Shown here in pieces: positions 1-64,000 of a stretch of 64,000 nucleotides of DNA (position 1 is its first letter; the number at the start of each line of letters is the position of its first letter). The stretch comes from a virus. The stretch spans positions 18,452-82,451 of the IMG/VR virus record IMGVR_UViG_3300028393_000040; one strand, written 5' to 3'. The notes under the pieces were generated by a model. The model saw nothing but the letters and a program-made list of their open reading frames with translations. It was not told the origin of the DNA and searched no databases. Position numbers and translations under genes: made by a program.

Positions 1-2713
1 AATTTATATTAGCATAATAATTTTGATTTTTTGTTAAAGGTGTAAACTGAAAAATTGAATAATTAAGTTCTGATCTTGTGATTGTATTTTGACCAATATT
101 AGTATTTGATAATATTTTATTATCTGAATCTATATCATATGTAGATATAAAATCCGCATTTATAATATTAGAATCTGGTAAATCATCTACCGAAAAATTA
201 TATGATCCAGATAAGCATGGATAAATAATATCTGTATAGGCATTCACATAAATTTTATGTAACTCAGGATATGTGTTATTACTGTAAGGTGCTACTAAAA
301 TTTTAATTGTGCTTATTTCTTGAAAGGTTGATTGTGTTCCAAATTTATAACTAGAAATTATATTTCCATTTGAATCGATTTTATATGCACTGATTGGTTG
401 ATTTGTTGGATCAGTTTGTGCATCATAACTCCATGTCCAATACATTGGTACGCTTCCGTAATCTGGTGATAAATTATAAAGTTTACCATTAAAAGGAATA
501 TATGTTGATAATTCTATTTCTCTTGGTGATTGTAAATTATATAAAGGTGAACTAGGTGCTACACCAAGCTGCCCCGTTGAAAAATAATTAAATAAGCTAG
601 GGTCAGTTATAATACTAGATGGTTTGATTTCTAAATTAGCAGAAAGATAGACTGTTATAGTGTCAGGACCAAACCCCGAAACATTTATAAGCCAAGTATT
701 AGCATTAAATGCATATTGTGAATTTGGTTCTATTGGTTGTAAAATATTGCCATTTTGATCAACACCATTAAAGTATAAATCGTTTCTAATGTTACCTTGT
801 GAATCTTTCGCATACCATATTATATTTGAATATGTTAAATCAACATAGGGCCACCCATCAAGAGAATTATTTGTACTTGCATCTATTGTTATTGAATTGC
901 TGGTTTCATTAAAAATATCTAATTCAATACTCCAAGGATTAACTGGCTTCAAATATTTACCAAGTGTTATATTTGTTGCATTGAACGCATCGAGTTGACC
1001 TGCTACACTTGATGATAGACTTGCACGTATTGTAAAATTAAGCTCACCTAAATCAAGATTAGGATAATTTATCAAAAGATCTTTACCAGAAATTACTGGT
1101 ATCCAAGGACTTTTTACTATATCATAAAATTTACCAGTAAGAGATTGCGATAAATTTTCACCATAACTAAAATTAACATAAGGTAGATATTGTGAGGATA
1201 TATTTGTTTTAAATCTTATGTAATCATTTGGACAAGTTGAGTAAAGATCGTAAGATAAACAATTATAATCAGAAGTTATGTAACTTGATAGTTTAACATA
1301 ATTACTATTTAATTGATTTGTTGTTGGATCAACAATTTTAGAATAAAGATAAAAATTTAATGAATTACTATCAACTATAGCAGAATTTGAATCTCTTAAT
1401 GTTGTTTTATATGAATAATAATGGGGTGGATATTTTGTTTCATAAATTTTAGGTTGATCTATTATGTCTGTAAGTTTATATGGGACATTTAAATTCCATG
1501 TTGTTGTTGGGTTTACAGTGCCAAAAATTAATTCTTTTGTTTTTCTAATGTAAGGAGAATCTGCAATATAGCTAACACCTATAAATGAACCTACTAATCC
1601 TTTTGCATAATAAGGAGAACCAGTATAATTGTTAAAATATGCAAAATTACAATTATTTGTAGATAATGTTACATACATTACACAATTTTTAGGACTATGT
1701 AATGCAGAAGCGGGATCTATTGTTGTTTGTATTAATTGAAAATTTGGATTGTTAAACTTATTCGTAGTAGCATTTGGATAATATATAATATAACTAGAAT
1801 TAAACAATGGAACATTGTTATAATATTTTGTTACATCTGGTAAGGTTTGAACAACTAATGCATTGGATATGTTATAGGTTGGGTTGCTAACACAAGCACT
1901 ATAAGTTACGAAAAGAGAATCTACATTTAAAGAATTAGAATAATTTGCTGATAAAGATGGTTCTAAATTTAATGAAATATATGATGGGTTTTTGCTTGTA
2001 AAATCAACAACATTACGATCAACTCTAGTTGTTGATCCGCTTATGCCATATGTTAAGCTATAGTTAGCATAATTAGTAACTGGAATAAAATCCGAAAGAT
2101 TAACAGTTGTGGGTAGTGCAGATAATCGATTATATAAATGATAAACCGTTGCATCATATTCTATTGTTGTTGACGCAAAATATTTAACGGAAGATAACAT
2201 TACCTTAGTACTGGTAGTTAATTGCCACCCATATGGAATTTTTACTAAATCAGTTGGAATGGTAATAAGTTTGTTTGGATATAAAACATACCCTATTGAT
2301 GCATCACTTGTTGGGTTTGGTGTTATATAAAAAAAGTTAAATTCGGAAGGTATTTGAAATGTTTTTCTTATAGTGCTAGTATTATAAGTAAATCCTATTG
2401 GTTTTTGATTACTTACATCTGTACTATATATTGCTGGATATGCGCTGGAAAAATTTCCTGCTGGGTCAAGTGGTGATATAACCGAACCAGTTGAAGTATA
2501 TGAACCCAAAGTAAAAAACTGATTGTATGTGTTGGTATTTAAATATGCATTAGCTATATCATTTGTTGGTCTTTTTTGATATCTAAGATAATTTCTATAA
2601 ATGTAAGGACCTAAATTGGGATCTACAATTTGTGTGTCAGTTTCTGTTACATATGCCTCCGTATCAGGATATTTTCCTGTTGGATTAAAATTAAATGATT
2701 GTAAATTGCCCAT
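1..2713 (-). CDS. Tail/baseplate structural protein, 3' end outside window
   Basis: The frame is open from an ATG at 2713 to the window edge, at least 904 codons with no stop, so the C-terminus is missing. The N-terminus reads MGNLQSFNFNPTGKYPDTEA. The protein is rich in Asn, Ser, Thr and Tyr, with beta-type sequence throughout and no signal peptide or membrane segment. I recognise no domain. It lies directly after gp25, gp6 and the gp7-position gene, where T4 relatives keep gp8-gp10 baseplate genes, so a large baseplate or tail-tip protein is the likely role. A TAAATA box ends nine bases before the ATG. Confidence 0.6.
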   Translation of the reverse strand, partial: MGNLQSFNFNPTGKYPDTEAYVTETDTQIVDPNLGPYIYRNYLRYQKRPTNDIANAYLNTNTYNQFFTLGSYTSTGSVISPLDPAGNFSSAYPAIYSTDVSNQKPIGFTYNTSTIRKTFQIPSEFNFFYITPNPTSDASIGYVLYPNKLITIPTDLVKIPYGWQLTTSTKVMLSSVKYFASTTIEYDATVYHLYNRLSALPTTVNLSDFIPVTNYANYSLTYGISGSTTRVDRNVVDFTSKNPSYISLNLEPSLSANYSNSLNVDSLFVTYSACVSNPTYNISNALVVQTLPDVTKYYNNVPLFNSSYIIYYPNATTNKFNNPNFQLIQTTIDPASALHSPKNCVMYVTLSTNNCNFAYFNNYTGSPYYAKGLVGSFIGVSYIADSPYIRKTKELIFGTVNPTTTWNLNVPYKLTDIIDQPKIYETKYPPHYYSYKTTLRDSNSAIVDSNSLNFYLYSKIVDPTTNQLNSNYVKLSSYITSDYNCLSYDLYSTCPNDYIRFKTNISSQYLPYVNFSYGENLSQSLTGKFYDIVKSPWIPVISGKDLLINYPNLDLGELNFTIRASLSSSVAGQLDAFNATNITLGKYLKPVNPWSIELDIFNETSNSITIDASTNNSLDGWPYVDLTYSNIIWYAKDSQGNIRNDLYFNGVDQNGNILQPIEPNSQYAFNANTWLINVSGFGPDTITVYLSANLEIKPSSIITDPSLFNYFSTGQLGVAPSSPLYNLQSPREIELSTYIPFNGKLYNLSPDYGSVPMYWTWSYDAQTDPTNQPISAYKIDSNGNIISSYKFGTQSTFQEISTIKILVAPYSNNTYPELHKIYVNAYTDIIYPCLSGSYNFSVDDLPDSNIINADFISTYDIDSDNKILSNTNIGQNTITRSELNYSIFQFTPLTKNQNYYANIN

Positions 2714-2722
2714 CTTCTATAA

Positions 2723-2728
2723 TATTTA
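2723..2728 (-). promoter_or_regulatory. Late-type TAAATA box
   Basis: TAAATA on the minus strand, nine bases before the start at 2713. It matches the last six bases of the T4 late promoter TATAAATA. Confidence 0.45.
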
Positions 2729-2755
2729 GATTAAACTCTTTGTTTTTATAGTGGT

Positions 2756-5700
2756 TTATGATATTAACCCTAATCCATTATAAAGCTTATATGAAAATAA
2801 TTGATCAACTATCTGTTCATCTCCTAACCATTGATAAAATGATGAAAGGTTTTGATTTACTGTTGTTTGTGAATTATTCCAATCTATAACATTATCATAA
2901 TATGTTGTACTAATTGTAGGTATAAAATGATAAAACTCATAATAAAAATTCCAAGTAATAACATCTAATCCTATAAAGTCGATTAATGTGCTTATTGGAT
3001 ATGAACTTAACCCTTTAATATTTCCAGTTTGTATTAAATTGTACTTATTTAATGATTTTGTTCGTAGAATAATAGGTGTTCCTGCTGAAACTATGTAATT
3101 ATTTGATAATAGGGTTCCTCTGTTAAAAATACCGTCTTCAGATGCTTTGCTAAAATTATTTTGGTTTTTAGCAGGTGATCCCCATAATCTTGATTGATTA
3201 ATGGATATTAAATCCATTAATCTTTGTATATCGGGTGGGTAACTTAATTGATAATCATCTGTTAGTTCATTAACCGAAGCAGCTAAACTGTAAAGTTCGT
3301 TTATACCACAAACATCAACGTCTGCAATATTTTTGGTAAAATTAGATATTTTTTCATATGACTTAACACCTAAATCATCATGTTTAAATGGATACTCACC
3401 ATATATGGAAGGTAAAAATTCATCAAACATGTATGTGCTATCTTGTAATGTTGGCATAAATGCCAATGATTTCATTTGCGCCCCCAGATCTTTATTTTCG
3501 TTGACCTTGAATGCGTCTACGCTATCATTTATATAAAAATTAAGCGGAATGGATTGACCAGATAAAGAAATTTGATGCGGTGCAATGTCTATGTTATGAT
3601 TATATTTGTTTATCCATTTAAATCCTGTCCAATCTCCATAAGCTTGAGCAGACTTTTGATATGGGTTATATTGAATGATTGTACCAGACTGATCAGTTGG
3701 TGAAAAAAACGTAAATCCTTTTGGGTTTACATAAAATTTATTTATGAATTTTTTTGTATTGCTATTAAAAACATAAACTTGATTTTCAACAGAATTTATA
3801 ACGTATATAAATCCTCTTGCGTCTGATGCTATACCTTCCAATGCTGTCTCTGATGTATTATCGTCGGGAACAGTTAATCCTTTATCTGGATAGACATTAT
3901 ATTCTGAAACTGCTGATGAAGTAATGTTGCCATTTGCTACAAGAATATTCTTTATACATTTATTAAGATAATTGAACGTGTCAATTGTTTTGTTTTTGTG
4001 ATCTGAAACCAAACTATCTGGTAATCTTGATGTACTACCATTCCAATAAGCTAATCCATATTCTATTGATCTTGAATTCACACCCGTTAACAAATCGTTA
4101 TATATTGCATCAACTATTAAACCTACATCTCTGTTGCAAATCTGAATTATACTAGAATTTGTGTTTATTAAATATTGTTTTGCTGCAACATAATTAGAAA
4201 CTTGATTTTGTAAAAGTGATCGGTTTGCTATTATGATATTGGCAATATTAATATCAGTTGCTGTTGCAGAACCAGCTGGAAAATATGAATTTAATGCACC
4301 GCTATTTTGAAGAGGATATACTATGTTAGCAACTCTTGCTGCTACATTTGCTTGTCTTGCGCTATCGGTAACAATATTATTATTTGTAACATATGTTGCA
4401 ATCTGTAAAATAGCATTAATAGTTGGTTGTACTTCTTCTGTCGGTATAACTGGTATATTTATACCATTTCCTGTGGTTAATGTTTTTAATACACCCTTAA
4501 AATATAAATTACCAACTTCAATACAGCGATGATTTGCATTATTTGCAATATCAGATGATAATGCATCTACTATATACCCAGTATCTCTAAAGCATTTTGC
4601 TGTTAAAGTTGGGTTATTAGACATTGCATCTGGATAGTTAGTAATCGAATAATCAACAACTGCTTGTTGTATTTGAGACTTTGCTGTTAAAAGTTGTTGA
4701 CTTGCTAACTGATATGAAGAGTTGGAAATAGCACCATATGGTTTACTTGCAGGAACATTATCAAGACTTAAAATTATTTTATTAATGTTATTAATACTAT
4801 TGGTTATCGTATCAGATTGAGGAGATGGTGTATAAATTAATTCTGTAGGGTTGTCACGAGTTGTTGTTAACGGCGTGTCGTCATAATTAGATATATCAAT
4901 TGTTGCAACACTTCCAGAAAGATTATCAATTGTTGCTATTCTAGAATATGAATATGTAAACCATATGTTTTGATTTATGTCAACAGTAAGGTTATTTAAG
5001 CCTCTTATATTACCAAATGAACTTAAAAGATTTCCATTAGTATCTCTTTTTTCAAGTGATCCAATTGAATTATAAATGTCATTGGAAAGAGCTACCCATA
5101 CGTTATTATTACAATCAACTAAGACATCTTGTGGACAAGTTGATACAGGATAATTTATGGTTTTTAAAACGTTTCCATTTTCATCATATTTTATAAGATA
5201 ACCGCTTGCATAATTTGAGTAAGTTACCCAAACGTTATTGAATGTATCAGTATCTAAATATGTTGGCTCAACAAAATTTTGAGTTTCAATGGCAATATTA
5301 ATTGGTTCATTTGCTTTATACCAATCATTATTAATATTTGGTTTTAATGAAACTAATGGATTTACAGCAAATTTAAATTTTCCGTTATTATCAAATTTTA
5401 ATATTGATGATGTATCATATAACGTCATCCAAATATTTTGTTTTCCATCGAGTGAAATTGATGCTGGAGAAACTTGATTTTCTACAAAGAATGTCAGATT
5501 ATTATCTGTTGCAACTTGATTAATATCAATTGCACATAATATTGTGCCACTTGATGAAAATTTATAAAGATAATTTAAGTCACCATCACATGCCCATGCT
5601 TGATGTATCGGTGGTGGTAATACAGCAATACTATTTATATTATGAAATCCTGATGTGGAATAGTTGTCTTTTGTAAAATCGGGTGTTTGTATAATCGGAA

Positions 5701-6754
5701 CATTAAAATTATAAAGCTGTATTGTTTGTAAATTTTGATTATTCTCCAATAAAAAATTTTGCGGAGCATGATATTCCACGAGTCCAATCACACCTGCATT
5801 TGGATTTGATATCCAAATTTTGTTTGAATAATCATTTCCTGACAATGTAGGAGACATAAATGTCGAAGAAGCTGTTAAGATGACATTTAAAGTTGTTTGA
5901 TATGGAACGTTTAAAAATGTTTTGCAATATCCAGATGCAAGATATCCATTTTGATCTGTTTTTTTGATTTCTAGGGGTGTGGTAAAGTATGAACTTAAAT
6001 TTACGGTTCCTGCATGAATATTAATATTGGATGATGCATTGCATGGAAAGTAATGACAGAAATTTGATTGTTCGTTAATTGGTGTAATTTCATTACCATC
6101 ATTGAAAGTATCTTTATACTGTTTCCAATTGATATTAAAAATAACAGGGTGTTGAATTGCTGACCATCTAGGATTTATAAAATCTCTTATTCCATTTTCG
6201 GATACTTTAATGTAATCTGGTTCTCTATAATAAAAAATGTGTGGTTGTAATGCAATTGCCTCACTGTTACTATATCCCAATGTTATGTATTCTCTGTTAC
6301 CGTCTATTACATTTAATCCGCTCGTTTGTAATGTTGCTAAAATGGTTGTATAAGGTTGATTTGATATAGCTAAATCAAAGTTATAAAGGTCATCAACAAA
6401 GTAAAACTCTGCTGTTCCACTAACACCAGCAAATGTACCACTAAGTGTATTTAAATTATTATTGCTATCTAAAAATAAAGAGGTATCTTTGGTTTTTATG
6501 GAATAAATTTGTTTGCCGCTTAAATCATAGAATCTACATTCTGGTCTTAAGAATGACCATTTATAGGTGTTAGCTTGTGGTGTGTATGATCTTGAATACT
6601 TGCTATCCAATGTTACAATATGATCACCTTCATAAGAAGACGTTATGTTGATTTTAAATGGAAACCTATTAATGTGACCAGCATAAGTTGGTGGTGGTGT
6701 AAAATCAAAATATATTGATTCGTTTAATGGTAATGGAAATTCAACTATATACAT
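2756..6754 (-). CDS. Baseplate wedge protein, gp7-position, with beta-propeller
   Basis: 1332 residues, starting six bases after gp6 and so in the position of T4 gp7 (1032 residues), the wedge initiator. Residues about 385-620 hold propeller-like blades of the Vgb/NHL kind (for example NVWVTYSNYASGYLIKYDENG), with another blade-like piece near 978-1010. Two copies of an alpha-helical motif, RDxGxIVDAxxxD followed by R-x-IE-x-G, lie near 718-755 and 871-910; I recall this motif from structural proteins of T4-like marine phages. The C-terminal 200 residues look like an ordinary structural domain. The gp7 assignment rests on gene order and size, not on sequence I can align. Confidence 0.55.
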   Translation of the reverse strand: MYIVEFPLPLNESIYFDFTPPPTYAGHINRFPFKINITSSYEGDHIVTLDSKYSRSYTPQANTYKWSFLRPECRFYDLSGKQIYSIKTKDTSLFLDSNNNLNTLSGTFAGVSGTAEFYFVDDLYNFDLAISNQPYTTILATLQTSGLNVIDGNREYITLGYSNSEAIALQPHIFYYREPDYIKVSENGIRDFINPRWSAIQHPVIFNINWKQYKDTFNDGNEITPINEQSNFCHYFPCNASSNINIHAGTVNLSSYFTTPLEIKKTDQNGYLASGYCKTFLNVPYQTTLNVILTASSTFMSPTLSGNDYSNKIWISNPNAGVIGLVEYHAPQNFLLENNQNLQTIQLYNFNVPIIQTPDFTKDNYSTSGFHNINSIAVLPPPIHQAWACDGDLNYLYKFSSSGTILCAIDINQVATDNNLTFFVENQVSPASISLDGKQNIWMTLYDTSSILKFDNNGKFKFAVNPLVSLKPNINNDWYKANEPINIAIETQNFVEPTYLDTDTFNNVWVTYSNYASGYLIKYDENGNVLKTINYPVSTCPQDVLVDCNNNVWVALSNDIYNSIGSLEKRDTNGNLLSSFGNIRGLNNLTVDINQNIWFTYSYSRIATIDNLSGSVATIDISNYDDTPLTTTRDNPTELIYTPSPQSDTITNSINNINKIILSLDNVPASKPYGAISNSSYQLASQQLLTAKSQIQQAVVDYSITNYPDAMSNNPTLTAKCFRDTGYIVDALSSDIANNANHRCIEVGNLYFKGVLKTLTTGNGINIPVIPTEEVQPTINAILQIATYVTNNNIVTDSARQANVAARVANIVYPLQNSGALNSYFPAGSATATDINIANIIIANRSLLQNQVSNYVAAKQYLINTNSSIIQICNRDVGLIVDAIYNDLLTGVNSRSIEYGLAYWNGSTSRLPDSLVSDHKNKTIDTFNYLNKCIKNILVANGNITSSAVSEYNVYPDKGLTVPDDNTSETALEGIASDARGFIYVINSVENQVYVFNSNTKKFINKFYVNPKGFTFFSPTDQSGTIIQYNPYQKSAQAYGDWTGFKWINKYNHNIDIAPHQISLSGQSIPLNFYINDSVDAFKVNENKDLGAQMKSLAFMPTLQDSTYMFDEFLPSIYGEYPFKHDDLGVKSYEKISNFTKNIADVDVCGINELYSLAASVNELTDDYQLSYPPDIQRLMDLISINQSRLWGSPAKNQNNFSKASEDGIFNRGTLLSNNYIVSAGTPIILRTKSLNKYNLIQTGNIKGLSSYPISTLIDFIGLDVITWNFYYEFYHFIPTISTTYYDNVIDWNNSQTTVNQNLSSFYQWLGDEQIVDQLFSYKLYNGLGLIS

Positions 6755-6759
6755 AGTTT

Positions 6760-8553
6760 TTAATAGTCTGTTACTTGTATAACCCCAGAAGGTTCTATTA
6801 TCTCAATTCTGGAAATTAAATTTGTAATATTGTTGAATTTTGGATATTGGAAATATTGCAATTGTATATTTTGTGTAGTAACATTTGCGTCTAGGTTAGC
6901 ATATGTTTCATTCCATATAATCAATGAAAGACCGTTAACATATGTATTTGTATCGCTTCTATAAGTTTGAAATGATTCAATGCCATCAACATTTGTAATG
7001 TCAGTTGATAGTTGATTAATATCAATCATCTGACCTAAAGTTGAAGTGGTATTATTAAAGTAAGAATTTATAATTTTAATAACATCATTTAATATACCAG
7101 AAGATGCTCTTCTCGTGTTTGAACTTTTACGAATTAAAAGTTTACATTTAGAAATATCATTAATGTTTACTTTAGATAATGGAGATTTTACATAAAAATC
7201 TAAATCCATATAAACTGGATCAATTGGTACAACCTGTGACGTTAAAACTTTACCAGCCTGTAAATCATTTAAAATGAGTTCTTTTTGTGCAGCATTTACA
7301 TATTGTTGGGTTCCATTTAATGGAACAAGATACACATAAATGTTGTTAAAGTTACAACTGTTTGCAAATTGAACTTGGTTATATAATACTCTACCATCAA
7401 GTTGAGGGTAATTTAAACCAATATCATAAAGATACTTTAAATGACCTGTTAAGTAATCATCATTGTTAACTACATGAACATCTGATATGATATTGTTATA
7501 ATTATTTTTAATAAAGTTTTTAAAGTCTAACGTTGTGACTAATCTTTGTTGGTAACTGAAATTTTTTGATGCATTGCTTCTAATTTGATCAACGCTTTCT
7601 TCTTGTGAATAAGGATTTGATGGATATTCATTAGATAACGAAATATACTTGATTTGATCACTTGTTAATAAAGATGAAATTTGAGAACTAGTTAAAATAT
7701 CATTTTGGATTTCTGAAAAATTAATGCTATTATATGGAATTAAACTACTAGTGTTTATAGTGTTTGCAGCTATAGTTTGTGCATCGGGATCTAAATTTAG
7801 ATAATAAACAATTACATTGTCATTTATATTTAAAGATTTGCCATTAATATTATCACCAAATTTAATTTCATAATTTTGATTTGGGTTATATCTTAATTCA
7901 TAAACTCTATCAGTTGATTTATTTAAAAATAAATTTTGAGTCTGTGACCACTGTGACCAAGTACCAGTATTAATATCCTTTACATAAACAAAAATATTAA
8001 AATGATCAATATAAGTTGATGTGCCTAAATTTAAATATAAAACTTCATTGTTATTACCTAATGCATTATAAGTTGGATATTCTTGAAACTGTCCTTGGTA
8101 TAAGAATAAATCAGAAATTTGATTCTGTAAATGAATTAACCCGTCAGCAGTATTTGTAAAATATATGTCATTATTAACCGAAAAACTTGTTCCACCAACA
8201 CTTAAATATGTGTATCTAGGTATTATATAATTTCCAGCTGGTAAATTAGTTTTTGAGTTAATATTGTACCCAACAGTTTGTGTAACTTTACCAACAGGAT
8301 TATAATTTAAAAGTTTTACAATTCTATTCATGTTTTCATAGATTTGTGCTTCTGAAAACAAACTTTCTGATGATGTTTTATTTAAATAGTATAAAAGTGT
8401 ACTGAAAGTATAGCTTATTACGTCTATCAATGCAGATAAATTTGATCCTTGATAATTTTGATCGGTGAATATCTGTCCTTCGTTTAGTCTTTGAACTATT
8501 AGATCTCTTATACTAGTACCGTCAAAAGAAATGTATGAATTGTTATTAGCCAT
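6760..8553 (-). CDS. 6: Baseplate wedge subunit gp6
   Basis: 597 residues against 660 in T4 gp6. This is the baseplate-J-like wedge protein that forms the ring around the central hub. It has the characteristic start SFDGTSIRDLIVQRLN and an early DVISYTFSTLLYYLNKTSSE helix region, followed by beta-rich central domains and a C-terminal region with DLDFYVKSP. It follows gp25, as in many T4-like phages, and is followed by the gp7-position gene after six bases. No TAARTA box lies right at its start, so it is probably read through from the gp25 promoter. Confidence 0.85.
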   Translation of the reverse strand: MANNNSYISFDGTSIRDLIVQRLNEGQIFTDQNYQGSNLSALIDVISYTFSTLLYYLNKTSSESLFSEAQIYENMNRIVKLLNYNPVGKVTQTVGYNINSKTNLPAGNYIIPRYTYLSVGGTSFSVNNDIYFTNTADGLIHLQNQISDLFLYQGQFQEYPTYNALGNNNEVLYLNLGTSTYIDHFNIFVYVKDINTGTWSQWSQTQNLFLNKSTDRVYELRYNPNQNYEIKFGDNINGKSLNINDNVIVYYLNLDPDAQTIAANTINTSSLIPYNSINFSEIQNDILTSSQISSLLTSDQIKYISLSNEYPSNPYSQEESVDQIRSNASKNFSYQQRLVTTLDFKNFIKNNYNNIISDVHVVNNDDYLTGHLKYLYDIGLNYPQLDGRVLYNQVQFANSCNFNNIYVYLVPLNGTQQYVNAAQKELILNDLQAGKVLTSQVVPIDPVYMDLDFYVKSPLSKVNINDISKCKLLIRKSSNTRRASSGILNDVIKIINSYFNNTTSTLGQMIDINQLSTDITNVDGIESFQTYRSDTNTYVNGLSLIIWNETYANLDANVTTQNIQLQYFQYPKFNNITNLISRIEIIEPSGVIQVTDY

Positions 8554-8567
8554 TATTAATAATTATC

Positions 8568-9164
8568 TTAAACTATCACTTGTCCTCCCATTTGAGCAAG
8601 AATAGTGATAACATCCTTGTTTGGTAAATCTTTAAATTGATAAAATACACTTATCGCATAACCTTCGCCATAAGATGCAGTTGGATTTTTTGAAATTGTA
8701 TTGTTGTTTCTTACAAATACTGAAAGTTGACTACCATCTAAATTATATGATGGTGAATTGTTTTGATTTGGTACAACATAAACTTGTAAAACTGTGATTC
8801 TTGGTTCATATTGTGTTATGCCATCATATATTAAGTTTCCTATTGCTTGTGCACCTAATTCACTAACTGGCTCAAATAAAAATGATTCTAAAGAACAACC
8901 AAAATTGGGATCTAAAACTTTTTGACCTTTCATGGTTGTAAAAAGGTTTCTTATTGAGTTTTTAACAGCTTGAATATCAGTATCTACAGATATATCACCA
9001 CCTTGTGCTGGTTTATCTCCTAATCCAACATTATTAGAAAAAGAAAGATCCAAGTGCAAATCTTTATAAACTGGACTAGTAATGGTAACTTGATTACTAT
9101 TTAAAGTATTAGGTGAATTAACTTTTTTTGGTTGAATTAAATTATTTAGGTCGATTGTTGCCAT
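8568..9164 (-). CDS. 25: Baseplate wedge protein gp25 (lysozyme-like fold)
   Basis: 198 residues against 132 in T4 gp25, because of an N-terminal extension of about 60 residues. The core DIQAVKNSIRNLFTTMKGQK, LDPNFGCSLESFLFEP and the conserved YEPRI signature (about 120-124) identify the gp25/W family that joins the sheath to the wedge. It is the first gene of the minus-strand baseplate operon, divergent from the gene at 9191. A TAAGTA box lies 14 bases before its ATG. Confidence 0.88.
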   Translation of the reverse strand: MATIDLNNLIQPKKVNSPNTLNSNQVTITSPVYKDLHLDLSFSNNVGLGDKPAQGGDISVDTDIQAVKNSIRNLFTTMKGQKVLDPNFGCSLESFLFEPVSELGAQAIGNLIYDGITQYEPRITVLQVYVVPNQNNSPSYNLDGSQLSVFVRNNNTISKNPTASYGEGYAISVFYQFKDLPNKDVITILAQMGGQVIV

Positions 9165-9182
9165 GACAAGTGTAAATATACT
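9155..9182 (+). promoter_or_regulatory. Sigma70-like promoter, TTGTTG-N16-TATACT
   Basis: -35 at 9155-9160, -10 at 9177-9182, eight bases before the ATG at 9191. The -35 is weak, but the 16-base spacer matches the other promoters here. A TAAATA box at 9173-9178 overlaps the -10 and offers a late alternative. Confidence 0.45.
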
Positions 9183-9186
9183 TATA
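9179..9186 (-). promoter_or_regulatory. Late-type box TATAAGTA for gp25
   Basis: TATAAGTA on the minus strand, one base different from TATAAATA, 14 bases before gp25. It overlaps the -10 box of the plus-strand gene at 9191. Confidence 0.5.
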
Positions 9187-9190
9187 GCAT

Positions 9191-9775
9191 ATGACCAAGT
9201 TTAATAAATTTGATACACTTTTAGAAACAGCCTTTTCACATTACTCAAATGGTGGATTCCGTGAGGGTAGTCCAGTAAGACTTAAACCTTCATTTCTAAA
9301 AAGCAATTATTTTATCAACCATTATAGTGGTGATGAAGTTTTTGTTAATTGGATTACTGATTTAATCGAAAGAAATTATTTCTTCTTTATCAAAAGAGTT
9401 GTTGGTCATGGTGCAATGCAGGATGTAAAGGACGCAAATGATAATGAAGGTGCGGGTATGGCTTACTTAATTTTAAAGCAAGATCCTAGAAGTGTATCAG
9501 TTCCTACAGAGTTAGGAGAATTCACCGTTCCTGCTAGTTTTGAAATACTTGAAGTTTTAAAGTTTGGAAATAATCTTCCTCCAGTTCAAGGAACACCAAA
9601 TAAGTACGAGCTTCCTATTGGTGATCAGAAAGCTCAACCAGTTAAAATTGACATTACTATTAATAATCGTCCTTCTGATGATGAGTTACCTTTAACTAAT
9701 ACTGCAATCCCTGCATCCCCTGCTAGTGGTGCAGTATATGCTAAACCTACAAAGCTTAAAAAATATTCTCGATAG
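9191..9775 (+). CDS. Unknown protein with LLE N-terminal motif
   Basis: 194 residues, not recognised. It begins MTKFNKFDTLLETAF, resembling the short amphipathic capsid-targeting leaders of T4 internal head proteins that end in L/I-x-E. The middle is a compact, probably folded domain with KPSFLKSNYF and GAGMAYLILKQDPRS; the last 50 residues are Pro/Ala/Thr-rich and end in a basic stretch. Its end overlaps the converging clamp-loader gene by 20 bases. No membrane segment or signal peptide. Confidence 0.6.
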   Translation: MTKFNKFDTLLETAFSHYSNGGFREGSPVRLKPSFLKSNYFINHYSGDEVFVNWITDLIERNYFFFIKRVVGHGAMQDVKDANDNEGAGMAYLILKQDPRSVSVPTELGEFTVPASFEILEVLKFGNNLPPVQGTPNKYELPIGDQKAQPVKIDITINNRPSDDELPLTNTAIPASPASGAVYAKPTKLKKYSR

Positions 9776-10685
9776 CCATTAGGCAACAAAAGAAGTTAAT
9801 TTCGTGATCTACTACGAAATTGTCTCTATATAAATGTTCGCCTATATCAAGTAAGATTCTTTTCTTCTTATCGTCCTTTATATTTGCCGAATTATAGAAG
9901 AAATCCATAATTTCTTTCATAAGAGTCTGATAATCTCCAGCAAAACTTCTTTCGTTTTCTATGACGATCTTTCGTATCTCAATAGAATCGATTTTACATG
10001 TCAAATTGGTATATACTTTCTTTGCCAAATTCTTAATATCATCAGACTCTTTAATTGTCAGTGCACCTGAAGCAGAAAATCTCTGTAAATCATTGATAAT
10101 CCTCCTTAAATCAGGATAGTGTTTTTTGATATGTTCTACCAAAGTAATCTTTTGTTGCTCATCTACAGTTATATTCTCAGATTTAAGAATATAACTGCAT
10201 CTTTTAATACAATCAGTTATATCAGGTTGTATCTTAAACCTCAAACACCTAGATTGTATGGGTTCAATGATTCTATTAATATAGTTCGCCGTTAAAATGA
10301 ATCTAGTGGTATTAGAATACTCTTCCATTACGCTTCTCAAGATCCTTTGAGCTTCCCCTGACGTACCACAAAATTCATCTAATATGATTACCTTCTTTTT
10401 ACCATCAAGTGATGAGGTTTGCGCAAAAGAAATTACCTTGTTTCTTATTGTGTCTACGCCATTTTCATCTGATGCATTAATGTAAAGATATTGGCATTTC
10501 AATACATCATTAACTAAGATCTTGGCAAGAGTTGTTTTACCTGTTCCAGCATTACCATGTAGAAGCAAATGTGGAGTATTTTCGTCTATAGTTGAAAAAA
10601 ACTTTGAATTCTCTTCAGACAATACCAAATCTTGCAAAATTTTGGGTCTGTATTTTTCGACCCATAATTGATTATACAAACTCAT
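9756..10685 (-). CDS. 44: Sliding-clamp loader large subunit gp44
   Basis: 309 residues (T4 gp44: 319). This AAA+ ATPase of the RFC type opens the sliding clamp and loads it on DNA together with gp62. It begins with the RFC box LWVEKYRPK (7-15). Walker A GNAGTGKT is at 44-51, Walker B ILDEFC at 101-106 (DEFC rather than DEAD), sensor 1 LTAN at 131-134 and the SRC arginine-finger motif at 145-147. The gp62-like subunit lies 32 kb away at 42345. It has its own sigma70-like promoter, and the -10 box ends seven bases before the ATG. Confidence 0.93.
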   Translation of the reverse strand: MSLYNQLWVEKYRPKILQDLVLSEENSKFFSTIDENTPHLLLHGNAGTGKTTLAKILVNDVLKCQYLYINASDENGVDTIRNKVISFAQTSSLDGKKKVIILDEFCGTSGEAQRILRSVMEEYSNTTRFILTANYINRIIEPIQSRCLRFKIQPDITDCIKRCSYILKSENITVDEQQKITLVEHIKKHYPDLRRIINDLQRFSASGALTIKESDDIKNLAKKVYTNLTCKIDSIEIRKIVIENERSFAGDYQTLMKEIMDFFYNSANIKDDKKKRILLDIGEHLYRDNFVVDHEINFFCCLMAIENIF

Positions 10686-10692
10686 ACCCTCA

Positions 10693-10720
10693 ATGATAGA
10701 GGATATTTTGAAAATGTCAA
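10693..10720 (-). promoter_or_regulatory. Sigma70-like promoter for gp44, TTGACA-N16-TATCAT
   Basis: Consensus -35 TTGACA at 10715-10720 and -10 TATCAT at 10693-10698, seven bases before the gp44 ATG. The -35 overlaps the stop codon of the small gene at 10717. Confidence 0.7.
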
Positions 10721-10890
10721 CCGTTTATCAAAGTTCTACCATCACTTTGAGTATGGCTAGAAAGCATTTCCGTTGTTTGTTGTTGGGGCATTATAACCTG
10801 TGCAGATTTAATCCAGTTAATGATTTCGTGTACTCTTGAAGTTGGAATAGTAAAAGTTCCAACGTTTTGTATTGTTATTGTTGTTGTCAT
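10717..10890 (-). CDS. Small unknown protein, 57 residues
   Basis: An ATG at 10890 opens 57 codons ending in TGA at 10717. The protein begins MTTTITIQNVGTFTIPTSR and continues with an HEIINWIKSAQVI helix and a polar, Gln-rich end. It is supported by the lack of any other gene in this stretch, by codon use typical of the window and by its place just upstream of gp44. The hydrophobic beta-strand start followed by one helix suggests a small folded protein. Function unknown. Confidence 0.6.
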   Translation of the reverse strand: MTTTITIQNVGTFTIPTSRVHEIINWIKSAQVIMPQQQTTEMLSSHTQSDGRTLING

Positions 10891-10891
10891 A

Positions 10892-10899
10892 TATAAATA
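10892..10899 (+). promoter_or_regulatory. Exact T4 late-promoter sequence TATAAATA
   Basis: TATAAATA on the plus strand, 19 bases before the gp16 ATG at 10919. A nearer TAAATA box lies at 10906. Confidence 0.45.
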
Positions 10900-10905
10900 T
10901 ATAGG

Positions 10906-10911
10906 TAAATA
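10906..10911 (+). promoter_or_regulatory. Late-type TAAATA box for gp16
   Basis: TAAATA ends seven bases before the ATG at 10919, the usual spacing in this window. This supports 10919 over the upstream in-frame start at 10820. Confidence 0.5.
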
Positions 10912-10918
10912 TACTTAC

Positions 10919-11404
10919 ATGTCAAGCGATAACGAAATAGATTCAATTATAGATCAATTAAAGGCAGATGCAGTTCCTGCCAAAACAATTATACCAGAAC
11001 CAGAACCATTAGAGGAACTTACTGATGAGAATGTTGGGGATTATGTGTACAAGAAATCAGCATCATTAGTTGAATCAACACTTGGTGCTGTTCAAGCATT
11101 AAAGGATAATGTTTTAACTGGTAGTGACCCAAGAGAAATATCAGCATTGTCACAGCTTATTAATTCAGCAACAAAAGCACTTGATCAACTTAATAAAATT
11201 AATATTCAAAACAAACAAAGTAAAAATAACATTGAAGTTAAGAGAATGGAAATTGCCGCTAATGCAGACAGACCACAATTACCTAACACTACAAACGTAT
11301 TAATTGCAACGAGAGATGAAATTATGTCTCAAATTTTTAATCCTAAATCAACAAAAAAACAACCATTAGAGATTGTTGATGCTGAGTTTTCTAAAGAAAA
11401 TTGA
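10919..11404 (+). CDS. 16: Small terminase subunit gp16-like
   Basis: 161 residues (T4 gp16: 164). T4 gp16 recognises DNA and stimulates the gp17 packaging motor. The pattern fits the family: an acidic N-terminus, a central coiled-coil region with DPREISALSQLINSATKAL-type spacing (T4 has DSPR then EV and L), a LDQLNKI helix and the late NVLIATRDEIMSQIF segment matching the T4 region NATVFMGSPTELMDEI. The start at 10919 is chosen because an upstream in-frame ATG at 10820 runs across the promoter boxes and over the minus-strand small gene. No large terminase gene is adjacent. Confidence 0.65.
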   Translation: MSSDNEIDSIIDQLKADAVPAKTIIPEPEPLEELTDENVGDYVYKKSASLVESTLGAVQALKDNVLTGSDPREISALSQLINSATKALDQLNKINIQNKQSKNNIEVKRMEIAANADRPQLPNTTNVLIATRDEIMSQIFNPKSTKKQPLEIVDAEFSKEN

Positions 11405-11406
11405 TG

Positions 11407-11428
11407 TTCCCGAAATTGGTTTCGGGAA
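11407..11428 (+). terminator. Hairpin after gp16
   Basis: Perfect 9-base stem TTCCCGAAA / TTTCGGGAA with a TTGG loop, starting two bases after the gp16 stop. There is no T-run on the plus side, so it is a stable 3' hairpin or weak terminator. Confidence 0.6.
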
Positions 11429-11535
11429 GATAATATAAATTATTGATTTTAAATAATTTATATAAATAAAAATTACATTTCCTATACATTTATTAACAAA
11501 TGAAGAGGTTTTGTAAAGAATTTGGGCAAGAAAAT

Positions 11536-11565
11536 GCCCCAACCCATAGCAATCTGGATTGGGGC
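11536..11565 (-). terminator. Terminator of the capsid operon
   Basis: GCCCCAA pairs with TTGGGGC, extended by a CC/GG pair, 26 bases past the gp23 stop. ATTTTCTT follows on the minus strand and a T-rich run follows on the plus strand, so it may work in both directions between the converging gp16 and gp23 genes. Confidence 0.65.
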
Positions 11566-11591
11566 GAACTTTTTCTTTAGCTGAACTAAAC

Positions 11592-13082
11592 TTAGAGGTA
11601 GTTGGCGACTGCGCCGTTACCTGCAAAGTTTTGTCCGAGACCCTTAACTATGATCATGTGATAGTATAAAGATGCACCGAAGATATGATCAACTACGCCG
11701 TAGCGAGTCATAAGACCTACACGTGGTGCAAAGTCATTAGGACCAACTGTGCGTTGGATCATAACTGGGATGTATGGGCAATATACAATACCTGTATCAT
11801 AGTATTCGGTTCCCTTGTAGCCTAAGAGGGCGTACTCAACCTGATTTGTTCTTGCTCCTGAAAGATACTGCGCATCTGTACGGGTATCACGGTAGACGGT
11901 AAAACGTCCTCCGAGAGTACCAACTTTAGCGATTCCTGTTGGCTGCGTGTTAACGTTGCCGTTAACTGGCATCCACTGGAATTCTGGTAACATTTCTAAA
12001 ATTGCACACACACGAGGTGTAGCAATGATGAAGTTAGCAGAACCTCTACGGTTACGGATTGCGACACGATTAGCCTCGACAATTACCTTACTGTAGAAAT
12101 CACGATTTCTTTCGCCCAACCAACGTGCGTCAGCTGAAGCGGCGTACCAATACGAGAATCCGTTACCTGCTGTTGCAGAAATGCCAGAGCCTGTTGGGCC
12201 TCCAGCATTGAGACATACTTGGATCATACGGATAACCATTTCACGGTCGATTTCTGCCTGAATTTCATAACTCATTGCGTTAGTTAATTCAGAGTCGATG
12301 TCGAGTCCGTTCATGTTCTTAAGATCCTGTTCAAGTTCAACTGACCAACGAGCGGCAAGGCGGCGTGTGCCAGCCTCAACTGCTGTCTTGCTGAACTGAA
12401 CAACAACCTGTGGGATGTTACCAGTTAATTCATAGTCACTTAAAAGTGCTGCAATACCTTGATCTGCTCCGACCATGTCGAAATCAGATCCGTTGTTTGC
12501 TAACCCAGAAAGCTGGGCTGCACTTGTGCCTGTGAATCTTGTATCTAAGTATTGATAGCCTAGTTCCTGTCCATCGGAAGCTGTACGGGGGTTTCCATTA
12601 ACGTCACTTGTTGTGAGTCCTGTACTATACCCGTCGATTCCGTTGACACCTAAACTATCTGCCTCATATTTGTAACGAAGAGCAAATGCAAGTCCGACTG
12701 GTCCGCTCATTGGCTGTACACCAACGATCTCGTTTGTGATAAGCTCTGGGAAAGTACGACGAACCATCGGTATAAGAACCTTTGGTAAGCGACTATCACC
12801 AGCAGCATAACGATCTCCTGAAAAATTAGAAGATGCAGCACCTGGGTTTCCGAAGACTCCCGAAGCACCACCGTAGATACCACCAGAGACATTTCCTCCT
12901 GCCTCTTCGATGCACCAACGCTCCTGATTTTCCATGAGAATAGCAGTAGTTAAGCGTGAGTGCTCGTTTTCGATTGCAGCAACCTTATCGGATGTGTAAT
13001 CAAGAACTGGGGCCCACTTTTCAACTAACTGCTGTGCACGAGAACGATCAATGTAGCCTGTGGCTGGATTAACGTTTTTCAT
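11592..13082 (-). CDS. 23: Major capsid protein gp23
   Basis: 496 residues (T4: 521). This HK97-fold shell protein is processed by gp21. Conserved stretches include QLVEKWAPVLD, ENQERWCIEEAGG (CIEE|AGG near 57-63 is the likely gp21 cleavage site), LIPMVRRTFPELI followed by GVQPMSGPVGLAFALRYKY, and a C-terminal YCPYIPVMIQRTVGPNDFAP stretch. GC is far above its surroundings (48% in the 60 bases at 12301), with many C/G-ending codons, as in a very highly expressed gene. Unlike its neighbours it has a leader of about 50 bases with AGGAG 12 bases before the ATG. A hairpin terminator follows. Confidence 0.95.
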   Translation of the reverse strand: MKNVNPATGYIDRSRAQQLVEKWAPVLDYTSDKVAAIENEHSRLTTAILMENQERWCIEEAGGNVSGGIYGGASGVFGNPGAASSNFSGDRYAAGDSRLPKVLIPMVRRTFPELITNEIVGVQPMSGPVGLAFALRYKYEADSLGVNGIDGYSTGLTTSDVNGNPRTASDGQELGYQYLDTRFTGTSAAQLSGLANNGSDFDMVGADQGIAALLSDYELTGNIPQVVVQFSKTAVEAGTRRLAARWSVELEQDLKNMNGLDIDSELTNAMSYEIQAEIDREMVIRMIQVCLNAGGPTGSGISATAGNGFSYWYAASADARWLGERNRDFYSKVIVEANRVAIRNRRGSANFIIATPRVCAILEMLPEFQWMPVNGNVNTQPTGIAKVGTLGGRFTVYRDTRTDAQYLSGARTNQVEYALLGYKGTEYYDTGIVYCPYIPVMIQRTVGPNDFAPRVGLMTRYGVVDHIFGASLYYHMIIVKGLGQNFAGNGAVANYL

Positions 13083-13134
13083 TTGTTTTGTTTACTCCTA
13101 TGGAATAGAATACTGTGATTGTTAAATAATTCAG

Positions 13135-13142
13135 AATTTATA
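13135..13142 (-). promoter_or_regulatory. Late-type box TATAAATT upstream of gp23
   Basis: TATAAATT on the minus strand, one base from TATAAATA, 52 bases before the gp23 ATG. It gives this gene a real leader, which contains AGGAG at 13095-13099. Confidence 0.45.
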
Positions 13143-13146
13143 GAAT

Positions 13147-14058
13147 TTAACTTCTATAAGATTCAGATTTCTTTAACTCACTCAGATATCCGCTAACTTG
13201 GGAAAATCCCTCATTAGAATTAGCTACCGATTCGGTAACTACTGAACTTACAGGAATCTTAGCGTCTCTGGTTTTAGCAGAAAGCTTTGCTTCCGTAACA
13301 AGTTCAGACGTAGCTTCTTGTTCGCTACGCTCAAACATCTCAACAACATAATTAAAATTCTCTTCAATATAAGAACTGTCTTTGTCGTTTAACAATTTAA
13401 CAATAAAATCTTTTTTAGTTGATGGCATACCCTTGGTTTTTTGTTCAAGAATAATAGTAGATTCAACTAATTTAAGCTTTCCTATGAGAGCTTCATTTTC
13501 TTTATAAGACTCATTGATCTTTTCATTAAGATTATCAATGGTTCTTTTACCTTCAGCAATTGTTGTCTTAATTCCAGAATTAATTGATTCTGGATTAAAT
13601 CCAACGATCTGACGGATTTTTTCAAGCTGTGTACGAGCATATGTGTTCTCTACAGCTTCTTGTAATTGAGTTTTTGGTAAAGCCTTCTCCAATGCTATAT
13701 CGATGAAGTTACTAACGTCATCAATCATTTTATTTGAAAAAGCTTCTGCCTTTTCATTTAAAGCCTTGCGGTAAAAATTAACAAGCTTTTCTAATTTGCT
13801 TGTGTGATCTTCATTAATTGAATTAACAACCATTTGAAGTTTTTCGGTATGATCACTATCAATAGCCTCTAAAAGTTTTTCTAACTTAACTGCATGTTGT
13901 TCGTCTTGTTGTGAAAGAGCATTTTCAACTTGGAGTGCTGATCTTGATTCTACTTTTTCGCTTACAGCAGCTTCAAATGCTTCAGCGATTGCTGTTGCTG
14001 TTTCTTCGGAGATTACACTCTTGTCTAAGTTTTCTAAGATGGCTTTGAAATTCTTCAT
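13147..14058 (-). CDS. 22: Prohead core scaffold protein gp22
   Basis: 303 residues (T4: 269). This is the main scaffold around which gp23 assembles, later digested by gp21. It is highly charged, Glu/Lys-rich and almost entirely helical, with coiled-coil segments (EKLLEAIDSDHTEKLQ, DHTSKLEKLVNFYRKAL). It lies directly upstream of gp23, as in T4. The start MKNFKAILENLD carries an ILE cleavage-like motif. A TAAGTT box, a variant of the usual TAARTA, lies 13 bases before the ATG. Confidence 0.88.
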   Translation of the reverse strand: MKNFKAILENLDKSVISEETATAIAEAFEAAVSEKVESRSALQVENALSQQDEQHAVKLEKLLEAIDSDHTEKLQMVVNSINEDHTSKLEKLVNFYRKALNEKAEAFSNKMIDDVSNFIDIALEKALPKTQLQEAVENTYARTQLEKIRQIVGFNPESINSGIKTTIAEGKRTIDNLNEKINESYKENEALIGKLKLVESTIILEQKTKGMPSTKKDFIVKLLNDKDSSYIEENFNYVVEMFERSEQEATSELVTEAKLSAKTRDAKIPVSSVVTESVANSNEGFSQVSGYLSELKKSESYRS

Positions 14059-14080
14059 ATTATGTTATAATAACTTATCC

Positions 14081-14350
14081 TTACTTGTTCCCTTTTTTAG
14101 AAACTTTTTTAGTTACTCCAATTTTCTTTAAGAAAGCCGCTTGTTTAGCGGATACTGGCTTTTTGGGATCTGACTTTTTTGAAGTTGATTTTTTTGAGTC
14201 TGACTTTTTAGTATCCTTTTTGTCTATGACTTTTTCAATCTGCTTGGTGGCTTTTGCCTCAACAATTTGATTGAGTGATTTATTAGCTTGTGCGTAATCT
14301 CTTGCACAAACTTGTGCTAAAAAGTTTTTTATTGATTTACGAATATCCAT
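14081..14350 (-). CDS. Small basic prohead core protein (gp67/gp68-like position)
   Basis: 89 residues. The N-terminal half is helical (MDIRKSIKNFLAQVCARDYA) with NQIVE|AKA resembling a gp21 cleavage site near residue 32. The second half is a low-complexity Lys/Ser/Asp tract (KKSDSKKSTSKKSDPKK) ending in a basic patch. Placed between gp21 and gp22, it corresponds in role to the small T4 core proteins gp67/gp68, though T4 orders them before gp21. It may alternatively be an internal head protein packaged with DNA. Confidence 0.6.
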   Translation of the reverse strand: MDIRKSIKNFLAQVCARDYAQANKSLNQIVEAKATKQIEKVIDKKDTKKSDSKKSTSKKSDPKKPVSAKQAAFLKKIGVTKKVSKKGNK

Positions 14351-14361
14351 ATGTGTATTAT

Positions 14362-14367
14362 TACTTA
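14362..14367 (-). promoter_or_regulatory. Late-type TAAGTA box
   Basis: TAAGTA, 11 bases before the start at 14350. Confidence 0.5.
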
Positions 14368-14383
14368 TCCTAAAATGTTACAA

Positions 14384-15052
14384 TTAATAACTTTTTAATG
14401 CATTAATGAATGCAACAAATTGTTCACGAAGATATGCATCTTTGTTTTTTAAAGGAAGATTTGAAATACTTTTTTCAAACTTTTCATAAAATGCTTCGAG
14501 TTCACCATTGTCTTTTAACACCCATTGTTTGGATTCTAATATACCGTTAACAAATGCAGTTGGCACAGAAGGATCAGCAACAACATCAATTGCTACAAGT
14601 CTAAAGTCAGAAACTTTACCAACTCCATTTTCTTGATCAACTCTTCCAAGTGCTCTTGATGAAACGCCAAGTTTTACTCCATCCATAATTAATGAACGAA
14701 CAACTTGACCAACAGGTGTTGAAAGAATTTTTGATTTACCTTCAAATATATTTCCATCTTGCTTTAATTCTGTAACAATGTGACAGGCTCTTTCTAAATT
14801 GATTTCAGGAGATGATGGGTGATTGAGTTCGCCTGTTGCACGGTTGCCTTTGATCATTTCTTTATCATAACGAGCAACTTCTCTGACCATCTCTTCCAAT
14901 GGATATACACGCTTGTTACGATTTGCTTCATTAGCCATTAGAAACGGTCCTTTAATGTACATGTTTGAAGGTGAATTACGATTTTGTTCTTCAACCAAAT
15001 ACTTTAATTCATATGTAGGTTGCTCGACCAAAAGATTATAAACGTTACTCAT
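14384..15052 (-). CDS. 21: Prohead maturation protease gp21
   Basis: 222 residues (T4: 212). This serine protease cleaves the scaffold and capsid proteins after L/I-x-E. The catalytic His is in ELNHPSSPE (H78) and the nucleophile is in LGVSSRALG (S131/S132), both with family spacing. An early YPLEEMVREVARYDKEMI helix is also typical. The N-terminal MSNVYNLLVEQ carries an LVE|Q site, consistent with self-cleavage. It lies between gp4 and the core proteins. Confidence 0.93.
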   Translation of the reverse strand: MSNVYNLLVEQPTYELKYLVEEQNRNSPSNMYIKGPFLMANEANRNKRVYPLEEMVREVARYDKEMIKGNRATGELNHPSSPEINLERACHIVTELKQDGNIFEGKSKILSTPVGQVVRSLIMDGVKLGVSSRALGRVDQENGVGKVSDFRLVAIDVVADPSVPTAFVNGILESKQWVLKDNGELEAFYEKFEKSISNLPLKNKDAYLREQFVAFINALKSY

Positions 15053-15060
15053 ATATTAAT

Positions 15061-15066
15061 TACTTA
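15061..15066 (-). promoter_or_regulatory. Late-type TAAGTA box for gp21
   Basis: TAAGTA, eight bases before the gp21 ATG at 15052. Confidence 0.5.
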
Positions 15067-15080
15067 GTCTTTTATTTATA

Positions 15081-15527
15081 CTAATTAAGGTGTTTTTCAT
15101 TAAGAATTAAAAAAGTATATCCATTTTTTTTACACCATTGCCTAGCAGCGTCCCATTTAGCCTGATTAACTGCCCATGTGACTTTTTCGTAAAGCATGGT
15201 GGATTGCTTTTTTTTGTTAGTTATAGTTGGGGGTCTTGTTTGCTTTTCTGGTTTAACTTCAATTAATAGTTTTTGAATTTTTCCAGTTTTATCTTTTAAT
15301 GTGGCTACGAGATCAACAAAGTATTTGTGTACTTTTCCATCTTTTGGTGATTGGTATGGTATTACAACAGACTCGCTTCCCCATGTTAATATATTATTAT
15401 TCTTATCCAAATATCTCATTGAAATTAATTCAAGTTTTGATCTGTATATTATGGGTATGCTTCCTTTGTATTTTAAGGGGTTTAGTGGTTGATATATGCC
15501 CTGTGTGTAGTTTTGGTTTTTTTTCAT
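15081..15527 (-). CDS. 4: Head completion nuclease-like protein gp4
   Basis: 148 residues (T4 gp4: 150). It acts at head completion after DNA packaging. A PD-(D/E)xK-type nuclease pattern is visible: E33 in YRSKLELISMRYLD, D72 in YFVDLVA and E90-V-K92 in LLIEVKP, followed by a basic region (KPEKQTRPPTITNKKK). NILTWGSESVVIPY is the family hallmark. A perfect 9-base hairpin ends only five bases before the ATG, replacing the usual TAARTA box. Confidence 0.85.
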   Translation of the reverse strand: MKKNQNYTQGIYQPLNPLKYKGSIPIIYRSKLELISMRYLDKNNNILTWGSESVVIPYQSPKDGKVHKYFVDLVATLKDKTGKIQKLLIEVKPEKQTRPPTITNKKKQSTMLYEKVTWAVNQAKWDAARQWCKKNGYTFLILNEKHLN

Positions 15528-15532
15528 GGTTG

Positions 15533-15553
15533 TTCATTTGAGTCTCAAATGAA
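15533..15553 (-). promoter_or_regulatory. Perfect inverted repeat before gp4 start
   Basis: TTCATTTGA / TCAAATGAA with a 3-base loop, ending five bases before the gp4 ATG. It could sequester the start or mark an RNA processing site; there is no T-run. Confidence 0.5.
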
Positions 15554-15578
15554 GTAGTGGTTCATTTTAAAACACTAA

Positions 15579-15598
15579 GATAATCAATTAAGATTATC
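15579..15598 (-). terminator. Hairpin at the gp13 stop
   Basis: GATAATC / GATTATC, seven pairs, six-base loop, overlapping the gp13 stop codon and followed on the minus strand by TTAGTGTTTT. A weak terminator or 3'-end stabiliser. Confidence 0.45.
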
Positions 15599-16523
15599 CC
15601 AAGAAAAAGTGAATAGGATCTCTATCGATCATATCCGTTACTATTTCTTTTTCTAAATCATCTTTTTCTTTCTCGCCTTGACGTTGTAAATCTGCATAAT
15701 TAACGGTTTGATTTCCAAATAAATTAGTTCCAGCATATTTTCCTCTAACGTGTCCTAGAGTTATTTTACAAAGTGCCAATGTATATCTATAAACCCATAA
15801 CTGGCTTACGATATCTTTAATTGCTTTTTGAACTCTACATCCAATTAACCCGTAATATGGTGATAATAAGAAATTTGGTTCTGGGATGATTTTTAAAATT
15901 TGATTATCTGCGTTAAATCTAAGATATGGTTTTAATGCCAAAAGTTTTTCACGGGTATCGATCCATGTTTTAAGTGCTTGCCAAGTGATAAGATCATAAC
16001 CAACATTACCTAGTAAATGCCCAAAGTATGCTTGCTGTGCAATTGTATGTTCAATGGTGAAAAGTGTATTCACGCCAGAATTGTTTCCTTCTTCGTATGA
16101 AAAGACATCAATTACCTTTCTATATTGATTCATATCATAATCCCACCCTGCGGAATTTTTTAATGCACTAGCTACAGGAGAAAATGTAGAATTGCCAGTT
16201 TGCATTGTGCTAACCGCTGGGGTTTGCGTTGTAGAATTGTACATATCAGGTGTGATATTAATTAATTTGTCAATTCTCAACCCAACACCAGTTTGGTATA
16301 AATCTGATCTGAAGATTAGATATTCTTCGGTTGTACCTGCAAATTTTGTAAAGAATTCACATGCTAAATCGATGTTTTCATAAATTTGTTCCGCTGATAA
16401 TTCAACCTGAACCAACGGCTCACCCATTACTCTTCTTATTCTTTGAGCTAAAAGATCATAAGTGGTAACCTTTGGTGAAAAGGTCATTGAACCGTGAAAA
16501 CTATTTGGTAGTACTGTATCCAT
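15594..16523 (-). CDS. 13: Neck protein gp13
   Basis: 309 residues, the same length as T4 gp13. It closes the portal after packaging, forming the neck with gp14. The N-terminus LLAQRIRRVMGEPLVQVELS then AEQIYENIDLACEFFTKF is the conserved head-tail-connector start. A long helical C-terminal region (DIVSQLWVYRYTLALCKITL, then LGHVRGKYAG) and the terminal IDRDPIHFFLG are also typical. A TAAGTA box ends six bases before the ATG. gp14 is not next to it. Confidence 0.85.
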   Translation of the reverse strand: MDTVLPNSFHGSMTFSPKVTTYDLLAQRIRRVMGEPLVQVELSAEQIYENIDLACEFFTKFAGTTEEYLIFRSDLYQTGVGLRIDKLINITPDMYNSTTQTPAVSTMQTGNSTFSPVASALKNSAGWDYDMNQYRKVIDVFSYEEGNNSGVNTLFTIEHTIAQQAYFGHLLGNVGYDLITWQALKTWIDTREKLLALKPYLRFNADNQILKIIPEPNFLLSPYYGLIGCRVQKAIKDIVSQLWVYRYTLALCKITLGHVRGKYAGTNLFGNQTVNYADLQRQGEKEKDDLEKEIVTDMIDRDPIHFFLG

Positions 16524-16529
16524 TAACAG

Positions 16530-16535
16530 TACTTA
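16530..16535 (-). promoter_or_regulatory. Late-type TAAGTA box for gp13
   Basis: TAAGTA, six bases before the gp13 ATG at 16523. Confidence 0.55.
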
Positions 16536-16541
16536 TCTTTT

Positions 16542-16562
16542 TTTAATCTAGTTTAGATTAAA
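16542..16562. repeat. Perfect inverted repeat at sulfotransferase 3' end
   Basis: TTTAATCTA / TAGATTAAA with a 3-base loop. It contains the stop codon of the sulfotransferase gene and lies just upstream of the gp13 late box. No T-run follows. Confidence 0.5.
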
Positions 16563-17341
16563 GCATCCCAAAATATTTGACTGTTATACTGTTGATATAA
16601 ATCTAAACCTATGTATTCAACACAATTTGTTGTGGTTTTTTCTAATTGTGGTTTAACCTTGTGTAGGTTTGGTAAATCGGTTGCCAAGTCATTATAAACT
16701 TCTGTTTGTTGAATTTGTTGAAAATTGTGTTCAAACTTTGGAAGTTCAAAAAAGTTATAAATTCTTTTAAGTTGTGATTTTGGATTATTACAAAATAGAT
16801 TGTAATCCACAAAAAGTAAACGATCTTCATATCCTGTTATAAGTGCATCTTTTAACATTGCATGACTTAGTCCAAGGATACCATCAGGGGAAGAATAATA
16901 CATTGCTCTGGCTGCAACTGTATTTGCACCGTTTAATTCGGGTGCAACTAATTTTGTTGGATTATCTTTCCTTATTCGTTCAAATGATGATAGAATCTCT
17001 GCTGGATTTCTAACTGGGCATAAGATTTTCACTTTTTGTTGAAGTAAATTTTCCAAAAGTGGGATTTTTGAAATCCACATTCTATCTTTATCAAATATAA
17101 TATCCTTTGTGGATGTTTTGTGATAACTTTCAAGAATGCCCTTTAAAACGTTTAAACGAGCGTATTCATTGGGATATTCTCTATTTGCTTCAATATTATT
17201 CCAATTGCTTTGTACTGCATTTAAAACTGATGCAAGTGAACTTACTGAAACACCATCAACTTTAGTATTTTGTTTTAAAATGTTTATCATCATTGTTGCA
17301 CCGCTTCTTGGTAATCCAGCAACAAAATGTAAAGTCTTCAT
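16553..17341 (-). CDS. Sulfotransferase family protein
   Basis: 262 residues. The N-terminal phosphosulfate-binding loop GLPRSGATMM (9-18) and the second motif LCPVRNPAEILSSFERIR (near 105-122) mark a PAPS-dependent sulfotransferase fold. LFVDYNLFCNNPKSQLKRIYNFFEL is the usual region following it. The substrate is likely a glycan, inferred from its partner glycosyltransferase four bases upstream. The two genes form a unit inserted between virion genes, with a sigma70-like promoter. Confidence 0.8.
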   Translation of the reverse strand: MKTLHFVAGLPRSGATMMINILKQNTKVDGVSVSSLASVLNAVQSNWNNIEANREYPNEYARLNVLKGILESYHKTSTKDIIFDKDRMWISKIPLLENLLQQKVKILCPVRNPAEILSSFERIRKDNPTKLVAPELNGANTVAARAMYYSSPDGILGLSHAMLKDALITGYEDRLLFVDYNLFCNNPKSQLKRIYNFFELPKFEHNFQQIQQTEVYNDLATDLPNLHKVKPQLEKTTTNCVEYIGLDLYQQYNSQIFWDALI

Positions 17342-17345
17342 ATGT

Positions 17346-18392
17346 TTAACTTAATAGATTTTTTGGTTTTTTCAACTTGAATTTTTTTAATAGTGCGCTT
17401 TCTATTTTTGTAAAAGTTTCTTCCCATTTACTAAATGTTTTTTGTCTAAAAATCTTAACATTATCCTCATACCAAGGACTACTATCTTTTCCATATGCCC
17501 AAATATGATATGGTAATATTGGAGTTATTACCCATGTTGGTATGCCCATTGCACCTGCTAAATGAGCAATACTTGTGCAAGAAGTTATTACTAAGTCTAA
17601 ATTTTTAATAGCTGCTGCTGTGTCTTCCCATGAAATTAATAGATGTTGCAAGTCAGTAATATCATTTGGTAATTCCATCGTATCTGTATCCCTTTGGAGA
17701 GAATAAAATTGTATATGTTTATATTTTTTAAGATCAATTAATTTATTAGGTGGAAATATCCTAAATTGTTGATGTTCAAATTTTGTATTTCCACTCCACC
17801 TAATACCAACTTTGTATTTGTTTGAATTTATTAAATTTGCCCACTGAGAAACACTTTGTTTATTTGGTTTTATATAAGGTTTATTTGGTAGGTTTTTAAA
17901 ATCATAACCAAACAACCAACAACAACTAAACGAAGGAATCCAATAGTCGTGTTTTGTAGTTTTAATATCATTATAATTCACATAACCCTTCACACCATCA
18001 ACTCTCAATAGCAAACTTTTTAAACTTGGGTCACAACATATCAGGCATTTACCACCTCTGTTTTTAATATCCCGTGCAAACCTTACATGAATAATTTGAT
18101 CTCCCAATCCACCTTCAAGATTTAAAATCACCGTTTTGTTTTTTAAATTTTCTTGATCCCAAATAGGTTTGTCAGTTGGTATTTTTCTATTACCATAAAC
18201 ATTTAAAAATCTACCTGCTTCTAATGATTGAAACCCTTCCTGTAATTTGCCTTGGTTAATTAAAAACCATCCCCTGTTAAATTTATGTCTCAAATCGTTA
18301 GGGTCTTGTTTCTCTAATTTTTGAGAAATTTTCCATGCTTCACGAAATCTACCTCTTACCATTAAGTTAAGCTGTTGATCTATGAGATGCAT
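17346..18392 (-). CDS. TPR plus GT9-like glycosyltransferase
   Basis: 348 residues. Residues 1-60 look like one or two tetratricopeptide repeats (REAWKISQKLEKQDPNDLRH). The remainder resembles family-9 (heptosyltransferase-like) GT-B enzymes: LNLEGGLGDQIIHVRFA near 88-104 and VITSCTSIAHLAGAMGIPTW near 270-290, the nucleotide-sugar side. The start is set at the ATG at 18392, since a TTG one codon earlier is less likely and the promoter places +1 on the ATG. It is first in a two-gene unit with the sulfotransferase. Confidence 0.78.
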   Translation of the reverse strand: MHLIDQQLNLMVRGRFREAWKISQKLEKQDPNDLRHKFNRGWFLINQGKLQEGFQSLEAGRFLNVYGNRKIPTDKPIWDQENLKNKTVILNLEGGLGDQIIHVRFARDIKNRGGKCLICCDPSLKSLLLRVDGVKGYVNYNDIKTTKHDYWIPSFSCCWLFGYDFKNLPNKPYIKPNKQSVSQWANLINSNKYKVGIRWSGNTKFEHQQFRIFPPNKLIDLKKYKHIQFYSLQRDTDTMELPNDITDLQHLLISWEDTAAAIKNLDLVITSCTSIAHLAGAMGIPTWVITPILPYHIWAYGKDSSPWYEDNVKIFRQKTFSKWEETFTKIESALLKKFKLKKPKNLLS

Positions 18393-18398
18393 CAATAT

Positions 18399-18426
18399 AG
18401 TATACTACAAAGTATCTATTTTGCAA
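18399..18426 (-). promoter_or_regulatory. Sigma70-like promoter, TTGCAA-N16-TATACT
   Basis: -35 at 18421-18426, -10 at 18399-18404, six bases before the ATG at 18392, predicting a leaderless message for the glycosyltransferase/sulfotransferase pair. Confidence 0.65.
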
Positions 18427-20511
18427 TTAAATTGATAATCCACTAGTATGAGATAATCCAGCATTTACATTAAACCATTTGTTATTACCAACTATTACAG
18501 GTGAGGATTTGTTTGTGGTTGTACCATCACCCAATTGACCAGAATCATTTTTACCCCATGCATATAAAATGTCGCTTGTTATTGCTGCGGAATGTAAATT
18601 ACCAGCACTTATATTTGACCAAGATAAATTACCTATTGCTACTGGACTAGATTTATTTATTGTATTAGAGTTTCCCAACTGACCAAAATTGTTTAATCCC
18701 CATGCAAATAGATTTCCATTTGTAAGAGTTGCCAATGTATGATTACCACCTAAACTAAGTGCCAACCAAGTATTAGTACCAATTTGAACTGGAGAAGATC
18801 TTGTTATACTGTCATTTGTTCCCAACTGACCATAGTTGTTTGACCCCCATGTTTTTAAATGGTTATTTGTATCTATTGCTCCCGAATGATACCCACCAGC
18901 TTCTGATGTAGTCCATTTATCCGCACCAATTTGAACGGGGCTACTTACGTTAGATGTTGCACTGTTTCCTAACTGTCCTTGTTGCCCAAGCCCCCAAGCA
19001 TATAAAAGATTGTTTGAATCTATTGCTATATTATGAAATTTTCCACTGTGTACTTCAGACCAAACGTTGGAATTAACCTGAATAGGGGATGATGTATTAT
19101 CTGTTGAAAAATTTCCAAGTTGACCGTTTGAATTTAATCCCCATGCAAATAAAATACCATTGCTATTAATAGCAACTGTGTGTTTAAATCCTGCACTTGC
19201 ATTCAACCAGTTTCCTGTTCCTATTTGAACGGGTGATGATCTATCAGAAATATCATTTGTACCAAGTTGTCCACTTTGATTATATCCCCATGTAAATAAT
19301 TTATTGTCTGAACGAATCGCAACACTATGATACCCTCCAGATTTTATCACTCTCCATGATAATGATCCGAGTTGAACTGGTAATGACTGATTGTAATTTC
19401 TACCAAGCTGTCCAAATTTATTAGATCCCCATGTTTTGAGAGAACCCGTACTGAGTATACCAGCACCATTATAACTACCAGCACCAAGTTTATTCCAATT
19501 TGAATATGTTCCAATTTGAACTGGAGATGATCTTGTTATGAGAGTTCCGTCACCGATTTGCGCCTTTGAATTAAATCCCCAAGTAAAGAGATATCCATTG
19601 TTAATTGCTTCCGTATGATACTGTCCAGCTTTTGAAAGTGTCCAATTGGTAGATGAACCTATTTGAACAGGTGAAAATCTTGTTGTTGTTGTCTGGTCAC
19701 CAAGTTGTCCATTGTTATTAAATCCCCAAGTAAACAAATATCCATCGGAACGAATGGCACTACTATGTGATGCACCAGCACCAACTTTAGACCATTGTAA
19801 TGAACCAATTTGAATTGGAAGAATTTGAAGAGTTCCTGTTCCATCGCCTAATTGTCCAAATTCATTTGAACCCCATGCCCACAAATAATTATTTGTGTCT
19901 ATTGCAAGACCGTGTAAATCACCAAAACTTAAAGTTTTCCATGTGTTTGATCCAATTTGAACTGGTGAACTTTGTGAGGCTCCTGTTGGTCCGTCTTGAA
20001 ATTGTGTGATACCCCATGTCCACAAAGATCCATCACTTCTTATTGCCCCAGTATGAAATGCACCACAGGTAATATCTCCCCAAGTATTTGCACCAATTTG
20101 AACTGGAGAAGATTTATCAAGAATTGTATTATCTCCAAGTTTTCCTAAACTGTTAGATCCCCAAGAAAATAATAATCCATCAGATCTTATTGCTAGGGTA
20201 TTGTCTAAACCACATTTAACACTTGACCATGTTTGAGATCCAATTTTAATTGGAATATTAGAACTTATAGTGGTTGAATTGCCAAGTTGACCAGCATCGT
20301 TTGATCCCCATGTCCACAGGTATCCGCTACTATCGATAGCAGCCATATGAGAACCACCTACGCTTATATCATTCCATTGAGAATTGTTTACGTTTTCTGG
20401 AAATGTGGAATCTAAATTACCCAACTGACCATAAAAATCATTACCCCACAAATACAATAATTTGTTAGAGGTGTTGACATTTGTAGTTATTTTTCTAAAA
20501 AGAAAACTCAT
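18427..20511 (-). CDS. RCC1-repeat double beta-propeller, probable tail-fibre associated
   Basis: 694 residues made almost entirely of 14 RCC1-type repeats of about 50 residues, each with the W-G-x-N-x-x-G-Q-L-G core (LWTWGSNDAGQLG, LFAWGLNNFGQLG and so on). RCC1 propellers have seven blades, so 14 repeats predict two tandem propellers. The first repeat follows a 17-residue N-terminal segment. The gene starts two bases after the end of the 800-residue fibre gene, which implies coupling to it. Known RCC1 proteins bind proteins or ligands on the propeller face; a receptor-binding role is inferred. Confidence 0.8.
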   Translation of the reverse strand: MSFLFRKITTNVNTSNKLLYLWGNDFYGQLGNLDSTFPENVNNSQWNDISVGGSHMAAIDSSGYLWTWGSNDAGQLGNSTTISSNIPIKIGSQTWSSVKCGLDNTLAIRSDGLLFSWGSNSLGKLGDNTILDKSSPVQIGANTWGDITCGAFHTGAIRSDGSLWTWGITQFQDGPTGASQSSPVQIGSNTWKTLSFGDLHGLAIDTNNYLWAWGSNEFGQLGDGTGTLQILPIQIGSLQWSKVGAGASHSSAIRSDGYLFTWGFNNNGQLGDQTTTTRFSPVQIGSSTNWTLSKAGQYHTEAINNGYLFTWGFNSKAQIGDGTLITRSSPVQIGTYSNWNKLGAGSYNGAGILSTGSLKTWGSNKFGQLGRNYNQSLPVQLGSLSWRVIKSGGYHSVAIRSDNKLFTWGYNQSGQLGTNDISDRSSPVQIGTGNWLNASAGFKHTVAINSNGILFAWGLNSNGQLGNFSTDNTSSPIQVNSNVWSEVHSGKFHNIAIDSNNLLYAWGLGQQGQLGNSATSNVSSPVQIGADKWTTSEAGGYHSGAIDTNNHLKTWGSNNYGQLGTNDSITRSSPVQIGTNTWLALSLGGNHTLATLTNGNLFAWGLNNFGQLGNSNTINKSSPVAIGNLSWSNISAGNLHSAAITSDILYAWGKNDSGQLGDGTTTNKSSPVIVGNNKWFNVNAGLSHTSGLSI

Positions 20512-20513
20512 GA

Positions 20514-22916
20514 TTAGGCATTTTGTCCAGCTAAAAATCCAAAATATGAAGTTCCACCATCGGTAGTAAAAAATGATAATGTATCAATTTTTCCATTAGT
20601 TGAAGTAATAGTTGGAACAATACCACCCGACCATTTTACCGAAGCGGGCCATGTTACAATATACTGTGAACCATTGGCAACAAATTGTAAAGTGAATGAA
20701 AAAACTTTACCTGCTGGAGGTGGGTTATTAAAGTTTACTGAAACTGTACTTGTAAGATTTGTTTTGAAAAATGTTCCACTTGCTAAATTTAAATTTAAAA
20801 TATTTGATGCAATAACAGGACTTATTAAAGTTTCTGTTATTGTTGCAAAATCAGATTCGCCAGCAACAGTTAAAGTGTTTGTATTAATTGCAGCAACTGA
20901 ACTTAAATTGTTTACATATGTATAATTTGCAGAAATAGCTATTATATTAGATCCTAAAATAAATGTATTAGAAAGTGACGTAGAATTGTTAACTCCAGCA
21001 GCAATAAACGAATATGATCCTGTAGAAGTATTTGAACCATAATGTGGTTGAATTGATGAGTTTGGAAAAACAACAGTATATGGTTGAATACCAGATGTTA
21101 TGTTTGTATAACTATAAACAGAATTCCAATTTGCACTAGTATTATTAACATTACTATAAACGGAAAGGTTATTTGCCGACTGACTCCCAAAAGTTGAATA
21201 AACAGAATTCCAATTTGAACTTAAACTATTAACCTGACTATAAACAGATTTATCATTTGCACTTAATCCGTTAAGTGTCGTGTAACCAGAAAGATTGTTA
21301 GCTGACTGTGTTCCAAAAGTGCTGTAAACCGAATTCCAGTTTGTGCTTAAATTATTAACGTTGCTGTAAACAGAATTCCAATTTGAACTAACATTATTAA
21401 CATTGCTGTAAACAGAAAGATTATTTGCTGACTGACTACCGAAGGTTGAATAGACAGAATTCCAGTTTGAACTAACATTATTAACATTGCTGTAAACAGA
21501 ATTCCAGTTTGTGCTTAAACTATTGACATCACTATAAACGGAAAGATTATTTGCTGATTGTGTTCCAAAAGTGCTGTAAACAGAATTCCAGTTTGTGCTT
21601 AAACTATTGACATCACTATAAACGGAAAGATTATTTGCTGATTGTGTTCCAAAAGTACTATAAACGGAAAGATTATTTGCTGACTGAGTGCCAAAGGTTG
21701 AGTAGACAGAAAGGTTGTTTGCCGACTGACTACCAAAAGTTGAATAAACCGAATTCCAGTTTGTGCTTAAACTATTAACCTGACTATAGACAGATTTATC
21801 ATTTGCACTTAATCCATTAAGTGTCGTGTAACCAGAAACGTTATTTGCCGATTGATTACCAAAGGTGCTGTAAACGGAATTCCAGTTTGAACTAACATTA
21901 TTAACATTACTATAAACAGAAAGGTTATTTGCTGACTGTGTACCAAAAGTTGAATAGACAGAAAGGTTGTTTGCTGACTGTGTTCCAAAGGTGCTGTAAA
22001 CATAATTCCAGTTTGTGCTTAAAGAACCAACGTTACTATAAACAGAAAGGTTGTTTGCTGACTGTGTTCCAAAAGTTGAATAAACCGAATTCCAGTTTGT
22101 GCTTAAACTATTAACCTGACTATAGACAGATTTATCATTTGCACTCAATCCGTTAATTGTAGTGTAACCAGAAACGTTATTTGCCGATTGATTACCAAAG
22201 TTTGAATAAACAGAATTCCAGTTTGTACTTAAAGAACCAACGTTACTGTAAACAGAAAGGTTATTTGCTGATTGAGTTCCAATTGTAGTGTAACCAGAAA
22301 GGTTGTTTGCTGATTGAGTTCCAAAAGTGCTGTAAACAGAATTCCAGTTTGTGCTTAAATTATTAACCTGACTATAGACAGAAAGATTATTTGCTGATTG
22401 ATTATAAAAAGCTGAACTTAATCCATTAACATTACTATAAACAGAATTCCAATTTGCACTAGTTTTAATTACTAATGTATCAACATTATTGATATTTGAT
22501 GAATTATTTACAACAAATGTTGTAACTTGGTTTTGATAGCCTTGAATGCTACTACTTGAATTTACGAAAGTATAAGCAGCTTGCCATAAAGAACTTAAAA
22601 GATTAACATCACTGTAAACGGAAACGTTATTTGCCGATTGAGAAACAAAAGTAATATAAATAGAAGATTGTGAAAAATATGAACTATAAACACTGTTCCA
22701 ATTTGGATAATTAGAAACAACACCAGATATTTGATTAAAAACTGTCTGTGTTGCTAGAGAAACTGGTTTATTTAAGTCGCTAGTATTGTTTACTGCGCTT
22801 AATCCCATATCATTTTTTGTTAAAATTACGGTTCCAGAATAGCCATTTACCGTATTTACATTATTATCGTAAATTACTATTGTATCGTTGTCTACTGTTA
22901 CATATGGGTCGCTCAT
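20514..22916 (-). CDS. Repeat-rich tail fibre protein
   Basis: 800 residues. After about 90 residues of N-terminal domain, residues about 150-600 are short repeats combining NWNSVYS (about 15 copies) with QSANNLSVYS (a similar number), probably an elongated trimeric shaft. A YadA-like segment follows (FILGSNIIAISANYTYVNNL) that also occurs in the fibres at 32084, 34495 and 39206. The last 70 residues, ending KIDTLSFFTTDGGTSYFGFL, are a common phage fibre tip. The first bases overlap the upstream 113-residue gene by four. Confidence 0.82.
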   Translation of the reverse strand: MSDPYVTVDNDTIVIYDNNVNTVNGYSGTVILTKNDMGLSAVNNTSDLNKPVSLATQTVFNQISGVVSNYPNWNSVYSSYFSQSSIYITFVSQSANNVSVYSDVNLLSSLWQAAYTFVNSSSSIQGYQNQVTTFVVNNSSNINNVDTLVIKTSANWNSVYSNVNGLSSAFYNQSANNLSVYSQVNNLSTNWNSVYSTFGTQSANNLSGYTTIGTQSANNLSVYSNVGSLSTNWNSVYSNFGNQSANNVSGYTTINGLSANDKSVYSQVNSLSTNWNSVYSTFGTQSANNLSVYSNVGSLSTNWNYVYSTFGTQSANNLSVYSTFGTQSANNLSVYSNVNNVSSNWNSVYSTFGNQSANNVSGYTTLNGLSANDKSVYSQVNSLSTNWNSVYSTFGSQSANNLSVYSTFGTQSANNLSVYSTFGTQSANNLSVYSDVNSLSTNWNSVYSTFGTQSANNLSVYSDVNSLSTNWNSVYSNVNNVSSNWNSVYSTFGSQSANNLSVYSNVNNVSSNWNSVYSNVNNLSTNWNSVYSTFGTQSANNLSGYTTLNGLSANDKSVYSQVNSLSSNWNSVYSTFGSQSANNLSVYSNVNNTSANWNSVYSYTNITSGIQPYTVVFPNSSIQPHYGSNTSTGSYSFIAAGVNNSTSLSNTFILGSNIIAISANYTYVNNLSSVAAINTNTLTVAGESDFATITETLISPVIASNILNLNLASGTFFKTNLTSTVSVNFNNPPPAGKVFSFTLQFVANGSQYIVTWPASVKWSGGIVPTITSTNGKIDTLSFFTTDGGTSYFGFLAGQNA
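21130..22460 (-). repeat. DNA-level repeats in the fibre shaft
   Basis: About 1.3 kb of imperfect direct repeats of 27-60 bases encoding the NWNSVYS and QSANNLSVYS units. Many are identical over long runs, so copy number can change by recombination or slippage. Confidence 0.85.
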
Positions 22917-23254
22917 GATTTTGTTATAGTTGGGTTAATTTTCCAAGTTCCTGACCAAAATGTTTTAATTTCACCAGTTTGTAGTGTTACCTTTAAATCC
23001 CATACATAATTACCTATGGGAGCGTTAATTACCTGCGGTGGAAAATAAAAAAACCCTTGTGTTGGGTTAGATATGATTATACCACCATTAGTAGAAGAGA
23101 AAGTTATTACTGCTGGAGCATCATATTGAGTTCTAACCTGCATTTCAATGTATGCATTAGTTAAGTCTAGTGATGAAGCATTTCTATAGATGGTCAAACT
23201 TGGTATTCCTTTCCAAGTTTCTTTTGTTCTCTGATCGGGTATGGCGTAACTCAT
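22913..23254 (-). CDS. Small Ig-like tail protein, unknown
   Basis: 113 residues, beta-rich. DLTNAYIEMQVRTQYDAPAV, IIISNPTQGFFYFPP and GNYVWDLKVTLQTGEIKTF look like a single immunoglobulin-like sandwich as found in upper-baseplate or fibre-attachment proteins (BppU-like). It sits between the portal pair and the 800-residue fibre, whose start it overlaps by four bases (ATGA). Function is inferred from position only. A TAAATA box lies seven bases before the ATG and probably serves the three-gene fibre unit. Confidence 0.6.
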   Translation of the reverse strand: MSYAIPDQRTKETWKGIPSLTIYRNASSLDLTNAYIEMQVRTQYDAPAVITFSSTNGGIIISNPTQGFFYFPPQVINAPIGNYVWDLKVTLQTGEIKTFWSGTWKINPTITKS

Positions 23255-23261
23255 TACCCTA

Positions 23262-23267
23262 TATTTA
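23262..23267 (-). promoter_or_regulatory. Late-type TAAATA box for the fibre unit
   Basis: TAAATA, seven bases before the ATG at 23254, within GATAAATATAG. Confidence 0.55.
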
Positions 23268-23304
23268 TCTTAAAAAAATATCAATTCGGGATTAATATTT
23301 ATTA

Positions 23305-23850
23305 TCAAGAATAAGTTTGTTCTTGAAAGATAATATTGTTATTAATTTGGAAATCTTGTAATATTTTTTCTCCTTGTGAAAGATTATCAGGAGAATGTAC
23401 AAAAATACCTAAAATACACTGTTTTTGTATATTAACCGCATCTTTATATGTGCTTAAAAATGGAACATAACTATCTCTTGAAAGAACACCATATCCAGCT
23501 TCGTTTTCTACTAATACATCAACAAACCCAGATGCATTAAAAATTTCAGGTGCATGAAGTACAATATAATTGTTATTTTCGATAGTGTAATTTGTTACTA
23601 ATGAGGCATTAAAACCTGGATTTAATGCGGATAAATGATTTGCTGAAAACGGATTAAAATAACTAGTAGTATTTGGAAGTATATTTGGGTTTGATCCACT
23701 TAAATAAACATTTCTAACATTAATGAAATTAGCTCCCAGAACATTTATATAAAGATTTGTTTCTGTAGGAGATAATGCAGATTGTAATATAATTGTAGAT
23801 GGATAGACATCATATAGCCTAGGTCTAGCGTTTATGATAAAATGATCCAT
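23305..23850 (-). CDS. Virion protein with IPT/TIG-like domain, unknown
   Basis: 181 residues. PRLYDVYPSTIILQS, NLYINVLGANFINVRNVYL and GFVDVLVENEAGYGVLSRD together look like an IPT/TIG immunoglobulin-like fold (residues about 10-130). The C-terminal 50 residues are helical and polar. It starts six bases after the portal gene and is probably co-expressed with it, suggesting a head or connector decoration, but no T4 gene corresponds. Confidence 0.55.
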   Translation of the reverse strand: MDHFIINARPRLYDVYPSTIILQSALSPTETNLYINVLGANFINVRNVYLSGSNPNILPNTTSYFNPFSANHLSALNPGFNASLVTNYTIENNNYIVLHAPEIFNASGFVDVLVENEAGYGVLSRDSYVPFLSTYKDAVNIQKQCILGIFVHSPDNLSQGEKILQDFQINNNIIFQEQTYS

Positions 23851-23856
23851 ACACTA

Positions 23857-25719
23857 TTATGTTGCTGGTGTTTCTATTCCTGCTGCTGGTGTTTCTACCC
23901 CTGCTGCTGGTGTTTCTACCCCTGCTGCTGGTGTTTCTGCTCCTGTTGCTGGCGGTGTTCCGAAATCTGGTATTGCTGATGCGCCACCACCACCACCTAT
24001 TGCTGGTGGTGCTCCTGCTTCTGCTCCGAGGCTTCCTGATGCCTCTTCTGCTGCTTCTAGGTGCTCTCTCCAGTTAGGACCTGTCTGACTGATTTGTGCA
24101 AGCTCCCAAGTAAGTGCTGCATCTTTTCTGAGCCATTCCATGTTTTCAGATATTTTGGAATCATTGAGACCAAGATAATGTCTTTGACAGAATGTTTTAG
24201 ACATTGATTCGTTCTGAGATAGATTATTAAAATTGTTATATTTCAACTCAAACTCTTGATTTTTTCTCATCGCAAAATAATTGGATGGAGGATTGAAGTG
24301 GGTATCAAAATACGACTCGTGTAATTTATATTCATTCCACCATCCACGAAGTTTAAGGTGAGTTATGAATGAATCTTTAAATGCCTTTGTAAATTGACCT
24401 TGGACACGAACAATAAATTTTGCAAAACGCAATTCTTCTCTTAAAATTTCTGCGCCATCTTTATATCCTTCGTCGGGATTCATACGAGTTAATGGTACTT
24501 TAAGACTCTTATAAAGTTTGTTTACAAAGTATGTTAAATCTTCTATCTTTCCTAGGTTTGCTCCACCATTTAATAACTCCACATCACTGCCACTTTCTCC
24601 TGCTCTTTTGGCAAACCAGAAAGAATCCAACATGGACTGTGGATCATAAACATTACCTGCGCCCTTGCCACTCTGGGAGTCATAGGTCTTCTTTGACCAA
24701 TACGATTGCATAAGTTGTCTAAGATAAGCTTCTGCTTTTGCTGGTGGCATATTACCAACATCAATTTTAAATTTTAAACGTTCTGGTGCACGAACCATAC
24801 GATAGATAACAACTGCATCTTCAAGGAGTGATACCTGTTTATAAGCACGACGAGCATTTTCTATAAAGGGAATCTTTATGGTCATGTCCTCGTTCCACAT
24901 TCCAGAATTAACATAAGTAATTTGGTTTCCTTGGAATGTTACCAATTGCTGCTGCATTGCATTTGCAGGTGAATTATTCATCTGCTGTGGTTGAGTTGGG
25001 TTGTTGCTACCAGCTTGATTTTGCTGTAAATTAATTGGTTTTGAGAAAATGAAATTTTCAATTACATTATTCTGAACGCTATCATAAACTGGATTGATTA
25101 GTTCACCAGGTATGTTTAACACACCGATAATACCCAAATCTCTTTTCTTTTCATGGACTACGTTTTCAAAGAAAATTTCTCCTTCAACTAATAATTGTCT
25201 GCAATACCCCCAACCTTTATGCTCAAGATCAAACACCTGAATGAACTTGTAAAACTCTCTTTCAATTTCACTTCTTTGAGAAGAATCCAACTTTCCAAAA
25301 GAAGAAAATGAAATTCTTATAAATTTATCTTCATCGTCTTTGTTTAAAAAATCATCACAAATTTCATCTAAGCAATCACCGATTTCTGCATACGATGCCA
25401 TTCTACGGTATTCTGCAATTCTTCTTATCTTATCGGTATCTACACTGGCATAAATGTATTTGTGGTAAGCGTGATCCGAACCAAATGAGCCTGGTGTATA
25501 ATTGTCGTTTTGACGAAGATGCGGTCCCGTAATAACAGACTGCTGCATGACTTTATATTCATGTCTCTTTGATAATCTATCGAATAATTCATATCTAGGA
25601 TTGCCTTCGTCTGCATCTACTGCGTCCTGTATATATGGTAATCTTGATAAGATAGATTGGATAAAGTTTCTCTGTCCATTATCTGGCTGTCTTTGTGCTG
25701 TTGGTAAAATATCAGGCAT
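23857..25719 (-). CDS. 20: Portal vertex protein gp20
   Basis: 620 residues (T4: 524). The dodecameric portal is the site of packaging and tail joining. Conserved stretches include EIGDCLDEICDDFLN, YKQVSLLEDAVVIYRMVRAP then ERLKFKIDVGNMPPAKAEAY, and the clip region near EELRFAKFIVRVQGQFTKAF. The extra length is mainly C-terminal: a Gly/Ala tract and four copies of a 7-residue A-A-G-V-E-T-P repeat. A TAAATA box lies six bases before the ATG. Confidence 0.93.
   Translation of the reverse strand: MPDILPTAQRQPDNGQRNFIQSILSRLPYIQDAVDADEGNPRYELFDRLSKRHEYKVMQQSVITGPHLRQNDNYTPGSFGSDHAYHKYIYASVDTDKIRRIAEYRRMASYAEIGDCLDEICDDFLNKDDEDKFIRISFSSFGKLDSSQRSEIEREFYKFIQVFDLEHKGWGYCRQLLVEGEIFFENVVHEKKRDLGIIGVLNIPGELINPVYDSVQNNVIENFIFSKPINLQQNQAGSNNPTQPQQMNNSPANAMQQQLVTFQGNQITYVNSGMWNEDMTIKIPFIENARRAYKQVSLLEDAVVIYRMVRAPERLKFKIDVGNMPPAKAEAYLRQLMQSYWSKKTYDSQSGKGAGNVYDPQSMLDSFWFAKRAGESGSDVELLNGGANLGKIEDLTYFVNKLYKSLKVPLTRMNPDEGYKDGAEILREELRFAKFIVRVQGQFTKAFKDSFITHLKLRGWWNEYKLHESYFDTHFNPPSNYFAMRKNQEFELKYNNFNNLSQNESMSKTFCQRHYLGLNDSKISENMEWLRKDAALTWELAQISQTGPNWREHLEAAEEASGSLGAEAGAPPAIGGGGGASAIPDFGTPPATGAETPAAGVETPAAGVETPAAGIETPAT
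23863..23946 (-). repeat. 21-base tandem repeats in the portal gene
   Basis: About four copies of a 21-base unit encoding AAGVETP at the extreme C-terminus of the portal protein. Confidence 0.8.
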
Positions 25720-25725
25720 TTTTAA

Positions 25726-25731
25726 TATTTA
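25726..25731 (-). promoter_or_regulatory. Late-type TAAATA box for the portal gene
   Basis: TAAATA, six bases before the ATG at 25719, facing away from the sigma70-like promoter of the glycan gene at 25792. Confidence 0.55.
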
Positions 25732-25757
25732 GTCTTAAAAAGTATTTATCAAGCATA

Positions 25758-25785
25758 TTGACTTAAAAACAACTTATGATAAATT
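25758..25785 (+). promoter_or_regulatory. Sigma70-like promoter, TTGACT-N16-TAAATT
   Basis: -35 at 25758-25763, -10 at 25780-25785, six bases before the ATG at 25792. Confidence 0.65.
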
Positions 25786-25791
25786 CTATAT

Positions 25792-26727
25792 ATGGACAAA
25801 TACGTAATTTTTCACATTGATGGTGGTTGTGGTAAAAATATTGTTGCTACTGCTGTAGTAAAATCAATTAAAGCTGCTTATCCAGATCATAAACTTATAG
25901 TTGTAACAGCATGGCCCGATGTATTTGCACATAATCCAAATATTCATAGAGTTTATAGGTTTGGAAATATTCCTTATTTTTATGAGGATTATATAGATAA
26001 TAAAGAGTCTGTTATTTTAAGATCAGAACCATATCATTCTGGTGACTTACTATATAAAAGAAAATCATTAACTGAAATTTGGTGTGACGTATTTAATATT
26101 CCATGTATTGATAAAAAACCAGAAATTTTCTTAGCCGAAAGAGAATTATTATTTGCAGAAAATCAATTACAAAAGCAAGGACCTATCTTATTGATACAAT
26201 CATCTGGTGGTGCAGAGCAACAAGGTCATCCTTATTCTTGGTCAAGAGATTTACCACCCGTTTTTGCTCAAGAAATAGTTAATTCTGTAAAAGATAAATT
26301 TAATAAAATTCTCCATGTACGAAGAGATAATCAGCCCGAATTACAAAATACAATAAAACTTACTGACGGTTTTAGAAATTTATTTTGCTACATTGCTCAT
26401 TCTGATAAAATATTGGGAATTGATTCTTTTGTTCAACATGCTGCTGCTGCATTTAATAAAAAAGCAACAGTTGGATGGATTTCAAATTCCCCCGTTGTGT
26501 TTGGTCATGAAATACACGATAACATCTTAGCATCTGGCGCAAAATCATTTAGACATCGAATAGATTCATACTTAGAAGAAGAAGATTGGACGGGTGGAAA
26601 ATTTCATGAATGTCCATATGACAATATCAATAATCTTTTTGATAAGGATCAGTTTATTGAATCTCTTTTGGGATCAAAAAATGATTTAGTTTTTGACTTT
26701 GCCGATCAACCAAAAATTGTATTTTAA
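25792..26727 (+). CDS. GT9-like glycosyltransferase
   Basis: 311 residues, GT-B fold of the heptosyltransferase type. The N-terminal glycine loop is IDGGCGKNIVATAVVKSIK (9-27), with a paired ILLIQSSGGAEQQGHPYSW region and a LGIDSFVQHAAAAFNKKATV acceptor/donor motif near 204-224. It probably adds a sugar to an envelope or virion glycan; the sugar cannot be told. A lone plus-strand gene opposite the portal operon; it ends overlapping the converging GT25 gene by four bases. Confidence 0.72.
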   Translation: MDKYVIFHIDGGCGKNIVATAVVKSIKAAYPDHKLIVVTAWPDVFAHNPNIHRVYRFGNIPYFYEDYIDNKESVILRSEPYHSGDLLYKRKSLTEIWCDVFNIPCIDKKPEIFLAERELLFAENQLQKQGPILLIQSSGGAEQQGHPYSWSRDLPPVFAQEIVNSVKDKFNKILHVRRDNQPELQNTIKLTDGFRNLFCYIAHSDKILGIDSFVQHAAAAFNKKATVGWISNSPVVFGHEIHDNILASGAKSFRHRIDSYLEEEDWTGGKFHECPYDNINNLFDKDQFIESLLGSKNDLVFDFADQPKIVF

Positions 26728-27350
26728 TTGATATTTGATTCATATTGTTTATCTTGAATAATAGAATTAAATGGGAATAGTGGCTTTACGATATATCTTC
26801 CTTCTAAATTATAATTGTAACTCATATGCTGCATGATTTTTGCATAGAAATTATCTATTTCCATTCCTGATGCTTCCGCCATATAAATAATGTCATCAAA
26901 AACCTTTTTGGAAATTGCATACGAATGTGTTGTTACTATTTGATTTCTGAACATTGATTCGATCAACCCACCAAAATACAAAAAATCCCAATCCTTGTTT
27001 AAGGTTTCCTGATTATTTAGAAGAACTTCATTAGGATCGTTTAAGAATTTTATATCATCTTCAAATATAAGAATCTTCTTGTATGAATTTGTTTTTGCAT
27101 CATTTACAATATTTAAATGAGATGATCTACAACCTAATGCACCAAGAACATACTTTGTGTCTTGCTTGTTAAAATTTCTAAACAAACTAAAACTTGGTGG
27201 TAATTGATTATAAGATGTTGCTGATATCCTTTGAAAATTTTTTATATTAAAGGTTTTAAATTGATTTAAAATATTTTCGTTGCGTTGTTTATCATTATCT
27301 AAATTAATGTAATAAATTTTATCGAAATATGTATCTATTAAAGATTTCAT
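26724..27350 (-). CDS. GT25-family glycosyltransferase
   Basis: 208 residues. FDKIYYINLDNDKQRNENIL is the GT25 (LPS galactosyltransferase-like) start, followed by ALGCRSSHLNIVNDAKTN and the acidic ILIFEDDIKF (near 94-103). WDFLYFGGLIES and THSYAISKKVFDDI complete the family pattern. It resembles the plus-strand GT25 at 58925. It has its own sigma70-like promoter facing that of the sulfotransferase at 27427. Confidence 0.82.
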   Translation of the reverse strand: MKSLIDTYFDKIYYINLDNDKQRNENILNQFKTFNIKNFQRISATSYNQLPPSFSLFRNFNKQDTKYVLGALGCRSSHLNIVNDAKTNSYKKILIFEDDIKFLNDPNEVLLNNQETLNKDWDFLYFGGLIESMFRNQIVTTHSYAISKKVFDDIIYMAEASGMEIDNFYAKIMQHMSYNYNLEGRYIVKPLFPFNSIIQDKQYESNIN

Positions 27351-27356
27351 ACTTTT

Positions 27357-27384
27357 ATCATAACGTATTATGGATACATGTCAA
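27357..27384 (-). promoter_or_regulatory. Sigma70-like promoter, TTGACA-N16-TATGAT
   Basis: Near-consensus -35 at 27379-27384 and -10 at 27357-27362, six bases before the ATG at 27350. Confidence 0.7.
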
Positions 27385-27391
27385 ATAGAAC

Positions 27392-27419
27392 TTGATTTAC
27401 TTGGTTTACATGTTAAATT
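27392..27419 (+). promoter_or_regulatory. Sigma70-like promoter, TTGATT-N16-TAAATT
   Basis: -35 at 27392-27397, -10 at 27414-27419, seven bases before the ATG at 27427. It lies inside the longer open frame starting at 27370, arguing against that start. Confidence 0.6.
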
Positions 27420-27426
27420 TATAATA

Positions 27427-28251
27427 ATGAAAAACATATTTTTTAATTCTTCCATGCCTCGTAGCATGAGTACATTGTTTCAATGTATATTGAATCAAAA
27501 TCCAGAGATAAATGCAACCCAAACCGATCCAGTTTTAGAGTATCTATACGGCGCAAGAATGAATTATACTTCAACGCTTGAAGTTAAAGCAATGAATGAT
27601 GATTTAGCAAAAAAGACATGGAGAGGTTTTTGTTGGGGTGGATTAGAAGGATATGCTAATTCTTATACAGACAAACCAAATATTTGTATCAAGACTCGTG
27701 GAGGAACAATTCATTATCGTTGGTTTGAATCCTTTATGCCATACAAACCCAAAATGATTTGTATGGTAAGAAATTTAAAAAGTATTTTTTCTTCTATGGA
27801 AAAAATCTACAGAAATAGTCAAGAATATCATCAGGCTATACAGAATCATTCGGAAATGAAAGGAACTTCTACTGCCAAGAGAATTGATGCTTGGATTGCT
27901 TCGCCACCTGTTGGATTAGCATTGGAGAGACTTCAACAAACTTTCTTAGAGGGAATCAACAAAGAAGTTTTATATATTAGAGCAGAAGACTTAACCAGTT
28001 ATCCTGATAGAGAGATGGATAAAGTTTATCAGTATCTTAATTTAGAAACTTTTAAACACGACTTCGATAATGTTGAACAGACTATTAAGGAAGATGATTC
28101 AGTTTATGGTTTAACTTCTGATCTTCATACTATTAAACGTAAAGTTCAACCTTTATCTGCTGATTATAATAATATTTTAGGAAAGCAAGTTTGTGATTGG
28201 ATTGATAACAATTTTGCTTGGTATCAGCAAGGATTTGGCTATACTAAATAA
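27427..28251 (+). CDS. Sulfotransferase family protein
   Basis: 274 residues. SSMPRSMSTLFQCILNQNPE (8-27) is the phosphosulfate loop, though GxPRSG is altered to SMPRSM. The 3'-phosphate motif is MICMVRNLKSIFSSMEKIYR (near 111-130). LYIRAEDLTSYPDREMDKVY then QYLNL is the usual C-terminal pattern. The start at 27427 puts the loop at the usual distance from the N-terminus and fits the promoter. The radical SAM gene follows after four bases. Confidence 0.78.
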   Translation: MKNIFFNSSMPRSMSTLFQCILNQNPEINATQTDPVLEYLYGARMNYTSTLEVKAMNDDLAKKTWRGFCWGGLEGYANSYTDKPNICIKTRGGTIHYRWFESFMPYKPKMICMVRNLKSIFSSMEKIYRNSQEYHQAIQNHSEMKGTSTAKRIDAWIASPPVGLALERLQQTFLEGINKEVLYIRAEDLTSYPDREMDKVYQYLNLETFKHDFDNVEQTIKEDDSVYGLTSDLHTIKRKVQPLSADYNNILGKQVCDWIDNNFAWYQQGFGYTK

Positions 28252-28255
28252 TTAT

Positions 28256-29251
28256 ATGTACAATGTAACAGACATAAGGGACATACACATTGAATTAACT
28301 AGTAAATGTAATGCTAGATGTCCAATGTGTTCTCGCACACGTTTAATTCAGTCTGGTAAAGAAGATTTATTACGAGATGAAATAACATTAGAATTATTTA
28401 AAAAATGGTTTTCTGTGGATTTTGTTAAGCAATTAACAGGATTAAGAATGTGTGGTAATTTAGGAGATGCTGTTATGGCAAAGGATACAGTTGAAGTTTT
28501 TCAATATTTGAGAGAAAACAATTCGAATATGAATCTTAAATTGTTTACAAACGGAGGAGCAAGAGATGATAATTGGTGGAAAAAACTTGCAGAAACTAAC
28601 GTCGAAGTTATTTTTGCTATTGATGGTTTAGAAGATACAAACAAACTTTATAGAGTTAATACTGTTTGGGAAAAAATTATGCACAATGCAAAAGTTTTTA
28701 TTGATGCTGGTGGAACTGCTTCTTGGTATATGCTTGTTTTTAAACACAACGAACATCAAGTAGATGAATGTAGAGCATTAGCTTATAGTATGGGTTTTAA
28801 AAAATTTGATCCAAAACATTCCAATCGTTTTGGATCTGGATCTGGTTTAGCTGTATATGATAGTGATGGTGTTTATACGCATACAATAGAGCCTACAACA
28901 TATAGTTTAAATATAAAGGATAAAGAAAAAAAGATTAATACTGGCAACAATATTGATTGTAAATCTTTAAGGAAAAAAAGTATATATGTAGCAGCAAGTG
29001 GAATTATAACTCCATGTTGTTGGACTGAATTATCTAAAAAAGCAATGCATGATAAACGTAAAGAATATGAAAACAAAATTGGTTCTTATTACAGTTTACA
29101 TGATTACACTTTAGAAGAAATTCTCAACAAAGATTCATTCAATAATATTGCAAAATTATGGACAAACGAACCTTTATCTATTTGCAGTAGTCAGTGTGGT
29201 AATTTTAAAAAATGTGAATCACAATTTATTGAAAGAGTCTCAAACTCTTAA
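28256..29251 (+). CDS. Radical SAM enzyme with SPASM-like C-terminus
   Basis: 331 residues. CNARCPMC (C-x3-C-x2-C, near 17-24) binds the SAM [4Fe-4S] cluster. LRMCGNLGDAVMAKD and KLFTNGGARDD are TIM-barrel segments. The C-terminal Cys set (DCKSL, TPCCW, CSSQCGNFKKC) is typical of a SPASM auxiliary-cluster domain, used in peptide maturation or in sugar and alcohol dehydrogenation. The reaction cannot be assigned. The ATG at 28256 is preferred, because the longer frame from 28193 lies within the sulfotransferase gene. It is probably co-transcribed with the sulfotransferase. Confidence 0.82.
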   Translation: MYNVTDIRDIHIELTSKCNARCPMCSRTRLIQSGKEDLLRDEITLELFKKWFSVDFVKQLTGLRMCGNLGDAVMAKDTVEVFQYLRENNSNMNLKLFTNGGARDDNWWKKLAETNVEVIFAIDGLEDTNKLYRVNTVWEKIMHNAKVFIDAGGTASWYMLVFKHNEHQVDECRALAYSMGFKKFDPKHSNRFGSGSGLAVYDSDGVYTHTIEPTTYSLNIKDKEKKINTGNNIDCKSLRKKSIYVAASGIITPCCWTELSKKAMHDKRKEYENKIGSYYSLHDYTLEEILNKDSFNNIAKLWTNEPLSICSSQCGNFKKCESQFIERVSNS

Positions 29252-29499
29252 TATATCCACTGAATACTATCTGCACTAAGAGTAAGCAATTCAGTAGCAC
29301 GAGCAAGTATACTTTCATTTGTCCAAGCACTTGCTGCTGCATATTCTGTGGAACCATCCCAAACAACAAAAGAAAGAGGTACTTTTTTAATATGTGCAAT
29401 AATTCTTTGCTTAGATGGTAAATCTCTTATTGATGTTAAAGCTAATTCGGATTCTTCTATAGTAATAGTATTACTGGGTAAATTGATTGTTAAACTCAT
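29248..29499 (-). CDS. Small unknown protein, 83 residues
   Basis: MSLTINLPSNTITIEESELA then a mixed alpha/beta body with VPLSFVVWDGSTEYAAASAWT and a terminal helix. No membrane segment. I recognise no family. An exact late-promoter sequence TATAAATA lies just upstream, so it is likely a late, possibly virion-related gene. It overlaps the end of the radical SAM gene by four bases, tail to tail. Confidence 0.6.
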   Translation of the reverse strand: MSLTINLPSNTITIEESELALTSIRDLPSKQRIIAHIKKVPLSFVVWDGSTEYAAASAWTNESILARATELLTLSADSIQWIY

Positions 29500-29505
29500 A
29501 TATAC

Positions 29506-29513
29506 TATTTATA
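29506..29513 (-). promoter_or_regulatory. Exact late promoter TATAAATA
   Basis: Identical to the T4 late promoter. Its TAAATA part is six bases before the ATG at 29499. Confidence 0.65.
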
Positions 29514-29530
29514 CAATTTTTGTTTAATTG

Positions 29531-30250
29531 TTAAATATTTTTTTCTTTAATTGTTGTTTGAAACCAAAAATCATCTTTCAAGGCAAGTTTTACTTCATTA
29601 TAATTTAAAAGTTGTTCTTCTAAAGTATATATATTTTGTTTTAATATGGTGGGAGTTACGTTTTTATACCTTTCTTTAAATTCTGTTATAAATTCATATT
29701 CTTTTTGAATATTAAATTTATTTTCAATTAAATCTTCGTAGTATACTTGTAAAAAACTAATATTATTTTGTTCAAAATATGTACTATATTTTTTGTGTAT
29801 TGCTTCCCGTTTATCCGTTTCGTAATAATATTTTTCAACATCAAAATTAAATTTAATATTGGTACTATTCAGTAATTGTTTGTTTGTTTCTGTAATACAA
29901 AAATGCTTTGTTATACGTGCTTTTTGTAGAGAGAGATTTTTTAAAAATTTATTTTTTCTTTCCAGAAAAATAACTTTTAGGTTTTTATCTTTTATATACT
30001 CCTCTATACTAAAATTATATTTCTTTTCGAGAGCTAACGCTTGGGAAAAAGTTAGTTTGAATCCTGTAAATAACTTTTTAGTATGTAAGTTACTAATTAT
30101 TTTTTGAGGAGTATTATCTACTGTAATAATATCATTTAAATTTCTAATTAAAAAAATTTCAGGATGACACCAAACATTGTTTTGTTGGTTTAATAAATTT
30201 TTAATTAAATTACTTCCACACCTTGTATCACTAAATATTATAAATTTCAT
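29531..30250 (-). CDS. Sulfotransferase-like protein (Stf0-type)
   Basis: 239 residues. FSDTRCGSNLIKNLLNQQ (6-23) is a phosphosulfate-loop variant (TRCGSN), and LKVIFLERKNKFLKNLSLQK (near 90-109) is the 3'-phosphate motif. VWCHPEIF in between is typical of Stf0/LPS sulfotransferases. It is very AT-rich. The third gene of a minus-strand unit led by the glycosyltransferase at 31096; its neighbour at 30254 is a paralogue. The catalytic base is not assignable. Confidence 0.68.
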   Translation of the reverse strand: MKFIIFSDTRCGSNLIKNLLNQQNNVWCHPEIFLIRNLNDIITVDNTPQKIISNLHTKKLFTGFKLTFSQALALEKKYNFSIEEYIKDKNLKVIFLERKNKFLKNLSLQKARITKHFCITETNKQLLNSTNIKFNFDVEKYYYETDKREAIHKKYSTYFEQNNISFLQVYYEDLIENKFNIQKEYEFITEFKERYKNVTPTILKQNIYTLEEQLLNYNEVKLALKDDFWFQTTIKEKNI

Positions 30251-30253
30251 TTA

Positions 30254-31096
30254 TTATATATTTATTGCTTTTAAAAAAAATATATCTTCTTTTAATAAAG
30301 AATAGATTTCATCAAAATTTTCTATTTGTTCCTGTAAAGAAAAAATATTTATTTTTTTAAACAAAAGCCTATTATCAGGAATTTCTATAAAACTCAATTG
30401 TTTGTTGATAAACGTAACTATATCTTTAATTTTTTTTGATTTCTGTTTATTAGAAAATTCTTCATATGAAACATTTAATACATTTATATTATTTTCTTTA
30501 AAAAGTTGATCATATTTTTTATATAAAAAATCATATAATTTTGATCTTTCTAAATATAGATTAACATCAAATATAATTTTTTGTTTGATTTGTTGTTCGT
30601 TTTGTCCTAATGTAACAATATTTGTTTGTTTTCTTCTTTGATATGAAAACTCTTGCAAAAATTTATTTTGTCTATTTAAATGAATTATTTTTATATTGTT
30701 TTCTTTAATGTACTCAATTACATTAAAATTCTGCAAACTTTCAATTTGATTGTAAAAAATTTTACATCCTAAATATTTTTTTGTATTATATTTTTTAAGA
30801 ATATCAATCAAATGAATAGGATTTGTTAATCTATTTAAGTTTAATTTATTTTGTACTATTTCAGATGCAATTTTAAAATACTCAATAGTAATTTTTTTTT
30901 GTTTGTACTGTTTATTAAAAAAATTAATTTTACTAATATGAGGATTAACAGAAAACTTTTTACTATCTTCACTAGATAATTTTATACCTGTATCTAAAAA
31001 TATCTCATAGTGACATTTAATATCTGTTTGTTTATTCAGATAATCGCAAAGCATTGTTGAACCTGTTCTAGGTGTACCAATAATAATAAAATTCAT
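30254..31096 (-). CDS. Sulfotransferase-like protein (Stf0-type)
   Basis: 280 residues from the ATG at 31096 (an upstream in-frame TTG at 31108 is less likely). MNFIIIGTPRTGSTMLCDYL holds a canonical loop, GTPRTGS at 7-13; IKIIHLNRQNKFLQEFSYQR is the second motif. CHYEIFLDTG matches the Stf0 pattern seen in the gene at 29531. The start overlaps the glycosyltransferase stop by one base, showing coupling. Confidence 0.75.
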   Translation of the reverse strand: MNFIIIGTPRTGSTMLCDYLNKQTDIKCHYEIFLDTGIKLSSEDSKKFSVNPHISKINFFNKQYKQKKITIEYFKIASEIVQNKLNLNRLTNPIHLIDILKKYNTKKYLGCKIFYNQIESLQNFNVIEYIKENNIKIIHLNRQNKFLQEFSYQRRKQTNIVTLGQNEQQIKQKIIFDVNLYLERSKLYDFLYKKYDQLFKENNINVLNVSYEEFSNKQKSKKIKDIVTFINKQLSFIEIPDNRLLFKKINIFSLQEQIENFDEIYSLLKEDIFFLKAINI

Positions 31097-32043
31097 CAAT
31101 ATAAACAAGGTGGTAAAGGTAAATTCTCTTTCCTTTTTATAAAATATTCCATTATATCATTTTTAAGATCTAATGAAACATGATTAGCAAATTTAAAAGG
31201 TTTATTTGGTATATCAATTAAATCTTTGTTTGAATCAAACATATGTGATGTGAGAATGTTGTGTCTGTTTACATAATCTCTATTATATAATTCTCCATGA
31301 TACATTGAATAAACAGTAACATCTTCTAAAAAAGATATATCAGATGGTTTTATTTCATTTAATACATTATTACAATATTCTAAATAAGATGTTATGTTAA
31401 CACCTGCTATTTCCTGTCTAAATTTTAAGTCAAAAAGAGAACCAAATAAAAGTTTATCCCCACTACCAATAATGTTATAATCATATAATTTTATTTTCTT
31501 TAATACATCATATCTGAATGCCCAAGCAAGACCATATGCTGAACTTTTATTATTAAATGATTTATATATAAGATGATTTCTAACAACCGATATACCAGAA
31601 TTACAAAAGTTATATGTTAAATCATGATTTAATTTAAAAAAATTTATATTTTCTAATTCTAATAATGGATTAAAAACTAAAGTATCAGAAAAGCACTGAA
31701 CAACTTTATATTGTTCTAAGTTCTTACATAAAACATCTACAAAATCTTCTTTACCAAAAATAATATCTGTATCTGCAATTATTACTATGTCAGTATTTTG
31801 AGGCAATAAATCAATTCCTATATTGAGTAATCTTTCCTTCTGCCACATTATATCTCCATCAGATATTTGAATTAAAGAATCAGCATCCCTATTATTAAGT
31901 TCAAAATTTCCATTAGGACTAAATTCAACAGTTAATAACTTAACATTATGTTTGCGAATGTTTTTTTGAAAAATATTATAATTTTTATATCTGAAAGCAC
32001 TACCTGTATAGTTAAAATAACAACAAACTACAGCTACATTCAT
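31096..32043 (-). CDS. GT-A glycosyltransferase
   Basis: 315 residues. AVVCCYFNYTGSAFRYKN at the start and the metal-binding DTD in VIIADTDIIFGKEDF (near 86-100) indicate a GT-A fold. NFCNSGISVVRNHLIY and GLAWAFRYDVLKKI fit the acceptor half. First gene of a three-gene unit with two sulfotransferases, suggesting that the product sugar may be sulfated. A sigma70-like promoter directly precedes it. Confidence 0.72.
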   Translation of the reverse strand: MNVAVVCCYFNYTGSAFRYKNYNIFQKNIRKHNVKLLTVEFSPNGNFELNNRDADSLIQISDGDIMWQKERLLNIGIDLLPQNTDIVIIADTDIIFGKEDFVDVLCKNLEQYKVVQCFSDTLVFNPLLELENINFFKLNHDLTYNFCNSGISVVRNHLIYKSFNNKSSAYGLAWAFRYDVLKKIKLYDYNIIGSGDKLLFGSLFDLKFRQEIAGVNITSYLEYCNNVLNEIKPSDISFLEDVTVYSMYHGELYNRDYVNRHNILTSHMFDSNKDLIDIPNKPFKFANHVSLDLKNDIMEYFIKRKENLPLPPCLY

Positions 32044-32049
32044 TATTAT

Positions 32050-32077
32050 ATTTTATAGAAGAATTTTAAAAAATCAA
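32050..32077 (-). promoter_or_regulatory. Sigma70-like promoter, TTGATT-N16-TAAAAT
   Basis: -35 at 32072-32077, -10 at 32050-32055, six bases before the ATG at 32043. Confidence 0.65.
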
Positions 32078-32083
32078 GATTTA

Positions 32084-33766
32084 TTAAGCGGCTCCCAAAC
32101 CTACTGGATTACCACTTGTATCAACTCCTACTTTCCATCTTTTACCTGTGGAGTCTTTTAATACTATTATAGATGGTGTATTTGTTACTTCAAGACTATT
32201 AATATATGTATAGTTAGCTGATAATGCTGTTATATTAGATCCTAAAACAAATGAATTATCCAAACCTAAATTAATACAATTGTTTGAACCCGCTGCAATA
32301 AATGAGCAGTTTGATCCTATATAGTTGCCTTGACCACCAGCTATAACAGAACTACGAGTAGTTAAACCATAATCATTACCATAAGGATAAGTGACACCAT
32401 TACCTTTATTATACAAAAATGTAATTTCTGCTTCGGATAATGGTCTGTACCATATTCCAAGTTCATCCATTTTAACACCATTTGCAGACGATGCATATGA
32501 ACCATCTGGCTGCGCAAGTACACCATATATATTTGTATAATTTGTATTATCTATTTTATGTCCAATATAAACTCCATTTCGATACATACGTACTCTACCA
32601 TTAACATCTCTAGTAAGAGTAGCCATAGTCCAAGCGTTTGTTGGGCTGCCTATAATAACATTTAAACGATAATATGCATTTGGAACACCATAATACATAC
32701 AATTATAATTTACATTAAAGTTTAATGATCCGTAGCCTTGTCCAGAAAATTGTTGAATATTTGAATTGTAAGTAGGAATTGTCCAATAATTAATTGTAAA
32801 TTCTCCAGAAAGATTAACAGTACTGGTTGTAGATAACCATCCAGTAGTGTTACCTATAATACCATTTCCAATACGACCTGTTGTAGATGAAATTGTATTA
32901 TGTTGTATTAAATGATTAGATCCAATTGAATTATTTCTTGTTCCAGTTCCTGATTCATCAAGTTTCCAATAAGAAGTAAGATTCTGGTTTGGTATAGCTA
33001 CAGTATTAGAAACACCACCCCCAATAAATGAAGAATATCCTGAATTTGTGTTACGTATACCTGAAGCAATATATGATTCAGCTTCGTATATAACATTACC
33101 ACAACCACTACCAATACCAGACCACCAACCAGCATTTAAAATACGATTTCTATCTCCACCCCCAATACTTGCACAATTTTGTGATAATGTATTATTTTCT
33201 CCACCATTTATTGTTGAACTCCTACTATTAATACAAATTTTATTACCATAACCACCAGCTACATTAGAGTATAAACCACCAATATCAATATTATTATTAT
33301 TACCACCACCTACATTAGAGTATAAACCAGAAACTGTATTACCATAACCACCTGCAATAACAGATCTATTAGCAAATACTTTATTATAGGCACCTCCCCC
33401 TATAGCGGCACTATCTCCAGTAACACAATTACCAAGACCACCTGCAATACTAGTAAAATTATAATTAGCACAATTACTACAACCACCTACAACATTAGAT
33501 GCTACTCCTGTAGCTTGATTGTTACTACCACCACCGACAAATGAATAAACAGCAGAAGCTGTATTATTACCTCTTTTGGGTCGTATAGAGCTTGTAGAAT
33601 CAATTAATGTATAAGGCTGAGACGATACAGATTGATAAGCTGTATCCCATTGATTACTATTACCACCAGTTATAGAAGTAGCAGAAACAGAATTAAATAC
33701 AGCACTGCTTAAACCAGTAACAGTATTATTAAATTGAAATGGTTGTGTTTCTATCTGTAAAGACAT
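32084..33766 (-). CDS. Tail fibre with YadA-like repeats and LamG lectin insert
   Basis: 560 residues. The N-terminal segment shares QPYTLIDSTSSI with the fibre at 34495. Residues about 65-255 are YadA/Hep_Hag-type beta-roll repeats (GGGxNNxxxGxxSxxGGG). Residues about 260-460 are a LamG/concanavalin-A-like lectin domain: LTSYWKLDESG, FTINYWTIP, WTMATLTRDVNGRVRMYRNG and DELGIWYRPLSEAEITFLYN. The beta-roll then resumes (SSVIAGGQGNYI), followed by the shared NSFVLGSNITALSANYTYIN segment. It is probably a receptor-binding fibre that binds glycans. Cys residues occur at repeated positions. Confidence 0.82.
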   Translation of the reverse strand: MSLQIETQPFQFNNTVTGLSSAVFNSVSATSITGGNSNQWDTAYQSVSSQPYTLIDSTSSIRPKRGNNTASAVYSFVGGGSNNQATGVASNVVGGCSNCANYNFTSIAGGLGNCVTGDSAAIGGGAYNKVFANRSVIAGGYGNTVSGLYSNVGGGNNNNIDIGGLYSNVAGGYGNKICINSRSSTINGGENNTLSQNCASIGGGDRNRILNAGWWSGIGSGCGNVIYEAESYIASGIRNTNSGYSSFIGGGVSNTVAIPNQNLTSYWKLDESGTGTRNNSIGSNHLIQHNTISSTTGRIGNGIIGNTTGWLSTTSTVNLSGEFTINYWTIPTYNSNIQQFSGQGYGSLNFNVNYNCMYYGVPNAYYRLNVIIGSPTNAWTMATLTRDVNGRVRMYRNGVYIGHKIDNTNYTNIYGVLAQPDGSYASSANGVKMDELGIWYRPLSEAEITFLYNKGNGVTYPYGNDYGLTTRSSVIAGGQGNYIGSNCSFIAAGSNNCINLGLDNSFVLGSNITALSANYTYINSLEVTNTPSIIVLKDSTGKRWKVGVDTSGNPVGLGAA

Positions 33767-33768
33767 GA

Positions 33769-34491
33769 TTATGTATTAGAAATTTTTTGATATAATGCAA
33801 CATCATCTGCATAATAATCTTTAAGAATATTTATCTGATCTTGTGTTAATGTTGGTTTATTTGTTATATCAGTTTCATTTATAGTTGGAAGAGGAACTGG
33901 TAATCCGATTGTAGCACCCAAAGTATCCAATCCTTTATTAAAATCATAATAATTTATATTTTCAAAATTACCTATGATTATTGTTTGTGGTCTAAAGTGC
34001 CAATTTAAAGTTCCTTTATCTTGTTTAATTAACCAAGAAATAAAATCTTCAATATTAAGATTACTTGGAACCCCCATGAGTTTTTTTGCATATGCACTAA
34101 TAAAACGATCAATAGGATCTCTTACAATTGCATGTGGTGTTCCTGTTGGAACACTTGATAATGGAATCACGGTATTAATATGTAAACCATCTTGTGCTGA
34201 CAAATCAGGAAAAAATGTATTTGCTATTATTGTTGTTAGTGTTGAACTACCTACTCTTCTAATATTAGCAATTGAATGTCCATTAGGTAGATTAAAATAT
34301 ATACTTTGATGAGAATCTAAATTAGTTAAACCTAAATCGTTTGCTTTATTTATAACTTCAATTTCCGTTTGTGCCAAAAAGAATTGAGGTGAGATTTGAT
34401 TAAATTCGCCAGAAAGACTGACTATTAATGGATTTGAATTTTTAGCTCCGTAAAAAATTCCGTAGTATGGATTTGTATATTGTGTTGTCAT
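33769..34491 (-). CDS. Sulfotransferase-like protein between fibre genes
   Basis: 240 residues. ANIRRVGSSTLTTIIANTF (near 76-94) and the strong 3'-phosphate motif HAIVRDPIDRFISAYAKKL (near 118-136) fit the Sulfotransfer_2 family. The P-loop has RVGSST instead of the usual KxGSTS/T, so activity is uncertain. The N-terminal 70 residues are not recognised. It lies two bases before the LamG fibre gene and three bases after the 876-residue fibre gene, with no promoter, so it must be expressed with them. It may modify these fibres. Confidence 0.68.
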   Translation of the reverse strand: MTTQYTNPYYGIFYGAKNSNPLIVSLSGEFNQISPQFFLAQTEIEVINKANDLGLTNLDSHQSIYFNLPNGHSIANIRRVGSSTLTTIIANTFFPDLSAQDGLHINTVIPLSSVPTGTPHAIVRDPIDRFISAYAKKLMGVPSNLNIEDFISWLIKQDKGTLNWHFRPQTIIIGNFENINYYDFNKGLDTLGATIGLPVPLPTINETDITNKPTLTQDQINILKDYYADDVALYQKISNT

Positions 34492-34494
34492 AAA

Positions 34495-37125
34495 TTATAA
34501 TGTATAGTCCCAAAGTTGAATTGCTTTATTAGTTCCATTTACATTTATTATTAAAAATGTACCAGATGCAGTTACTGGATTAGTAAATGTAGTAGGTGCA
34601 GATGTTATATTTAATGCACTAGCATAGATTGTGTTTGTAGCACTAATATTACCAGAAACTGTTAATTTTGCATTTGGTGTTGTTGTTCCAATACCTACAT
34701 TTCCATTAGCTGATATAAATACCGTAGATGTATTACCTATACCTTTGTTATAAAAAGATAAAGATTCATTGCCAACACTTATACGCCCTAATCCACTTGT
34801 GTAATCTACAATTAAACCTGTTGTAAATAAATTTGTATAACCACCATTTGTAAAAAAACCTTTAAAGGCAGTAATAGAACCTCCTGCTCCTATACTATTA
34901 TTATCGACAAGTCCTGCACCTAAATTTATATTATTAGCGAATAAAGTATTTGTAGCACTAATATTACCAGAAACTGTTAATTTTGTATTTGGTGTTGTTG
35001 TTCCAATACCTAAATTACCAGATGAGTTAATTCTCATTCTTTCATTGGTGTTTAACGTACCACCAGTAAAAAATGTTAAATTGCTTGTACTTGCTGCTGC
35101 TCCTAATACAAGATTGGCACTTGTTGAATAAACATATGAATCTCCTGCATTAACTACATTAAATGTAGGACTATATAAATTACCATTATATTTTGTACTT
35201 GCTATACCTAAATCCAAATAGTTAATATTATCGTCATTATAGAGAGAAATATCGGTACTTGAACTAACACTTGGTGTTATATTTTGAATCTGATTAAATA
35301 CTGATCCACTAGCCGAAGAAATAATAGTAAGAGGTGCAGAGTTTAATGTTGCAATACTAGCAGTTGATCCAAATTGAGCAACGGGAGAAGCCACTATACC
35401 TTGAGAAGAAATATTATTAACAAATGTATAATTATTTGCACTTACTGAAATATTAGAACCTAAAATAAAATTGTTTGTTCCGCTTAAAGCATTATTTTTT
35501 CCATTTAATATAGTATTATAGTTTCCGCAAATTTTATTATTACATCCATTTATAATTGAACTAAAATTACTACACGTTGAAGAATTACCGTAACAAGATT
35601 GAATACAGTTACGAGATCCATTTAAAATTGTATTGTAACTTGAATATGTATCGGTATTGTATGTATATGAAAGATTTTTATTTGTAATACAATTAGCAGA
35701 TCCATTTATAATGGAATTATTTATAAATGCTCCACCAGCTTGATAATAACAAGAATTATTATTATAATAACCAGAACCAGTACCAAGTATACTATTACCA
35801 TATCCGCTTATATTACTATAAGTAATACTACTTGTTGAATATGGTGTTGCAGCACCGCCACTTCCTACAGATGATATAATTGATGTTGCAAGAATTGTAT
35901 TAAGAGTTCCATTTATTACTGTATTATAATTTGTGCATCCTAGTGTGCCATTACCTGTATAATTTCTATTACCATTTAAAATAGAATTATAACCTGCACT
36001 TATAGTACTATTATCACTAAGTGAATTAAGATATGGTAAAATAGATGGTTGACTAATATATCCACCAATAGAACCACAATGTTTATAAAATTGTGTAATA
36101 TTTGATATGTTACTACCTCTACAAGTAAAATTATCTGTAGTTAAATTTTTTGCACATACACTAGCACCCGAAATATTTCCCATACCTACACCACCAGCAG
36201 ACAAATTGTTTACATATGTAGTACAATCACAAGAGGCTTTAATGCTATTACCCAATATAAAAACATTAGTTTTATTATTTGTATTATTACTATAACCACC
36301 TAATACTACCGAATAACCTCCAGAAGCTGTATTGTCTTTTCCAGTACCAATAAAATTATAATTATTTGTAACACAATTATTACATCCGCTACCAATAAAA
36401 GAATAATCACTTACTATACATCCAGAAAAACCACCAACAATTGATGAATAATTTCCTGCAATATTATTACGACAACCAGTTCCTATAAAATTATTTGCTA
36501 TTTTTATATAACCACTATTAGATGCATTTGGAGCACCACTATAATTTGGTGTAAGAATTTGTGGTTGTTGAGAAATACAATTTTTATAACCATTTAAAAT
36601 TGTGTTTGAACAAACTACCGAACAACCAATAATTGGGTTGGTCGTGCAATTACCGTTATCATAATAATCAGATGCAGCAGCACATGCTTTAATAAAATTA
36701 CAACAACCACCAGCAATAATATTATTATTTAAAATATTTGGGGGTGTACCATAACTTATTAATGAATAACTTCCGCTATATGTGCAAGTTGCAGATATAG
36801 AACTATTGTATGAATTTAAAATAGTATTGCAACTATCATTAATAGTATTATTTATACCATTACCTATAAAATTATAAGAACTTAGTGCTCTATTATTAGA
36901 TCCGCCTAGAACAGTAGACCAATTTCCAGATGCTATGTTATTACCTATTTTTAATACTATAGATGATGTAGAGGAAATTAAAGTATAAGGCTGAGTAGAT
37001 AGAGACCTATATGCAGTATTCCATTGACTACTATTACCACTTATATCATAAAACAAATTACTGGTTGAAACATTACCAGTAACTGTTAGGTCATTTTTAG
37101 TCTTAAATGATACGTTGATAGCCAT
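34495..37125 (-). CDS. Cys-rich tail fibre with YadA-like beta-roll
   Basis: 876 residues. The N-terminal QWNTAYRSLSTQPYTLISST is shared with the fibre at 32084. Residues about 60-600 are YadA-like repeats such as NYSSIVGGFSG and NTILNGKNNALSG, unusually rich in Cys (GGCCNF, GSGCNNC). A shared FILGSNI-TFVNN segment follows, and then two copies of GIGTTTPNxKLTVSGNISAT (near 690 and 820), a common phage fibre motif. The TAAGTA box eight bases before the ATG probably also serves the sulfotransferase and the LamG fibre. Confidence 0.82.
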   Translation of the reverse strand: MAINVSFKTKNDLTVTGNVSTSNLFYDISGNSSQWNTAYRSLSTQPYTLISSTSSIVLKIGNNIASGNWSTVLGGSNNRALSSYNFIGNGINNTINDSCNTILNSYNSSISATCTYSGSYSLISYGTPPNILNNNIIAGGCCNFIKACAAASDYYDNGNCTTNPIIGCSVVCSNTILNGYKNCISQQPQILTPNYSGAPNASNSGYIKIANNFIGTGCRNNIAGNYSSIVGGFSGCIVSDYSFIGSGCNNCVTNNYNFIGTGKDNTASGGYSVVLGGYSNNTNNKTNVFILGNSIKASCDCTTYVNNLSAGGVGMGNISGASVCAKNLTTDNFTCRGSNISNITQFYKHCGSIGGYISQPSILPYLNSLSDNSTISAGYNSILNGNRNYTGNGTLGCTNYNTVINGTLNTILATSIISSVGSGGAATPYSTSSITYSNISGYGNSILGTGSGYYNNNSCYYQAGGAFINNSIINGSANCITNKNLSYTYNTDTYSSYNTILNGSRNCIQSCYGNSSTCSNFSSIINGCNNKICGNYNTILNGKNNALSGTNNFILGSNISVSANNYTFVNNISSQGIVASPVAQFGSTASIATLNSAPLTIISSASGSVFNQIQNITPSVSSSTDISLYNDDNINYLDLGIASTKYNGNLYSPTFNVVNAGDSYVYSTSANLVLGAAASTSNLTFFTGGTLNTNERMRINSSGNLGIGTTTPNTKLTVSGNISATNTLFANNINLGAGLVDNNSIGAGGSITAFKGFFTNGGYTNLFTTGLIVDYTSGLGRISVGNESLSFYNKGIGNTSTVFISANGNVGIGTTTPNAKLTVSGNISATNTIYASALNITSAPTTFTNPVTASGTFLIINVNGTNKAIQLWDYTL

Positions 37126-37133
37126 TTAATATA

Positions 37134-37139
37134 TACTTA
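37134..37139 (-). promoter_or_regulatory. Late-type TAAGTA box
   Basis: TAAGTA, eight bases before the fibre start at 37125. Confidence 0.55.
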
Positions 37140-37176
37140 ATCAAATTGTTAAATATTTCCATTCAGAAATAATAAT

Positions 37177-39168
37177 TTATATTAAAGCTAAACAATGTAC
37201 ACTTATTAAGTAAGAATATGATGCTACGAATATAAAGTTAATATCTAAAGTGGTAGATACAGCACTAATTGTTATTCCTGATGGGGTATTTTGAATAATA
37301 CCATATGGATCAATAAAGCCATATATTGTATAATTCCAATTTGCTCCATCATAGTGTGCTAATATTTCAGCAATACCTGATTGATTAGTTGGAGAAGCTG
37401 AACCAGTATTAACAAATTTTACCAAAAACTTTGCTGTGGTGTAACTTGCAACGGGTACGGTTGTTATTGTTGGTGCTGAAGATGTTCCAGTTGCATAATA
37501 ATTTTTAGCAAGTGTTTTTGAGCTACCAGATGATCCAGTTGTTATTACACCTTGGAAAGTTGGTGAGTCTCCAGTACCTAGACCTAATGCGGTTGCACCA
37601 TTTGCTACGCTTGTTGCAGTTAATACTGCAAATCCTGTTGTTGATACACCGATTGCGCTTACGTTTGCAGTAGAACCTGTGGGATTACCAAGAACACTAT
37701 TAGCTGCAACTTGTTGAATCTGGTTATATTGAACTTTATTTGTACCAATTGCAGTTGGAATTGTTATATCCGCACTACCATCAAATGATGTTGATGTAAA
37801 TGTTATATCACCACTAGATGTGATATTTCTTGCTGTTTTAAGTTTTGTTGCTGTATCAGCATTACCTGTAACTGAACCAGAGAGATTTGCAACAAGTGTA
37901 TCAATTGTTTTTGTATTTGTTGATACTGAATTTGCACTTGGTTCAGTAACCATGCTACTGAATAAATACCAAGGTTTTATACCATTTACTAAATCTTTAC
38001 TTCTTAATAAACCAGCGTGTGCATATGTACCTGAAGTATAATGACCTACAAGACCAATATCTAATGAATCTGTAGGATTATCTTCCCCAAGATAAATTAT
38101 TGGTGCGTTAACTACCAATTCACCTTGAACTATTTGTATTGCAGAACCACCAAAATATAAACTTCCTCCAACACTAAGATTAGATCCAACACTAAGATTA
38201 GATCCAATACTAACACTATTTGTAAAATTACCAGAAGCTGCTTGGAATGATGCAGCGGTTGAAACAATACCTGTTCCATTTGGACTTAATGTAATATTAC
38301 CGTTTGATGCTGTTGAAATTGTTATACCAGCACTACCTGTAATATTACCAACACTTGAAAGATTACCTGTAACATCTTGAGTACCATTAAAATTTTGACC
38401 CCATAATGTATGAGTAGTTGTAAGGGATGCAGCACTACCTGTTGTATTTTGGTTAAGTGTTGGAATATCTGCTGCCACTATTGCACGGAATGATGGTGCT
38501 GCGGGTATACCATTTGGTGCTGCTAAAAAGTAATTTGCAGTTTTACTACCATAAGGATTTAATGTATCACCATAAGCTGCATTAAGAGAAATTGTTGGTG
38601 TTGTACCTCCAGATGAAGCAACTGGAGATGTTGCACCAACACTAGTTAATCTATTATTTATTTGCGTTTGAATTGCACTTGTAACACCACTAACATAACC
38701 AAGTTCTGTTGATGTTGTTGCTGATGCTACTGGAATACCGTTTGTATCTGATACCAGTGCTCTGCTTGCGGTAATGGCAGCAGCTTCAATTATAGCTCCT
38801 CCACTTGATTGCATTACCCTATTGTTATTCAGGGCGGTTGTACTGTTAGTGCCACCATGACTAATATCAATTGCAGTACCATTCCATGTTCCCGAAGTAA
38901 TCGTACCAACTGTTACAATACTTGAACTACCAGCAAGAGGAGAAGCACCAATTGTATTATATGATACCGTTTTTGTTGAAGATCCATCAAAAGTTAAAGG
39001 TGAAGATCCACCAGATCCACCAGAATTAAACGTAATAGCATTGGCAACACTTGCAGCAGCATTACCAGAAAGTAAAAATATATTTGTAAGATTAGTTCCA
39101 CTAGATAAAATTTTACCAAATGTGTTTTGGTCATTTCTAATTGTAAAAGCTGAATTTATATTTGACAT
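37177..39168 (-). CDS. Tail fibre protein
   Basis: 663 residues, rich in Thr, Ser, Gly and Ala. PLTFDGSSTKTVSYNTIGAS, GTITSGTWNGTAIDISHGGT and LGYVSGVTSAIQTQINNRL are fibre repeat modules widespread in large phages. IVQGELVVNAPIIYLGEDNP and VGHYTSGTYAHAGLLRSKDL form a conserved central domain. The C-terminal 100 residues (YTTAKFLVKFVNTGSAS, WNYTIYGFID) form a distinct beta-rich tip related in pattern to that of the gp15 fusion. No YadA repeats. Confidence 0.8.
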   Translation of the reverse strand: MSNINSAFTIRNDQNTFGKILSSGTNLTNIFLLSGNAAASVANAITFNSGGSGGSSPLTFDGSSTKTVSYNTIGASPLAGSSSIVTVGTITSGTWNGTAIDISHGGTNSTTALNNNRVMQSSGGAIIEAAAITASRALVSDTNGIPVASATTSTELGYVSGVTSAIQTQINNRLTSVGATSPVASSGGTTPTISLNAAYGDTLNPYGSKTANYFLAAPNGIPAAPSFRAIVAADIPTLNQNTTGSAASLTTTHTLWGQNFNGTQDVTGNLSSVGNITGSAGITISTASNGNITLSPNGTGIVSTAASFQAASGNFTNSVSIGSNLSVGSNLSVGGSLYFGGSAIQIVQGELVVNAPIIYLGEDNPTDSLDIGLVGHYTSGTYAHAGLLRSKDLVNGIKPWYLFSSMVTEPSANSVSTNTKTIDTLVANLSGSVTGNADTATKLKTARNITSSGDITFTSTSFDGSADITIPTAIGTNKVQYNQIQQVAANSVLGNPTGSTANVSAIGVSTTGFAVLTATSVANGATALGLGTGDSPTFQGVITTGSSGSSKTLAKNYYATGTSSAPTITTVPVASYTTAKFLVKFVNTGSASPTNQSGIAEILAHYDGANWNYTIYGFIDPYGIIQNTPSGITISAVSTTLDINFIFVASYSYLISVHCLALI

Positions 39169-39179
39169 AATATTTTATA

Positions 39180-39185
39180 TACTTA
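39180..39185 (-). promoter_or_regulatory. Late-type TAAGTA box
   Basis: TAAGTA, 11 bases before the fibre start at 39168. Confidence 0.5.
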
Positions 39186-39205
39186 CAATTTATATAATTA
39201 TTAAA

Positions 39206-40894
39206 TTAAAAATGGTTTGTTCTTAGACCTTTTATAAAAAAAGAATCTGTATTATTAATACTATTGGGATAATTTATCCAGAAATAAACATAATTTGAAT
39301 CTATTGTTGCGTTATAATTTACTAAAATATTACCTGTTGTAATTTGACCATATTCTGAAACCACTGCTATATTGTCAATTAACGAAGCAACTAAATTTAT
39401 TTCTGAATAATAAATATCGTTACTATAATTTGCCTCTACTTGAAGCGTATACTTTGCTGTTTTAAAATCAGATAAATGAAATCTATCAACCAATGATTGC
39501 GTGTTAGTTCCCGATAATGGAATTTGAACGAATATTGGTGTATGGGGATTTAAATTTATTGGTAAAAAATGATTTGGATTTGTTTGATCATTTCCTGCAA
39601 ATTTATAAACTCTTCCATTTGTTAAGACTACATCATAACCTTTTTGTAATTGTTGAGTATTATATTGCGTAAATTGTTGTATGGTTTTATATGATGATGG
39701 TGCAACTACATCAGAATATATTAATGGAGCAAGAGATGTCGTATTACTTTCACCTAAAGAAAGTTGACCCGAAGCTGCATCGTATATTAAATTTCCACCA
39801 CCTGTTTTAATATTTGTTAAATGGCTACCGTCTCCATAAAGATAATTTGCTGTAATATTATCAGCATTTAAATTATTAACATATGTTGTGTTATCCTGTG
39901 AAGTAACAATATTTGAACCTATGACGAATGAATTGTTGTTGGTTGCTGTATTATTTTCACCTCCCAATATACCAGCATAGTTACCAGATGCAGTATTGTT
40001 TTTACCGCCTAGAACATTAGAATATGTACCAGATGCAGTATTATTACCGTTTGTTGGCACTATTGAAAAATCACCAGTACCTGACATGTAAATCTGTTCA
40101 CTTATGACAGGTATTGACGGACTAACTTGACCTACCGTTAACCCTATTCCTTGTGAAAAATCAGAAAAGCTTCTTAATAATGGGGGAGCAGAAGATTGAG
40201 TAGAATCTTCTAAGGTTTTACCATCGGTTGTTAAAAATTTAGAATCAATGGTATAGATTTTTTTGTAAACCTCATCCATGCTTTTAAACATCCAACCTTT
40301 AATGGTAAATTGTGTCGTTGCGGTTATTCTATATGGTTGAGTGGGTCCCAAATTGTCTGGGTACTGCATGTTTATATTACCACTCCAAAGAACTTCACTT
40401 CTTATTTCATAAGGTGTGCTTGATTTGTGATTGCTTGGTAATTTCCAAGATATAATAATATATGGATCGGTATAGGGAACAAAATTCGTAAGAATTTGAT
40501 CCATGTCAGCTTGATACCTTGTTATAATTGTCATGTCAATTGTTATATTGACGGGAACAGGTTGAGGTATATGTTTTAAGAAGTTTCCACTTCCATCTTT
40601 AGGATCATAATCAATGGTAAACCCATCAATTTTATTAAAAACTCTTGCTTGGTCTCTTGAAATACTTCCAATATTAACGGCAATAACAGGAACGGTTAAT
40701 CCACCCGCCGCAGGACTATTTAAATTACTAAAAACCCTTTGTTTTGGTGAATATACGAATAAAACCTTATCACCAGTAACAGGCTCGACTAAAGTTTCAT
40801 TTTGATCATACCTTTTGATGATAACATCATTAAAAGCACCGATAAATTGCTCAACAAGCGTCTGGACTTCCCAATTAAAAGTATAATTCTTCAC
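39206..40894 (-). CDS. 15: Tail terminator/sheath stabiliser gp15 fused to fibre domain
   Basis: 562 residues against 272 in T4 gp15. Residues 1-235 match gp15: NITIDMTIITRYQADMDQIL then TNFVPYTDPYIIISW, and TQFTIKGWMFKSMDEVYKKI. gp15 caps the head-proximal end of the tail. Residues about 271-345 are YadA-like repeats (GTYSNVLGGKNNTASGNYAG) with the shared FVIGSNI-TYVNNL segment. The last 100 residues (AKYTLQVEANY, VVSEYGQITTG) form a phage fibre tip. The start is GTG with an in-frame TAA directly before it, so no longer start exists. A TAAGTA box lies six bases upstream. Confidence 0.8.
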   Translation of the reverse strand: MKNYTFNWEVQTLVEQFIGAFNDVIIKRYDQNETLVEPVTGDKVLFVYSPKQRVFSNLNSPAAGGLTVPVIAVNIGSISRDQARVFNKIDGFTIDYDPKDGSGNFLKHIPQPVPVNITIDMTIITRYQADMDQILTNFVPYTDPYIIISWKLPSNHKSSTPYEIRSEVLWSGNINMQYPDNLGPTQPYRITATTQFTIKGWMFKSMDEVYKKIYTIDSKFLTTDGKTLEDSTQSSAPPLLRSFSDFSQGIGLTVGQVSPSIPVISEQIYMSGTGDFSIVPTNGNNTASGTYSNVLGGKNNTASGNYAGILGGENNTATNNNSFVIGSNIVTSQDNTTYVNNLNADNITANYLYGDGSHLTNIKTGGGNLIYDAASGQLSLGESNTTSLAPLIYSDVVAPSSYKTIQQFTQYNTQQLQKGYDVVLTNGRVYKFAGNDQTNPNHFLPINLNPHTPIFVQIPLSGTNTQSLVDRFHLSDFKTAKYTLQVEANYSNDIYYSEINLVASLIDNIAVVSEYGQITTGNILVNYNATIDSNYVYFWINYPNSINNTDSFFIKGLRTNHF

Positions 40895-40900
40895 TTACAC

Positions 40901-40906
40901 TACTTA
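40901..40906 (-). promoter_or_regulatory. Late-type TAAGTA box for the gp15 fusion
   Basis: TAAGTA, six bases before the GTG start at 40894. Confidence 0.55.
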
Positions 40907-40917
40907 GTGAAAAAGAT

Positions 40918-41190
40918 TTACTTTATAAGATTGCTTAACTCTAAATTATTAGTAATACTGCTTTTAATTGCTTCAAGATCAAGAGCTTTTTTAACACAGT
41001 TACAAAGATAGTAATGAAAATTTTGATTATCTCTTCCAATGTGACCTCTACCAAAGCATTTTTTACAAGATGATGATGGTTTTTTCAATAATGGAAGCTG
41101 CCCCATGTCTAATAATGAGAAATCGGACTCTGGAATGGTGTAAAATGTTCCAGAAAATGCGCTATATATGATTTTAGTTGATTCTTGCAT
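40918..41190 (-). CDS. Small zinc-ribbon protein, unknown
   Basis: 90 residues. C-K-K-C-F-G-R-G-H-I-G (near 42-52) followed about ten residues later by CNC resembles a DnaJ-type zinc-binding motif, CxxCxGxGxxG then CxC. The C-terminal 30 residues form a polar helix. It overlaps the gene upstream by 17 bases in a run of small genes between the GroES-like gene and gp15. Function unknown; a small assembly factor or nucleic-acid binder is possible. Confidence 0.6.
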   Translation of the reverse strand: MQESTKIIYSAFSGTFYTIPESDFSLLDMGQLPLLKKPSSSCKKCFGRGHIGRDNQNFHYYLCNCVKKALDLEAIKSSITNNLELSNLIK

Positions 41191-41533
41191 CGATTGTTAA
41201 AATTTTATCCCAAAATTTGTTACCAGAAACTTTTGCAGGATAAACCATAAGATTATTTTCAATTTCTGGTGCATGTTTTGCTAATGTTTTAATTCGGTAA
41301 TCAAAATATATTAAATTATCTTCTTCGTGTATTTCGGTTTCAAATGGGATGGGTATTTCTATCTTTTCTTTTAATTTCTTTGTAGTATCCATTATAAAAG
41401 TAAGATAAAAATTCTTTTGATAAAAAATAACTAATTTTCCTTGTTTGTGAATTTTTTTATCAATTTCTATTGAAATTTGTTTTTGTAATAAAAATTTACA
41501 GGCTTTTTCTAAAATTGTTCCAGATATAGTCAT
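41174..41533 (-). CDS. Unknown protein, 119 residues
   Basis: MTISGTILEKACKFLLQKQI then a Lys-rich alternating-strand region (KLVIFYQKNFYLTFIMD), an acidic stretch with EEDNLIYFDYRIKTL and a final GNKFWDKILTIDARIN. Beta-rich, no membrane segment, no recognised family. Its ATG shares one base with the stop of the upstream gene (TAATG), so translation is probably coupled. Confidence 0.6.
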   Translation of the reverse strand: MTISGTILEKACKFLLQKQISIEIDKKIHKQGKLVIFYQKNFYLTFIMDTTKKLKEKIEIPIPFETEIHEEDNLIYFDYRIKTLAKHAPEIENNLMVYPAKVSGNKFWDKILTIDARIN

Positions 41534-41916
41534 TATTTGTCCATGAATCCTTTTTTCTGTGCAGGTGACATTTTTAATATTACATCCACAAAGTATTTTA
41601 AAAATTTTGCCATTGGTGTTGTTGGTATAATGGATACAATTTCACACCCTTCGCATGAAACGTTTCTCCAATCCTGCATCATGATATCCCAAACTGTTGC
41701 CAAGTTCTTTTTTATAGCATTATATGGTGGTGGATTTTTTGGTTTTTTAAAATTTAATGTTTCTTTACCAAAAACCGAATTTAAAAGTTTTCTATCCAAC
41801 GTACAAAGCATTCTTCTTGATGTTGGTTTTCTGGTTTTGTCTCTTCTAGTAAATTTTAATTCCACCAAATTAGTTTGGCAAATTTTCATTACTGTTAATG
41901 GAGATAAACCTGCCAT
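41533..41916 (-). CDS. WYL_2/Sm-like protein, unknown role
   Basis: 127 residues. VELKFTRRDKTRKPTSRRML then CTLDRKLLNSVFG, NPPPYNAIKKNLATVWDIMM and QDWRNVSCEGCEIVSIIP resemble small SH3/Sm-like phage proteins of the WYL_2 (DUF2693) type, which often carry the instruction-like phrase N-x-x-x-V-W-D-x-x-x-x-D-W-R. I recall this only by pattern. Basic N-terminal half. A TAAGTA box lies seven bases before the ATG. Confidence 0.55.
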   Translation of the reverse strand: MAGLSPLTVMKICQTNLVELKFTRRDKTRKPTSRRMLCTLDRKLLNSVFGKETLNFKKPKNPPPYNAIKKNLATVWDIMMQDWRNVSCEGCEIVSIIPTTPMAKFLKYFVDVILKMSPAQKKGFMDK

Positions 41917-41922
41917 AATTTA

Positions 41923-42339
41923 TTACTTAATCTTTTTGTTAATTTTTTTTAATTGAGGTTGTGGTTTTGCTTCACATACACCAAATATTCTACTTTCGTT
42001 TAAAAATACAATGTGTTTTAAATCATTAAGGTTTGATACTTTGATACCTTTGTCATTTGGGAACACAATAATATCATTAGCCTTAACAGTCTTGCAATCA
42101 GGTCCTGCAAGGATTACTCTTGCAAGTCTCCATGCAAAATTTACGGTGTTAATTGGAACCCATATACTACCTCTTAAAATTTCCGTACCATCATCGTTAA
42201 CGTCAATATACTGACACATCAATATATCATCTAAAACTTTTGTTAATGTCCAACTATCTAATTCAAAAGCATGACCTAGATAGTTATCTAGCTGTACTTT
42301 ACCACCGATATTGTCATTTTGTTCTGGTCTTTCAATCAT
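41923..42339 (-). CDS. GroES-like co-chaperonin (gp31 analogue)
   Basis: 138 residues. The core follows the Cpn10 pattern: VLDDILMCQYIDVNDDGTEI then a RGSIWVP segment where GroES has its mobile loop, WRLARVILAGPDCKTVKAND and IIVFPNDKGIKVSNL, ending with HIVFLNESRIFGVCE like the GroES ILRESDILAV. T4 gp31 (111 residues) replaces GroES to fold gp23; the same job is inferred here. The first 35 residues are an extension outside the fold. A TAAATA box lies six bases upstream. Confidence 0.68.
   Translation of the reverse strand: MIERPEQNDNIGGKVQLDNYLGHAFELDSWTLTKVLDDILMCQYIDVNDDGTEILRGSIWVPINTVNFAWRLARVILAGPDCKTVKANDIIVFPNDKGIKVSNLNDLKHIVFLNESRIFGVCEAKPQPQLKKINKKIK
41924..41929 (-). promoter_or_regulatory. 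Late-type TAAGTA box
   Basis: TAAGTA, seven bases before the ATG at 41916, overlapping the 3' end of the GroES-like gene. Confidence 0.5.
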
Positions 42340-42344
42340 ATATT

Positions 42345-42710
42345 TTATTTAGGCAATAAATTTAATTCTTCAAGTGTGTTATTATACATTTCTAATTCTT
42401 TTCTTGAAATTTCCATAACCGAACACAAATTATCAAGGTTTGGATCGCTTTCTTCTACCCCTTTATTGCTTTTTTTAATGTATTGTATTTTTTTAGTATG
42501 CTTTGGGATTACTTTATAATAAAACTTCGCTAAAAATTCTTCATCTGATATATTCCACTTGTTCGTAGTCATATTGACAATCTGTGCAATTGGTTTACTC
42601 GTCATTGACAGCCATCTATTTGTCATATAACTTATATTTTTAGGTATCTCTGGCTTTTTGGAATCAATTTTAAGAATCCAATTTAAAAATGGAAAGAATA
42701 TGTTTTTCAC
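42345..42710 (-). CDS. 62: Clamp loader small subunit gp62-like
   Basis: 121 residues. YMTNRWLSMTSKPIAQIVNM (near 28-47), then FLAKFYYKVIPKHTKKIQYI and the terminal SRKELEMYNNTLEEL follow the short clamp-loader A subunit of marine T4-like phages (pattern N-R-x-L-S, A-x-x-x-N, K-x-I-x-Y-x-K). T4 gp62 is longer (187). It would act with gp44 at 9756. The start is GTG, overlapping the glycosyltransferase stop by four bases (GTGA). Separation of gp62 from gp44 is unusual compared with T4. Confidence 0.68.
   Translation of the reverse strand: MKNIFFPFLNWILKIDSKKPEIPKNISYMTNRWLSMTSKPIAQIVNMTTNKWNISDEEFLAKFYYKVIPKHTKKIQYIKKSNKGVEESDPNLDNLCSVMEISRKELEMYNNTLEELNLLPK
42346..42351 (-). promoter_or_regulatory. 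Late-type TAAATA box
   Basis: TAAATA, six bases before the GroES-like gene start at 42339. Confidence 0.5.
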
Positions 42711-43378
42711 TTATAGAATCTATCAAATTTAAGTGCACTAACTTGCCATTCATTACTATTCATCGAATCGCCTAGTCCAAAATGCACAACTCTAATAGGA
42801 GTAACACCCATCTTAAGCTTTTTCTGGTTAGCATTCAAGCATAATGTCATGTCGTAATGATGAAAGTCAAAATTTTCATCAAATTTTAATTGTTTTTCTA
42901 AAAATTTATCTATGTTTACGGCAAGAAATAGTCCATCAAGTATTAATGCACGAGAATCTGACTTTCCAAAAACACTTGTCCAAACAATACCTTGGTGTGA
43001 ATGACCAACTTCACCCACATGATCCTGTTTCTCGCTCATTAAATGCCATGCAGGTGGTTTTGATAGGTCGCATTTCTTTGATCCAGCTAACCCAACAATA
43101 TCATATTTTTCAAATGCTATGTTTAGTTTCTCTTCCCAAAACAAATCTTCAATTAAAACATCGTCATGAACAAAAATTACTCTTTTTCCCTTGTAAGATT
43201 CATTTATAAATTTGTTGTAGATTTTAGATAATCCTTCTTTGTTTTCAAATAATATTGAACATTGATTGGTTAATCCTGCCTTTTCTAAAAAAATTGCAAT
43301 TTGAGATTTTTCCCAAAAATCGTTGTGATTATATTGAGTTGCAATTACAAAATGGTAAATACTTGATAGATTTGTCAT
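42707..43378 (-). CDS. GT2-like glycosyltransferase (StrF type)
   Basis: 223 residues. HFVIATQYNHNDFWEKSQIA at the start, VIFVHDDVLIEDLFWEEKL (acidic motif near 68-72), YDIVGLAGSKKCD and a conserved His-rich region HVGEVGHSHQGIVW, ending with FHHYDMTLCLNANQK, fit a compact GT-A enzyme of the StrF-associated kind. It is the first gene of the unit that continues into gp62. No clear promoter is visible. Confidence 0.7.
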   Translation of the reverse strand: MTNLSSIYHFVIATQYNHNDFWEKSQIAIFLEKAGLTNQCSILFENKEGLSKIYNKFINESYKGKRVIFVHDDVLIEDLFWEEKLNIAFEKYDIVGLAGSKKCDLSKPPAWHLMSEKQDHVGEVGHSHQGIVWTSVFGKSDSRALILDGLFLAVNIDKFLEKQLKFDENFDFHHYDMTLCLNANQKKLKMGVTPIRVVHFGLGDSMNSNEWQVSALKFDRFYK

Positions 43379-43387
43379 ATTAAAGGA

Positions 43388-43393
43388 TAAATA
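43388..43393 (+). promoter_or_regulatory. Late-type TAAATA box
   Basis: TAAATA within GGATAAATAG, 12 bases before the ATG at 43406; a second TAAATA lies at 43398. Confidence 0.45.
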
Positions 43394-43405
43394 GTTGTAA
43401 ATATA

Positions 43406-44047
43406 ATGATGAAGAACACTAAAAAAGTCAAGAGTAAATTAAAGCCTCGTATGAAGCTTAAGAAAACTAATTTAAAATCAACTGTTCCTGATCAGTGTAG
43501 TTGTGAGCAAAAAGAAGCAAGAAATATTCTTAAAAAGAATATGGCAGGTGATCCAAAATTAAATGAATCATCAAATCTTTTGTTCGCAGAACAATTTTTA
43601 ATTTCATTATTAACAGAAGAAGAGGAACTTCAAGGTGAGTTGCCAGCAGGACCGCCAGCCGAAACTGCACCTGAAGATTTTACACCAGAAAAAAACCAAA
43701 AGGATTTTACAGATTCATTAGAGCAGGGAACAGATGCCAACGAGTTTGATGTTGAAGGTGTTTCTTCGGATATCACACTTGAAACAATTAAAAAGGTTAA
43801 AGATTGGGCTATCAAATTAAATGATTTTGAAAAGTTTTTAAATAACCCATCACAAGATTCACTTCACCGTATTTTAGCTGATAATGATCGTGCTGGTAGC
43901 TTACTTCGTGGTATTACCCGTAAGGCTTCTGATTCAATCACTCGTATTGCTGGCGAAATTGCAAAGCTTAAAGAAGTTCTCAATACATTCGTCAACACCG
44001 CACCAAAGAAGATGCGTGATACTGAGCAGTTAAAGTTAGGTAGTTAA
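43406..44047 (+). CDS. Unknown protein, basic start and helical end
   Basis: 213 residues. A very basic N-terminus (KKVKSKLKPRMKLKKT) is followed by FAEQFLISLLTEEEELQGEL, an acidic Pro-rich linker (near 75-110), and a helical C-terminal domain (LETIKKVKDWAIKLNDFEKF, then IAGEIAKLKEVLNTF). The last third uses more C/G-ending codons, like the capsid gene. The LLTE and basic parts suggest a DNA-associated or internal head protein, unproven. Its end overlaps the converging primase gene by 12 bases. Confidence 0.6.
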   Translation: MMKNTKKVKSKLKPRMKLKKTNLKSTVPDQCSCEQKEARNILKKNMAGDPKLNESSNLLFAEQFLISLLTEEEELQGELPAGPPAETAPEDFTPEKNQKDFTDSLEQGTDANEFDVEGVSSDITLETIKKVKDWAIKLNDFEKFLNNPSQDSLHRILADNDRAGSLLRGITRKASDSITRIAGEIAKLKEVLNTFVNTAPKKMRDTEQLKLGS

Positions 44048-45013
44048 TTGTAAACAATTATCAAGGATTACTTGGTAATCAATTTCATTTAAATCTTCAA
44101 AGATACACCATTCGTTAAAATCTTTGTAACCTGTTCCTTTCTTCCAAGAAAAGATTGATTCGTTATTCATAAGAATTTCTTTCATCTTTTCCTTTGCTGT
44201 ATCATCATGATTAGGATTATCCAATACCCATATTCTTTTGTGAAATGGAAACTCTGCTAATTGATCAGACTGGGTTTTTGTTAAACTAATACCAGCAACA
44301 CCCACTGCGTTTTTAACGCACATTGAATCAATAGGTCCTTCAAACAAAAAGATGTAAGGAATGTCTACGTTCACCCTTTCAATTCCAAAAACTGTTTTCT
44401 CATATCCAGACTTGCCTAAATACCTTGGTTCACTTCTATCAAGTGCTCTGGTTTGGTAAAACGTTACCTTTCTGTTTCTATCATAGAAAGGTATACAAAG
44501 TCTGTTAGCATGAGTGCTGTCAGTAAGACTTATAAAAAGATTTGGAGATTTATTTACAAGAGTATCGAGTTTTCTATTTTTAACATATGTTAATGCTTCA
44601 CTAAAATACTTGTTGTTTTTATAATACTGTTGCTGAACTTGATCAAATATATTAATTGAATCATAAGGTAGGTCAGGAATTGTTTTTCTTTTATATGTTG
44701 TTGTAATATTTTCCTTTTTAAATACATCCACTGATATATCATCGGAATTAATCTCCAGTTGAATATCTTCATATGACATACCTGTAGTTTTCTTAATCCA
44801 ATTCAAAGCTGACCAAGTTTCATTACAGTTAAAACAATGAAAAGTATTGGTATTAGGATAATACCAGAGTCTTTTTTTTCTACCCAAACTTTTTCCTTCT
44901 TTACAGATAGGACATGATGCATTATACTGACCGTTATGCTTTTTAAATTCTGGTTCTATGGAATAACTCATGAATTTATTCATGACATAGGTAGACGGAA
45001 GCCTGTGTTTCAT
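44036..45013 (-). CDS. 61: DNA primase gp61
   Basis: 325 residues (T4: 342). It makes RNA primers for lagging-strand synthesis with the gp41 helicase. The zinc-binding domain has CPIC at 34-37 and CFNC (C60, C63). The TOPRIM core includes FLFEGPIDSMCVKNA near 217-231 and the acidic WVLDNPNHDD near 255-264. YQTRALDRSEPRYLGKSG is conserved between them. It has its own sigma70-like promoter, -10 ending six bases before the ATG. Confidence 0.92.
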   Translation of the reverse strand: MKHRLPSTYVMNKFMSYSIEPEFKKHNGQYNASCPICKEGKSLGRKKRLWYYPNTNTFHCFNCNETWSALNWIKKTTGMSYEDIQLEINSDDISVDVFKKENITTTYKRKTIPDLPYDSINIFDQVQQQYYKNNKYFSEALTYVKNRKLDTLVNKSPNLFISLTDSTHANRLCIPFYDRNRKVTFYQTRALDRSEPRYLGKSGYEKTVFGIERVNVDIPYIFLFEGPIDSMCVKNAVGVAGISLTKTQSDQLAEFPFHKRIWVLDNPNHDDTAKEKMKEILMNNESIFSWKKGTGYKDFNEWCIFEDLNEIDYQVILDNCLQLTT

Positions 45014-45019
45014 ATTCTC

Positions 45020-45047
45020 AATATAACAGAGAATATCTTGAAGTCAA
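45020..45047 (-). promoter_or_regulatory. Sigma70-like promoter for primase, TTGACT-N16-TATATT
   Basis: -35 at 45042-45047, -10 at 45020-45025, six bases before the ATG at 45013. Confidence 0.7.
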
Positions 45048-45500
45048 TTAAATTTCAGTATGCTGAACTTTAGGTGGTGATTCGGCATTGAACCATTCTG
45101 CGGTTTCTTTAGAAGTTGGTTCTTTTGGATTTGTTACCATATCCTCTAAGTTTTGCTCTTCTGGTTGGGATTCTTCTTCTTTGTAAGGTTCAAACGGACA
45201 CTCATCATGGTTTTTTAACCAATCATAAAATATAACAGCATATCCATCTGCAATTTCACTTTTTTTAAGTTGTTTAAAGATTAAAGAAATTGCATTTTTA
45301 AGAGTTTTAGGTGTATAAAAATCTTTATCTTTTAATTTTAAAGCAATTGATTTAAAATGCCCCTTGTGTTCATCTTCTGGGTCAAGTTCATTAATTAATT
45401 TTTTAACCGAATCAAGATTAAACTTAAACTTTTTTGTTTCATCTTTTTTTCTTCCTTCCTCTAAAAGATTTTCAACTAAAATATCATAATTCTTTAACAT
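45048..45500 (-). CDS. Unknown protein with LLEEG N-terminal motif
   Basis: 150 residues. MLKNYDILVENLLEEGRKK resembles a capsid-targeting leader ending in L-E-E|G. The middle is a Lys-rich helical domain (VKKLINELDPEDEHKGHF, then LKNAISLIFKQLKK and AVIFYDWLKNHDECPFEPY). The last 45 residues are acidic and Pro/Gln-rich. No family recognised. A TAAGTA box five bases before the ATG suggests late expression. Confidence 0.6.
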   Translation of the reverse strand: MLKNYDILVENLLEEGRKKDETKKFKFNLDSVKKLINELDPEDEHKGHFKSIALKLKDKDFYTPKTLKNAISLIFKQLKKSEIADGYAVIFYDWLKNHDECPFEPYKEEESQPEEQNLEDMVTNPKEPTSKETAEWFNAESPPKVQHTEI

Positions 45501-45505
45501 ATTAC

Positions 45506-45511
45506 TACTTA
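45506..45511 (-). promoter_or_regulatory. Late-type TAAGTA box
   Basis: TATAAGTA, with TAAGTA ending five bases before the ATG at 45500. Confidence 0.5.
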
Positions 45512-45522
45512 TATGTTATATA

Positions 45523-45858
45523 TTACCTTTTCTTACTTTCAATAATTTTTAAAATTTCAATAACCGCATATCTTCCTATATGTGAATCAGTGCAACCATT
45601 AGCTCTTGAGCAGTCTTTCCATCTTTTTATTAAATCTTCACTACATCTAAAATTTGCTACTGCTGTCTGTTCGCCTTTTCTTTTATTTTCTTGTGGTGGA
45701 AGTTGGAAATTTTTTTCTTCAATTAATTTTAAAATATTTTCTAATCCACGCACTAAAATATCAGATGCAGTTAAATTTTCTAGTGTAGTTGCTGTTTGTT
45801 TGAATTTAATTAATAAGTCAAGTGGTATTCTAAAAGATGAATTTTTTTTAATAGACAT
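45523..45858 (-). CDS. Putative tandem ribbon-helix-helix DNA-binding protein
   Basis: 111 residues with two similar halves. SSFRIPLDLLIKFKQTATTL then SDILVRGLENILKLI (7-46) and VANFRCSEDLIKRWKDCSRA then SHIGRYAVIEILKII (68-108) each give a short strand followed by two helices, as in Arc/CopG-type proteins. A single chain with two such units could bind DNA without dimerising. A regulatory role is inferred. The gene lies between the nucleotide-binding protein and the 150-residue gene. Confidence 0.5.
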   Translation of the reverse strand: MSIKKNSSFRIPLDLLIKFKQTATTLENLTASDILVRGLENILKLIEEKNFQLPPQENKRKGEQTAVANFRCSEDLIKRWKDCSRANGCTDSHIGRYAVIEILKIIESKKR

Positions 45859-45866
45859 ATATATAA

Positions 45867-46550
45867 TTACCTAATACCCATGTCTTTTTCGATTCTTTTT
45901 AAATCTGCTTCGCTTGCACCTATAACAGTACTAAGCAAACTGGTCTCCTCACCAAAAAATTTACCATTTGGTTGGATGTAAAGTTCGGTCATTTTAATTC
46001 TTTCTTCTCTATTACCAAAAATTTCAATTAATGCTGGTGAATCTTCTTTTGGAAAGACTCTGCCATCTGCTCTATTGTATGATTCACTAAATACTTTAAA
46101 AATATTGTCAATTTCTTCTCTAAAGGTTTCATCAATCTCTCTAAATCCATCATTTTCAATTGGTACGGAGGCTACTTTTGTTAGTGGTACAAAGAAAATA
46201 ATATCAAACATCTTCAATGTTTCTCTTATCATGACTCTTTGTTCGTCAAGAAGTTTGTCACTAAGCTTTCCATTCAAGTTCAACCATGAAGAATATGCCA
46301 AAACATCAAGAACGCACCTGTCAGTAATAAAAAAATCATTACCTGCTGAGTTAATAATCTGATCGGTTAAGAAATTTAGAATTTCCTTCTGTGTTTCTTC
46401 GGTTGATTCTTTGCTATGGGGAAGATTTTTTTCCTGTAACATCTCCCTGTAAGATTTATTCGTTGTCGTGTACATTGACCAATTCGTAATGAAATCCTTT
46501 ACGAATGTGGACTTACCCATGTTTTGTGAACCTACTACCGCTATTTTCAT
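45867..46550 (-). CDS. P-loop nucleotide kinase/AAA-like protein
   Basis: 227 residues. Walker A GSQNMGKST at 7-15 and FFITDRCVLDVLAYSSWLN (near 72-90) match NadR/AAA_28-type kinases, which phosphorylate small nucleosides or bind ATP. MFDIIFFVPLTKVA is the core strand before the lid. The substrate is unknown. The gene overlaps the 99-residue gene upstream by four bases. Confidence 0.7.
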   Translation of the reverse strand: MKIAVVGSQNMGKSTFVKDFITNWSMYTTTNKSYREMLQEKNLPHSKESTEETQKEILNFLTDQIINSAGNDFFITDRCVLDVLAYSSWLNLNGKLSDKLLDEQRVMIRETLKMFDIIFFVPLTKVASVPIENDGFREIDETFREEIDNIFKVFSESYNRADGRVFPKEDSPALIEIFGNREERIKMTELYIQPNGKFFGEETSLLSTVIGASEADLKRIEKDMGIR

Positions 46551-46846
46551 TCTTTTATATCCTTTACAATTTCAGGAAAAAACTTAACAATTTCTTGTGT
46601 GTGTTCGTCATGAAAAACATCTTCATCTTTATTATTTTTAAAAGCAACAATATTTATGTCATCTAAAACAATTTCTGGAAACATTATTCTAATTTTTTTT
46701 GCAAGTTCAAACATATTTAATGTTTCTTGTTTATAAAAAGAAGCACATACATCAACACTTGATGAAAATAAAAGACTTTCTAAAAGAGTTTTTACTTCAT
46801 CTTTTGTTAAAGATGAAATACTATAAGATTCATTAATATTATTCAT
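46547..46846 (-). CDS. Unknown small protein, 99 residues
   Basis: Mixed alpha/beta: LTKDEVKTLLESLLFSSSVD, MFELAKKIRIMFPEIVLDDI, then NIVAFKNNKDEDVFHDEH and a terminal EIVKFFPEIVKDIKE. No family recognised. First gene of a two-gene unit with the P-loop kinase, sharing an ATGA overlap, so a partner role is likely. A good sigma70-like promoter precedes it. Confidence 0.6.
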   Translation of the reverse strand: MNNINESYSISSLTKDEVKTLLESLLFSSSVDVCASFYKQETLNMFELAKKIRIMFPEIVLDDINIVAFKNNKDEDVFHDEHTQEIVKFFPEIVKDIKE

Positions 46847-46854
46847 TACCTACT

Positions 46855-46882
46855 ATTTTAATAGTAATAATGAAAAAGTCAA
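46855..46882 (-). promoter_or_regulatory. Sigma70-like promoter, TTGACT-N16-TAAAAT
   Basis: -35 at 46877-46882, -10 at 46855-46860, eight bases before the ATG at 46846. Confidence 0.65.
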
Positions 46883-46889
46883 ACTAATA

Positions 46890-47366
46890 TTATTCATCCC
46901 CAGCCATTGGGACGCTGTCTAGTGTTTGTTTAATGTTTTTAATTTCTTGTTTCGTGTCTGTTGATTTTTTAGGATCTAATTTAGTGGAAAGTGCTGTTAA
47001 TATACTATCCAATTTAGTCATTTGACCTCTGCCTTCCATTGCTTTTAAAATTTCATTTTTATCCTCACCTTTATAATTTTTTAAAATAAAATCATATAAT
47101 GAATTTAAAAAATTCTGAATTACATTTGGTTCATCATTTATCATCTGATTGTCATTTGGTGTGGGTAATGCAGAATCTTCGGTTGAAGATACTTGTTGGG
47201 GTGTATTCATATCTGCGCCAGCTTCATCTTCCACTTCGGGTGCTACTTCGGGTGCAGGGGCATTAGTTGGATCAAGTTCTTCTGAACCTGCGGGTTCTTC
47301 GGTTGGCATTCCTTGAGCCTCAAGAATGTGATTATATTTCCCAATCAGATTTAAAAATTTACTCAT
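46890..47366 (-). CDS. Unknown acidic protein with HILEA leader
   Basis: 158 residues. The first 18 residues, MSKFLNLIGKYNHILEAQ, form an amphipathic helix ending in I-L-E|A, a capsid-targeting-like pattern. Residues about 20-75 are an acidic Pro/Glu-rich linker. The C-terminal half is helical (FLNSLYDFILKNYKG, TKLDSILTALSTKLD). A TAAATA box lies seven bases before the ATG. It may be packaged in the head; no family recognised. Confidence 0.58.
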   Translation of the reverse strand: MSKFLNLIGKYNHILEAQGMPTEEPAGSEELDPTNAPAPEVAPEVEDEAGADMNTPQQVSSTEDSALPTPNDNQMINDEPNVIQNFLNSLYDFILKNYKGEDKNEILKAMEGRGQMTKLDSILTALSTKLDPKKSTDTKQEIKNIKQTLDSVPMAGDE

Positions 47367-47373
47367 ATTAATC

Positions 47374-47379
47374 TATTTA
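47374..47379 (-). promoter_or_regulatory. Late-type TAAATA box
   Basis: GATAAATAG, with TAAATA seven bases before the ATG at 47366. Confidence 0.5.
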
Positions 47380-47384
47380 TCTAT

Positions 47385-47996
47385 TTATGCACAACTTTCC
47401 ACAAGTTTAGCTTCTGCTTCTCGTCTTTCTAGTAATCCATCCAACCCTTTGCCTTCCCATATACGTTTCATTTTGCGAAGTTCTTTGGCTATACCTTTAT
47501 AATCTTTCTTGGGAACTAAAACTCTTATGTTTCTCATTTCTAAACGACTATCTCCTGTTAATGAAGATCCTCTGTTAAAAACTAGAGAGACAATTGCACC
47601 ATAGGCATCATCACAAAGCTCTGAGAGGCTTGGGAAAGCTTTTTCTGCAAGTCTAGAAAACTTTGCCCATGTAATCTTATCAAATATATCTATGGCTTTA
47701 TCCCAAGGGATTTCTATACCACTATTTTTATGTTGTTGAGTATATTCTTTACCAGCTTGTCCTGTTTTACCAGAAGCACCTTTTATTATTTCTAATTGAT
47801 CTTTAGGGAGAAAAGAAAACATTGTTTCTAATTCGTTTGGGGTATAATAACCACAATCAATTCCAATACCAAGAGTCATTCCACTAGCACCACTGGGCCA
47901 TTCTGGTTTAGTCAAATACTTTTCATAGTAGGATTTTCCACCACCTACTTCATATTCTAAAATTAATGCTAGTGCTTTCGATGATGGGTTTTTCAT
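47385..47996 (-). CDS. Endolysin, lysozyme/pesticin-like muramidase
   Basis: 203 residues. ILEYEVGGGKSYYEKYL then WPSGASGMTLGIGIDCGY (12-50) has the catalytic Glu (E14 or E16) and the T-x-G-I-G-x-D pattern of the T4-lysozyme/pesticin superfamily. The C-terminal helices include YGAIVSLVFNRGSSLTGDSR, equivalent to the conserved NxG-region of these muramidases. No signal peptide, so it needs a holin. It lies at the end of the lysis cassette, one base after the 39-residue gene. Confidence 0.8.
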   Translation of the reverse strand: MKNPSSKALALILEYEVGGGKSYYEKYLTKPEWPSGASGMTLGIGIDCGYYTPNELETMFSFLPKDQLEIIKGASGKTGQAGKEYTQQHKNSGIEIPWDKAIDIFDKITWAKFSRLAEKAFPSLSELCDDAYGAIVSLVFNRGSSLTGDSRLEMRNIRVLVPKKDYKGIAKELRKMKRIWEGKGLDGLLERREAEAKLVESCA

Positions 47997-47997
47997 A

Positions 47998-48117
47998 TTA
48001 TTTCTTTTTTTTCTTTCCTTTATTCTTTGGCTTCTTATGATTTTTCTTCATATTAATTGCAATAGCTGCTTGCTGTGCCATATTTGCTGCTTCTAAAAAA
48101 TATTGTTTAAAGTTCAT
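47998..48117 (-). CDS. Very small basic protein, 39 residues
   Basis: An ATG at 48117 shares ATGA with the stop of the upstream membrane-protein gene, and a TAA at 47998 precedes the endolysin ATG by one base, so it fits exactly between two real genes. It begins MNFKQYFLEAANMAQQAA and ends in a strongly basic tail (HKKPKNKGKKKKK). The YFLE|AA leader resembles a capsid-targeting sequence; an alternative is a lysis regulator. Function unknown. Confidence 0.6.
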   Translation of the reverse strand: MNFKQYFLEAANMAQQAAIAINMKKNHKKPKNKGKKKKK

Positions 48118-48566
48118 AATTCGGTTATGTTATAATCTTCTTCCTTTGCGTTATTGGAAAGGATTTCCTCTTTTACATCTTCATGTTTGGTTTCTTTTAC
48201 TGACTGAGCTTCTCCAGAGACACTTGCACTAGAAGAACTATTATATCTAAGGTCAACAAGTCCTTGAGCACCAAGATACACAGATATAACAAGCGCAATC
48301 TGCTCCATAATCTTTGTAAAAATTGTTGCATATGTTGTAATAACAATGTCATGATCTTTTGGGATAAAAAATAATATACCAACTGCTATAAAGAACATCG
48401 AAACTATAACAAGCAACGATGTCATGATTATAAAAAACTTTTTGGAAGCCAAATGATTGGTATCTTCCATTTGTTTTTCTAAATAAGCAGGTGTATTGGG
48501 TGGTGCTTTTCCGTTTGTAAGAAAAGCACTAACAGTTTGACCTATATTGACAAGATTTTGCCACAT
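48114..48566 (-). CDS. Two-span membrane protein, candidate holin
   Basis: 150 residues from the ATG at 48566. An upstream frame to 48665 crosses the neighbouring gene, and the TAAGTA box five bases before 48566 supports this start. Membrane segments are at about 44-67 (FFIIMTSLLVIVSMFFIAVG) and 82-102 (IMEQIALVISVYLGAQGLVD). The C-terminal 45 residues are Ser-rich then acidic. Two spans, an acidic tail and its place between endolysin and spanin fit a class II-type holin, though no family match is apparent. Confidence 0.55.
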   Translation of the reverse strand: MWQNLVNIGQTVSAFLTNGKAPPNTPAYLEKQMEDTNHLASKKFFIIMTSLLVIVSMFFIAVGILFFIPKDHDIVITTYATIFTKIMEQIALVISVYLGAQGLVDLRYNSSSSASVSGEAQSVKETKHEDVKEEILSNNAKEEDYNITEL

Positions 48567-48571
48567 ATAGG

Positions 48572-48577
48572 TACTTA
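48572..48577 (-). promoter_or_regulatory. Late-type TAAGTA box
   Basis: CATAAGTA, with TAAGTA five bases before the ATG at 48566. Confidence 0.5.
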
Positions 48578-48586
48578 TGCTTAAAA

Positions 48587-48754
48587 CTAAAATATAGTAC
48601 CAAGAATAAAACCAACCACAAAGCCAACAAGGAAAATTGCCTTTAGGGGATTTGTTTTTGCCCAAAGATATAAATCACCAATAATAAAAATTGTTTTTTG
48701 TTTTACTATAACTGCGTCTTGTTTTATTGTTTCTTCTATTTTTTGCGTGTCCAT
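48587..48754 (-). CDS. Small single-span membrane protein
   Basis: 55 residues from the ATG at 48754, one base after the stop of the lipoprotein gene. MDTQKIEETIKQDAVIVKQK is an amphipathic helix, and the C-terminus AIFLVGFVVGFILGTIF is a membrane segment with two Gly-rich turns. It resembles the layout of small tail-anchored, DUF883-like proteins. It could be an antiholin or a second holin in this cassette; this is inference from position. Confidence 0.6.
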   Translation of the reverse strand: MDTQKIEETIKQDAVIVKQKTIFIIGDLYLWAKTNPLKAIFLVGFVVGFILGTIF

Positions 48755-48755
48755 A

Positions 48756-49337
48756 TTATAAAAAGAATAATCCGTTGGATTTAGCATAGAAATATACACC
48801 GATTAATACCAATAATCCAATTATGATAATGTTTCTCCATAAAAGCTGAAGATCCTTCTTGATAAGAAGCTTTTCGTCAGCGTTTAACTTATCAAGTATT
48901 TTACTTTGATTTGTTTTTTGTAATGCAAGTTCTTCATCAACAATTTTTTTATCTTTTATAAGATTTGCATTATCTTTTGTAAGTTGATTTTTGGTATCTC
49001 TATCTTTTAAAAGAGTTGAGTAATCTTCAGACCCCACCACTATTACCTTAGAATTTTTAAATTGATCTGGTACTAAAACAACTTGTGTTTTTTCTGCGTT
49101 TTTTGAATTTTTAACAACTTCACCTGCTTGATAAACAGATTGCACTTGTATCCTATGCTTTGGGATTTTTACCAATCTTGTTGTTTGGTCTGAGTAATAG
49201 TAAGCAAGATCAATTCTACCCTTGTTTACTGAATCATTGGTAGCATAAACATTACGACTTAATGCTTCTGATTGTTTTTCTGTATAAACGGTGCAAGATA
49301 CAAGAAATATTGTCAAAAAAGTTAAAATTTTCTTCAT
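48756..49337 (-). CDS. Candidate unimolecular spanin (lipoprotein with C-terminal membrane span)
   Basis: 193 residues. MKKILTFLTIFLVSCTVYTE is a lipoprotein signal with lipobox L-V-S-C, the modified Cys being C15. After about 150 mostly hydrophilic residues, rich in beta and coiled-coil (LLKDRDTKNQLTKDNANLIK), comes a C-terminal membrane span, IIIIGLLVLIGVYFYAK (about 169-185). This topology, outer-membrane lipid anchor plus inner-membrane span, is that of T1-type u-spanins, which fuse the two membranes at lysis. T1 gp11 is 131 residues. Position next to endolysin and membrane proteins supports it. Confidence 0.65.
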   Translation of the reverse strand: MKKILTFLTIFLVSCTVYTEKQSEALSRNVYATNDSVNKGRIDLAYYYSDQTTRLVKIPKHRIQVQSVYQAGEVVKNSKNAEKTQVVLVPDQFKNSKVIVVGSEDYSTLLKDRDTKNQLTKDNANLIKDKKIVDEELALQKTNQSKILDKLNADEKLLIKKDLQLLWRNIIIIGLLVLIGVYFYAKSNGLFFL

Positions 49338-49342
49338 ACGGA

Positions 49343-49348
49343 TATTTA
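49343..49348 (-). promoter_or_regulatory. Late-type TAAATA box for the lysis genes
   Basis: TTAAATAT, with TAAATA five bases before the lipoprotein ATG at 49337. Confidence 0.5.
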
Positions 49349-49600
49349 ATGAACAAGTTTAGTTGTCAAGTCTGAACTACTAGAAGTAGAAAGAGAATCA
49401 GAATTACACATGGGTTTATAACCACCGTTCCAAGGACTAGGAAAGGGTATTTCATGTTTAGAAACACAATCATCAATCCCGTGACCCCAATTGTTATAAT
49501 GACCTAATCCCTTGAGTTTATTTTGTTCTTCTAATGCATTTGCTATTCTATTAAGAGCAAATACTATATCTTTTAAAGATCCGTCTATATTTGTAATCAT
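49346..49600 (-). CDS. Unknown small protein, 84 residues
   Basis: An N-terminal amphipathic helix (LKDIVFALNRIANALEEQNK) followed by a Gly/His/Trp-rich middle (LGHYNNWGHGIDDC) with two Cys, then a Ser-rich tail. No family recognised and no membrane span. It ends eight bases before the lipoprotein gene, so it may belong to the lysis unit. Confidence 0.5.
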   Translation of the reverse strand: MITNIDGSLKDIVFALNRIANALEEQNKLKGLGHYNNWGHGIDDCVSKHEIPFPSPWNGGYKPMCNSDSLSTSSSSDLTTKLVH

Positions 49601-49631
49601 ATTTTTATATTAAACAATTAACATAAAAAAA

Positions 49632-50402
49632 TTAATTGTCAAACCATTTTTTAATGTTTTTACCTATACATGTTGGTATTTTAAAAAATAAACTTTCTTC
49701 GTTAAGTGCATGAGCTTCTTTTGCGTTGGCAATTGTGATGAAATCAGATAACAGCTTAATATTTCTTTCAAATCCTGCACCCTTTGATTTGTGATAAGCA
49801 CTTTTACTAAAATGTCCATCATTTAAAACAATGGAATCTGGACTTTCTTCCATCCACATCTCAGTTAACATTTTATCATCTGATAAAATATAGGCAGTTT
49901 TTACTTTTTTTCTAAGATTTTTCCAATTTAAAGCATCAAAACCTCTATCTGTTCCTCTTAGATGAACCAAAGGCATTTTTGTTAAAGTTTTTGTTTTATT
50001 TTTAATTAATTGTTTAACTTCATCGGTTAATCTTAATTTATCTGAAATTAAATCGTAATCATATCTCCTATAACCTATACCAGAATAAACAACACATTCT
50101 TCATCTCTGTTTTCTATATTTTCCCATTCTTTTATATTATAAAGCCATTCACCACCCTTTGGATAATTTATTTCAGACCAAATAATAGGATGAACATTTT
50201 TCTTTTTTGGTTCTTTTTCAATTGTTTGGATATTTTTAATTTTAAAATATCTAAAAAAAGAATCATTCCAAATAGAATCTTTCCAATCCACATGCAAAAT
50301 TCTTTTTTCATTTTCCGCTAACCACATACAATAAGTTAATCCCTGAAGCCTGTCACCAAATCCTTCCCAACCTTTCATAATAATGTATTTTGCTTTTGGC
50401 AT
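49632..50402 (-). CDS. Fucosyltransferase-like glycosyltransferase
   Basis: 256 residues from the ATG at 50402 (a TTG at 50414 is less likely). KGWEGFGDRLQGLTYCMWLA (10-29) corresponds to the G-x-G-N/D-R-L donor loop, and MPLVHLRGTDRGF near 139-151 to the H-x-R-x-x-D motif of GT11/GT23-type fucosyltransferases. DSIVLNDGHFSKSAYH fits the region after it. It stands alone as a glycan gene between lysis genes and a zinc-protein group. Repeated AT-rich boxes precede it. Confidence 0.68.
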   Translation of the reverse strand: MPKAKYIIMKGWEGFGDRLQGLTYCMWLAENEKRILHVDWKDSIWNDSFFRYFKIKNIQTIEKEPKKKNVHPIIWSEINYPKGGEWLYNIKEWENIENRDEECVVYSGIGYRRYDYDLISDKLRLTDEVKQLIKNKTKTLTKMPLVHLRGTDRGFDALNWKNLRKKVKTAYILSDDKMLTEMWMEESPDSIVLNDGHFSKSAYHKSKGAGFERNIKLLSDFITIANAKEAHALNEESLFFKIPTCIGKNIKKWFDN

Positions 50403-50415
50403 AAAAATTTCCAAG

Positions 50416-50467
50416 AAGTATTATAAGATATTTAAGTATTATAAGATATTTAAGTATTATATTTAAG
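50416..50467. repeat. 18-base tandem repeat with promoter-like boxes
   Basis: Almost three copies of an 18-base unit. On the minus strand each copy carries TAAATAT and, in the first two, CTTATAATAC, so TATAAT appears repeatedly upstream of the gene at 50402. No TTG-type -35 sits 16 bases away. Confidence 0.7.
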
Positions 50468-50486
50468 TTAAAAGCACTATAAGGGT

Positions 50487-50505
50487 TAAAAAGGATGACA
50501 TCCTA
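50487..50505 (-). terminator. Rho-independent-type terminator
   Basis: AGGAT / ATCCT hairpin with a 3-base loop (50492-50504), extended by A/T pairs and followed by TTTTT on the minus strand, just past the stop of the gene at 50508. Confidence 0.65.
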
Positions 50506-50507
50506 TT

Positions 50508-51017
50508 TTACTCCTGTGAGATATATTTGTCAATAGGTAGTTTTAACTTTTTTTTATGTTTGGTTAAAAATTCTTCATCTTCACCAGATGGAATAATACA
50601 AGGATAACCATCAAAAATACCTTTAATACACTGAAATAAAGGCTTTTCACTCTGTATTTCAACAAAATTTGGTAATTTTGACTTTAAAACTTTTTTTGCA
50701 ACCTTAATAAACCTATTTGGGTCATCAAAATACTCATTCCACACGTTTAAATTGATTTTTTCTCTATAAAAGCATAAAATTTTGCAATTTGACTTGTTCA
50801 ATTTATCATTAATGATAATTAACGCATCTGTAATCCACAATTGTATATATTCCTTTATCCTTATATTCTTTTCAGATATTTTACCATTCTTTAATAATTG
50901 CCACTCGTAGCAATAATCAACATAATCTGCTGCAAGTTCTTCGATGTAATCAAATACGTCAAATATAAGGATATTATCCTTTAAATGGTAAAAAAAATAA
51001 TCTTTAGAGTACCTCAT
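50508..51017 (-). CDS. Unknown protein, 169 residues
   Basis: Rich in Ile, Lys, Tyr and Asp; mostly helical. MRYSKDYFFYHLKDNILIFD, then DYIEELAADYVDYCYEWQLL, WITDALIIINDKLNKSNCKI and FDGYPCIIPSGEDEEFL. No family recognised. It overlaps the upstream zinc protein gene by 14 bases, so the two are co-translated, and it ends the unit at the hairpin terminator. Confidence 0.6.
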   Translation of the reverse strand: MRYSKDYFFYHLKDNILIFDVFDYIEELAADYVDYCYEWQLLKNGKISEKNIRIKEYIQLWITDALIIINDKLNKSNCKILCFYREKINLNVWNEYFDDPNRFIKVAKKVLKSKLPNFVEIQSEKPLFQCIKGIFDGYPCIIPSGEDEEFLTKHKKKLKLPIDKYISQE

Positions 51018-51549
51018 CCTTATTAGATATTATAACATCTAATAGGATTTGTTCAACTATTTCTTGTGGTAAACCAGTGTTTGCATGTTTAACACTTTCG
51101 TTAATTTGTGAGAACTGGTGTTTTAATCTATCTTTCAACTCAAATGCAAAAATGGTTTGCTCCTTGGTAAGCTTTTCGTAGGTTGGTGTTTGCTGAAGCC
51201 TAAGTGCCTCTAGTAATGGTTCACCAGCATTTGCAACAATACCAGCAAGTCTTTTGTAAAAACGATTAAGAGGAGAGTTTGCAGCGAAATTAGCTACCTT
51301 TGAGATATTTTCATACAAATAACTTAAAACTAAAGATTTCTCCACTTGTTCTTTAACCGATGCAAGAAATTCAGGACCTCTCACATGAACTTTACCATAA
51401 GGATTGAATGGACATCCTGTACCAACTACCTTTGAACCACAAAAAATACATTTATTTGGTGCACCAAAATGAACATGTGTCTTTGTTGGACTGTAAAGAC
51501 AAGGTCTTCCGTAATATTTTGAGTTACAATATATGCAATGAGAGTCCAT
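51004..51549 (-). CDS. Protein with tandem zinc-binding motifs
   Basis: 181 residues. Two similar N-terminal motifs: HCIYCNSKYYGRPCLYSP then KTHVHFG (about 4-29) and KCIFCGSKVVGTGCPFNP then KVHVRG (about 33-58). Each has C-x2-C, a third Cys and a His-x-His/Arg, so each may bind one zinc. The rest is helical (FLASVKEQVEKSLVLSYLYE, NRFYKRLAGIVANAG). No family recognised; the duplicated ribbon suggests nucleic-acid or protein binding. A TAAATA box lies seven bases upstream. Confidence 0.6.
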   Translation of the reverse strand: MDSHCIYCNSKYYGRPCLYSPTKTHVHFGAPNKCIFCGSKVVGTGCPFNPYGKVHVRGPEFLASVKEQVEKSLVLSYLYENISKVANFAANSPLNRFYKRLAGIVANAGEPLLEALRLQQTPTYEKLTKEQTIFAFELKDRLKHQFSQINESVKHANTGLPQEIVEQILLDVIISNKDEVL

Positions 51550-51556
51550 GTTCTAT

Positions 51557-51562
51557 TATTTA
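51557..51562 (-). promoter_or_regulatory. Late-type TAAATA box
   Basis: CTAAATAAT, with TAAATA seven bases before the ATG at 51549. Confidence 0.5.
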
Positions 51563-51991
51563 GTCTAAAATACCAAATTTTTCTAGTTCTTGTTTGGGTG
51601 CTTTACCTATTCTTAGGTTTAAAATGCCATTATAATAGTCTTTTCTGAATAAAACATCTTTTTCCATTTGTTCTTTTGCTTCAAAATAAGCCAAAGCCCA
51701 TTTGGAATCGCAAGTTTTTAATATTTTAAATATAAATTTATCCTTACCATGAATTTTAATATCTTGCATTAAATCATTTGAAGAACTTGTATATGTTTTC
51801 CAATCGGATTCTTTCGAGTCAATCCTGTTTCTGGTTTTTCCTTTTAGAGGTTTTCTTTTAACCCTAGATTTACATTGTTTTTTACCAATATACTTCTTAT
51901 TACTAACAGTATTTGTAATTTCATATATAAACCCAAAAGTATCTTCTGTTATTTCAACAGATTCATTTAAAATCCAGTGACCAGTATCCAT
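51560..51991 (-). CDS. GIY-YIG nuclease-like protein (SegE type)
   Basis: 143 residues. FGFIYEITNTVSNKKYIGKK (19-38) matches the GIY-YIG core, with G-x-I-Y and K-Y-I-G in place of GIY and YIG. KTYTSSSNDLMQDIKIHGKD, WALAYFEAKEQMEKDVLF and YYNGILNLRIGKAP are the remaining conserved parts of the T4 SegE-type phage proteins. The catalytic Arg lies probably in the basic stretch KSRVKRKPLKGKTRNR and the Glu in YFEAKE. It may be a homing nuclease or a domesticated copy. Its start overlaps the stop of the 80-residue gene by one base. Confidence 0.75.
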   Translation of the reverse strand: MDTGHWILNESVEITEDTFGFIYEITNTVSNKKYIGKKQCKSRVKRKPLKGKTRNRIDSKESDWKTYTSSSNDLMQDIKIHGKDKFIFKILKTCDSKWALAYFEAKEQMEKDVLFRKDYYNGILNLRIGKAPKQELEKFGILD

Positions 51992-52233
51992 TATTTCTTT
52001 TTACGTTTAACACGCTTGCGTGTTTTTTTACTCTTGGAATTCATCAACGGGGGGAAATTTCTTCTAATAACTCCACCAACAGGTGCTGGTAAACGCACAT
52101 CATTACCAGCATTCCAAACATTAACTCCACTAAATTGACTTGAAGTGCCAGAAGAAGCTCCTAATGTTCCACCTGCCGTACTGTTAGAATTTTCTGATAT
52201 TAATTTATTAAATAATTGTTGAAAACGTTTCAT
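51991..52233 (-). CDS. Small protein with basic tail, candidate internal head protein
   Basis: 80 residues. It begins MKRFQQLFNKLISENSNSTA, an amphipathic helix ending in I-S-E|N like a capsid-targeting leader. A Gly/Ser-rich middle with VNVWNAGNDVRLPAPVGGVI is followed by a strongly basic end, SKKTRKRVKRKKK. This layout suggests a DNA-binding protein packaged in the head, by inference. A TAAGTA box lies 20 bases upstream, farther than usual. Confidence 0.55.
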   Translation of the reverse strand: MKRFQQLFNKLISENSNSTAGGTLGASSGTSSQFSGVNVWNAGNDVRLPAPVGGVIRRNFPPLMNSKSKKTRKRVKRKKK

Positions 52234-52246
52234 AATGTGTTATAGT
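52219..52246 (+). promoter_or_regulatory. Sigma70-like promoter for uvsY operon, TTGAAA-N16-TATAGT
   Basis: -35 at 52219-52224, -10 at 52241-52246, 12 bases before the ATG at 52259. It overlaps the start of the divergent gene at 52233. Confidence 0.55.
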
Positions 52247-52258
52247 GTTAATATACTT

Positions 52259-52657
52259 ATGGAGATATTTGATAAATTTCAGGAAGAAATTAAAGAAGAT
52301 GTTAAAATCGATCAATTAAATTTGTTAGATAAGCAAATGATGCTTCCTGCAATTAAACATAAATGGGTTGCAAGACTCATGATGCAAAAAAGAACAAAAA
52401 ATTCTTTAGATAAAAAGAAAAAAGAATTAAAAGAAGAAGTACTTAAAACATTAACCGAAAAAGGCATCCCAACAGGTATACCTAAAGTAGCACTCGATGC
52501 AAAAGTAGAATCTTCTGATGTTATTCAAAAAATAAATCAAGAAATTCAAGACGCACAAATTTTAATAGAATATTTAGAAAAAGTTGAAGGTGTATTTCGT
52601 AGCATGACTTTTGATATTAAAAATATCACAGAAATTACCAAGTTAGAAACCACATGA
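52259..52657 (+). CDS. uvsY: Recombination mediator UvsY
   Basis: 132 residues (T4: 137). It loads the UvsX recombinase on single-stranded DNA covered with gp32. MEIFDKFQEEIKEDVKIDQL matches the T4 start MRLEDLQEELKKDVFID, and the C-terminal FRSMTFDIKNITEITKLE matches IKSRGFAIKHIQDMRAFE. The middle is a Lys-rich helical region. The ATG at 52259 is preferred over one at 52235, which overlaps the -10 region. It precedes UvsW with an ATGA overlap. Confidence 0.8.
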   Translation: MEIFDKFQEEIKEDVKIDQLNLLDKQMMLPAIKHKWVARLMMQKRTKNSLDKKKKELKEEVLKTLTEKGIPTGIPKVALDAKVESSDVIQKINQEIQDAQILIEYLEKVEGVFRSMTFDIKNITEITKLETT

Positions 52658-54081
52658 TTGAATTAACCTTAACCCCTAGCGGTAAACAAGCTCAGATTAA
52701 CACTGATGCGTCTACGCTTGCGCTGATAAGGGATAAGTTTTCTATTGCAAATCCCGCACACCGAAGGAACGCACGGTTTGTACCAGCAAGACTATACTGT
52801 ATTACCCCATCTGGTAAATTCGAAATAGGAATGTTAAAAGACATATGTTCTTATTTGGAAAGTTGCCAAAAATCCTTTAATATAACTGATATTCTTAAAA
52901 AGAAATTTTCTGTTGGGTTTCAAAATCCAATTATTAAAAAATATTGCATGGTTTACAGGGATCACCAAGATAAATCAATCAACATGGCAATTAAAAAAGG
53001 AAGAGGTATCATTTGTATTCCTACTGCTGGTGGAAAAACTCTTATTATGGCTGGTATAATAGAAAGCATGAGACTTTCTATGTATAAGCCAAATGCAAAA
53101 GCTCTTGTTTTGGTTCCAAATATTCAACTAGTTGAGCAGACTGCAAAGGATTTTGAAGAATATGGCATGGAAAAAGTTACCAAATGGTCAGGTGATAACA
53201 TCCCAGATCAAAATGCAACAACTATTGTTACTGGTACTCAAATACTTTTAAGTAACAAAAGTGATTTATCACTTTTAAATGATATTGATTTACTTTTAGT
53301 TGATGAAACTCATGGGTTAAGAAAGGGAAACGAGATTAATAAGGTTCTGCAACTTATAAACACTGATTATAAATTTGGGTTTACTGGAACAATGCCCACA
53401 TCACTTATCGATCAATGGAATATTATTGGAAAGATAGGACCCATCATCTACGAGGAAAAAACTCAAGACTTACAAGACAAAAATTATGTTTCAGATTTTA
53501 AGATATTTATATTAAATATCATTCATAAAAATATTCCAAGATTTAATCATAATCCAGCTAGACCAAGTGAAGCTTTTGAAAAAGAACTTGAATTTTTGAC
53601 AAATAACTCAAGAAGAAACGAAATTATCACAAATCTTGCGTTAAAAGTCAAAAATAATACAATTATAATGGCTGACAGGATTCAACATGGAGAAACTCTT
53701 GAGCAATTATTAAAAAACAAAAGTGAAGAATTTAACAAGATTGTTTATTTCATAAGGGGATCAACCGAAATGGAAGACAGGGAAGCAATAAGAAAACTTA
53801 TGGACGGTAGAGATGACGTAGTTGTTGTTGCAATATCGAAAATCTTCAGTACAGGTATAAATATACCCAATCTTCATAATATTATTTTTGCATCTGCTGG
53901 TAAGGCAAAAATAAAGATCATGCAATCCATTGGTCGTGCGTTAAGATTACATCCAACAAAATCAATGGCTAATATTTTTGATATTTCTGATAATACAAAG
54001 TATGGCAAAAGACATTTAACCGAAAGAGAAACTTTATACATTAACGAAAAATACAATTATGACAAAACCGACATACATTAA
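52654..54081 (+). CDS. uvsW: UvsW helicase
   Basis: 475 residues (T4: 587). This superfamily 2 ATP-dependent RNA-DNA and branch-migration helicase switches T4 from origin- to recombination-dependent replication. Walker A PTAGGKT is near 123-129, DETH near 216-219, motif III TGTMPTS near 247-253 and motif VI QSIGRALRLHP near 422-432. It is about 110 residues shorter than T4, mainly at the C-terminus. It is coupled to UvsY by a 4-base overlap and overlaps gp55 by 23 bases. Confidence 0.92.
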   Translation: MIELTLTPSGKQAQINTDASTLALIRDKFSIANPAHRRNARFVPARLYCITPSGKFEIGMLKDICSYLESCQKSFNITDILKKKFSVGFQNPIIKKYCMVYRDHQDKSINMAIKKGRGIICIPTAGGKTLIMAGIIESMRLSMYKPNAKALVLVPNIQLVEQTAKDFEEYGMEKVTKWSGDNIPDQNATTIVTGTQILLSNKSDLSLLNDIDLLLVDETHGLRKGNEINKVLQLINTDYKFGFTGTMPTSLIDQWNIIGKIGPIIYEEKTQDLQDKNYVSDFKIFILNIIHKNIPRFNHNPARPSEAFEKELEFLTNNSRRNEIITNLALKVKNNTIIMADRIQHGETLEQLLKNKSEEFNKIVYFIRGSTEMEDREAIRKLMDGRDDVVVVAISKIFSTGINIPNLHNIIFASAGKAKIKIMQSIGRALRLHPTKSMANIFDISDNTKYGKRHLTERETLYINEKYNYDKTDIH

Positions 54082-54718
54082 AAGAAAAAAACGAGTAAAA
54101 AAAGAAGACACATTTGATGATTTAATTTATCATGATATTATTGATGATAGTCATGATTTAAGAGATGATCATGAAGAAGAAATGTTAATAAATGATGAAG
54201 ATGACATTGATCTCGTTGAAGATGCTTTAGATGAAAATATTTTGGTTGAGGTAATCAAAGATACTAATGATATTCCAAAGCGAAAAACAAAAGCAGTTAC
54301 GGATAAAACAAAATATTACGTTGACCCGAAAGAATTTGATTCCGAAATAGTCAGCTATTATGATACTGGTAAAATGTCTGATAATTTAGCAAATATGATT
54401 AGTAAAATTTCTAATAAATTAAGTTATGCCCCAAACTTTATTAATTATACTTATCGAGAAGAAATGGTTGGTGATGGTGTTATCAGAATGATGAAGGCAT
54501 TGATGGCAAAAAAGTACAATCGTGAGAAAGGAACAAATCCCTTTTCATATTTTACTAGAATTGCCTTTAATGCATTCAGAAATAGAATCAAAAAAGAAAA
54601 GCACATGGCTGACACTCACGAAAAATATCAAAATGAATTAATGATGATGTCTCAAAATTATAACGTTTTGATGAAAAATAATAATATCAGAATTAACAAA
54701 GAAAGAGAAAGACATTGA
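54059..54718 (+). CDS. 55: Late-transcription sigma factor gp55
   Basis: 219 residues (T4: 185). This minimal sigma factor recognises the TATAAATA late promoter with the gp33 co-activator and the sliding clamp. Residues about 105-190 hold the sigma-region-2-like core: YTYREEMVGDGVIRMMKALM, then FSYFTRIAFNAFRNRIKKEK. The first 80 residues are an extension, first basic (YIKRKKRVKKE) then very acidic. It fits the many TAARTA boxes before the structural genes. Confidence 0.88.
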   Translation: MTKPTYIKRKKRVKKEDTFDDLIYHDIIDDSHDLRDDHEEEMLINDEDDIDLVEDALDENILVEVIKDTNDIPKRKTKAVTDKTKYYVDPKEFDSEIVSYYDTGKMSDNLANMISKISNKLSYAPNFINYTYREEMVGDGVIRMMKALMAKKYNREKGTNPFSYFTRIAFNAFRNRIKKEKHMADTHEKYQNELMMMSQNYNVLMKNNNIRINKERERH

Positions 54719-54742
54719 AATATTTTAAATTGCTGATAGAAT
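54715..54742 (+). promoter_or_regulatory. Sigma70-like promoter for gp47, TTGAAA-N16-TAGAAT
   Basis: -35 at 54715-54720, overlapping the gp55 stop; -10 at 54737-54742, seven bases before the ATG at 54750. It can drive the whole glycan operon behind gp47. Confidence 0.65.
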
Positions 54743-54749
54743 AGTCTTA

Positions 54750-55808
54750 ATGAAAATTTCTAGTAAAAAAATAGGATGTTTTTCTGATATTCACATAGGT
54801 TTAGGTCAAGATGGCAAACAATGGCACGATATTGCTTTGAAATTTGCTAAATGGGCATCCGAAAAATATAAAGAACTTGGTATTGATGAAATTATAATAC
54901 CAGGCGATATATTTCACAATAGAAGCGAAATCAATGTAGCTACTTTAGCTACAGCAAAACAATTTTTTGATTATTTTAAAGATTTTACCGTTTATATTTC
55001 TAGCGGAAATCACGATTGCTTTTACAAAAACAATAGCACGGTTAACTCTATATCAATTTTATCTGGATGGAACAATATTTTAATTATTGATAAAGAATGC
55101 GTTGTTCTTAAAACACCTTATAAAGATATTGTTATGGTTCCTTGGGGCGTTGAATATGATCAAATACCAAAAACAGACGGTATAATATTTGGTCATTTTG
55201 AAATCAGTTCGTTTTATATGAATTCCTACAAGGTATGCGAACATGGAATGGAATCTAAACAACTTTTTAAAAAGTCTCCTATGATTATTTCTGGTCATTT
55301 CCACAAAAAGGACGATAGAAAATATGATAAAGGTAGAATTGTTTATTTAGGTAGTCCATATCAACATAATTTTGGAGATACTGGTGATAGCAGAGGAATT
55401 TATGTATTAGATTTAGAGAAAACCGAACTACAATTTATAGAAAATAATATTTCACCTAAACATCTTAAACTTTCAACTAAAGCATTTGTGGAAAACCCCG
55501 AATCTATAAAAAGTGAATTGTTAAAGGAACAATTAAAAAACAATATTGTTAGTTTAATTATTGATACCGAAATTGATCAAGAAAAACTTGCACTTTTAAC
55601 TTCAAAATTGCAAATAATAGAACCATTATCAATTAGAACTGATTTTATTACAGATAATACAGGTATTGAAACGCTCGACAATACAAAGGAAATAGATTCT
55701 GGCAACTTAATTAAAGATATGGAGGATTTTGTAAACAACTTAACCATAGAAAACAAACAAGAGGTCATTGATTATCTGACCGAATCTTATAATTTATTAT
55801 CTAAATGA
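54750..55808 (+). CDS. 47: Recombination nuclease subunit gp47 (Mre11-like)
   Basis: 352 residues (T4: 339). With gp46 it resects DNA ends. The phosphoesterase motifs are all present: FSDIHIG at 11-17, PGDIFHNR near 50-57, SGNHDCF near 83-89, GHFE near 147 and SGHFHKKDD near 181-189. SPYQHNFGDTGDSRGIYVL is the conserved end of the domain. gp46 is not next to it; instead a glycosyltransferase overlaps its stop by four bases. Confidence 0.93.
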   Translation: MKISSKKIGCFSDIHIGLGQDGKQWHDIALKFAKWASEKYKELGIDEIIIPGDIFHNRSEINVATLATAKQFFDYFKDFTVYISSGNHDCFYKNNSTVNSISILSGWNNILIIDKECVVLKTPYKDIVMVPWGVEYDQIPKTDGIIFGHFEISSFYMNSYKVCEHGMESKQLFKKSPMIISGHFHKKDDRKYDKGRIVYLGSPYQHNFGDTGDSRGIYVLDLEKTELQFIENNISPKHLKLSTKAFVENPESIKSELLKEQLKNNIVSLIIDTEIDQEKLALLTSKLQIIEPLSIRTDFITDNTGIETLDNTKEIDSGNLIKDMEDFVNNLTIENKQEVIDYLTESYNLLSK

Positions 55809-56578
55809 ACAATTTAATAGGAATAGGCATTCTTGACCTTTATACACAAGAAGATTTACAAAATTGTTGGGATTCCATTCCTGACAAGTATAAAAATCAT
55901 GATGATTTATTGACTCGTGTTTTTGTGGTAAGCAACAATGATAATAAACCAATAACTGATGCCCAGACAAAAAAATACTCAACTGCTGTTCAAATGGCAA
56001 CAATGAGAAATTATCTTGTTTCTCAAATGAGACTAAAGGGATGCAAATATTATTTTCTTTTACACTCTAATGTGATTATTAAAGATCCAGAAATATTTGA
56101 AAAAACACTTAAATTAGCAGATACTTTCGGTACATGGGTAATCATGGGTCCTTCCACAATAGATCAAACAATTGAAGACGATAATGGGTTAAATTTAAAC
56201 CTTTCAAAGAATTTAAATTCTGAATTTATGTTTTTATTTTCAGGAATTGTAAAAAACAATGGTTATTTTGATGAAAAGTTTTTTAATGGAAAAGATATTG
56301 ATGTATTGGATTATGTTTTAAAATTAAGAAATAAAAAAGCATACCCTGCTACAAATTATCATCCAATAATATCAGAAGGTTTAGAAATTAAAAAAACGCA
56401 AATTAATAAATTGGGATTAAAGGATATTCCTGACATAGACAGAAGCGTTCAAATAAGTTATGCAAACTTTTTTAATACGCACAAGTACATCCCAACCGAA
56501 ACCGATCCCCCACACGTATCAGAAAAAGAACTTTTAGCATCAATGGAGGAAATTCAAAAAAATTATGCAAAACGGTAA
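55805..56578 (+). CDS. GT-A-like glycosyltransferase
   Basis: 257 residues. IGIGILDLYTQEDLQNCWDS, VQMATMRNYLVSQMRLKGCK and YYFLLHSNVIIKDPEIFEKT place it in the same family as its downstream neighbours at 56565 and 57367, but the acidic E-D-D of those proteins is replaced by H-S-N here, so catalysis is doubtful. DYVLKLRNKKAYPA fits the acceptor half. It begins four bases inside the gp47 stop (ATGA) and heads a nine-gene glycan cassette. Confidence 0.62.
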   Translation: MNNLIGIGILDLYTQEDLQNCWDSIPDKYKNHDDLLTRVFVVSNNDNKPITDAQTKKYSTAVQMATMRNYLVSQMRLKGCKYYFLLHSNVIIKDPEIFEKTLKLADTFGTWVIMGPSTIDQTIEDDNGLNLNLSKNLNSEFMFLFSGIVKNNGYFDEKFFNGKDIDVLDYVLKLRNKKAYPATNYHPIISEGLEIKKTQINKLGLKDIPDIDRSVQISYANFFNTHKYIPTETDPPHVSEKELLASMEEIQKNYAKR

Positions 56579-57380
56579 AATAGGAGTTGGATTAATAACA
56601 TGCGATAGACCTAATTTCTTTAATAAAAGTTTTTTATCTATTAAAGATATACCAAATATAGATATAGTCGTAGTGGATGATGGCATAACACCAGTTGTTG
56701 ATGAAACTTTTGAAGTTGCATCTATTAAAACAATAGGCAAAATAGGTGTTGGTAAAGCAAAAAACAAAGCTTTAAAATATCTATTAGATAATAATTGTGA
56801 ACATATTTTTTTAATGGAAGATGATATTTTTATTAAGAATGGTGAAGTTTTCCAAAAATACATCGACACTGCTCTTAACACGGGCGTTAAACATCTTAAT
56901 TTTGGATTGCATGGAAACCACAATCTTGATCTTAATAAAAAACCAATCGTCAGAAAGACCATAAATTATACTGATGGTTGTAAAATAGATTTGTACCCCA
57001 ATCTTCTTGGTGCATTTAGTTATTACCATAGAGATGTTTTAGATAAATGCGGGTTAATGGACGAAGAATACTATAATGCACTTGAACATGTTGATCATAC
57101 CTATCAAATTATAAAAGAAGGATACCATCCTCCGTTTAGATGGTTTGCTGATATTCATAATTCCCAAAATTACCTTGAAGATATTGTTGAAGATCACAAA
57201 GAAAGTAAAATTAGATCGGATGAGGATTTTCACAAAAAATTTATAACAGCATTAGATATTTTTATTAAGAAAAACAACTTTTCAGTAATTGGCAATTACG
57301 GACCCCAAGAAAAAAATTACACAATCCAAGAAGTAATACAAAATCTTATAACAATTCACGAAAAATATGCCAGAAAATGA
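56565..57380 (+). CDS. GT2-like glycosyltransferase
   Basis: 271 residues. IGVGLITCDRPNFFNKSFLS (5-24), IDIVVVDDGITPVVDETF and CEHIFLMEDDIFIKNGEVF (E-D-D near 85-87) define a GT-A/GT2 enzyme. GKIGVGKAKNKALKYLLDN is the nucleotide-contact helix. EEYYNALEHVDHTYQIIKEG holds the likely catalytic His/Asp. It overlaps both neighbours by 14 bases. Paralogue of 57367. Confidence 0.78.
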   Translation: MQNGKIGVGLITCDRPNFFNKSFLSIKDIPNIDIVVVDDGITPVVDETFEVASIKTIGKIGVGKAKNKALKYLLDNNCEHIFLMEDDIFIKNGEVFQKYIDTALNTGVKHLNFGLHGNHNLDLNKKPIVRKTINYTDGCKIDLYPNLLGAFSYYHRDVLDKCGLMDEEYYNALEHVDHTYQIIKEGYHPPFRWFADIHNSQNYLEDIVEDHKESKIRSDEDFHKKFITALDIFIKKNNFSVIGNYGPQEKNYTIQEVIQNLITIHEKYARK

Positions 57381-58149
57381 AAAAATAGGTGTTGGTATAA
57401 CCACTTATAATTCAGAAGGGTATTTTAAGACTCTTTATGATTCTCTTCCTCTTGATAAGATTGACGAATTGGTTGTAGTTAATGGTGGAGATCGTTATGA
57501 GGGAAAATATGAATGTGATTGGATACAACATAATAAAAACAGGTATCCTTCAGTGTGTAGGAATGATTGTATAACATTTTTGTTAAATAAACAATGTCAA
57601 CACATTTTTTTAATTGAAGATGACATGATTATAAAAAGTCCAAATATTTTTAATGAATATATCAATGCATCAAAGATTACGGGATTAAATTATTTTTGTT
57701 TTGCCAGTATATCAGTGGATGCGGGTGCTGCGCACGAAAGAACACCAAAATTAAAAGTAAATTATGGAAATTTACTAGAAGTTTATTTTTATAATAATAC
57801 CTGCAACGAATTTACCTATCATCATAGAAGTTGTTTTGAAAAAACAGGGTTATATGATGGAAACATGAGAGAATTATTTGATGCAGATATGGTTTATCGT
57901 CAAACCTTAAAACATCCAAATATTTCTCCTTTTTGGTGGTTTAGTGACCTCGGTAACAGTGATGATTTAATAAAAAATAATCCAGATGCGCACAGTCGAT
58001 TACAAACCGATAGACCAGACGGCTCAAGAGAACAGACTATTGTTGGAACAATGCAGTATTTTAAAAATAAACATAGTTTAGCAGTTAATGAAATACCAAT
58101 TAAAACGGAACTTGAGGTTGTTGATCATTTAAAAAAAATAAAACCATGA
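57367..58149 (+). CDS. GT2-like glycosyltransferase
   Basis: 260 residues. EKIGVGITTYNSEGYFKTLY (4-23), IDELVVVNGGD and QHIFLIEDDMIIKSPNIFNE (E-D-D near 83-85) match the preceding gene, with the same FWWFSDLGNSDD-type ending, so the two arose by duplication. VCRNDCITFLLNKQC is the helix before the acidic motif. The substrate is unknown. Confidence 0.78.
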   Translation: MPENEKIGVGITTYNSEGYFKTLYDSLPLDKIDELVVVNGGDRYEGKYECDWIQHNKNRYPSVCRNDCITFLLNKQCQHIFLIEDDMIIKSPNIFNEYINASKITGLNYFCFASISVDAGAAHERTPKLKVNYGNLLEVYFYNNTCNEFTYHHRSCFEKTGLYDGNMRELFDADMVYRQTLKHPNISPFWWFSDLGNSDDLIKNNPDAHSRLQTDRPDGSREQTIVGTMQYFKNKHSLAVNEIPIKTELEVVDHLKKIKP

Positions 58150-58928
58150 AACTTGCTATAGGAATTAATATATTTGGATGTTATAAAAGACAAGATCATT
58201 GTATTGAAGTTTTAAACAAACTTGTATCCAAATATACAAATGACATAGAATTATATAATATAACATTTGAAAATGAAAAAAATTATTTATTGGGGTTTAA
58301 GCACTTACCATTATTAAAACGAACCGCCAAAGATGTTGCGTTATATTCAATATCAAATAAACCAATAGCAAAAGATTTTTTTGATATTCTTTCTGAGCAA
58401 GATTGTGATTACTTTCTCTTTGTTAACAGTGACATAATGGTTACTGAAAAATTAATAAAGTTAATTTTAAAAGGCGAATATGAAACGTATTGCGTCTCTA
58501 GGCATGATGTTTATGAAATAAACGATTTATCAGTTGATAAAATTATGCCTTTTAGAATTGAAATAGCTGGATTTGATGCATGGGCAGTTAAAAAAGATTG
58601 GTGGATTAAAAATAGAGATTTATTTGACGATTATATTTACGCAGAAGCATTATGGGACGTTTTCTTTTCGGTTCAAATGTACAATAATAGTAATTGCATA
58701 CTTTGTAATAAAGATGTTTACTTGGCTCATGAAAAACATGAATTAAAATGGAATGAATTTTCAGCAGAGCATACACATAATGAAAAATTATGGAAAAGTA
58801 CACCTTATCACGAAAGGTGGCATAAATTCATATACGATTATTTAACACAAAGACCAACATGGGGTCATTTTTTATACCCATTACCAGATGAGCTTGAAAA
58901 AGAAAAAGAATATTTAAAAATTAAATGA
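58146..58928 (+). CDS. GT-A-like glycosyltransferase
   Basis: 260 residues. AIGINIFGCYKRQDHCIEVL at the start, FLFVNSDIMVTEKLIKLI (N-S-D near 91-93 in place of D-x-D), IEIAGFDAWAVKKDWWIKNR and FFSVQMYNNSNCILCN fit a GT-A fold. A Trp- and His-rich C-terminal third (YHERWHKFIYDYL) is unlike the two preceding genes. ATGA overlap with 57367. Confidence 0.65.
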   Translation: MKLAIGINIFGCYKRQDHCIEVLNKLVSKYTNDIELYNITFENEKNYLLGFKHLPLLKRTAKDVALYSISNKPIAKDFFDILSEQDCDYFLFVNSDIMVTEKLIKLILKGEYETYCVSRHDVYEINDLSVDKIMPFRIEIAGFDAWAVKKDWWIKNRDLFDDYIYAEALWDVFFSVQMYNNSNCILCNKDVYLAHEKHELKWNEFSAEHTHNEKLWKSTPYHERWHKFIYDYLTQRPTWGHFLYPLPDELEKEKEYLKIK

Positions 58929-59593
58929 AATATATAAATAAATTTTACGAAAAGATATACATTATTCATTGGAAACCTTTAAAAGAAAGAAAAGAATATT
59001 TGTCTAAAAAACTTGAACAGCTTAATTTTTCACATTTAGTGGAATGGGTCGATCAATATGAAACCGAAGAAAATTTACACGGTATTAAAAATGTTTTTAA
59101 ACTAAATCTAAGACTTCTTGCTGTTAATATGTCACATATCTACTGTTACGAAGAACAAATTAAGCACCAATATAAAAACATTCTAATTTTAGAAGATGAT
59201 ATAGATTTTGGAGAACTAGACATCTTAACTTATTTGGATCAAGTTGCATTTGAATTTCAACAATTAGATGGAGATATTGCATTTCTAAGCACTTGTTGTG
59301 GATTAAAGGTTAAAAAATTAAAACCACCAACTTTATTATATTATGATAAAAATTACGTAACCCGTTGCATGGGTGCTTATGTTGTAAATCTAAGATGCGC
59401 TGAAAAATTAATAGCAATGTGTACAAATTACCATGCAATAGACAGAGTTTTAAATTATTCTTTGCCTCTTATAAATGTAAGAGTATTATGGTCGGGTTTA
59501 CCTATTAGACAAGGCAGTGAAACAGGCAAGTATAAAAGCAGCTTTCCACTAGAAATAAGAGATGCTAACGGTAATTACAAAAATATATCATGA
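58925..59593 (+). CDS. GT25-family glycosyltransferase
   Basis: 222 residues. FYEKIYIIHWKPLKERKEYL (6-25) is the GT25 opening, with LAVNMSHIYCYEEQIKH and ILILEDDIDFGELDIL (E-D-D near 91-93). FLSTCCGLKVKK and TRCMGAYVVNLRCAEKLIAM are typical of the second half, where the enzyme binds its acceptor. Distant paralogue of the minus-strand GT25 at 26724. ATGA overlap with both neighbours. Confidence 0.8.
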   Translation: MKYINKFYEKIYIIHWKPLKERKEYLSKKLEQLNFSHLVEWVDQYETEENLHGIKNVFKLNLRLLAVNMSHIYCYEEQIKHQYKNILILEDDIDFGELDILTYLDQVAFEFQQLDGDIAFLSTCCGLKVKKLKPPTLLYYDKNYVTRCMGAYVVNLRCAEKLIAMCTNYHAIDRVLNYSLPLINVRVLWSGLPIRQGSETGKYKSSFPLEIRDANGNYKNIS

Positions 59594-60183
59594 AACTAGA
59601 ATTAATTAAAAAATATTTTAACCCGCAAACCATATTAGATATAGGTGCACATCATGGCGAATTTAATCATCATTGTAGAGCTTATTTTCCTAATAGTTAC
59701 ATATTTTCAATTGAAGGTAATGAATTATGCGAAGAAATTTTAAAAAATAATAATTGTTTATATCTTATAGCACTTTTAGGTAAAGAAAAACAAAAAACCA
59801 TTTTTTATAAAACAAAACTTGATTTACATTGCACAGGTAATTCTCTTTATAAAGAGTTGACAACTCATTATAATGATATTAATTTAATAAAAGAAGAAAA
59901 AGAACTTCAAACTTTAGATGAAATTTTTTCAGCTAATGAAACTTTTGATTTGATTAAAATAGATACACAAGGTTCCGAGTTAGATATTTTAGAAGGAGGC
60001 AAAAAAATAGTTCAAAACGCAAAAGGCATTTTATTGGAAGTTTCCATAAAACCTTATAACGAAGGCGCACCGTTATATAATGATGTAATAAATTATATGA
60101 ATAGCATAGGATTTGAAAATAAAGAATTTTTAGATGGTTCAATGGAATCAATTCAAGCAGATATTCTTTTTATAAAAAAATGA
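59590..60183 (+). CDS. FkbM-family methyltransferase
   Basis: 197 residues. TILDIGAHHGEFNHHCRAYF (14-33) is the SAM-binding motif I, IFSIEGNELCEEIL the acidic second motif, and DLIKIDTQGSELDILEGGKK (near 119-138) the FkbM hallmark. These enzymes O-methylate sugars, which suits its place among glycosyltransferases. It is the only methyltransferase in the window. ATGA overlaps both ways. Confidence 0.88.
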   Translation: MKLELIKKYFNPQTILDIGAHHGEFNHHCRAYFPNSYIFSIEGNELCEEILKNNNCLYLIALLGKEKQKTIFYKTKLDLHCTGNSLYKELTTHYNDINLIKEEKELQTLDEIFSANETFDLIKIDTQGSELDILEGGKKIVQNAKGILLEVSIKPYNEGAPLYNDVINYMNSIGFENKEFLDGSMESIQADILFIKK

Positions 60184-60872
60184 AACTTTATACCGTTTTT
60201 ACAGAGTCACATTATGAAATGTTCAAAGACTATTTTATTAAATCTTTTCCCTTTGACACGAATTTAGAATTAGTAATTAAATTCAAACCACAGGTTTGTG
60301 CATCATCAGAGTTCCAAAGTGAAGGGTGGAGAGATACTATGAAATATAAAGTTCAATGTTTCATTGATGCTGCATATGAAACAAAAGATGGCGAATGTTT
60401 TATGTTTTCAGACCCAGATATACAATTTTTTAAACCATTCCATGATGATGTTGTTAAAGAACTAGGTGATTTTGATGCAGCATTCCAAAATGATTATGGT
60501 GGCGGTGTTAATACGGGATTTTTTATAATGAGATCCACCCCAAAAACTCGTGCATTTTTAAAAACCGTTCAAGGAAATCTTGAAAAATTTCCAGAAGAAC
60601 AAGTTTGTTTTAATTATATAATCAATAACTTTGACAAATTGCCAAAAGTTGCATATAAATGGAAGATGCTACCAAGAGAATATTGGACTTATGGTGAAAA
60701 AGCAATACAGATGGGTGTTAATGGACAACCTTTTAGCACATGGAGTGGAGAAGGAGATTTTGATATTCCTGAGAACATAATAATTCATCATGCTAATTGG
60801 GCAACACCATTCAAAAACAAAATAAAAATTCTTGATGTCGTAAAGGAAAAATACAATGCTAGAAACATTTAA
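60180..60872 (+). CDS. Nucleotide-diphosphosugar transferase (GT77-like)
   Basis: 230 residues. LYTVFTESHYEMFKDYFIKS, TMKYKVQCFIDAAYETKDGE and CFMFSDPDIQFFKPFHDDVV (metal-binding D-P-D near 77-79), then GGGVNTGFFIMRSTPKTRAF follow the Nucleotid_trans (GT77) pattern, with EEQVCFNYIINN where the family has DQ. IIIHHANWATPFKNKI supplies the late His. It overlaps the GT47 gene by 17 bases. Confidence 0.75.
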   Translation: MKLYTVFTESHYEMFKDYFIKSFPFDTNLELVIKFKPQVCASSEFQSEGWRDTMKYKVQCFIDAAYETKDGECFMFSDPDIQFFKPFHDDVVKELGDFDAAFQNDYGGGVNTGFFIMRSTPKTRAFLKTVQGNLEKFPEEQVCFNYIINNFDKLPKVAYKWKMLPREYWTYGEKAIQMGVNGQPFSTWSGEGDFDIPENIIIHHANWATPFKNKIKILDVVKEKYNARNI

Positions 60873-61737
60873 AAAATACTGCATCAGGGCAATATACCCA
60901 CCTTACCCACCTTATCATCAAGGTGATTATTTGGAACAATATTTTTTAAAATTTTATTTAAAAAATATAGAAGAATTTAAAAAGCTAGAAAGACAATTTA
61001 TTCCAGTTTGTTGGACTGATCTTTATTTAAAAGCTTTACACATAATAAATGATTTAGCGGTTGATTTGTCAAGATTGGATAAAGGTAAAAAATACTTTAC
61101 CGTATCTCAACATGATGATGCACCAGCAGTGCAGTTATTACCACCAGATACGATTAATTTCTCCGCTGGTGGCAATCAACCCAATACCATACCAATTCCA
61201 TTAATATGTAGCGCAATACCAAACCCACCAAACCAAAAAAAAGATATATTTTGTAGTTTTGTTGGTAGCGTAACATCACCATCTACAACCTTTGGCGTAT
61301 TAGCACATGATATAAGAATAAAAATGCTCAAAACATTAAAGGATAACCCCGAATATCTTTTAAAACCAAGAAACTGGTCAGAAGATATTAAAAAAGAAAG
61401 ACAGGATATGTTTATAGATATTACTGCTAGAAGTAAATTTACGCTTTGTCCAAGAGGATATGGTGCAACTAGCTATAGAATGTACGAAGCAATGCAGTTG
61501 GGTTCTGTTCCAGTTTACATATACAACGATTTTCCCTTTATACCTTACGCAGACAAGATTAACTGGAACGAAATAGCAGTTTTGATAAACCAAAATGATA
61601 TGGATAATTTAGATGCTATATTAAAATCAATTTCCGATGATCAATACAATCATATGGTTAATAAAATTAAAGAGATATATCCAAAATACTTTACACTTGA
61701 GGCAACATGTAATAATGTTTTAGAACATTTAAAATGA
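60856..61737 (+). CDS. Exostosin-like GT47 glycosyltransferase
   Basis: 293 residues. INFSAGGNQPNTIPIPLICS, DIFCSFVGSVTSPSTTFGVL and FTLCPRGYGATSYRMYEAMQ (near 194-213), then LGSVPVYIYNDFPFIPY are the exostosin domain's sequence order. In animals and plants GT47 enzymes build heparan-type and cell-wall polymers; bacterial and viral members are of unknown specificity. Exostosin-type glycans are often sulfated, which is suggestive given the five sulfotransferase-like genes here. Confidence 0.85.
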   Translation: MLETFKKYCIRAIYPPYPPYHQGDYLEQYFLKFYLKNIEEFKKLERQFIPVCWTDLYLKALHIINDLAVDLSRLDKGKKYFTVSQHDDAPAVQLLPPDTINFSAGGNQPNTIPIPLICSAIPNPPNQKKDIFCSFVGSVTSPSTTFGVLAHDIRIKMLKTLKDNPEYLLKPRNWSEDIKKERQDMFIDITARSKFTLCPRGYGATSYRMYEAMQLGSVPVYIYNDFPFIPYADKINWNEIAVLINQNDMDNLDAILKSISDDQYNHMVNKIKEIYPKYFTLEATCNNVLEHLK

Positions 61738-62495
61738 AAAAAATATTATTTGTAATTGCAAGATATAATGATAATAGGCAGCAAATATTTGATGAAATTA
61801 TCTCTCCTAGAAACAAAGCTTATTGTGATAAGCACGGATTTAAATATATTGTAATTGGTAATTCCGCACCTTTGTTTTTATATAGGCACAATCCCACATG
61901 GTGGAAATTTTCTATTGTAAAAGATCTTATTGATCAAGGAAAACTAGAAAATGGTGATATCCTTGCTCATATCGATGCTGATATGTATTTTGTTAATGAT
62001 TCGGTTTCAATTGAAACACCAAAATCTTTTTCATATGCAATAGATTCTGGTAATACCCATTGCATGGGTTGGTACAGCATAAAAGTTAATGATTGGTCAA
62101 AAAAATTAATCAATAATATTCTTTCACAAGAAAGATTTAATAAATTACACAATAATGTCACAATACATGACAGATTTAAAACATATTCTAGTTTTTGGAA
62201 TGAATTTAGAGAGCAAGCAAGTTGGTATAGTTTAGCAGGAATTAAAAGACATTCCGATAAACCGTTTTGGGAATATCCCAACAATGGTTTTCATAGTGAA
62301 ATGAATGAAGATGTAGTCTATTCAATTGATGAATTAAATGAAAATGTTCAAATATTTGATACGGGATTTAATGTAACCGAATGGCAAGGCGAAAGTGGTT
62401 GCCAGTTTAATATTAATAAAGTTTCAGTCGATAATGTTGTAATTAGACATTTTGCTGGTGGTCAAGATTGGAATAGTGTTAAAAATTGGTTATAA
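61734..62495 (+). CDS. GT34-like galactosyltransferase
   Basis: 253 residues. KILFVIARYNDNRQQIFDEI, NKAYCDKHGFKYIVIGN, PTWWKFSIVKDLIDQ and ILAHIDADMYFVNDSVSI (D-A-D near 81-83) are the GMA12/MNN10 (GT34) pattern. EWQGESGCQFNINK and VVIRHFAGGQDWN near the end supply the late conserved His. It is the last gene of the plus-strand operon and overlaps the converging gene at 62490 by six bases. Confidence 0.8.
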   Translation: MKKILFVIARYNDNRQQIFDEIISPRNKAYCDKHGFKYIVIGNSAPLFLYRHNPTWWKFSIVKDLIDQGKLENGDILAHIDADMYFVNDSVSIETPKSFSYAIDSGNTHCMGWYSIKVNDWSKKLINNILSQERFNKLHNNVTIHDRFKTYSSFWNEFREQASWYSLAGIKRHSDKPFWEYPNNGFHSEMNEDVVYSIDELNENVQIFDTGFNVTEWQGESGCQFNINKVSVDNVVIRHFAGGQDWNSVKNWL

Positions 62496-63188
62496 ACCTT
62501 TAGATTTTAAAAATGGTACAATATAATTGTTATATGTATTATTTGACATTGGGTAATATTCAAAGCAATGAAATTTAAGCATTGTTACTGATGAATTAAG
62601 ATTAAATGAAAAATTATATTTTTCAGAAATTCTTCTTGACCATTCGATATCTTCAGATTGCCCCCAAGTCAATTCCTCATTAAGAGGAATTTCTTTCATA
62701 ATTTCTTTTTTAGCAACCCAATATGAACCATTTATATACATCCACTTAGAACATCTATTTTCAAAATAAGGTAATAAATGCTCATGATTAGGTAAACTGT
62801 CTTTTGGTAACTCTTTTGATGAATGCCACAACCAATCTCTATATCTTTGTCCGTTATTTAATATAACATTACTACATACTTTAAAATCATTACCAAATTT
62901 TAAATAACCTTCATACCAATTATTATCAAAAACATGATAATCATGCATATAAACAATATTATTATATTTTGCATTTTCTGTTATTATATTTTTTTTTCTA
63001 GTAGTCCAATTTTGTTTTATAGATTCATCAAATTCAATAGTTTTAACAAAATTTTCATCTTTAAAATTAGATTTACCAACAATTATAACTTCAAAATTTG
63101 GTATTTTTAATTTTTTAACCGAATCAATAATTGTAGGAATGTATTGATTTGTATGCTCGGTTGTAGTAATTCCAAAAGTAAAATCCAT
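62490..63188 (-). CDS. GT2-like glycosyltransferase
   Basis: 232 residues. FTFGITTTEHTNQYIPTIID (3-22) and FEVIIVGKSNF give the nucleotide-binding half. NNIVYMHDYHVFDNNWYEGY (M-H-D-Y-H near 85-89) replaces the D-x-D, and LTWGQSEDIEWSRRISEKYN (near 180-199) is the strong galactosyltransferase C-terminal motif W-G-x-x-E-D-x-E. Second gene after 63197, eight bases away. A TAAATT box lies five bases before its start. Confidence 0.78.
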   Translation of the reverse strand: MDFTFGITTTEHTNQYIPTIIDSVKKLKIPNFEVIIVGKSNFKDENFVKTIEFDESIKQNWTTRKKNIITENAKYNNIVYMHDYHVFDNNWYEGYLKFGNDFKVCSNVILNNGQRYRDWLWHSSKELPKDSLPNHEHLLPYFENRCSKWMYINGSYWVAKKEIMKEIPLNEELTWGQSEDIEWSRRISEKYNFSFNLNSSVTMLKFHCFEYYPMSNNTYNNYIVPFLKSKGL

Positions 63189-63196
63189 AAATTAAT

Positions 63197-63940
63197 TTAT
63201 ATTAGAATCCAATTTTTTAAATCCAAAGGTCTTAAATCATGATCATCTGGTTTAGGATTTGGTAAATAGGGCCATTTATTATCGCTTATTGGAAAATATA
63301 TTTTATCTGCATTTGATATATATGCTGCAAACCATGAAAAAGTTGATTTTGATATACAGATTTTTTTTGCATTTTTAAGATAAATAAAATCTGACAAAGA
63401 ATCTAATGATCTTATATTACATCCAAGACTACTAAAGTCTTTTAAATAATCGCTATAAGGCTCATCAGTAACAATAGTGCATCGATTTGGCTTTTCCATT
63501 AATATAGCTTTTAAATACAAATTTTTATCAGTTATACTTCCACCACCAGCAAATACATAATCTGTTAAACGTATATGTATTACTAATTCATCATCTAATG
63601 GTTTTTCATATTGATTTTCGTTTTCAATTTGCAAATAATTTATTACATTCTGTCTTCCTATTTGTTTGAAACATTCATATTTATGTATCATAAAATCAAT
63701 ACACCAACCATTTTTTGAATTTTTAACATTTTCAAAGAATTTTTCTCTATTATTATTGTAAATTTCACTTGCTGATTTAATATTATCGTGTACTATACCA
63801 TCTTTTATTTCATAGGTGTTTAAAAACCCTTGTATTTTTTCAGGTATAAACTTCATACCAGTTAATTTATGACAATGCATAGCCGCTACGAAATAATGTA
63901 GTCTATTACCCATTCTACCATCGGATCTTATTGTTATCAT
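63197..63940 (-). CDS. GT11-like fucosyltransferase
   Basis: 247 residues. ITIRSDGRMGNRLHYFVAAM (2-21) contains the G-x-M-G-N-R-L donor loop of GT11 alpha-1,2-fucosyltransferases, VIHIRLTDYVFAGGG near 122-136 the H-x-R-x-x-D-Y motif, and CISKSTFSWFAAYISNADKI near 190-209 the S-x-S-T-F-S-W-W/F-A-A-Y motif, all canonical. It transfers fucose or a similar deoxysugar from a GDP-sugar. Confidence 0.82.
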   Translation of the reverse strand: MITIRSDGRMGNRLHYFVAAMHCHKLTGMKFIPEKIQGFLNTYEIKDGIVHDNIKSASEIYNNNREKFFENVKNSKNGWCIDFMIHKYECFKQIGRQNVINYLQIENENQYEKPLDDELVIHIRLTDYVFAGGGSITDKNLYLKAILMEKPNRCTIVTDEPYSDYLKDFSSLGCNIRSLDSLSDFIYLKNAKKICISKSTFSWFAAYISNADKIYFPISDNKWPYLPNPKPDDHDLRPLDLKNWILI

Positions 63941-63950
63941 TTTATTAAAT

Positions 63951-63978
63951 AGTATTAAAATTTATAATGTAACATCAA
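63951..63978 (-). promoter_or_regulatory. Sigma70-like promoter, TTGATG-N16-AATACT
   Basis: -35 at 63973-63978, -10 at 63951-63956, ten bases before the ATG at 63940. Weaker than the others; AATACT differs from TATACT by one base. The remaining bases to the window edge show nothing else. Confidence 0.4.
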
Positions 63979-64000
63979 TTATATTTTAAACCCATACTCT

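Follow-up and report, generated by a model that had tools for sequence, protein, structure and literature searches.

A single-origin glycan-assembly island at the gp47-gp46 junction defines a clade of uncultured T4-like phages

F1 mycobacteriophages encode glycosyltransferases (Shauna1 gp103, Rita gp101) that are homologous to g2, one of the genes analysed here, and that likewise have no membrane machinery alongside. However, these phages carry two or three glycosyltransferases near the genome end, whereas the island described here lies between gp47 and gp46 and starts with a pseudo-glycosyltransferase. Pelagimyophages and cyanomyophages are also T4-like and possess several glycosyltransferases together with sugar-nucleotide genes, but most of their glycosyltransferases belong to the hypervariable tail-fibre region or to scattered clusters of two or three (PMC7029224). 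The island, in contrast, occupies a fixed site of single origin between recombination genes (gp47-gp46, 13 records). In T4 itself, the alpha-glucosyltransferase gene likewise adjoins gene 47; it codes for a GT-B enzyme acting on DNA and lies upstream of 47, in a phage with gp42, while the island encodes GT-A proteins downstream and gp42 was not found. The Moraphage paper was considered as an account of the present lineage; it covers glycosyltransferases in large phages, and the passages compared do not match this arrangement.

Other systems resemble the island in parts. Chlorovirus PBCV-1 encodes largely soluble glycosyltransferases and has multi-sugar capsid glycans (PMC9614988), but it is an unrelated virus of a eukaryotic host, and the likeness is one of gene description. 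Wzx/Wzy-type polysaccharide loci have a flippase, a polymerase and an initiating phosphoglycosyltransferase, none of which was seen by hydropathy among 165 genes of the gp47-gp46 interval. In the GtfA-GtfB adhesin system and in Cosmc, a glycosyltransferase homologue without catalytic residues stands alongside active glycosyltransferases on protein acceptors, as may be the case for g1, the first gene of the island; GtfB is inactive and binds the acceptor. GtfA is a GT4-type enzyme of GT-B fold, unlike the GT-A protein g1, and Cosmc differs as an ER chaperone.

Extent and origin of the island

The analysed window is a 64-kb stretch of viral DNA in which uvsY, uvsW, gp55, gp47 and the glycan cassette form a continuous co-oriented unit on the plus strand, with a sole gap of 31 bp. 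The block opens with uvsY (52235-52657; PF11056, 2.8e-9), whose conserved start is probably an internal ATG near 52259. It continues with the helicase gene uvsW (52654-54081; PF04851, 2.6e-23, and synteny in relatives), the late sigma factor gene gp55 (54059-54718; PF04542, 2e-4; homologous to cyanophage gp55) and gp47 (54750-55808; PF00149, 4.9e-9, and tblastn to T4-like gp47), which encodes an SbcD-like recombination nuclease subunit and forms the left border of the island. As given in a preliminary description of this DNA, nine genes (g1-g9) span positions 55805-62495 directly 3' of gp47; all lie on the same strand and have ATG starts. The overlaps of 4-17 bases it reported measured 4, 14, 14, 4, 4, 4, 4, 17 and 4 bp from gp47 on. 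It had rightly seen that a glycan cassette is joined to recombination genes. T4 and cyanophages differ: there, at most small ORFs separate gp47 from the gp46 that follows.

The nine-gene arrangement is real but incomplete, since the window stops inside the island and only its start is visible. Past g9, the island continues with two inverted glycosyltransferase-like genes (62490-63940, minus strand) and then runs beyond the window up to gp46. The first, g10m (62490-63188), has a GT2-resembling N-terminal motif, gave no match in family searches and falls within the gp47-gp46 interval by its position in L048. The second, g11m (63197-63940), has a weak GT11 (fucosyltransferase) match (PF01531, 2e-4, below the curated cut-off). 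In a longer contig of the same virus, the island comprises 20 genes over 15.0 kb and terminates at gp46.

The island is a lineage-defining glycan-assembly unit that entered the gp47-gp46 junction in one insertion, in the ancestor of an uncultured T4-like phage clade. In 13 records, the interval between gp47 and gp46 measured 6.2-16.7 kb and held mostly glycan genes, with gene counts of 7-22, whereas in outgroup T4-like viruses gp46 is found directly 3' of gp47, usually with a 4 bp overlap. A single origin of the g1-headed island was recovered in the gp47 tree (support 98/96). L168 shows a further entry into the junction, by g2-g3 without g1. The order g1-g2 3' of gp47 is nearly invariant, and this fixed head is followed by a modular tail of further glycosyltransferases, methyltransferases and sugar-nucleotide genes. 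Among close relatives, all nine genes occur in order in G003, and G002 keeps the order with the FkbM gene missing and one extra gene. Since the order is kept apart from such single-gene insertions and losses, the cassette is not a set of unrelated insertions, an alternative that the preliminary description had itself raised. No DNA similarity to the window was found in isolate phages, and neither g1 nor g9 had a match in 50,697 phage records.

Enzymes of the cassette and its degenerate head

The cassette had been described as eight glycosyltransferases and one FkbM methyltransferase. The latter, g6 (59590-60183), matched PF05050 (3e-15) and TIGR01444 (2e-17). Family assignments hold for five of the eight glycosyltransferases: g2 (56565-57380; phrog_2456, 6.8e-27; model pLDDT 90), its GT-A paralogue g3 (57367-58149; phrog_2456, 8e-18), the GT25-type g5 (58925-59593; PF01755, 4e-9), the nucleotide-diphospho-sugar transferase g7 (60180-60872; PF03407, 2.5e-10) and the exostosin GT47-type g8 (60856-61737; PF03016, 4e-19). 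A sixth, g1 (55805-56578), has the GT-A fold without the catalytic motif. The remaining two, g4 (58146-58928, conserved in window-type cassettes) and g9 (61734-62495, 85-87% identical in two relatives), gave no match in family and PDB searches; their acidic motifs (NSD in g4, DAD in g9) are compatible with a glycosyltransferase but no proof of one. Comparison of g4 with g2 was negative, and g4 was rejected as a g2 paralogue.

For g2 and g3, family support came from phrog_2456/1579, and both keep an EDD motif. g2 shares 30% identity with Shauna1 gp103 (pairwise E 2e-19, profile E 1.6e-15), and Rita gp101 was among its tblastn matches; the N-terminal half of c9 is homologous to the F1 mycobacteriophage glycosyltransferases (about 30% for g2). 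In the E. coli phages HK542/ECP1, g2-like glycosyltransferases sit between the lysis genes and terminase. The Che8 comparison took in gp108 and gp110: gp108 was ruled out as a direct homologue of g2 (E 0.07), and gp110 as one of g5, the match being confined to a 28-residue motif. Since g2 is unrelated to Che8 gp108, the best-studied virion-glycosylating phage provides no direct homologue.

g1 is homologous over its full length to g2 (hhalign E 7e-15) and also aligned with g3 (4e-12). Its model (pLDDT 73.7) showed a GT-A fold with a Foldseek match to POMGNT1 (E 9e-9). While g2 has EDD in 46 of 46 sequences, the DXD-type metal/nucleotide motif is gone in g1 (HSN in the window): residue columns read over 50 non-redundant sequences gave [x][S/T]N in 46, mostly [N/H]SN. 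The final Asp is retained in 3-4 of the 50, a few divergent copies (TSD, HSD, HTD), and this counts against an inactive g1. Nevertheless, g1 is under purifying selection (dN/dS about 0.05-0.25). Its adjacency is kept in 77 of 80 cases; it shows the 4-bp coupling to gp47 in 67 of 72, and always has glycan genes behind it wherever the contig is long enough. Distances correlated with those of gp47 at r=0.77 for g1, 0.56 for gp55 and 0.28 for g2. By this measure g2 is exchanged, whereas g1 tracks gp47 better than gp55 does. Judged from sequence, g1 is a degenerate glycosyltransferase, and no other part of the unit is as conserved; the preliminary description had missed both points. From its residues we read it as non-catalytic, and as a putative acceptor-binding or scaffold subunit. 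g1 could, however, be active, since some GT-A enzymes work without a DXD motif (GT14).

A complete pathway, as had been proposed, is not supported: the nine genes include no sugar-nucleotide genes. These are found further along the island or in relatives: the same virus encodes an NTP transferase and a FucT beyond, and the tails of relatives hold dehydratases/epimerases in addition to glycosyltransferases and FkbM genes. The methylated, branched glycan of the preliminary description was guessed from a single FkbM gene, which in most relatives is missing or replaced. Hydropathy revealed no polytopic membrane protein among the 165 interval genes; the cassette enzymes look soluble, and no flippase or lipid primer was seen.

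The supposed replication-type promoters were not confirmed: sigma-70-like sites occurred at chance density (87 observed versus 80.5 +/- 9.4), and a sigma-70-like motif common to the replication genes was not enriched. A conserved promoter-like element was present upstream of uvsY in 5 relatives. The late promoter TATAAATA was not above chance within the window, de novo motif counting yielded ATAARTA rather than TATAAATA, and none of the 13 genes in the block had a late-type motif. Early or middle expression of the predicted operon is plausible.

Acceptor of the predicted glycan

Since the island holds genes for sugar chains, nearly always headed by a motif-less glycosyltransferase look-alike, these phages probably attach custom-made sugars to proteins of their own or to the surface of the host. 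We favour, at about even confidence, an account in which the island was inserted once, g1 is non-catalytic, and g2 with the soluble enzymes glycosylates an acceptor, most likely a virion protein. A promoter before uvsY would drive the island together with the recombination genes. g1, having lost its donor- and metal-binding residues, would either bind the acceptor or keep the enzymes together. g2 and the downstream enzymes would build a lineage-specific oligosaccharide in the cytosol, and its transfer to a capsid, tail or fibre protein would yield a glycosylated particle. Inactive partners of this kind take part in protein O-glycosylation as GtfB (PMC12809243) and Cosmc (PMC5493369), and capsid glycans have been reported for Che8 and Rita (PMC11256854). 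Rita thus combines a g2 homologue with reported capsid glycans, which we counted as support for a virion acceptor. More tentatively, a multi-enzyme protein-glycosylation complex might form around the dead glycosyltransferase g1, which would recognise one constant acceptor while the sugar-adding enzymes behind it are freely swapped, all co-expressed with the interrupted recombination nuclease. The virion would therefore keep one glycosylation site and change its sugar coat.

The main rival acceptor is the host envelope. Early in infection, the enzymes might lengthen or modify precursors of the host LPS/O-antigen or capsule, for example to block superinfection, which we consider possible but rather doubtful. 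The cassette does contain GT25 (an LPS family) and FkbM genes, both of which are frequent in LPS and O-antigen loci as well. The block is joined to recombination genes and free of late-type motifs, variable tails would suit varied host surfaces, and bacterial g2 relatives (L151, L152) reside in envelope-glycan-like loci; the same reading has been proposed for pelagimyophage glycosyltransferases (PMC7029224). However, nothing pointed to an initiating phosphoglycosyltransferase, a flippase or a polymerase (0 polytopic proteins among the 165 genes), an objection that would fall away if the host supplied lipid-linked acceptors. In addition, g1-g2 stays constant across a clade in which gp47 falls to about 50% identity, which would be odd for a variable host glycan.

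Glycosylation of modified DNA bases, as by the T4 alpha-glucosyltransferase, is suggested by the T4 gene order (55 - a-gt - 47.1 - 47 - 46.2 - 46.1 - 46) and by the GT-A-fold DNA glycosyltransferase TAGT of T6 (PMC13216743), but appears improbable. The thymidylate synthase/dCMP hydroxymethylase family of gp42 (PF00303) was found in 0 of 16 records, which may be incomplete, while T4 and T6 were detected; DNA polymerase, unlike PF00303, was detected in 6 of 6 long records. TAGT (PF20691) was not found either, with T6 detected as control, and this absence of both enzymes from long records argues against DNA as acceptor. The cassette proteins had no AGT/BGT or TAGT Pfam match, and g2 had no tblastn match in T-even phages. 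A TET/JBP search, run without a positive control, was negative. About as improbable is a role of g1 as an accessory of the gp47/gp46 nuclease, with glycan genes piled up behind it at an insertion-tolerant junction: its coupling to gp47, its tracking of gp47 and not of g2, and the further entry in L168 would fit, but g1 occurs only with glycan genes behind it, given a long enough contig, and retains whole-length homology to g2/g3.

Phage glycosyltransferases are usually scattered genes with guessed targets, whereas here a large clade of uncultured phages, for which the gp47-g1 pair is a marker, has a whole island at a fixed insertion site with a single origin. Its constant, apparently non-catalytic head and exchangeable tail yield a testable rule, a constant acceptor with variable sugars, and the island offers a candidate soluble glycan toolkit, with exostosin-, fucosyl- and beta-4-galactosyl-type enzymes among its members. 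Should the virion prove to be the acceptor, virion glycosylation would extend to T4-like phages.

The glycan island between gp47 and gp46

ORF calling placed nine genes (g1-g9), all with ATG starts, at 55805-62495 (+) of the window, which covers the final 64 kb of a viral IMG/VR record 82.4 kb long. Counted from gp47 through g9, they overlap by 4, 14, 14, 4, 4, 4, 4, 17 and 4 bp, confirming the preliminary description of an overlapping cassette joined to gp47. Family searches identified uvsY, uvsW, gp55 and gp47 on the 5' side. Eight glycosyltransferases and one FkbM methyltransferase had been claimed; the methyltransferase (g6) and five glycosyltransferases (g2, g3, g5, g7 and g8) were recovered, but g1, g4 and g9 matched no glycosyltransferase family. 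Behind g9, two inverted genes precede the contig end, one glycosyltransferase-like by motif alone (g10m) and one with a weak GT11 match (g11m).

The feature exceeds these nine genes. gp47 occurs at 100% identity in three other contigs, one of which, a longer contig of the same virus (L048, also G001), extends beyond the window end to gp46. Past the cassette it carries three inverted genes in total, followed by an NTP transferase, a GT10 fucosyltransferase (FucT), a second GT25, a GT1-type gene, a RuBisCO-like gene and gp46, giving a gp47-gp46 interval of 15.0 kb with 20 genes. Twelve more records have intervals of 6.2-16.7 kb with 7-22 genes, closely packed and largely on one strand. Sampled contents include glycosyltransferases of several families, FkbM and C-methyltransferases, GDP-mannose-type dehydratases and epimerases. 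One recurrent island gene, c9, is g2-like in one half and related to animal beta-1,4-galactosyltransferase (PDB 1yro, 8e-33) in the other.

The RuBisCO-large-like gene (L048:15068-16282; 404 aa, PF00016 1.6e-34) lies about 5 kb beyond the window end, between the glycan genes and gp46. Its product keeps KPK and FIKxDE. Since the loop-6 lysine is apparently missing, it seems closer to the RuBisCO-like (form IV) proteins than to a carboxylase. No such gene was found in 15 other records searched.

Elsewhere in the window, another GT25-type gene (26724-27350 (-), 2.5e-14) lies near the portal gene, distant from the cassette. Three sulfotransferase-like genes stand amid structural genes (27370-28251 (+), 16553-17341 (-) and 29531-30250 (-), the last a weak Stf0 match) and could allow sulfation of the cassette's glycans. 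A Radical SAM/SPASM protein gene (28193-29251 (+)) adjoins one of them. The structural region also encodes an RCC1-repeat protein (18427-20511 (-), phrog_7220 6e-65), perhaps a fibre or adhesin.

A conserved head and a modular tail

A scan with a g1 profile found 95 relatives, of which 80 were kept. Direct upstream neighbour of g1 was gp47 in 77 (inserted genes in two, a contig edge in one), and the two genes overlapped by 4 bp in 67 of 72 cases. The next recognised gene after g1 was g2 in 69 of the 80 loci; an unrecognised gene followed directly in four and g3 in one. Behind g2 there are two main arrangements, g3-g4-... as in the window or c9-.... Distant relatives share the head (g1-g2) alone. 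Synteny in related phages had been proposed as a check, and close relatives do keep the order apart from the insertion or loss of single genes: the full set of nine occurs in G003, while G002 is missing g6 and contains one additional gene. The island is shown to be a conserved head with a modular tail.

In T4, cyanophages and related outgroup contigs (54 loci), gp46 sits directly behind gp47 or after small ORFs, and the outgroup junction is usually a 4-bp or comparably tight overlap. In scans by gp47 alone, g1 lay behind gp47 in 33 of the 33 contigs close and long enough to judge and, in a second scan, in all nine judgeable contigs with gp47 identity of at least 46%. In a gp47 tree (104 non-redundant rows), the 53 g1 rows all fell to the same side of a single branch (98/96; 97% of bootstraps); only the near outgroup was given weight, because the far outgroups have long branches. 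These comparisons show one origin of the g1-headed island. A virus outside the g1 clade carries g2-g3 immediately after gp47 without g1 (L168:7037-8592); here the junction was probably entered a second time.

Unlike the head gene g1, g2 has moved between lineages. A copy in a Candidatus Nitrotoga MAG (L150:4992-5822), on a contig that also carries umuC-like and phosphorylase genes, is nested among viral g2 sequences; it possibly reflects phage-to-host transfer, with a hint of host range, or mis-binning.

The degenerate glycosyltransferase g1

In profile-profile comparison, g1 aligned with g2 over its full length (E 7e-15) and also matched g3 (E 4e-12). Its predicted model (pLDDT 73.7) matched PDB structures of GT-A enzymes (E 9e-9, probability 1.00), with modest TM-scores of 0.4-0.5. 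When 50 g1 and 46 g2 sequences were aligned together, R15, D39, K66, N67, E85-D86-D87, H175 and D196 proved invariant in all 46 g2 sequences. g1 has lost R15, D39 (D in 6 of 50), EDD, which is mostly N/H, S, N, as well as H175 and D196; it retains N69 (50/50), together with D166 (49/50) and D169 (50/50), which are particular to g1. Divergent members with TSD, HSD or HTD look like steps of motif decay. That is, g1 is a degenerate glycosyltransferase. Metal-independent GT-A enzymes exist, so DXD loss alone does not prove inactivity. Despite motif loss g1 is constrained, since its dN/dS is about 0.05-0.25, similar to gp47. Over 50 loci, distances correlated with those of gp47 at r=0.77 for g1, 0.56 for gp55 and 0.28 for g2.

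Expression and the putative acceptor

Replication-type promoters had been proposed for the operon. A TTGNAA-16-TATGTTAT-like element 5' of uvsY is indeed conserved in five relatives, but under a stricter definition the motif showed no genome-wide enrichment. ATAARTA, a candidate late-promoter motif of the lineage rather than strictly T4's TATAAATA (window, L062-L069), stands 8-40 nt upstream of 17 of 80 genes in the record (16 leftward) and of none of its 13 block genes; in G003 it precedes 35 of 176 genes and 1 of 19 block genes. Fisher tests gave 0.06 (record) and 0.13 (G003) and are weakened by overlapping genes without room for internal promoters; early or middle expression of the block is therefore only plausible. 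A SegE-like GIY-YIG endonuclease gene (51560-51991 (-), PF19835 2e-29), recurrent in relatives (cluster c12), lies by the divergent promoter region before uvsY.

We propose that g1 would bind the acceptor or scaffold the enzymes, and that g2 and the tail enzymes would attach sugars in the cytosol. In such a role g1 would resemble GtfB (PMC12809243) and Cosmc (PMC5493369), inactive partners known from protein glycosylation elsewhere. The island's enzymes are apparently soluble, and its genes gave no sign of a flippase, a polymerase or a lipid primer. Furthermore, g2 is homologous to glycosyltransferases of F1 mycobacteriophages, a group in which glycosylated capsids are reported for Che8 and Rita (PMC11256854). 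For these reasons we favour a virion protein as acceptor, at about even chances. Che8 gp108 was rejected as a g2 homologue, as comparison gave no homology.

The host envelope is a distinctly less probable acceptor, though still a serious candidate. Modification of DNA is improbable: T4 has its DNA alpha-glucosyltransferase gene immediately upstream of gene 47 and T6 encodes a GT-A DNA glycosyltransferase, TAGT (PMC13216743), but in possibly incomplete records PF00303 (gp42, dCMP hydroxymethylase) was absent from all 16, including those of 163, 203 and 212 kb in which DNA polymerase was detected, and TAGT from those searched, although the controls (T4 and T6 for PF00303, T6 for TAGT) were positive.

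The constancy of g1 while g2 changes suggests a constant acceptor with changing sugars. g1 was undetected in isolate phage records, and searches of open-licence papers turned up no account of a glycan island between gp47 and gp46. Glycan gene clusters of phages are already known; new are the fixed insertion point and the pseudo-glycosyltransferase head.
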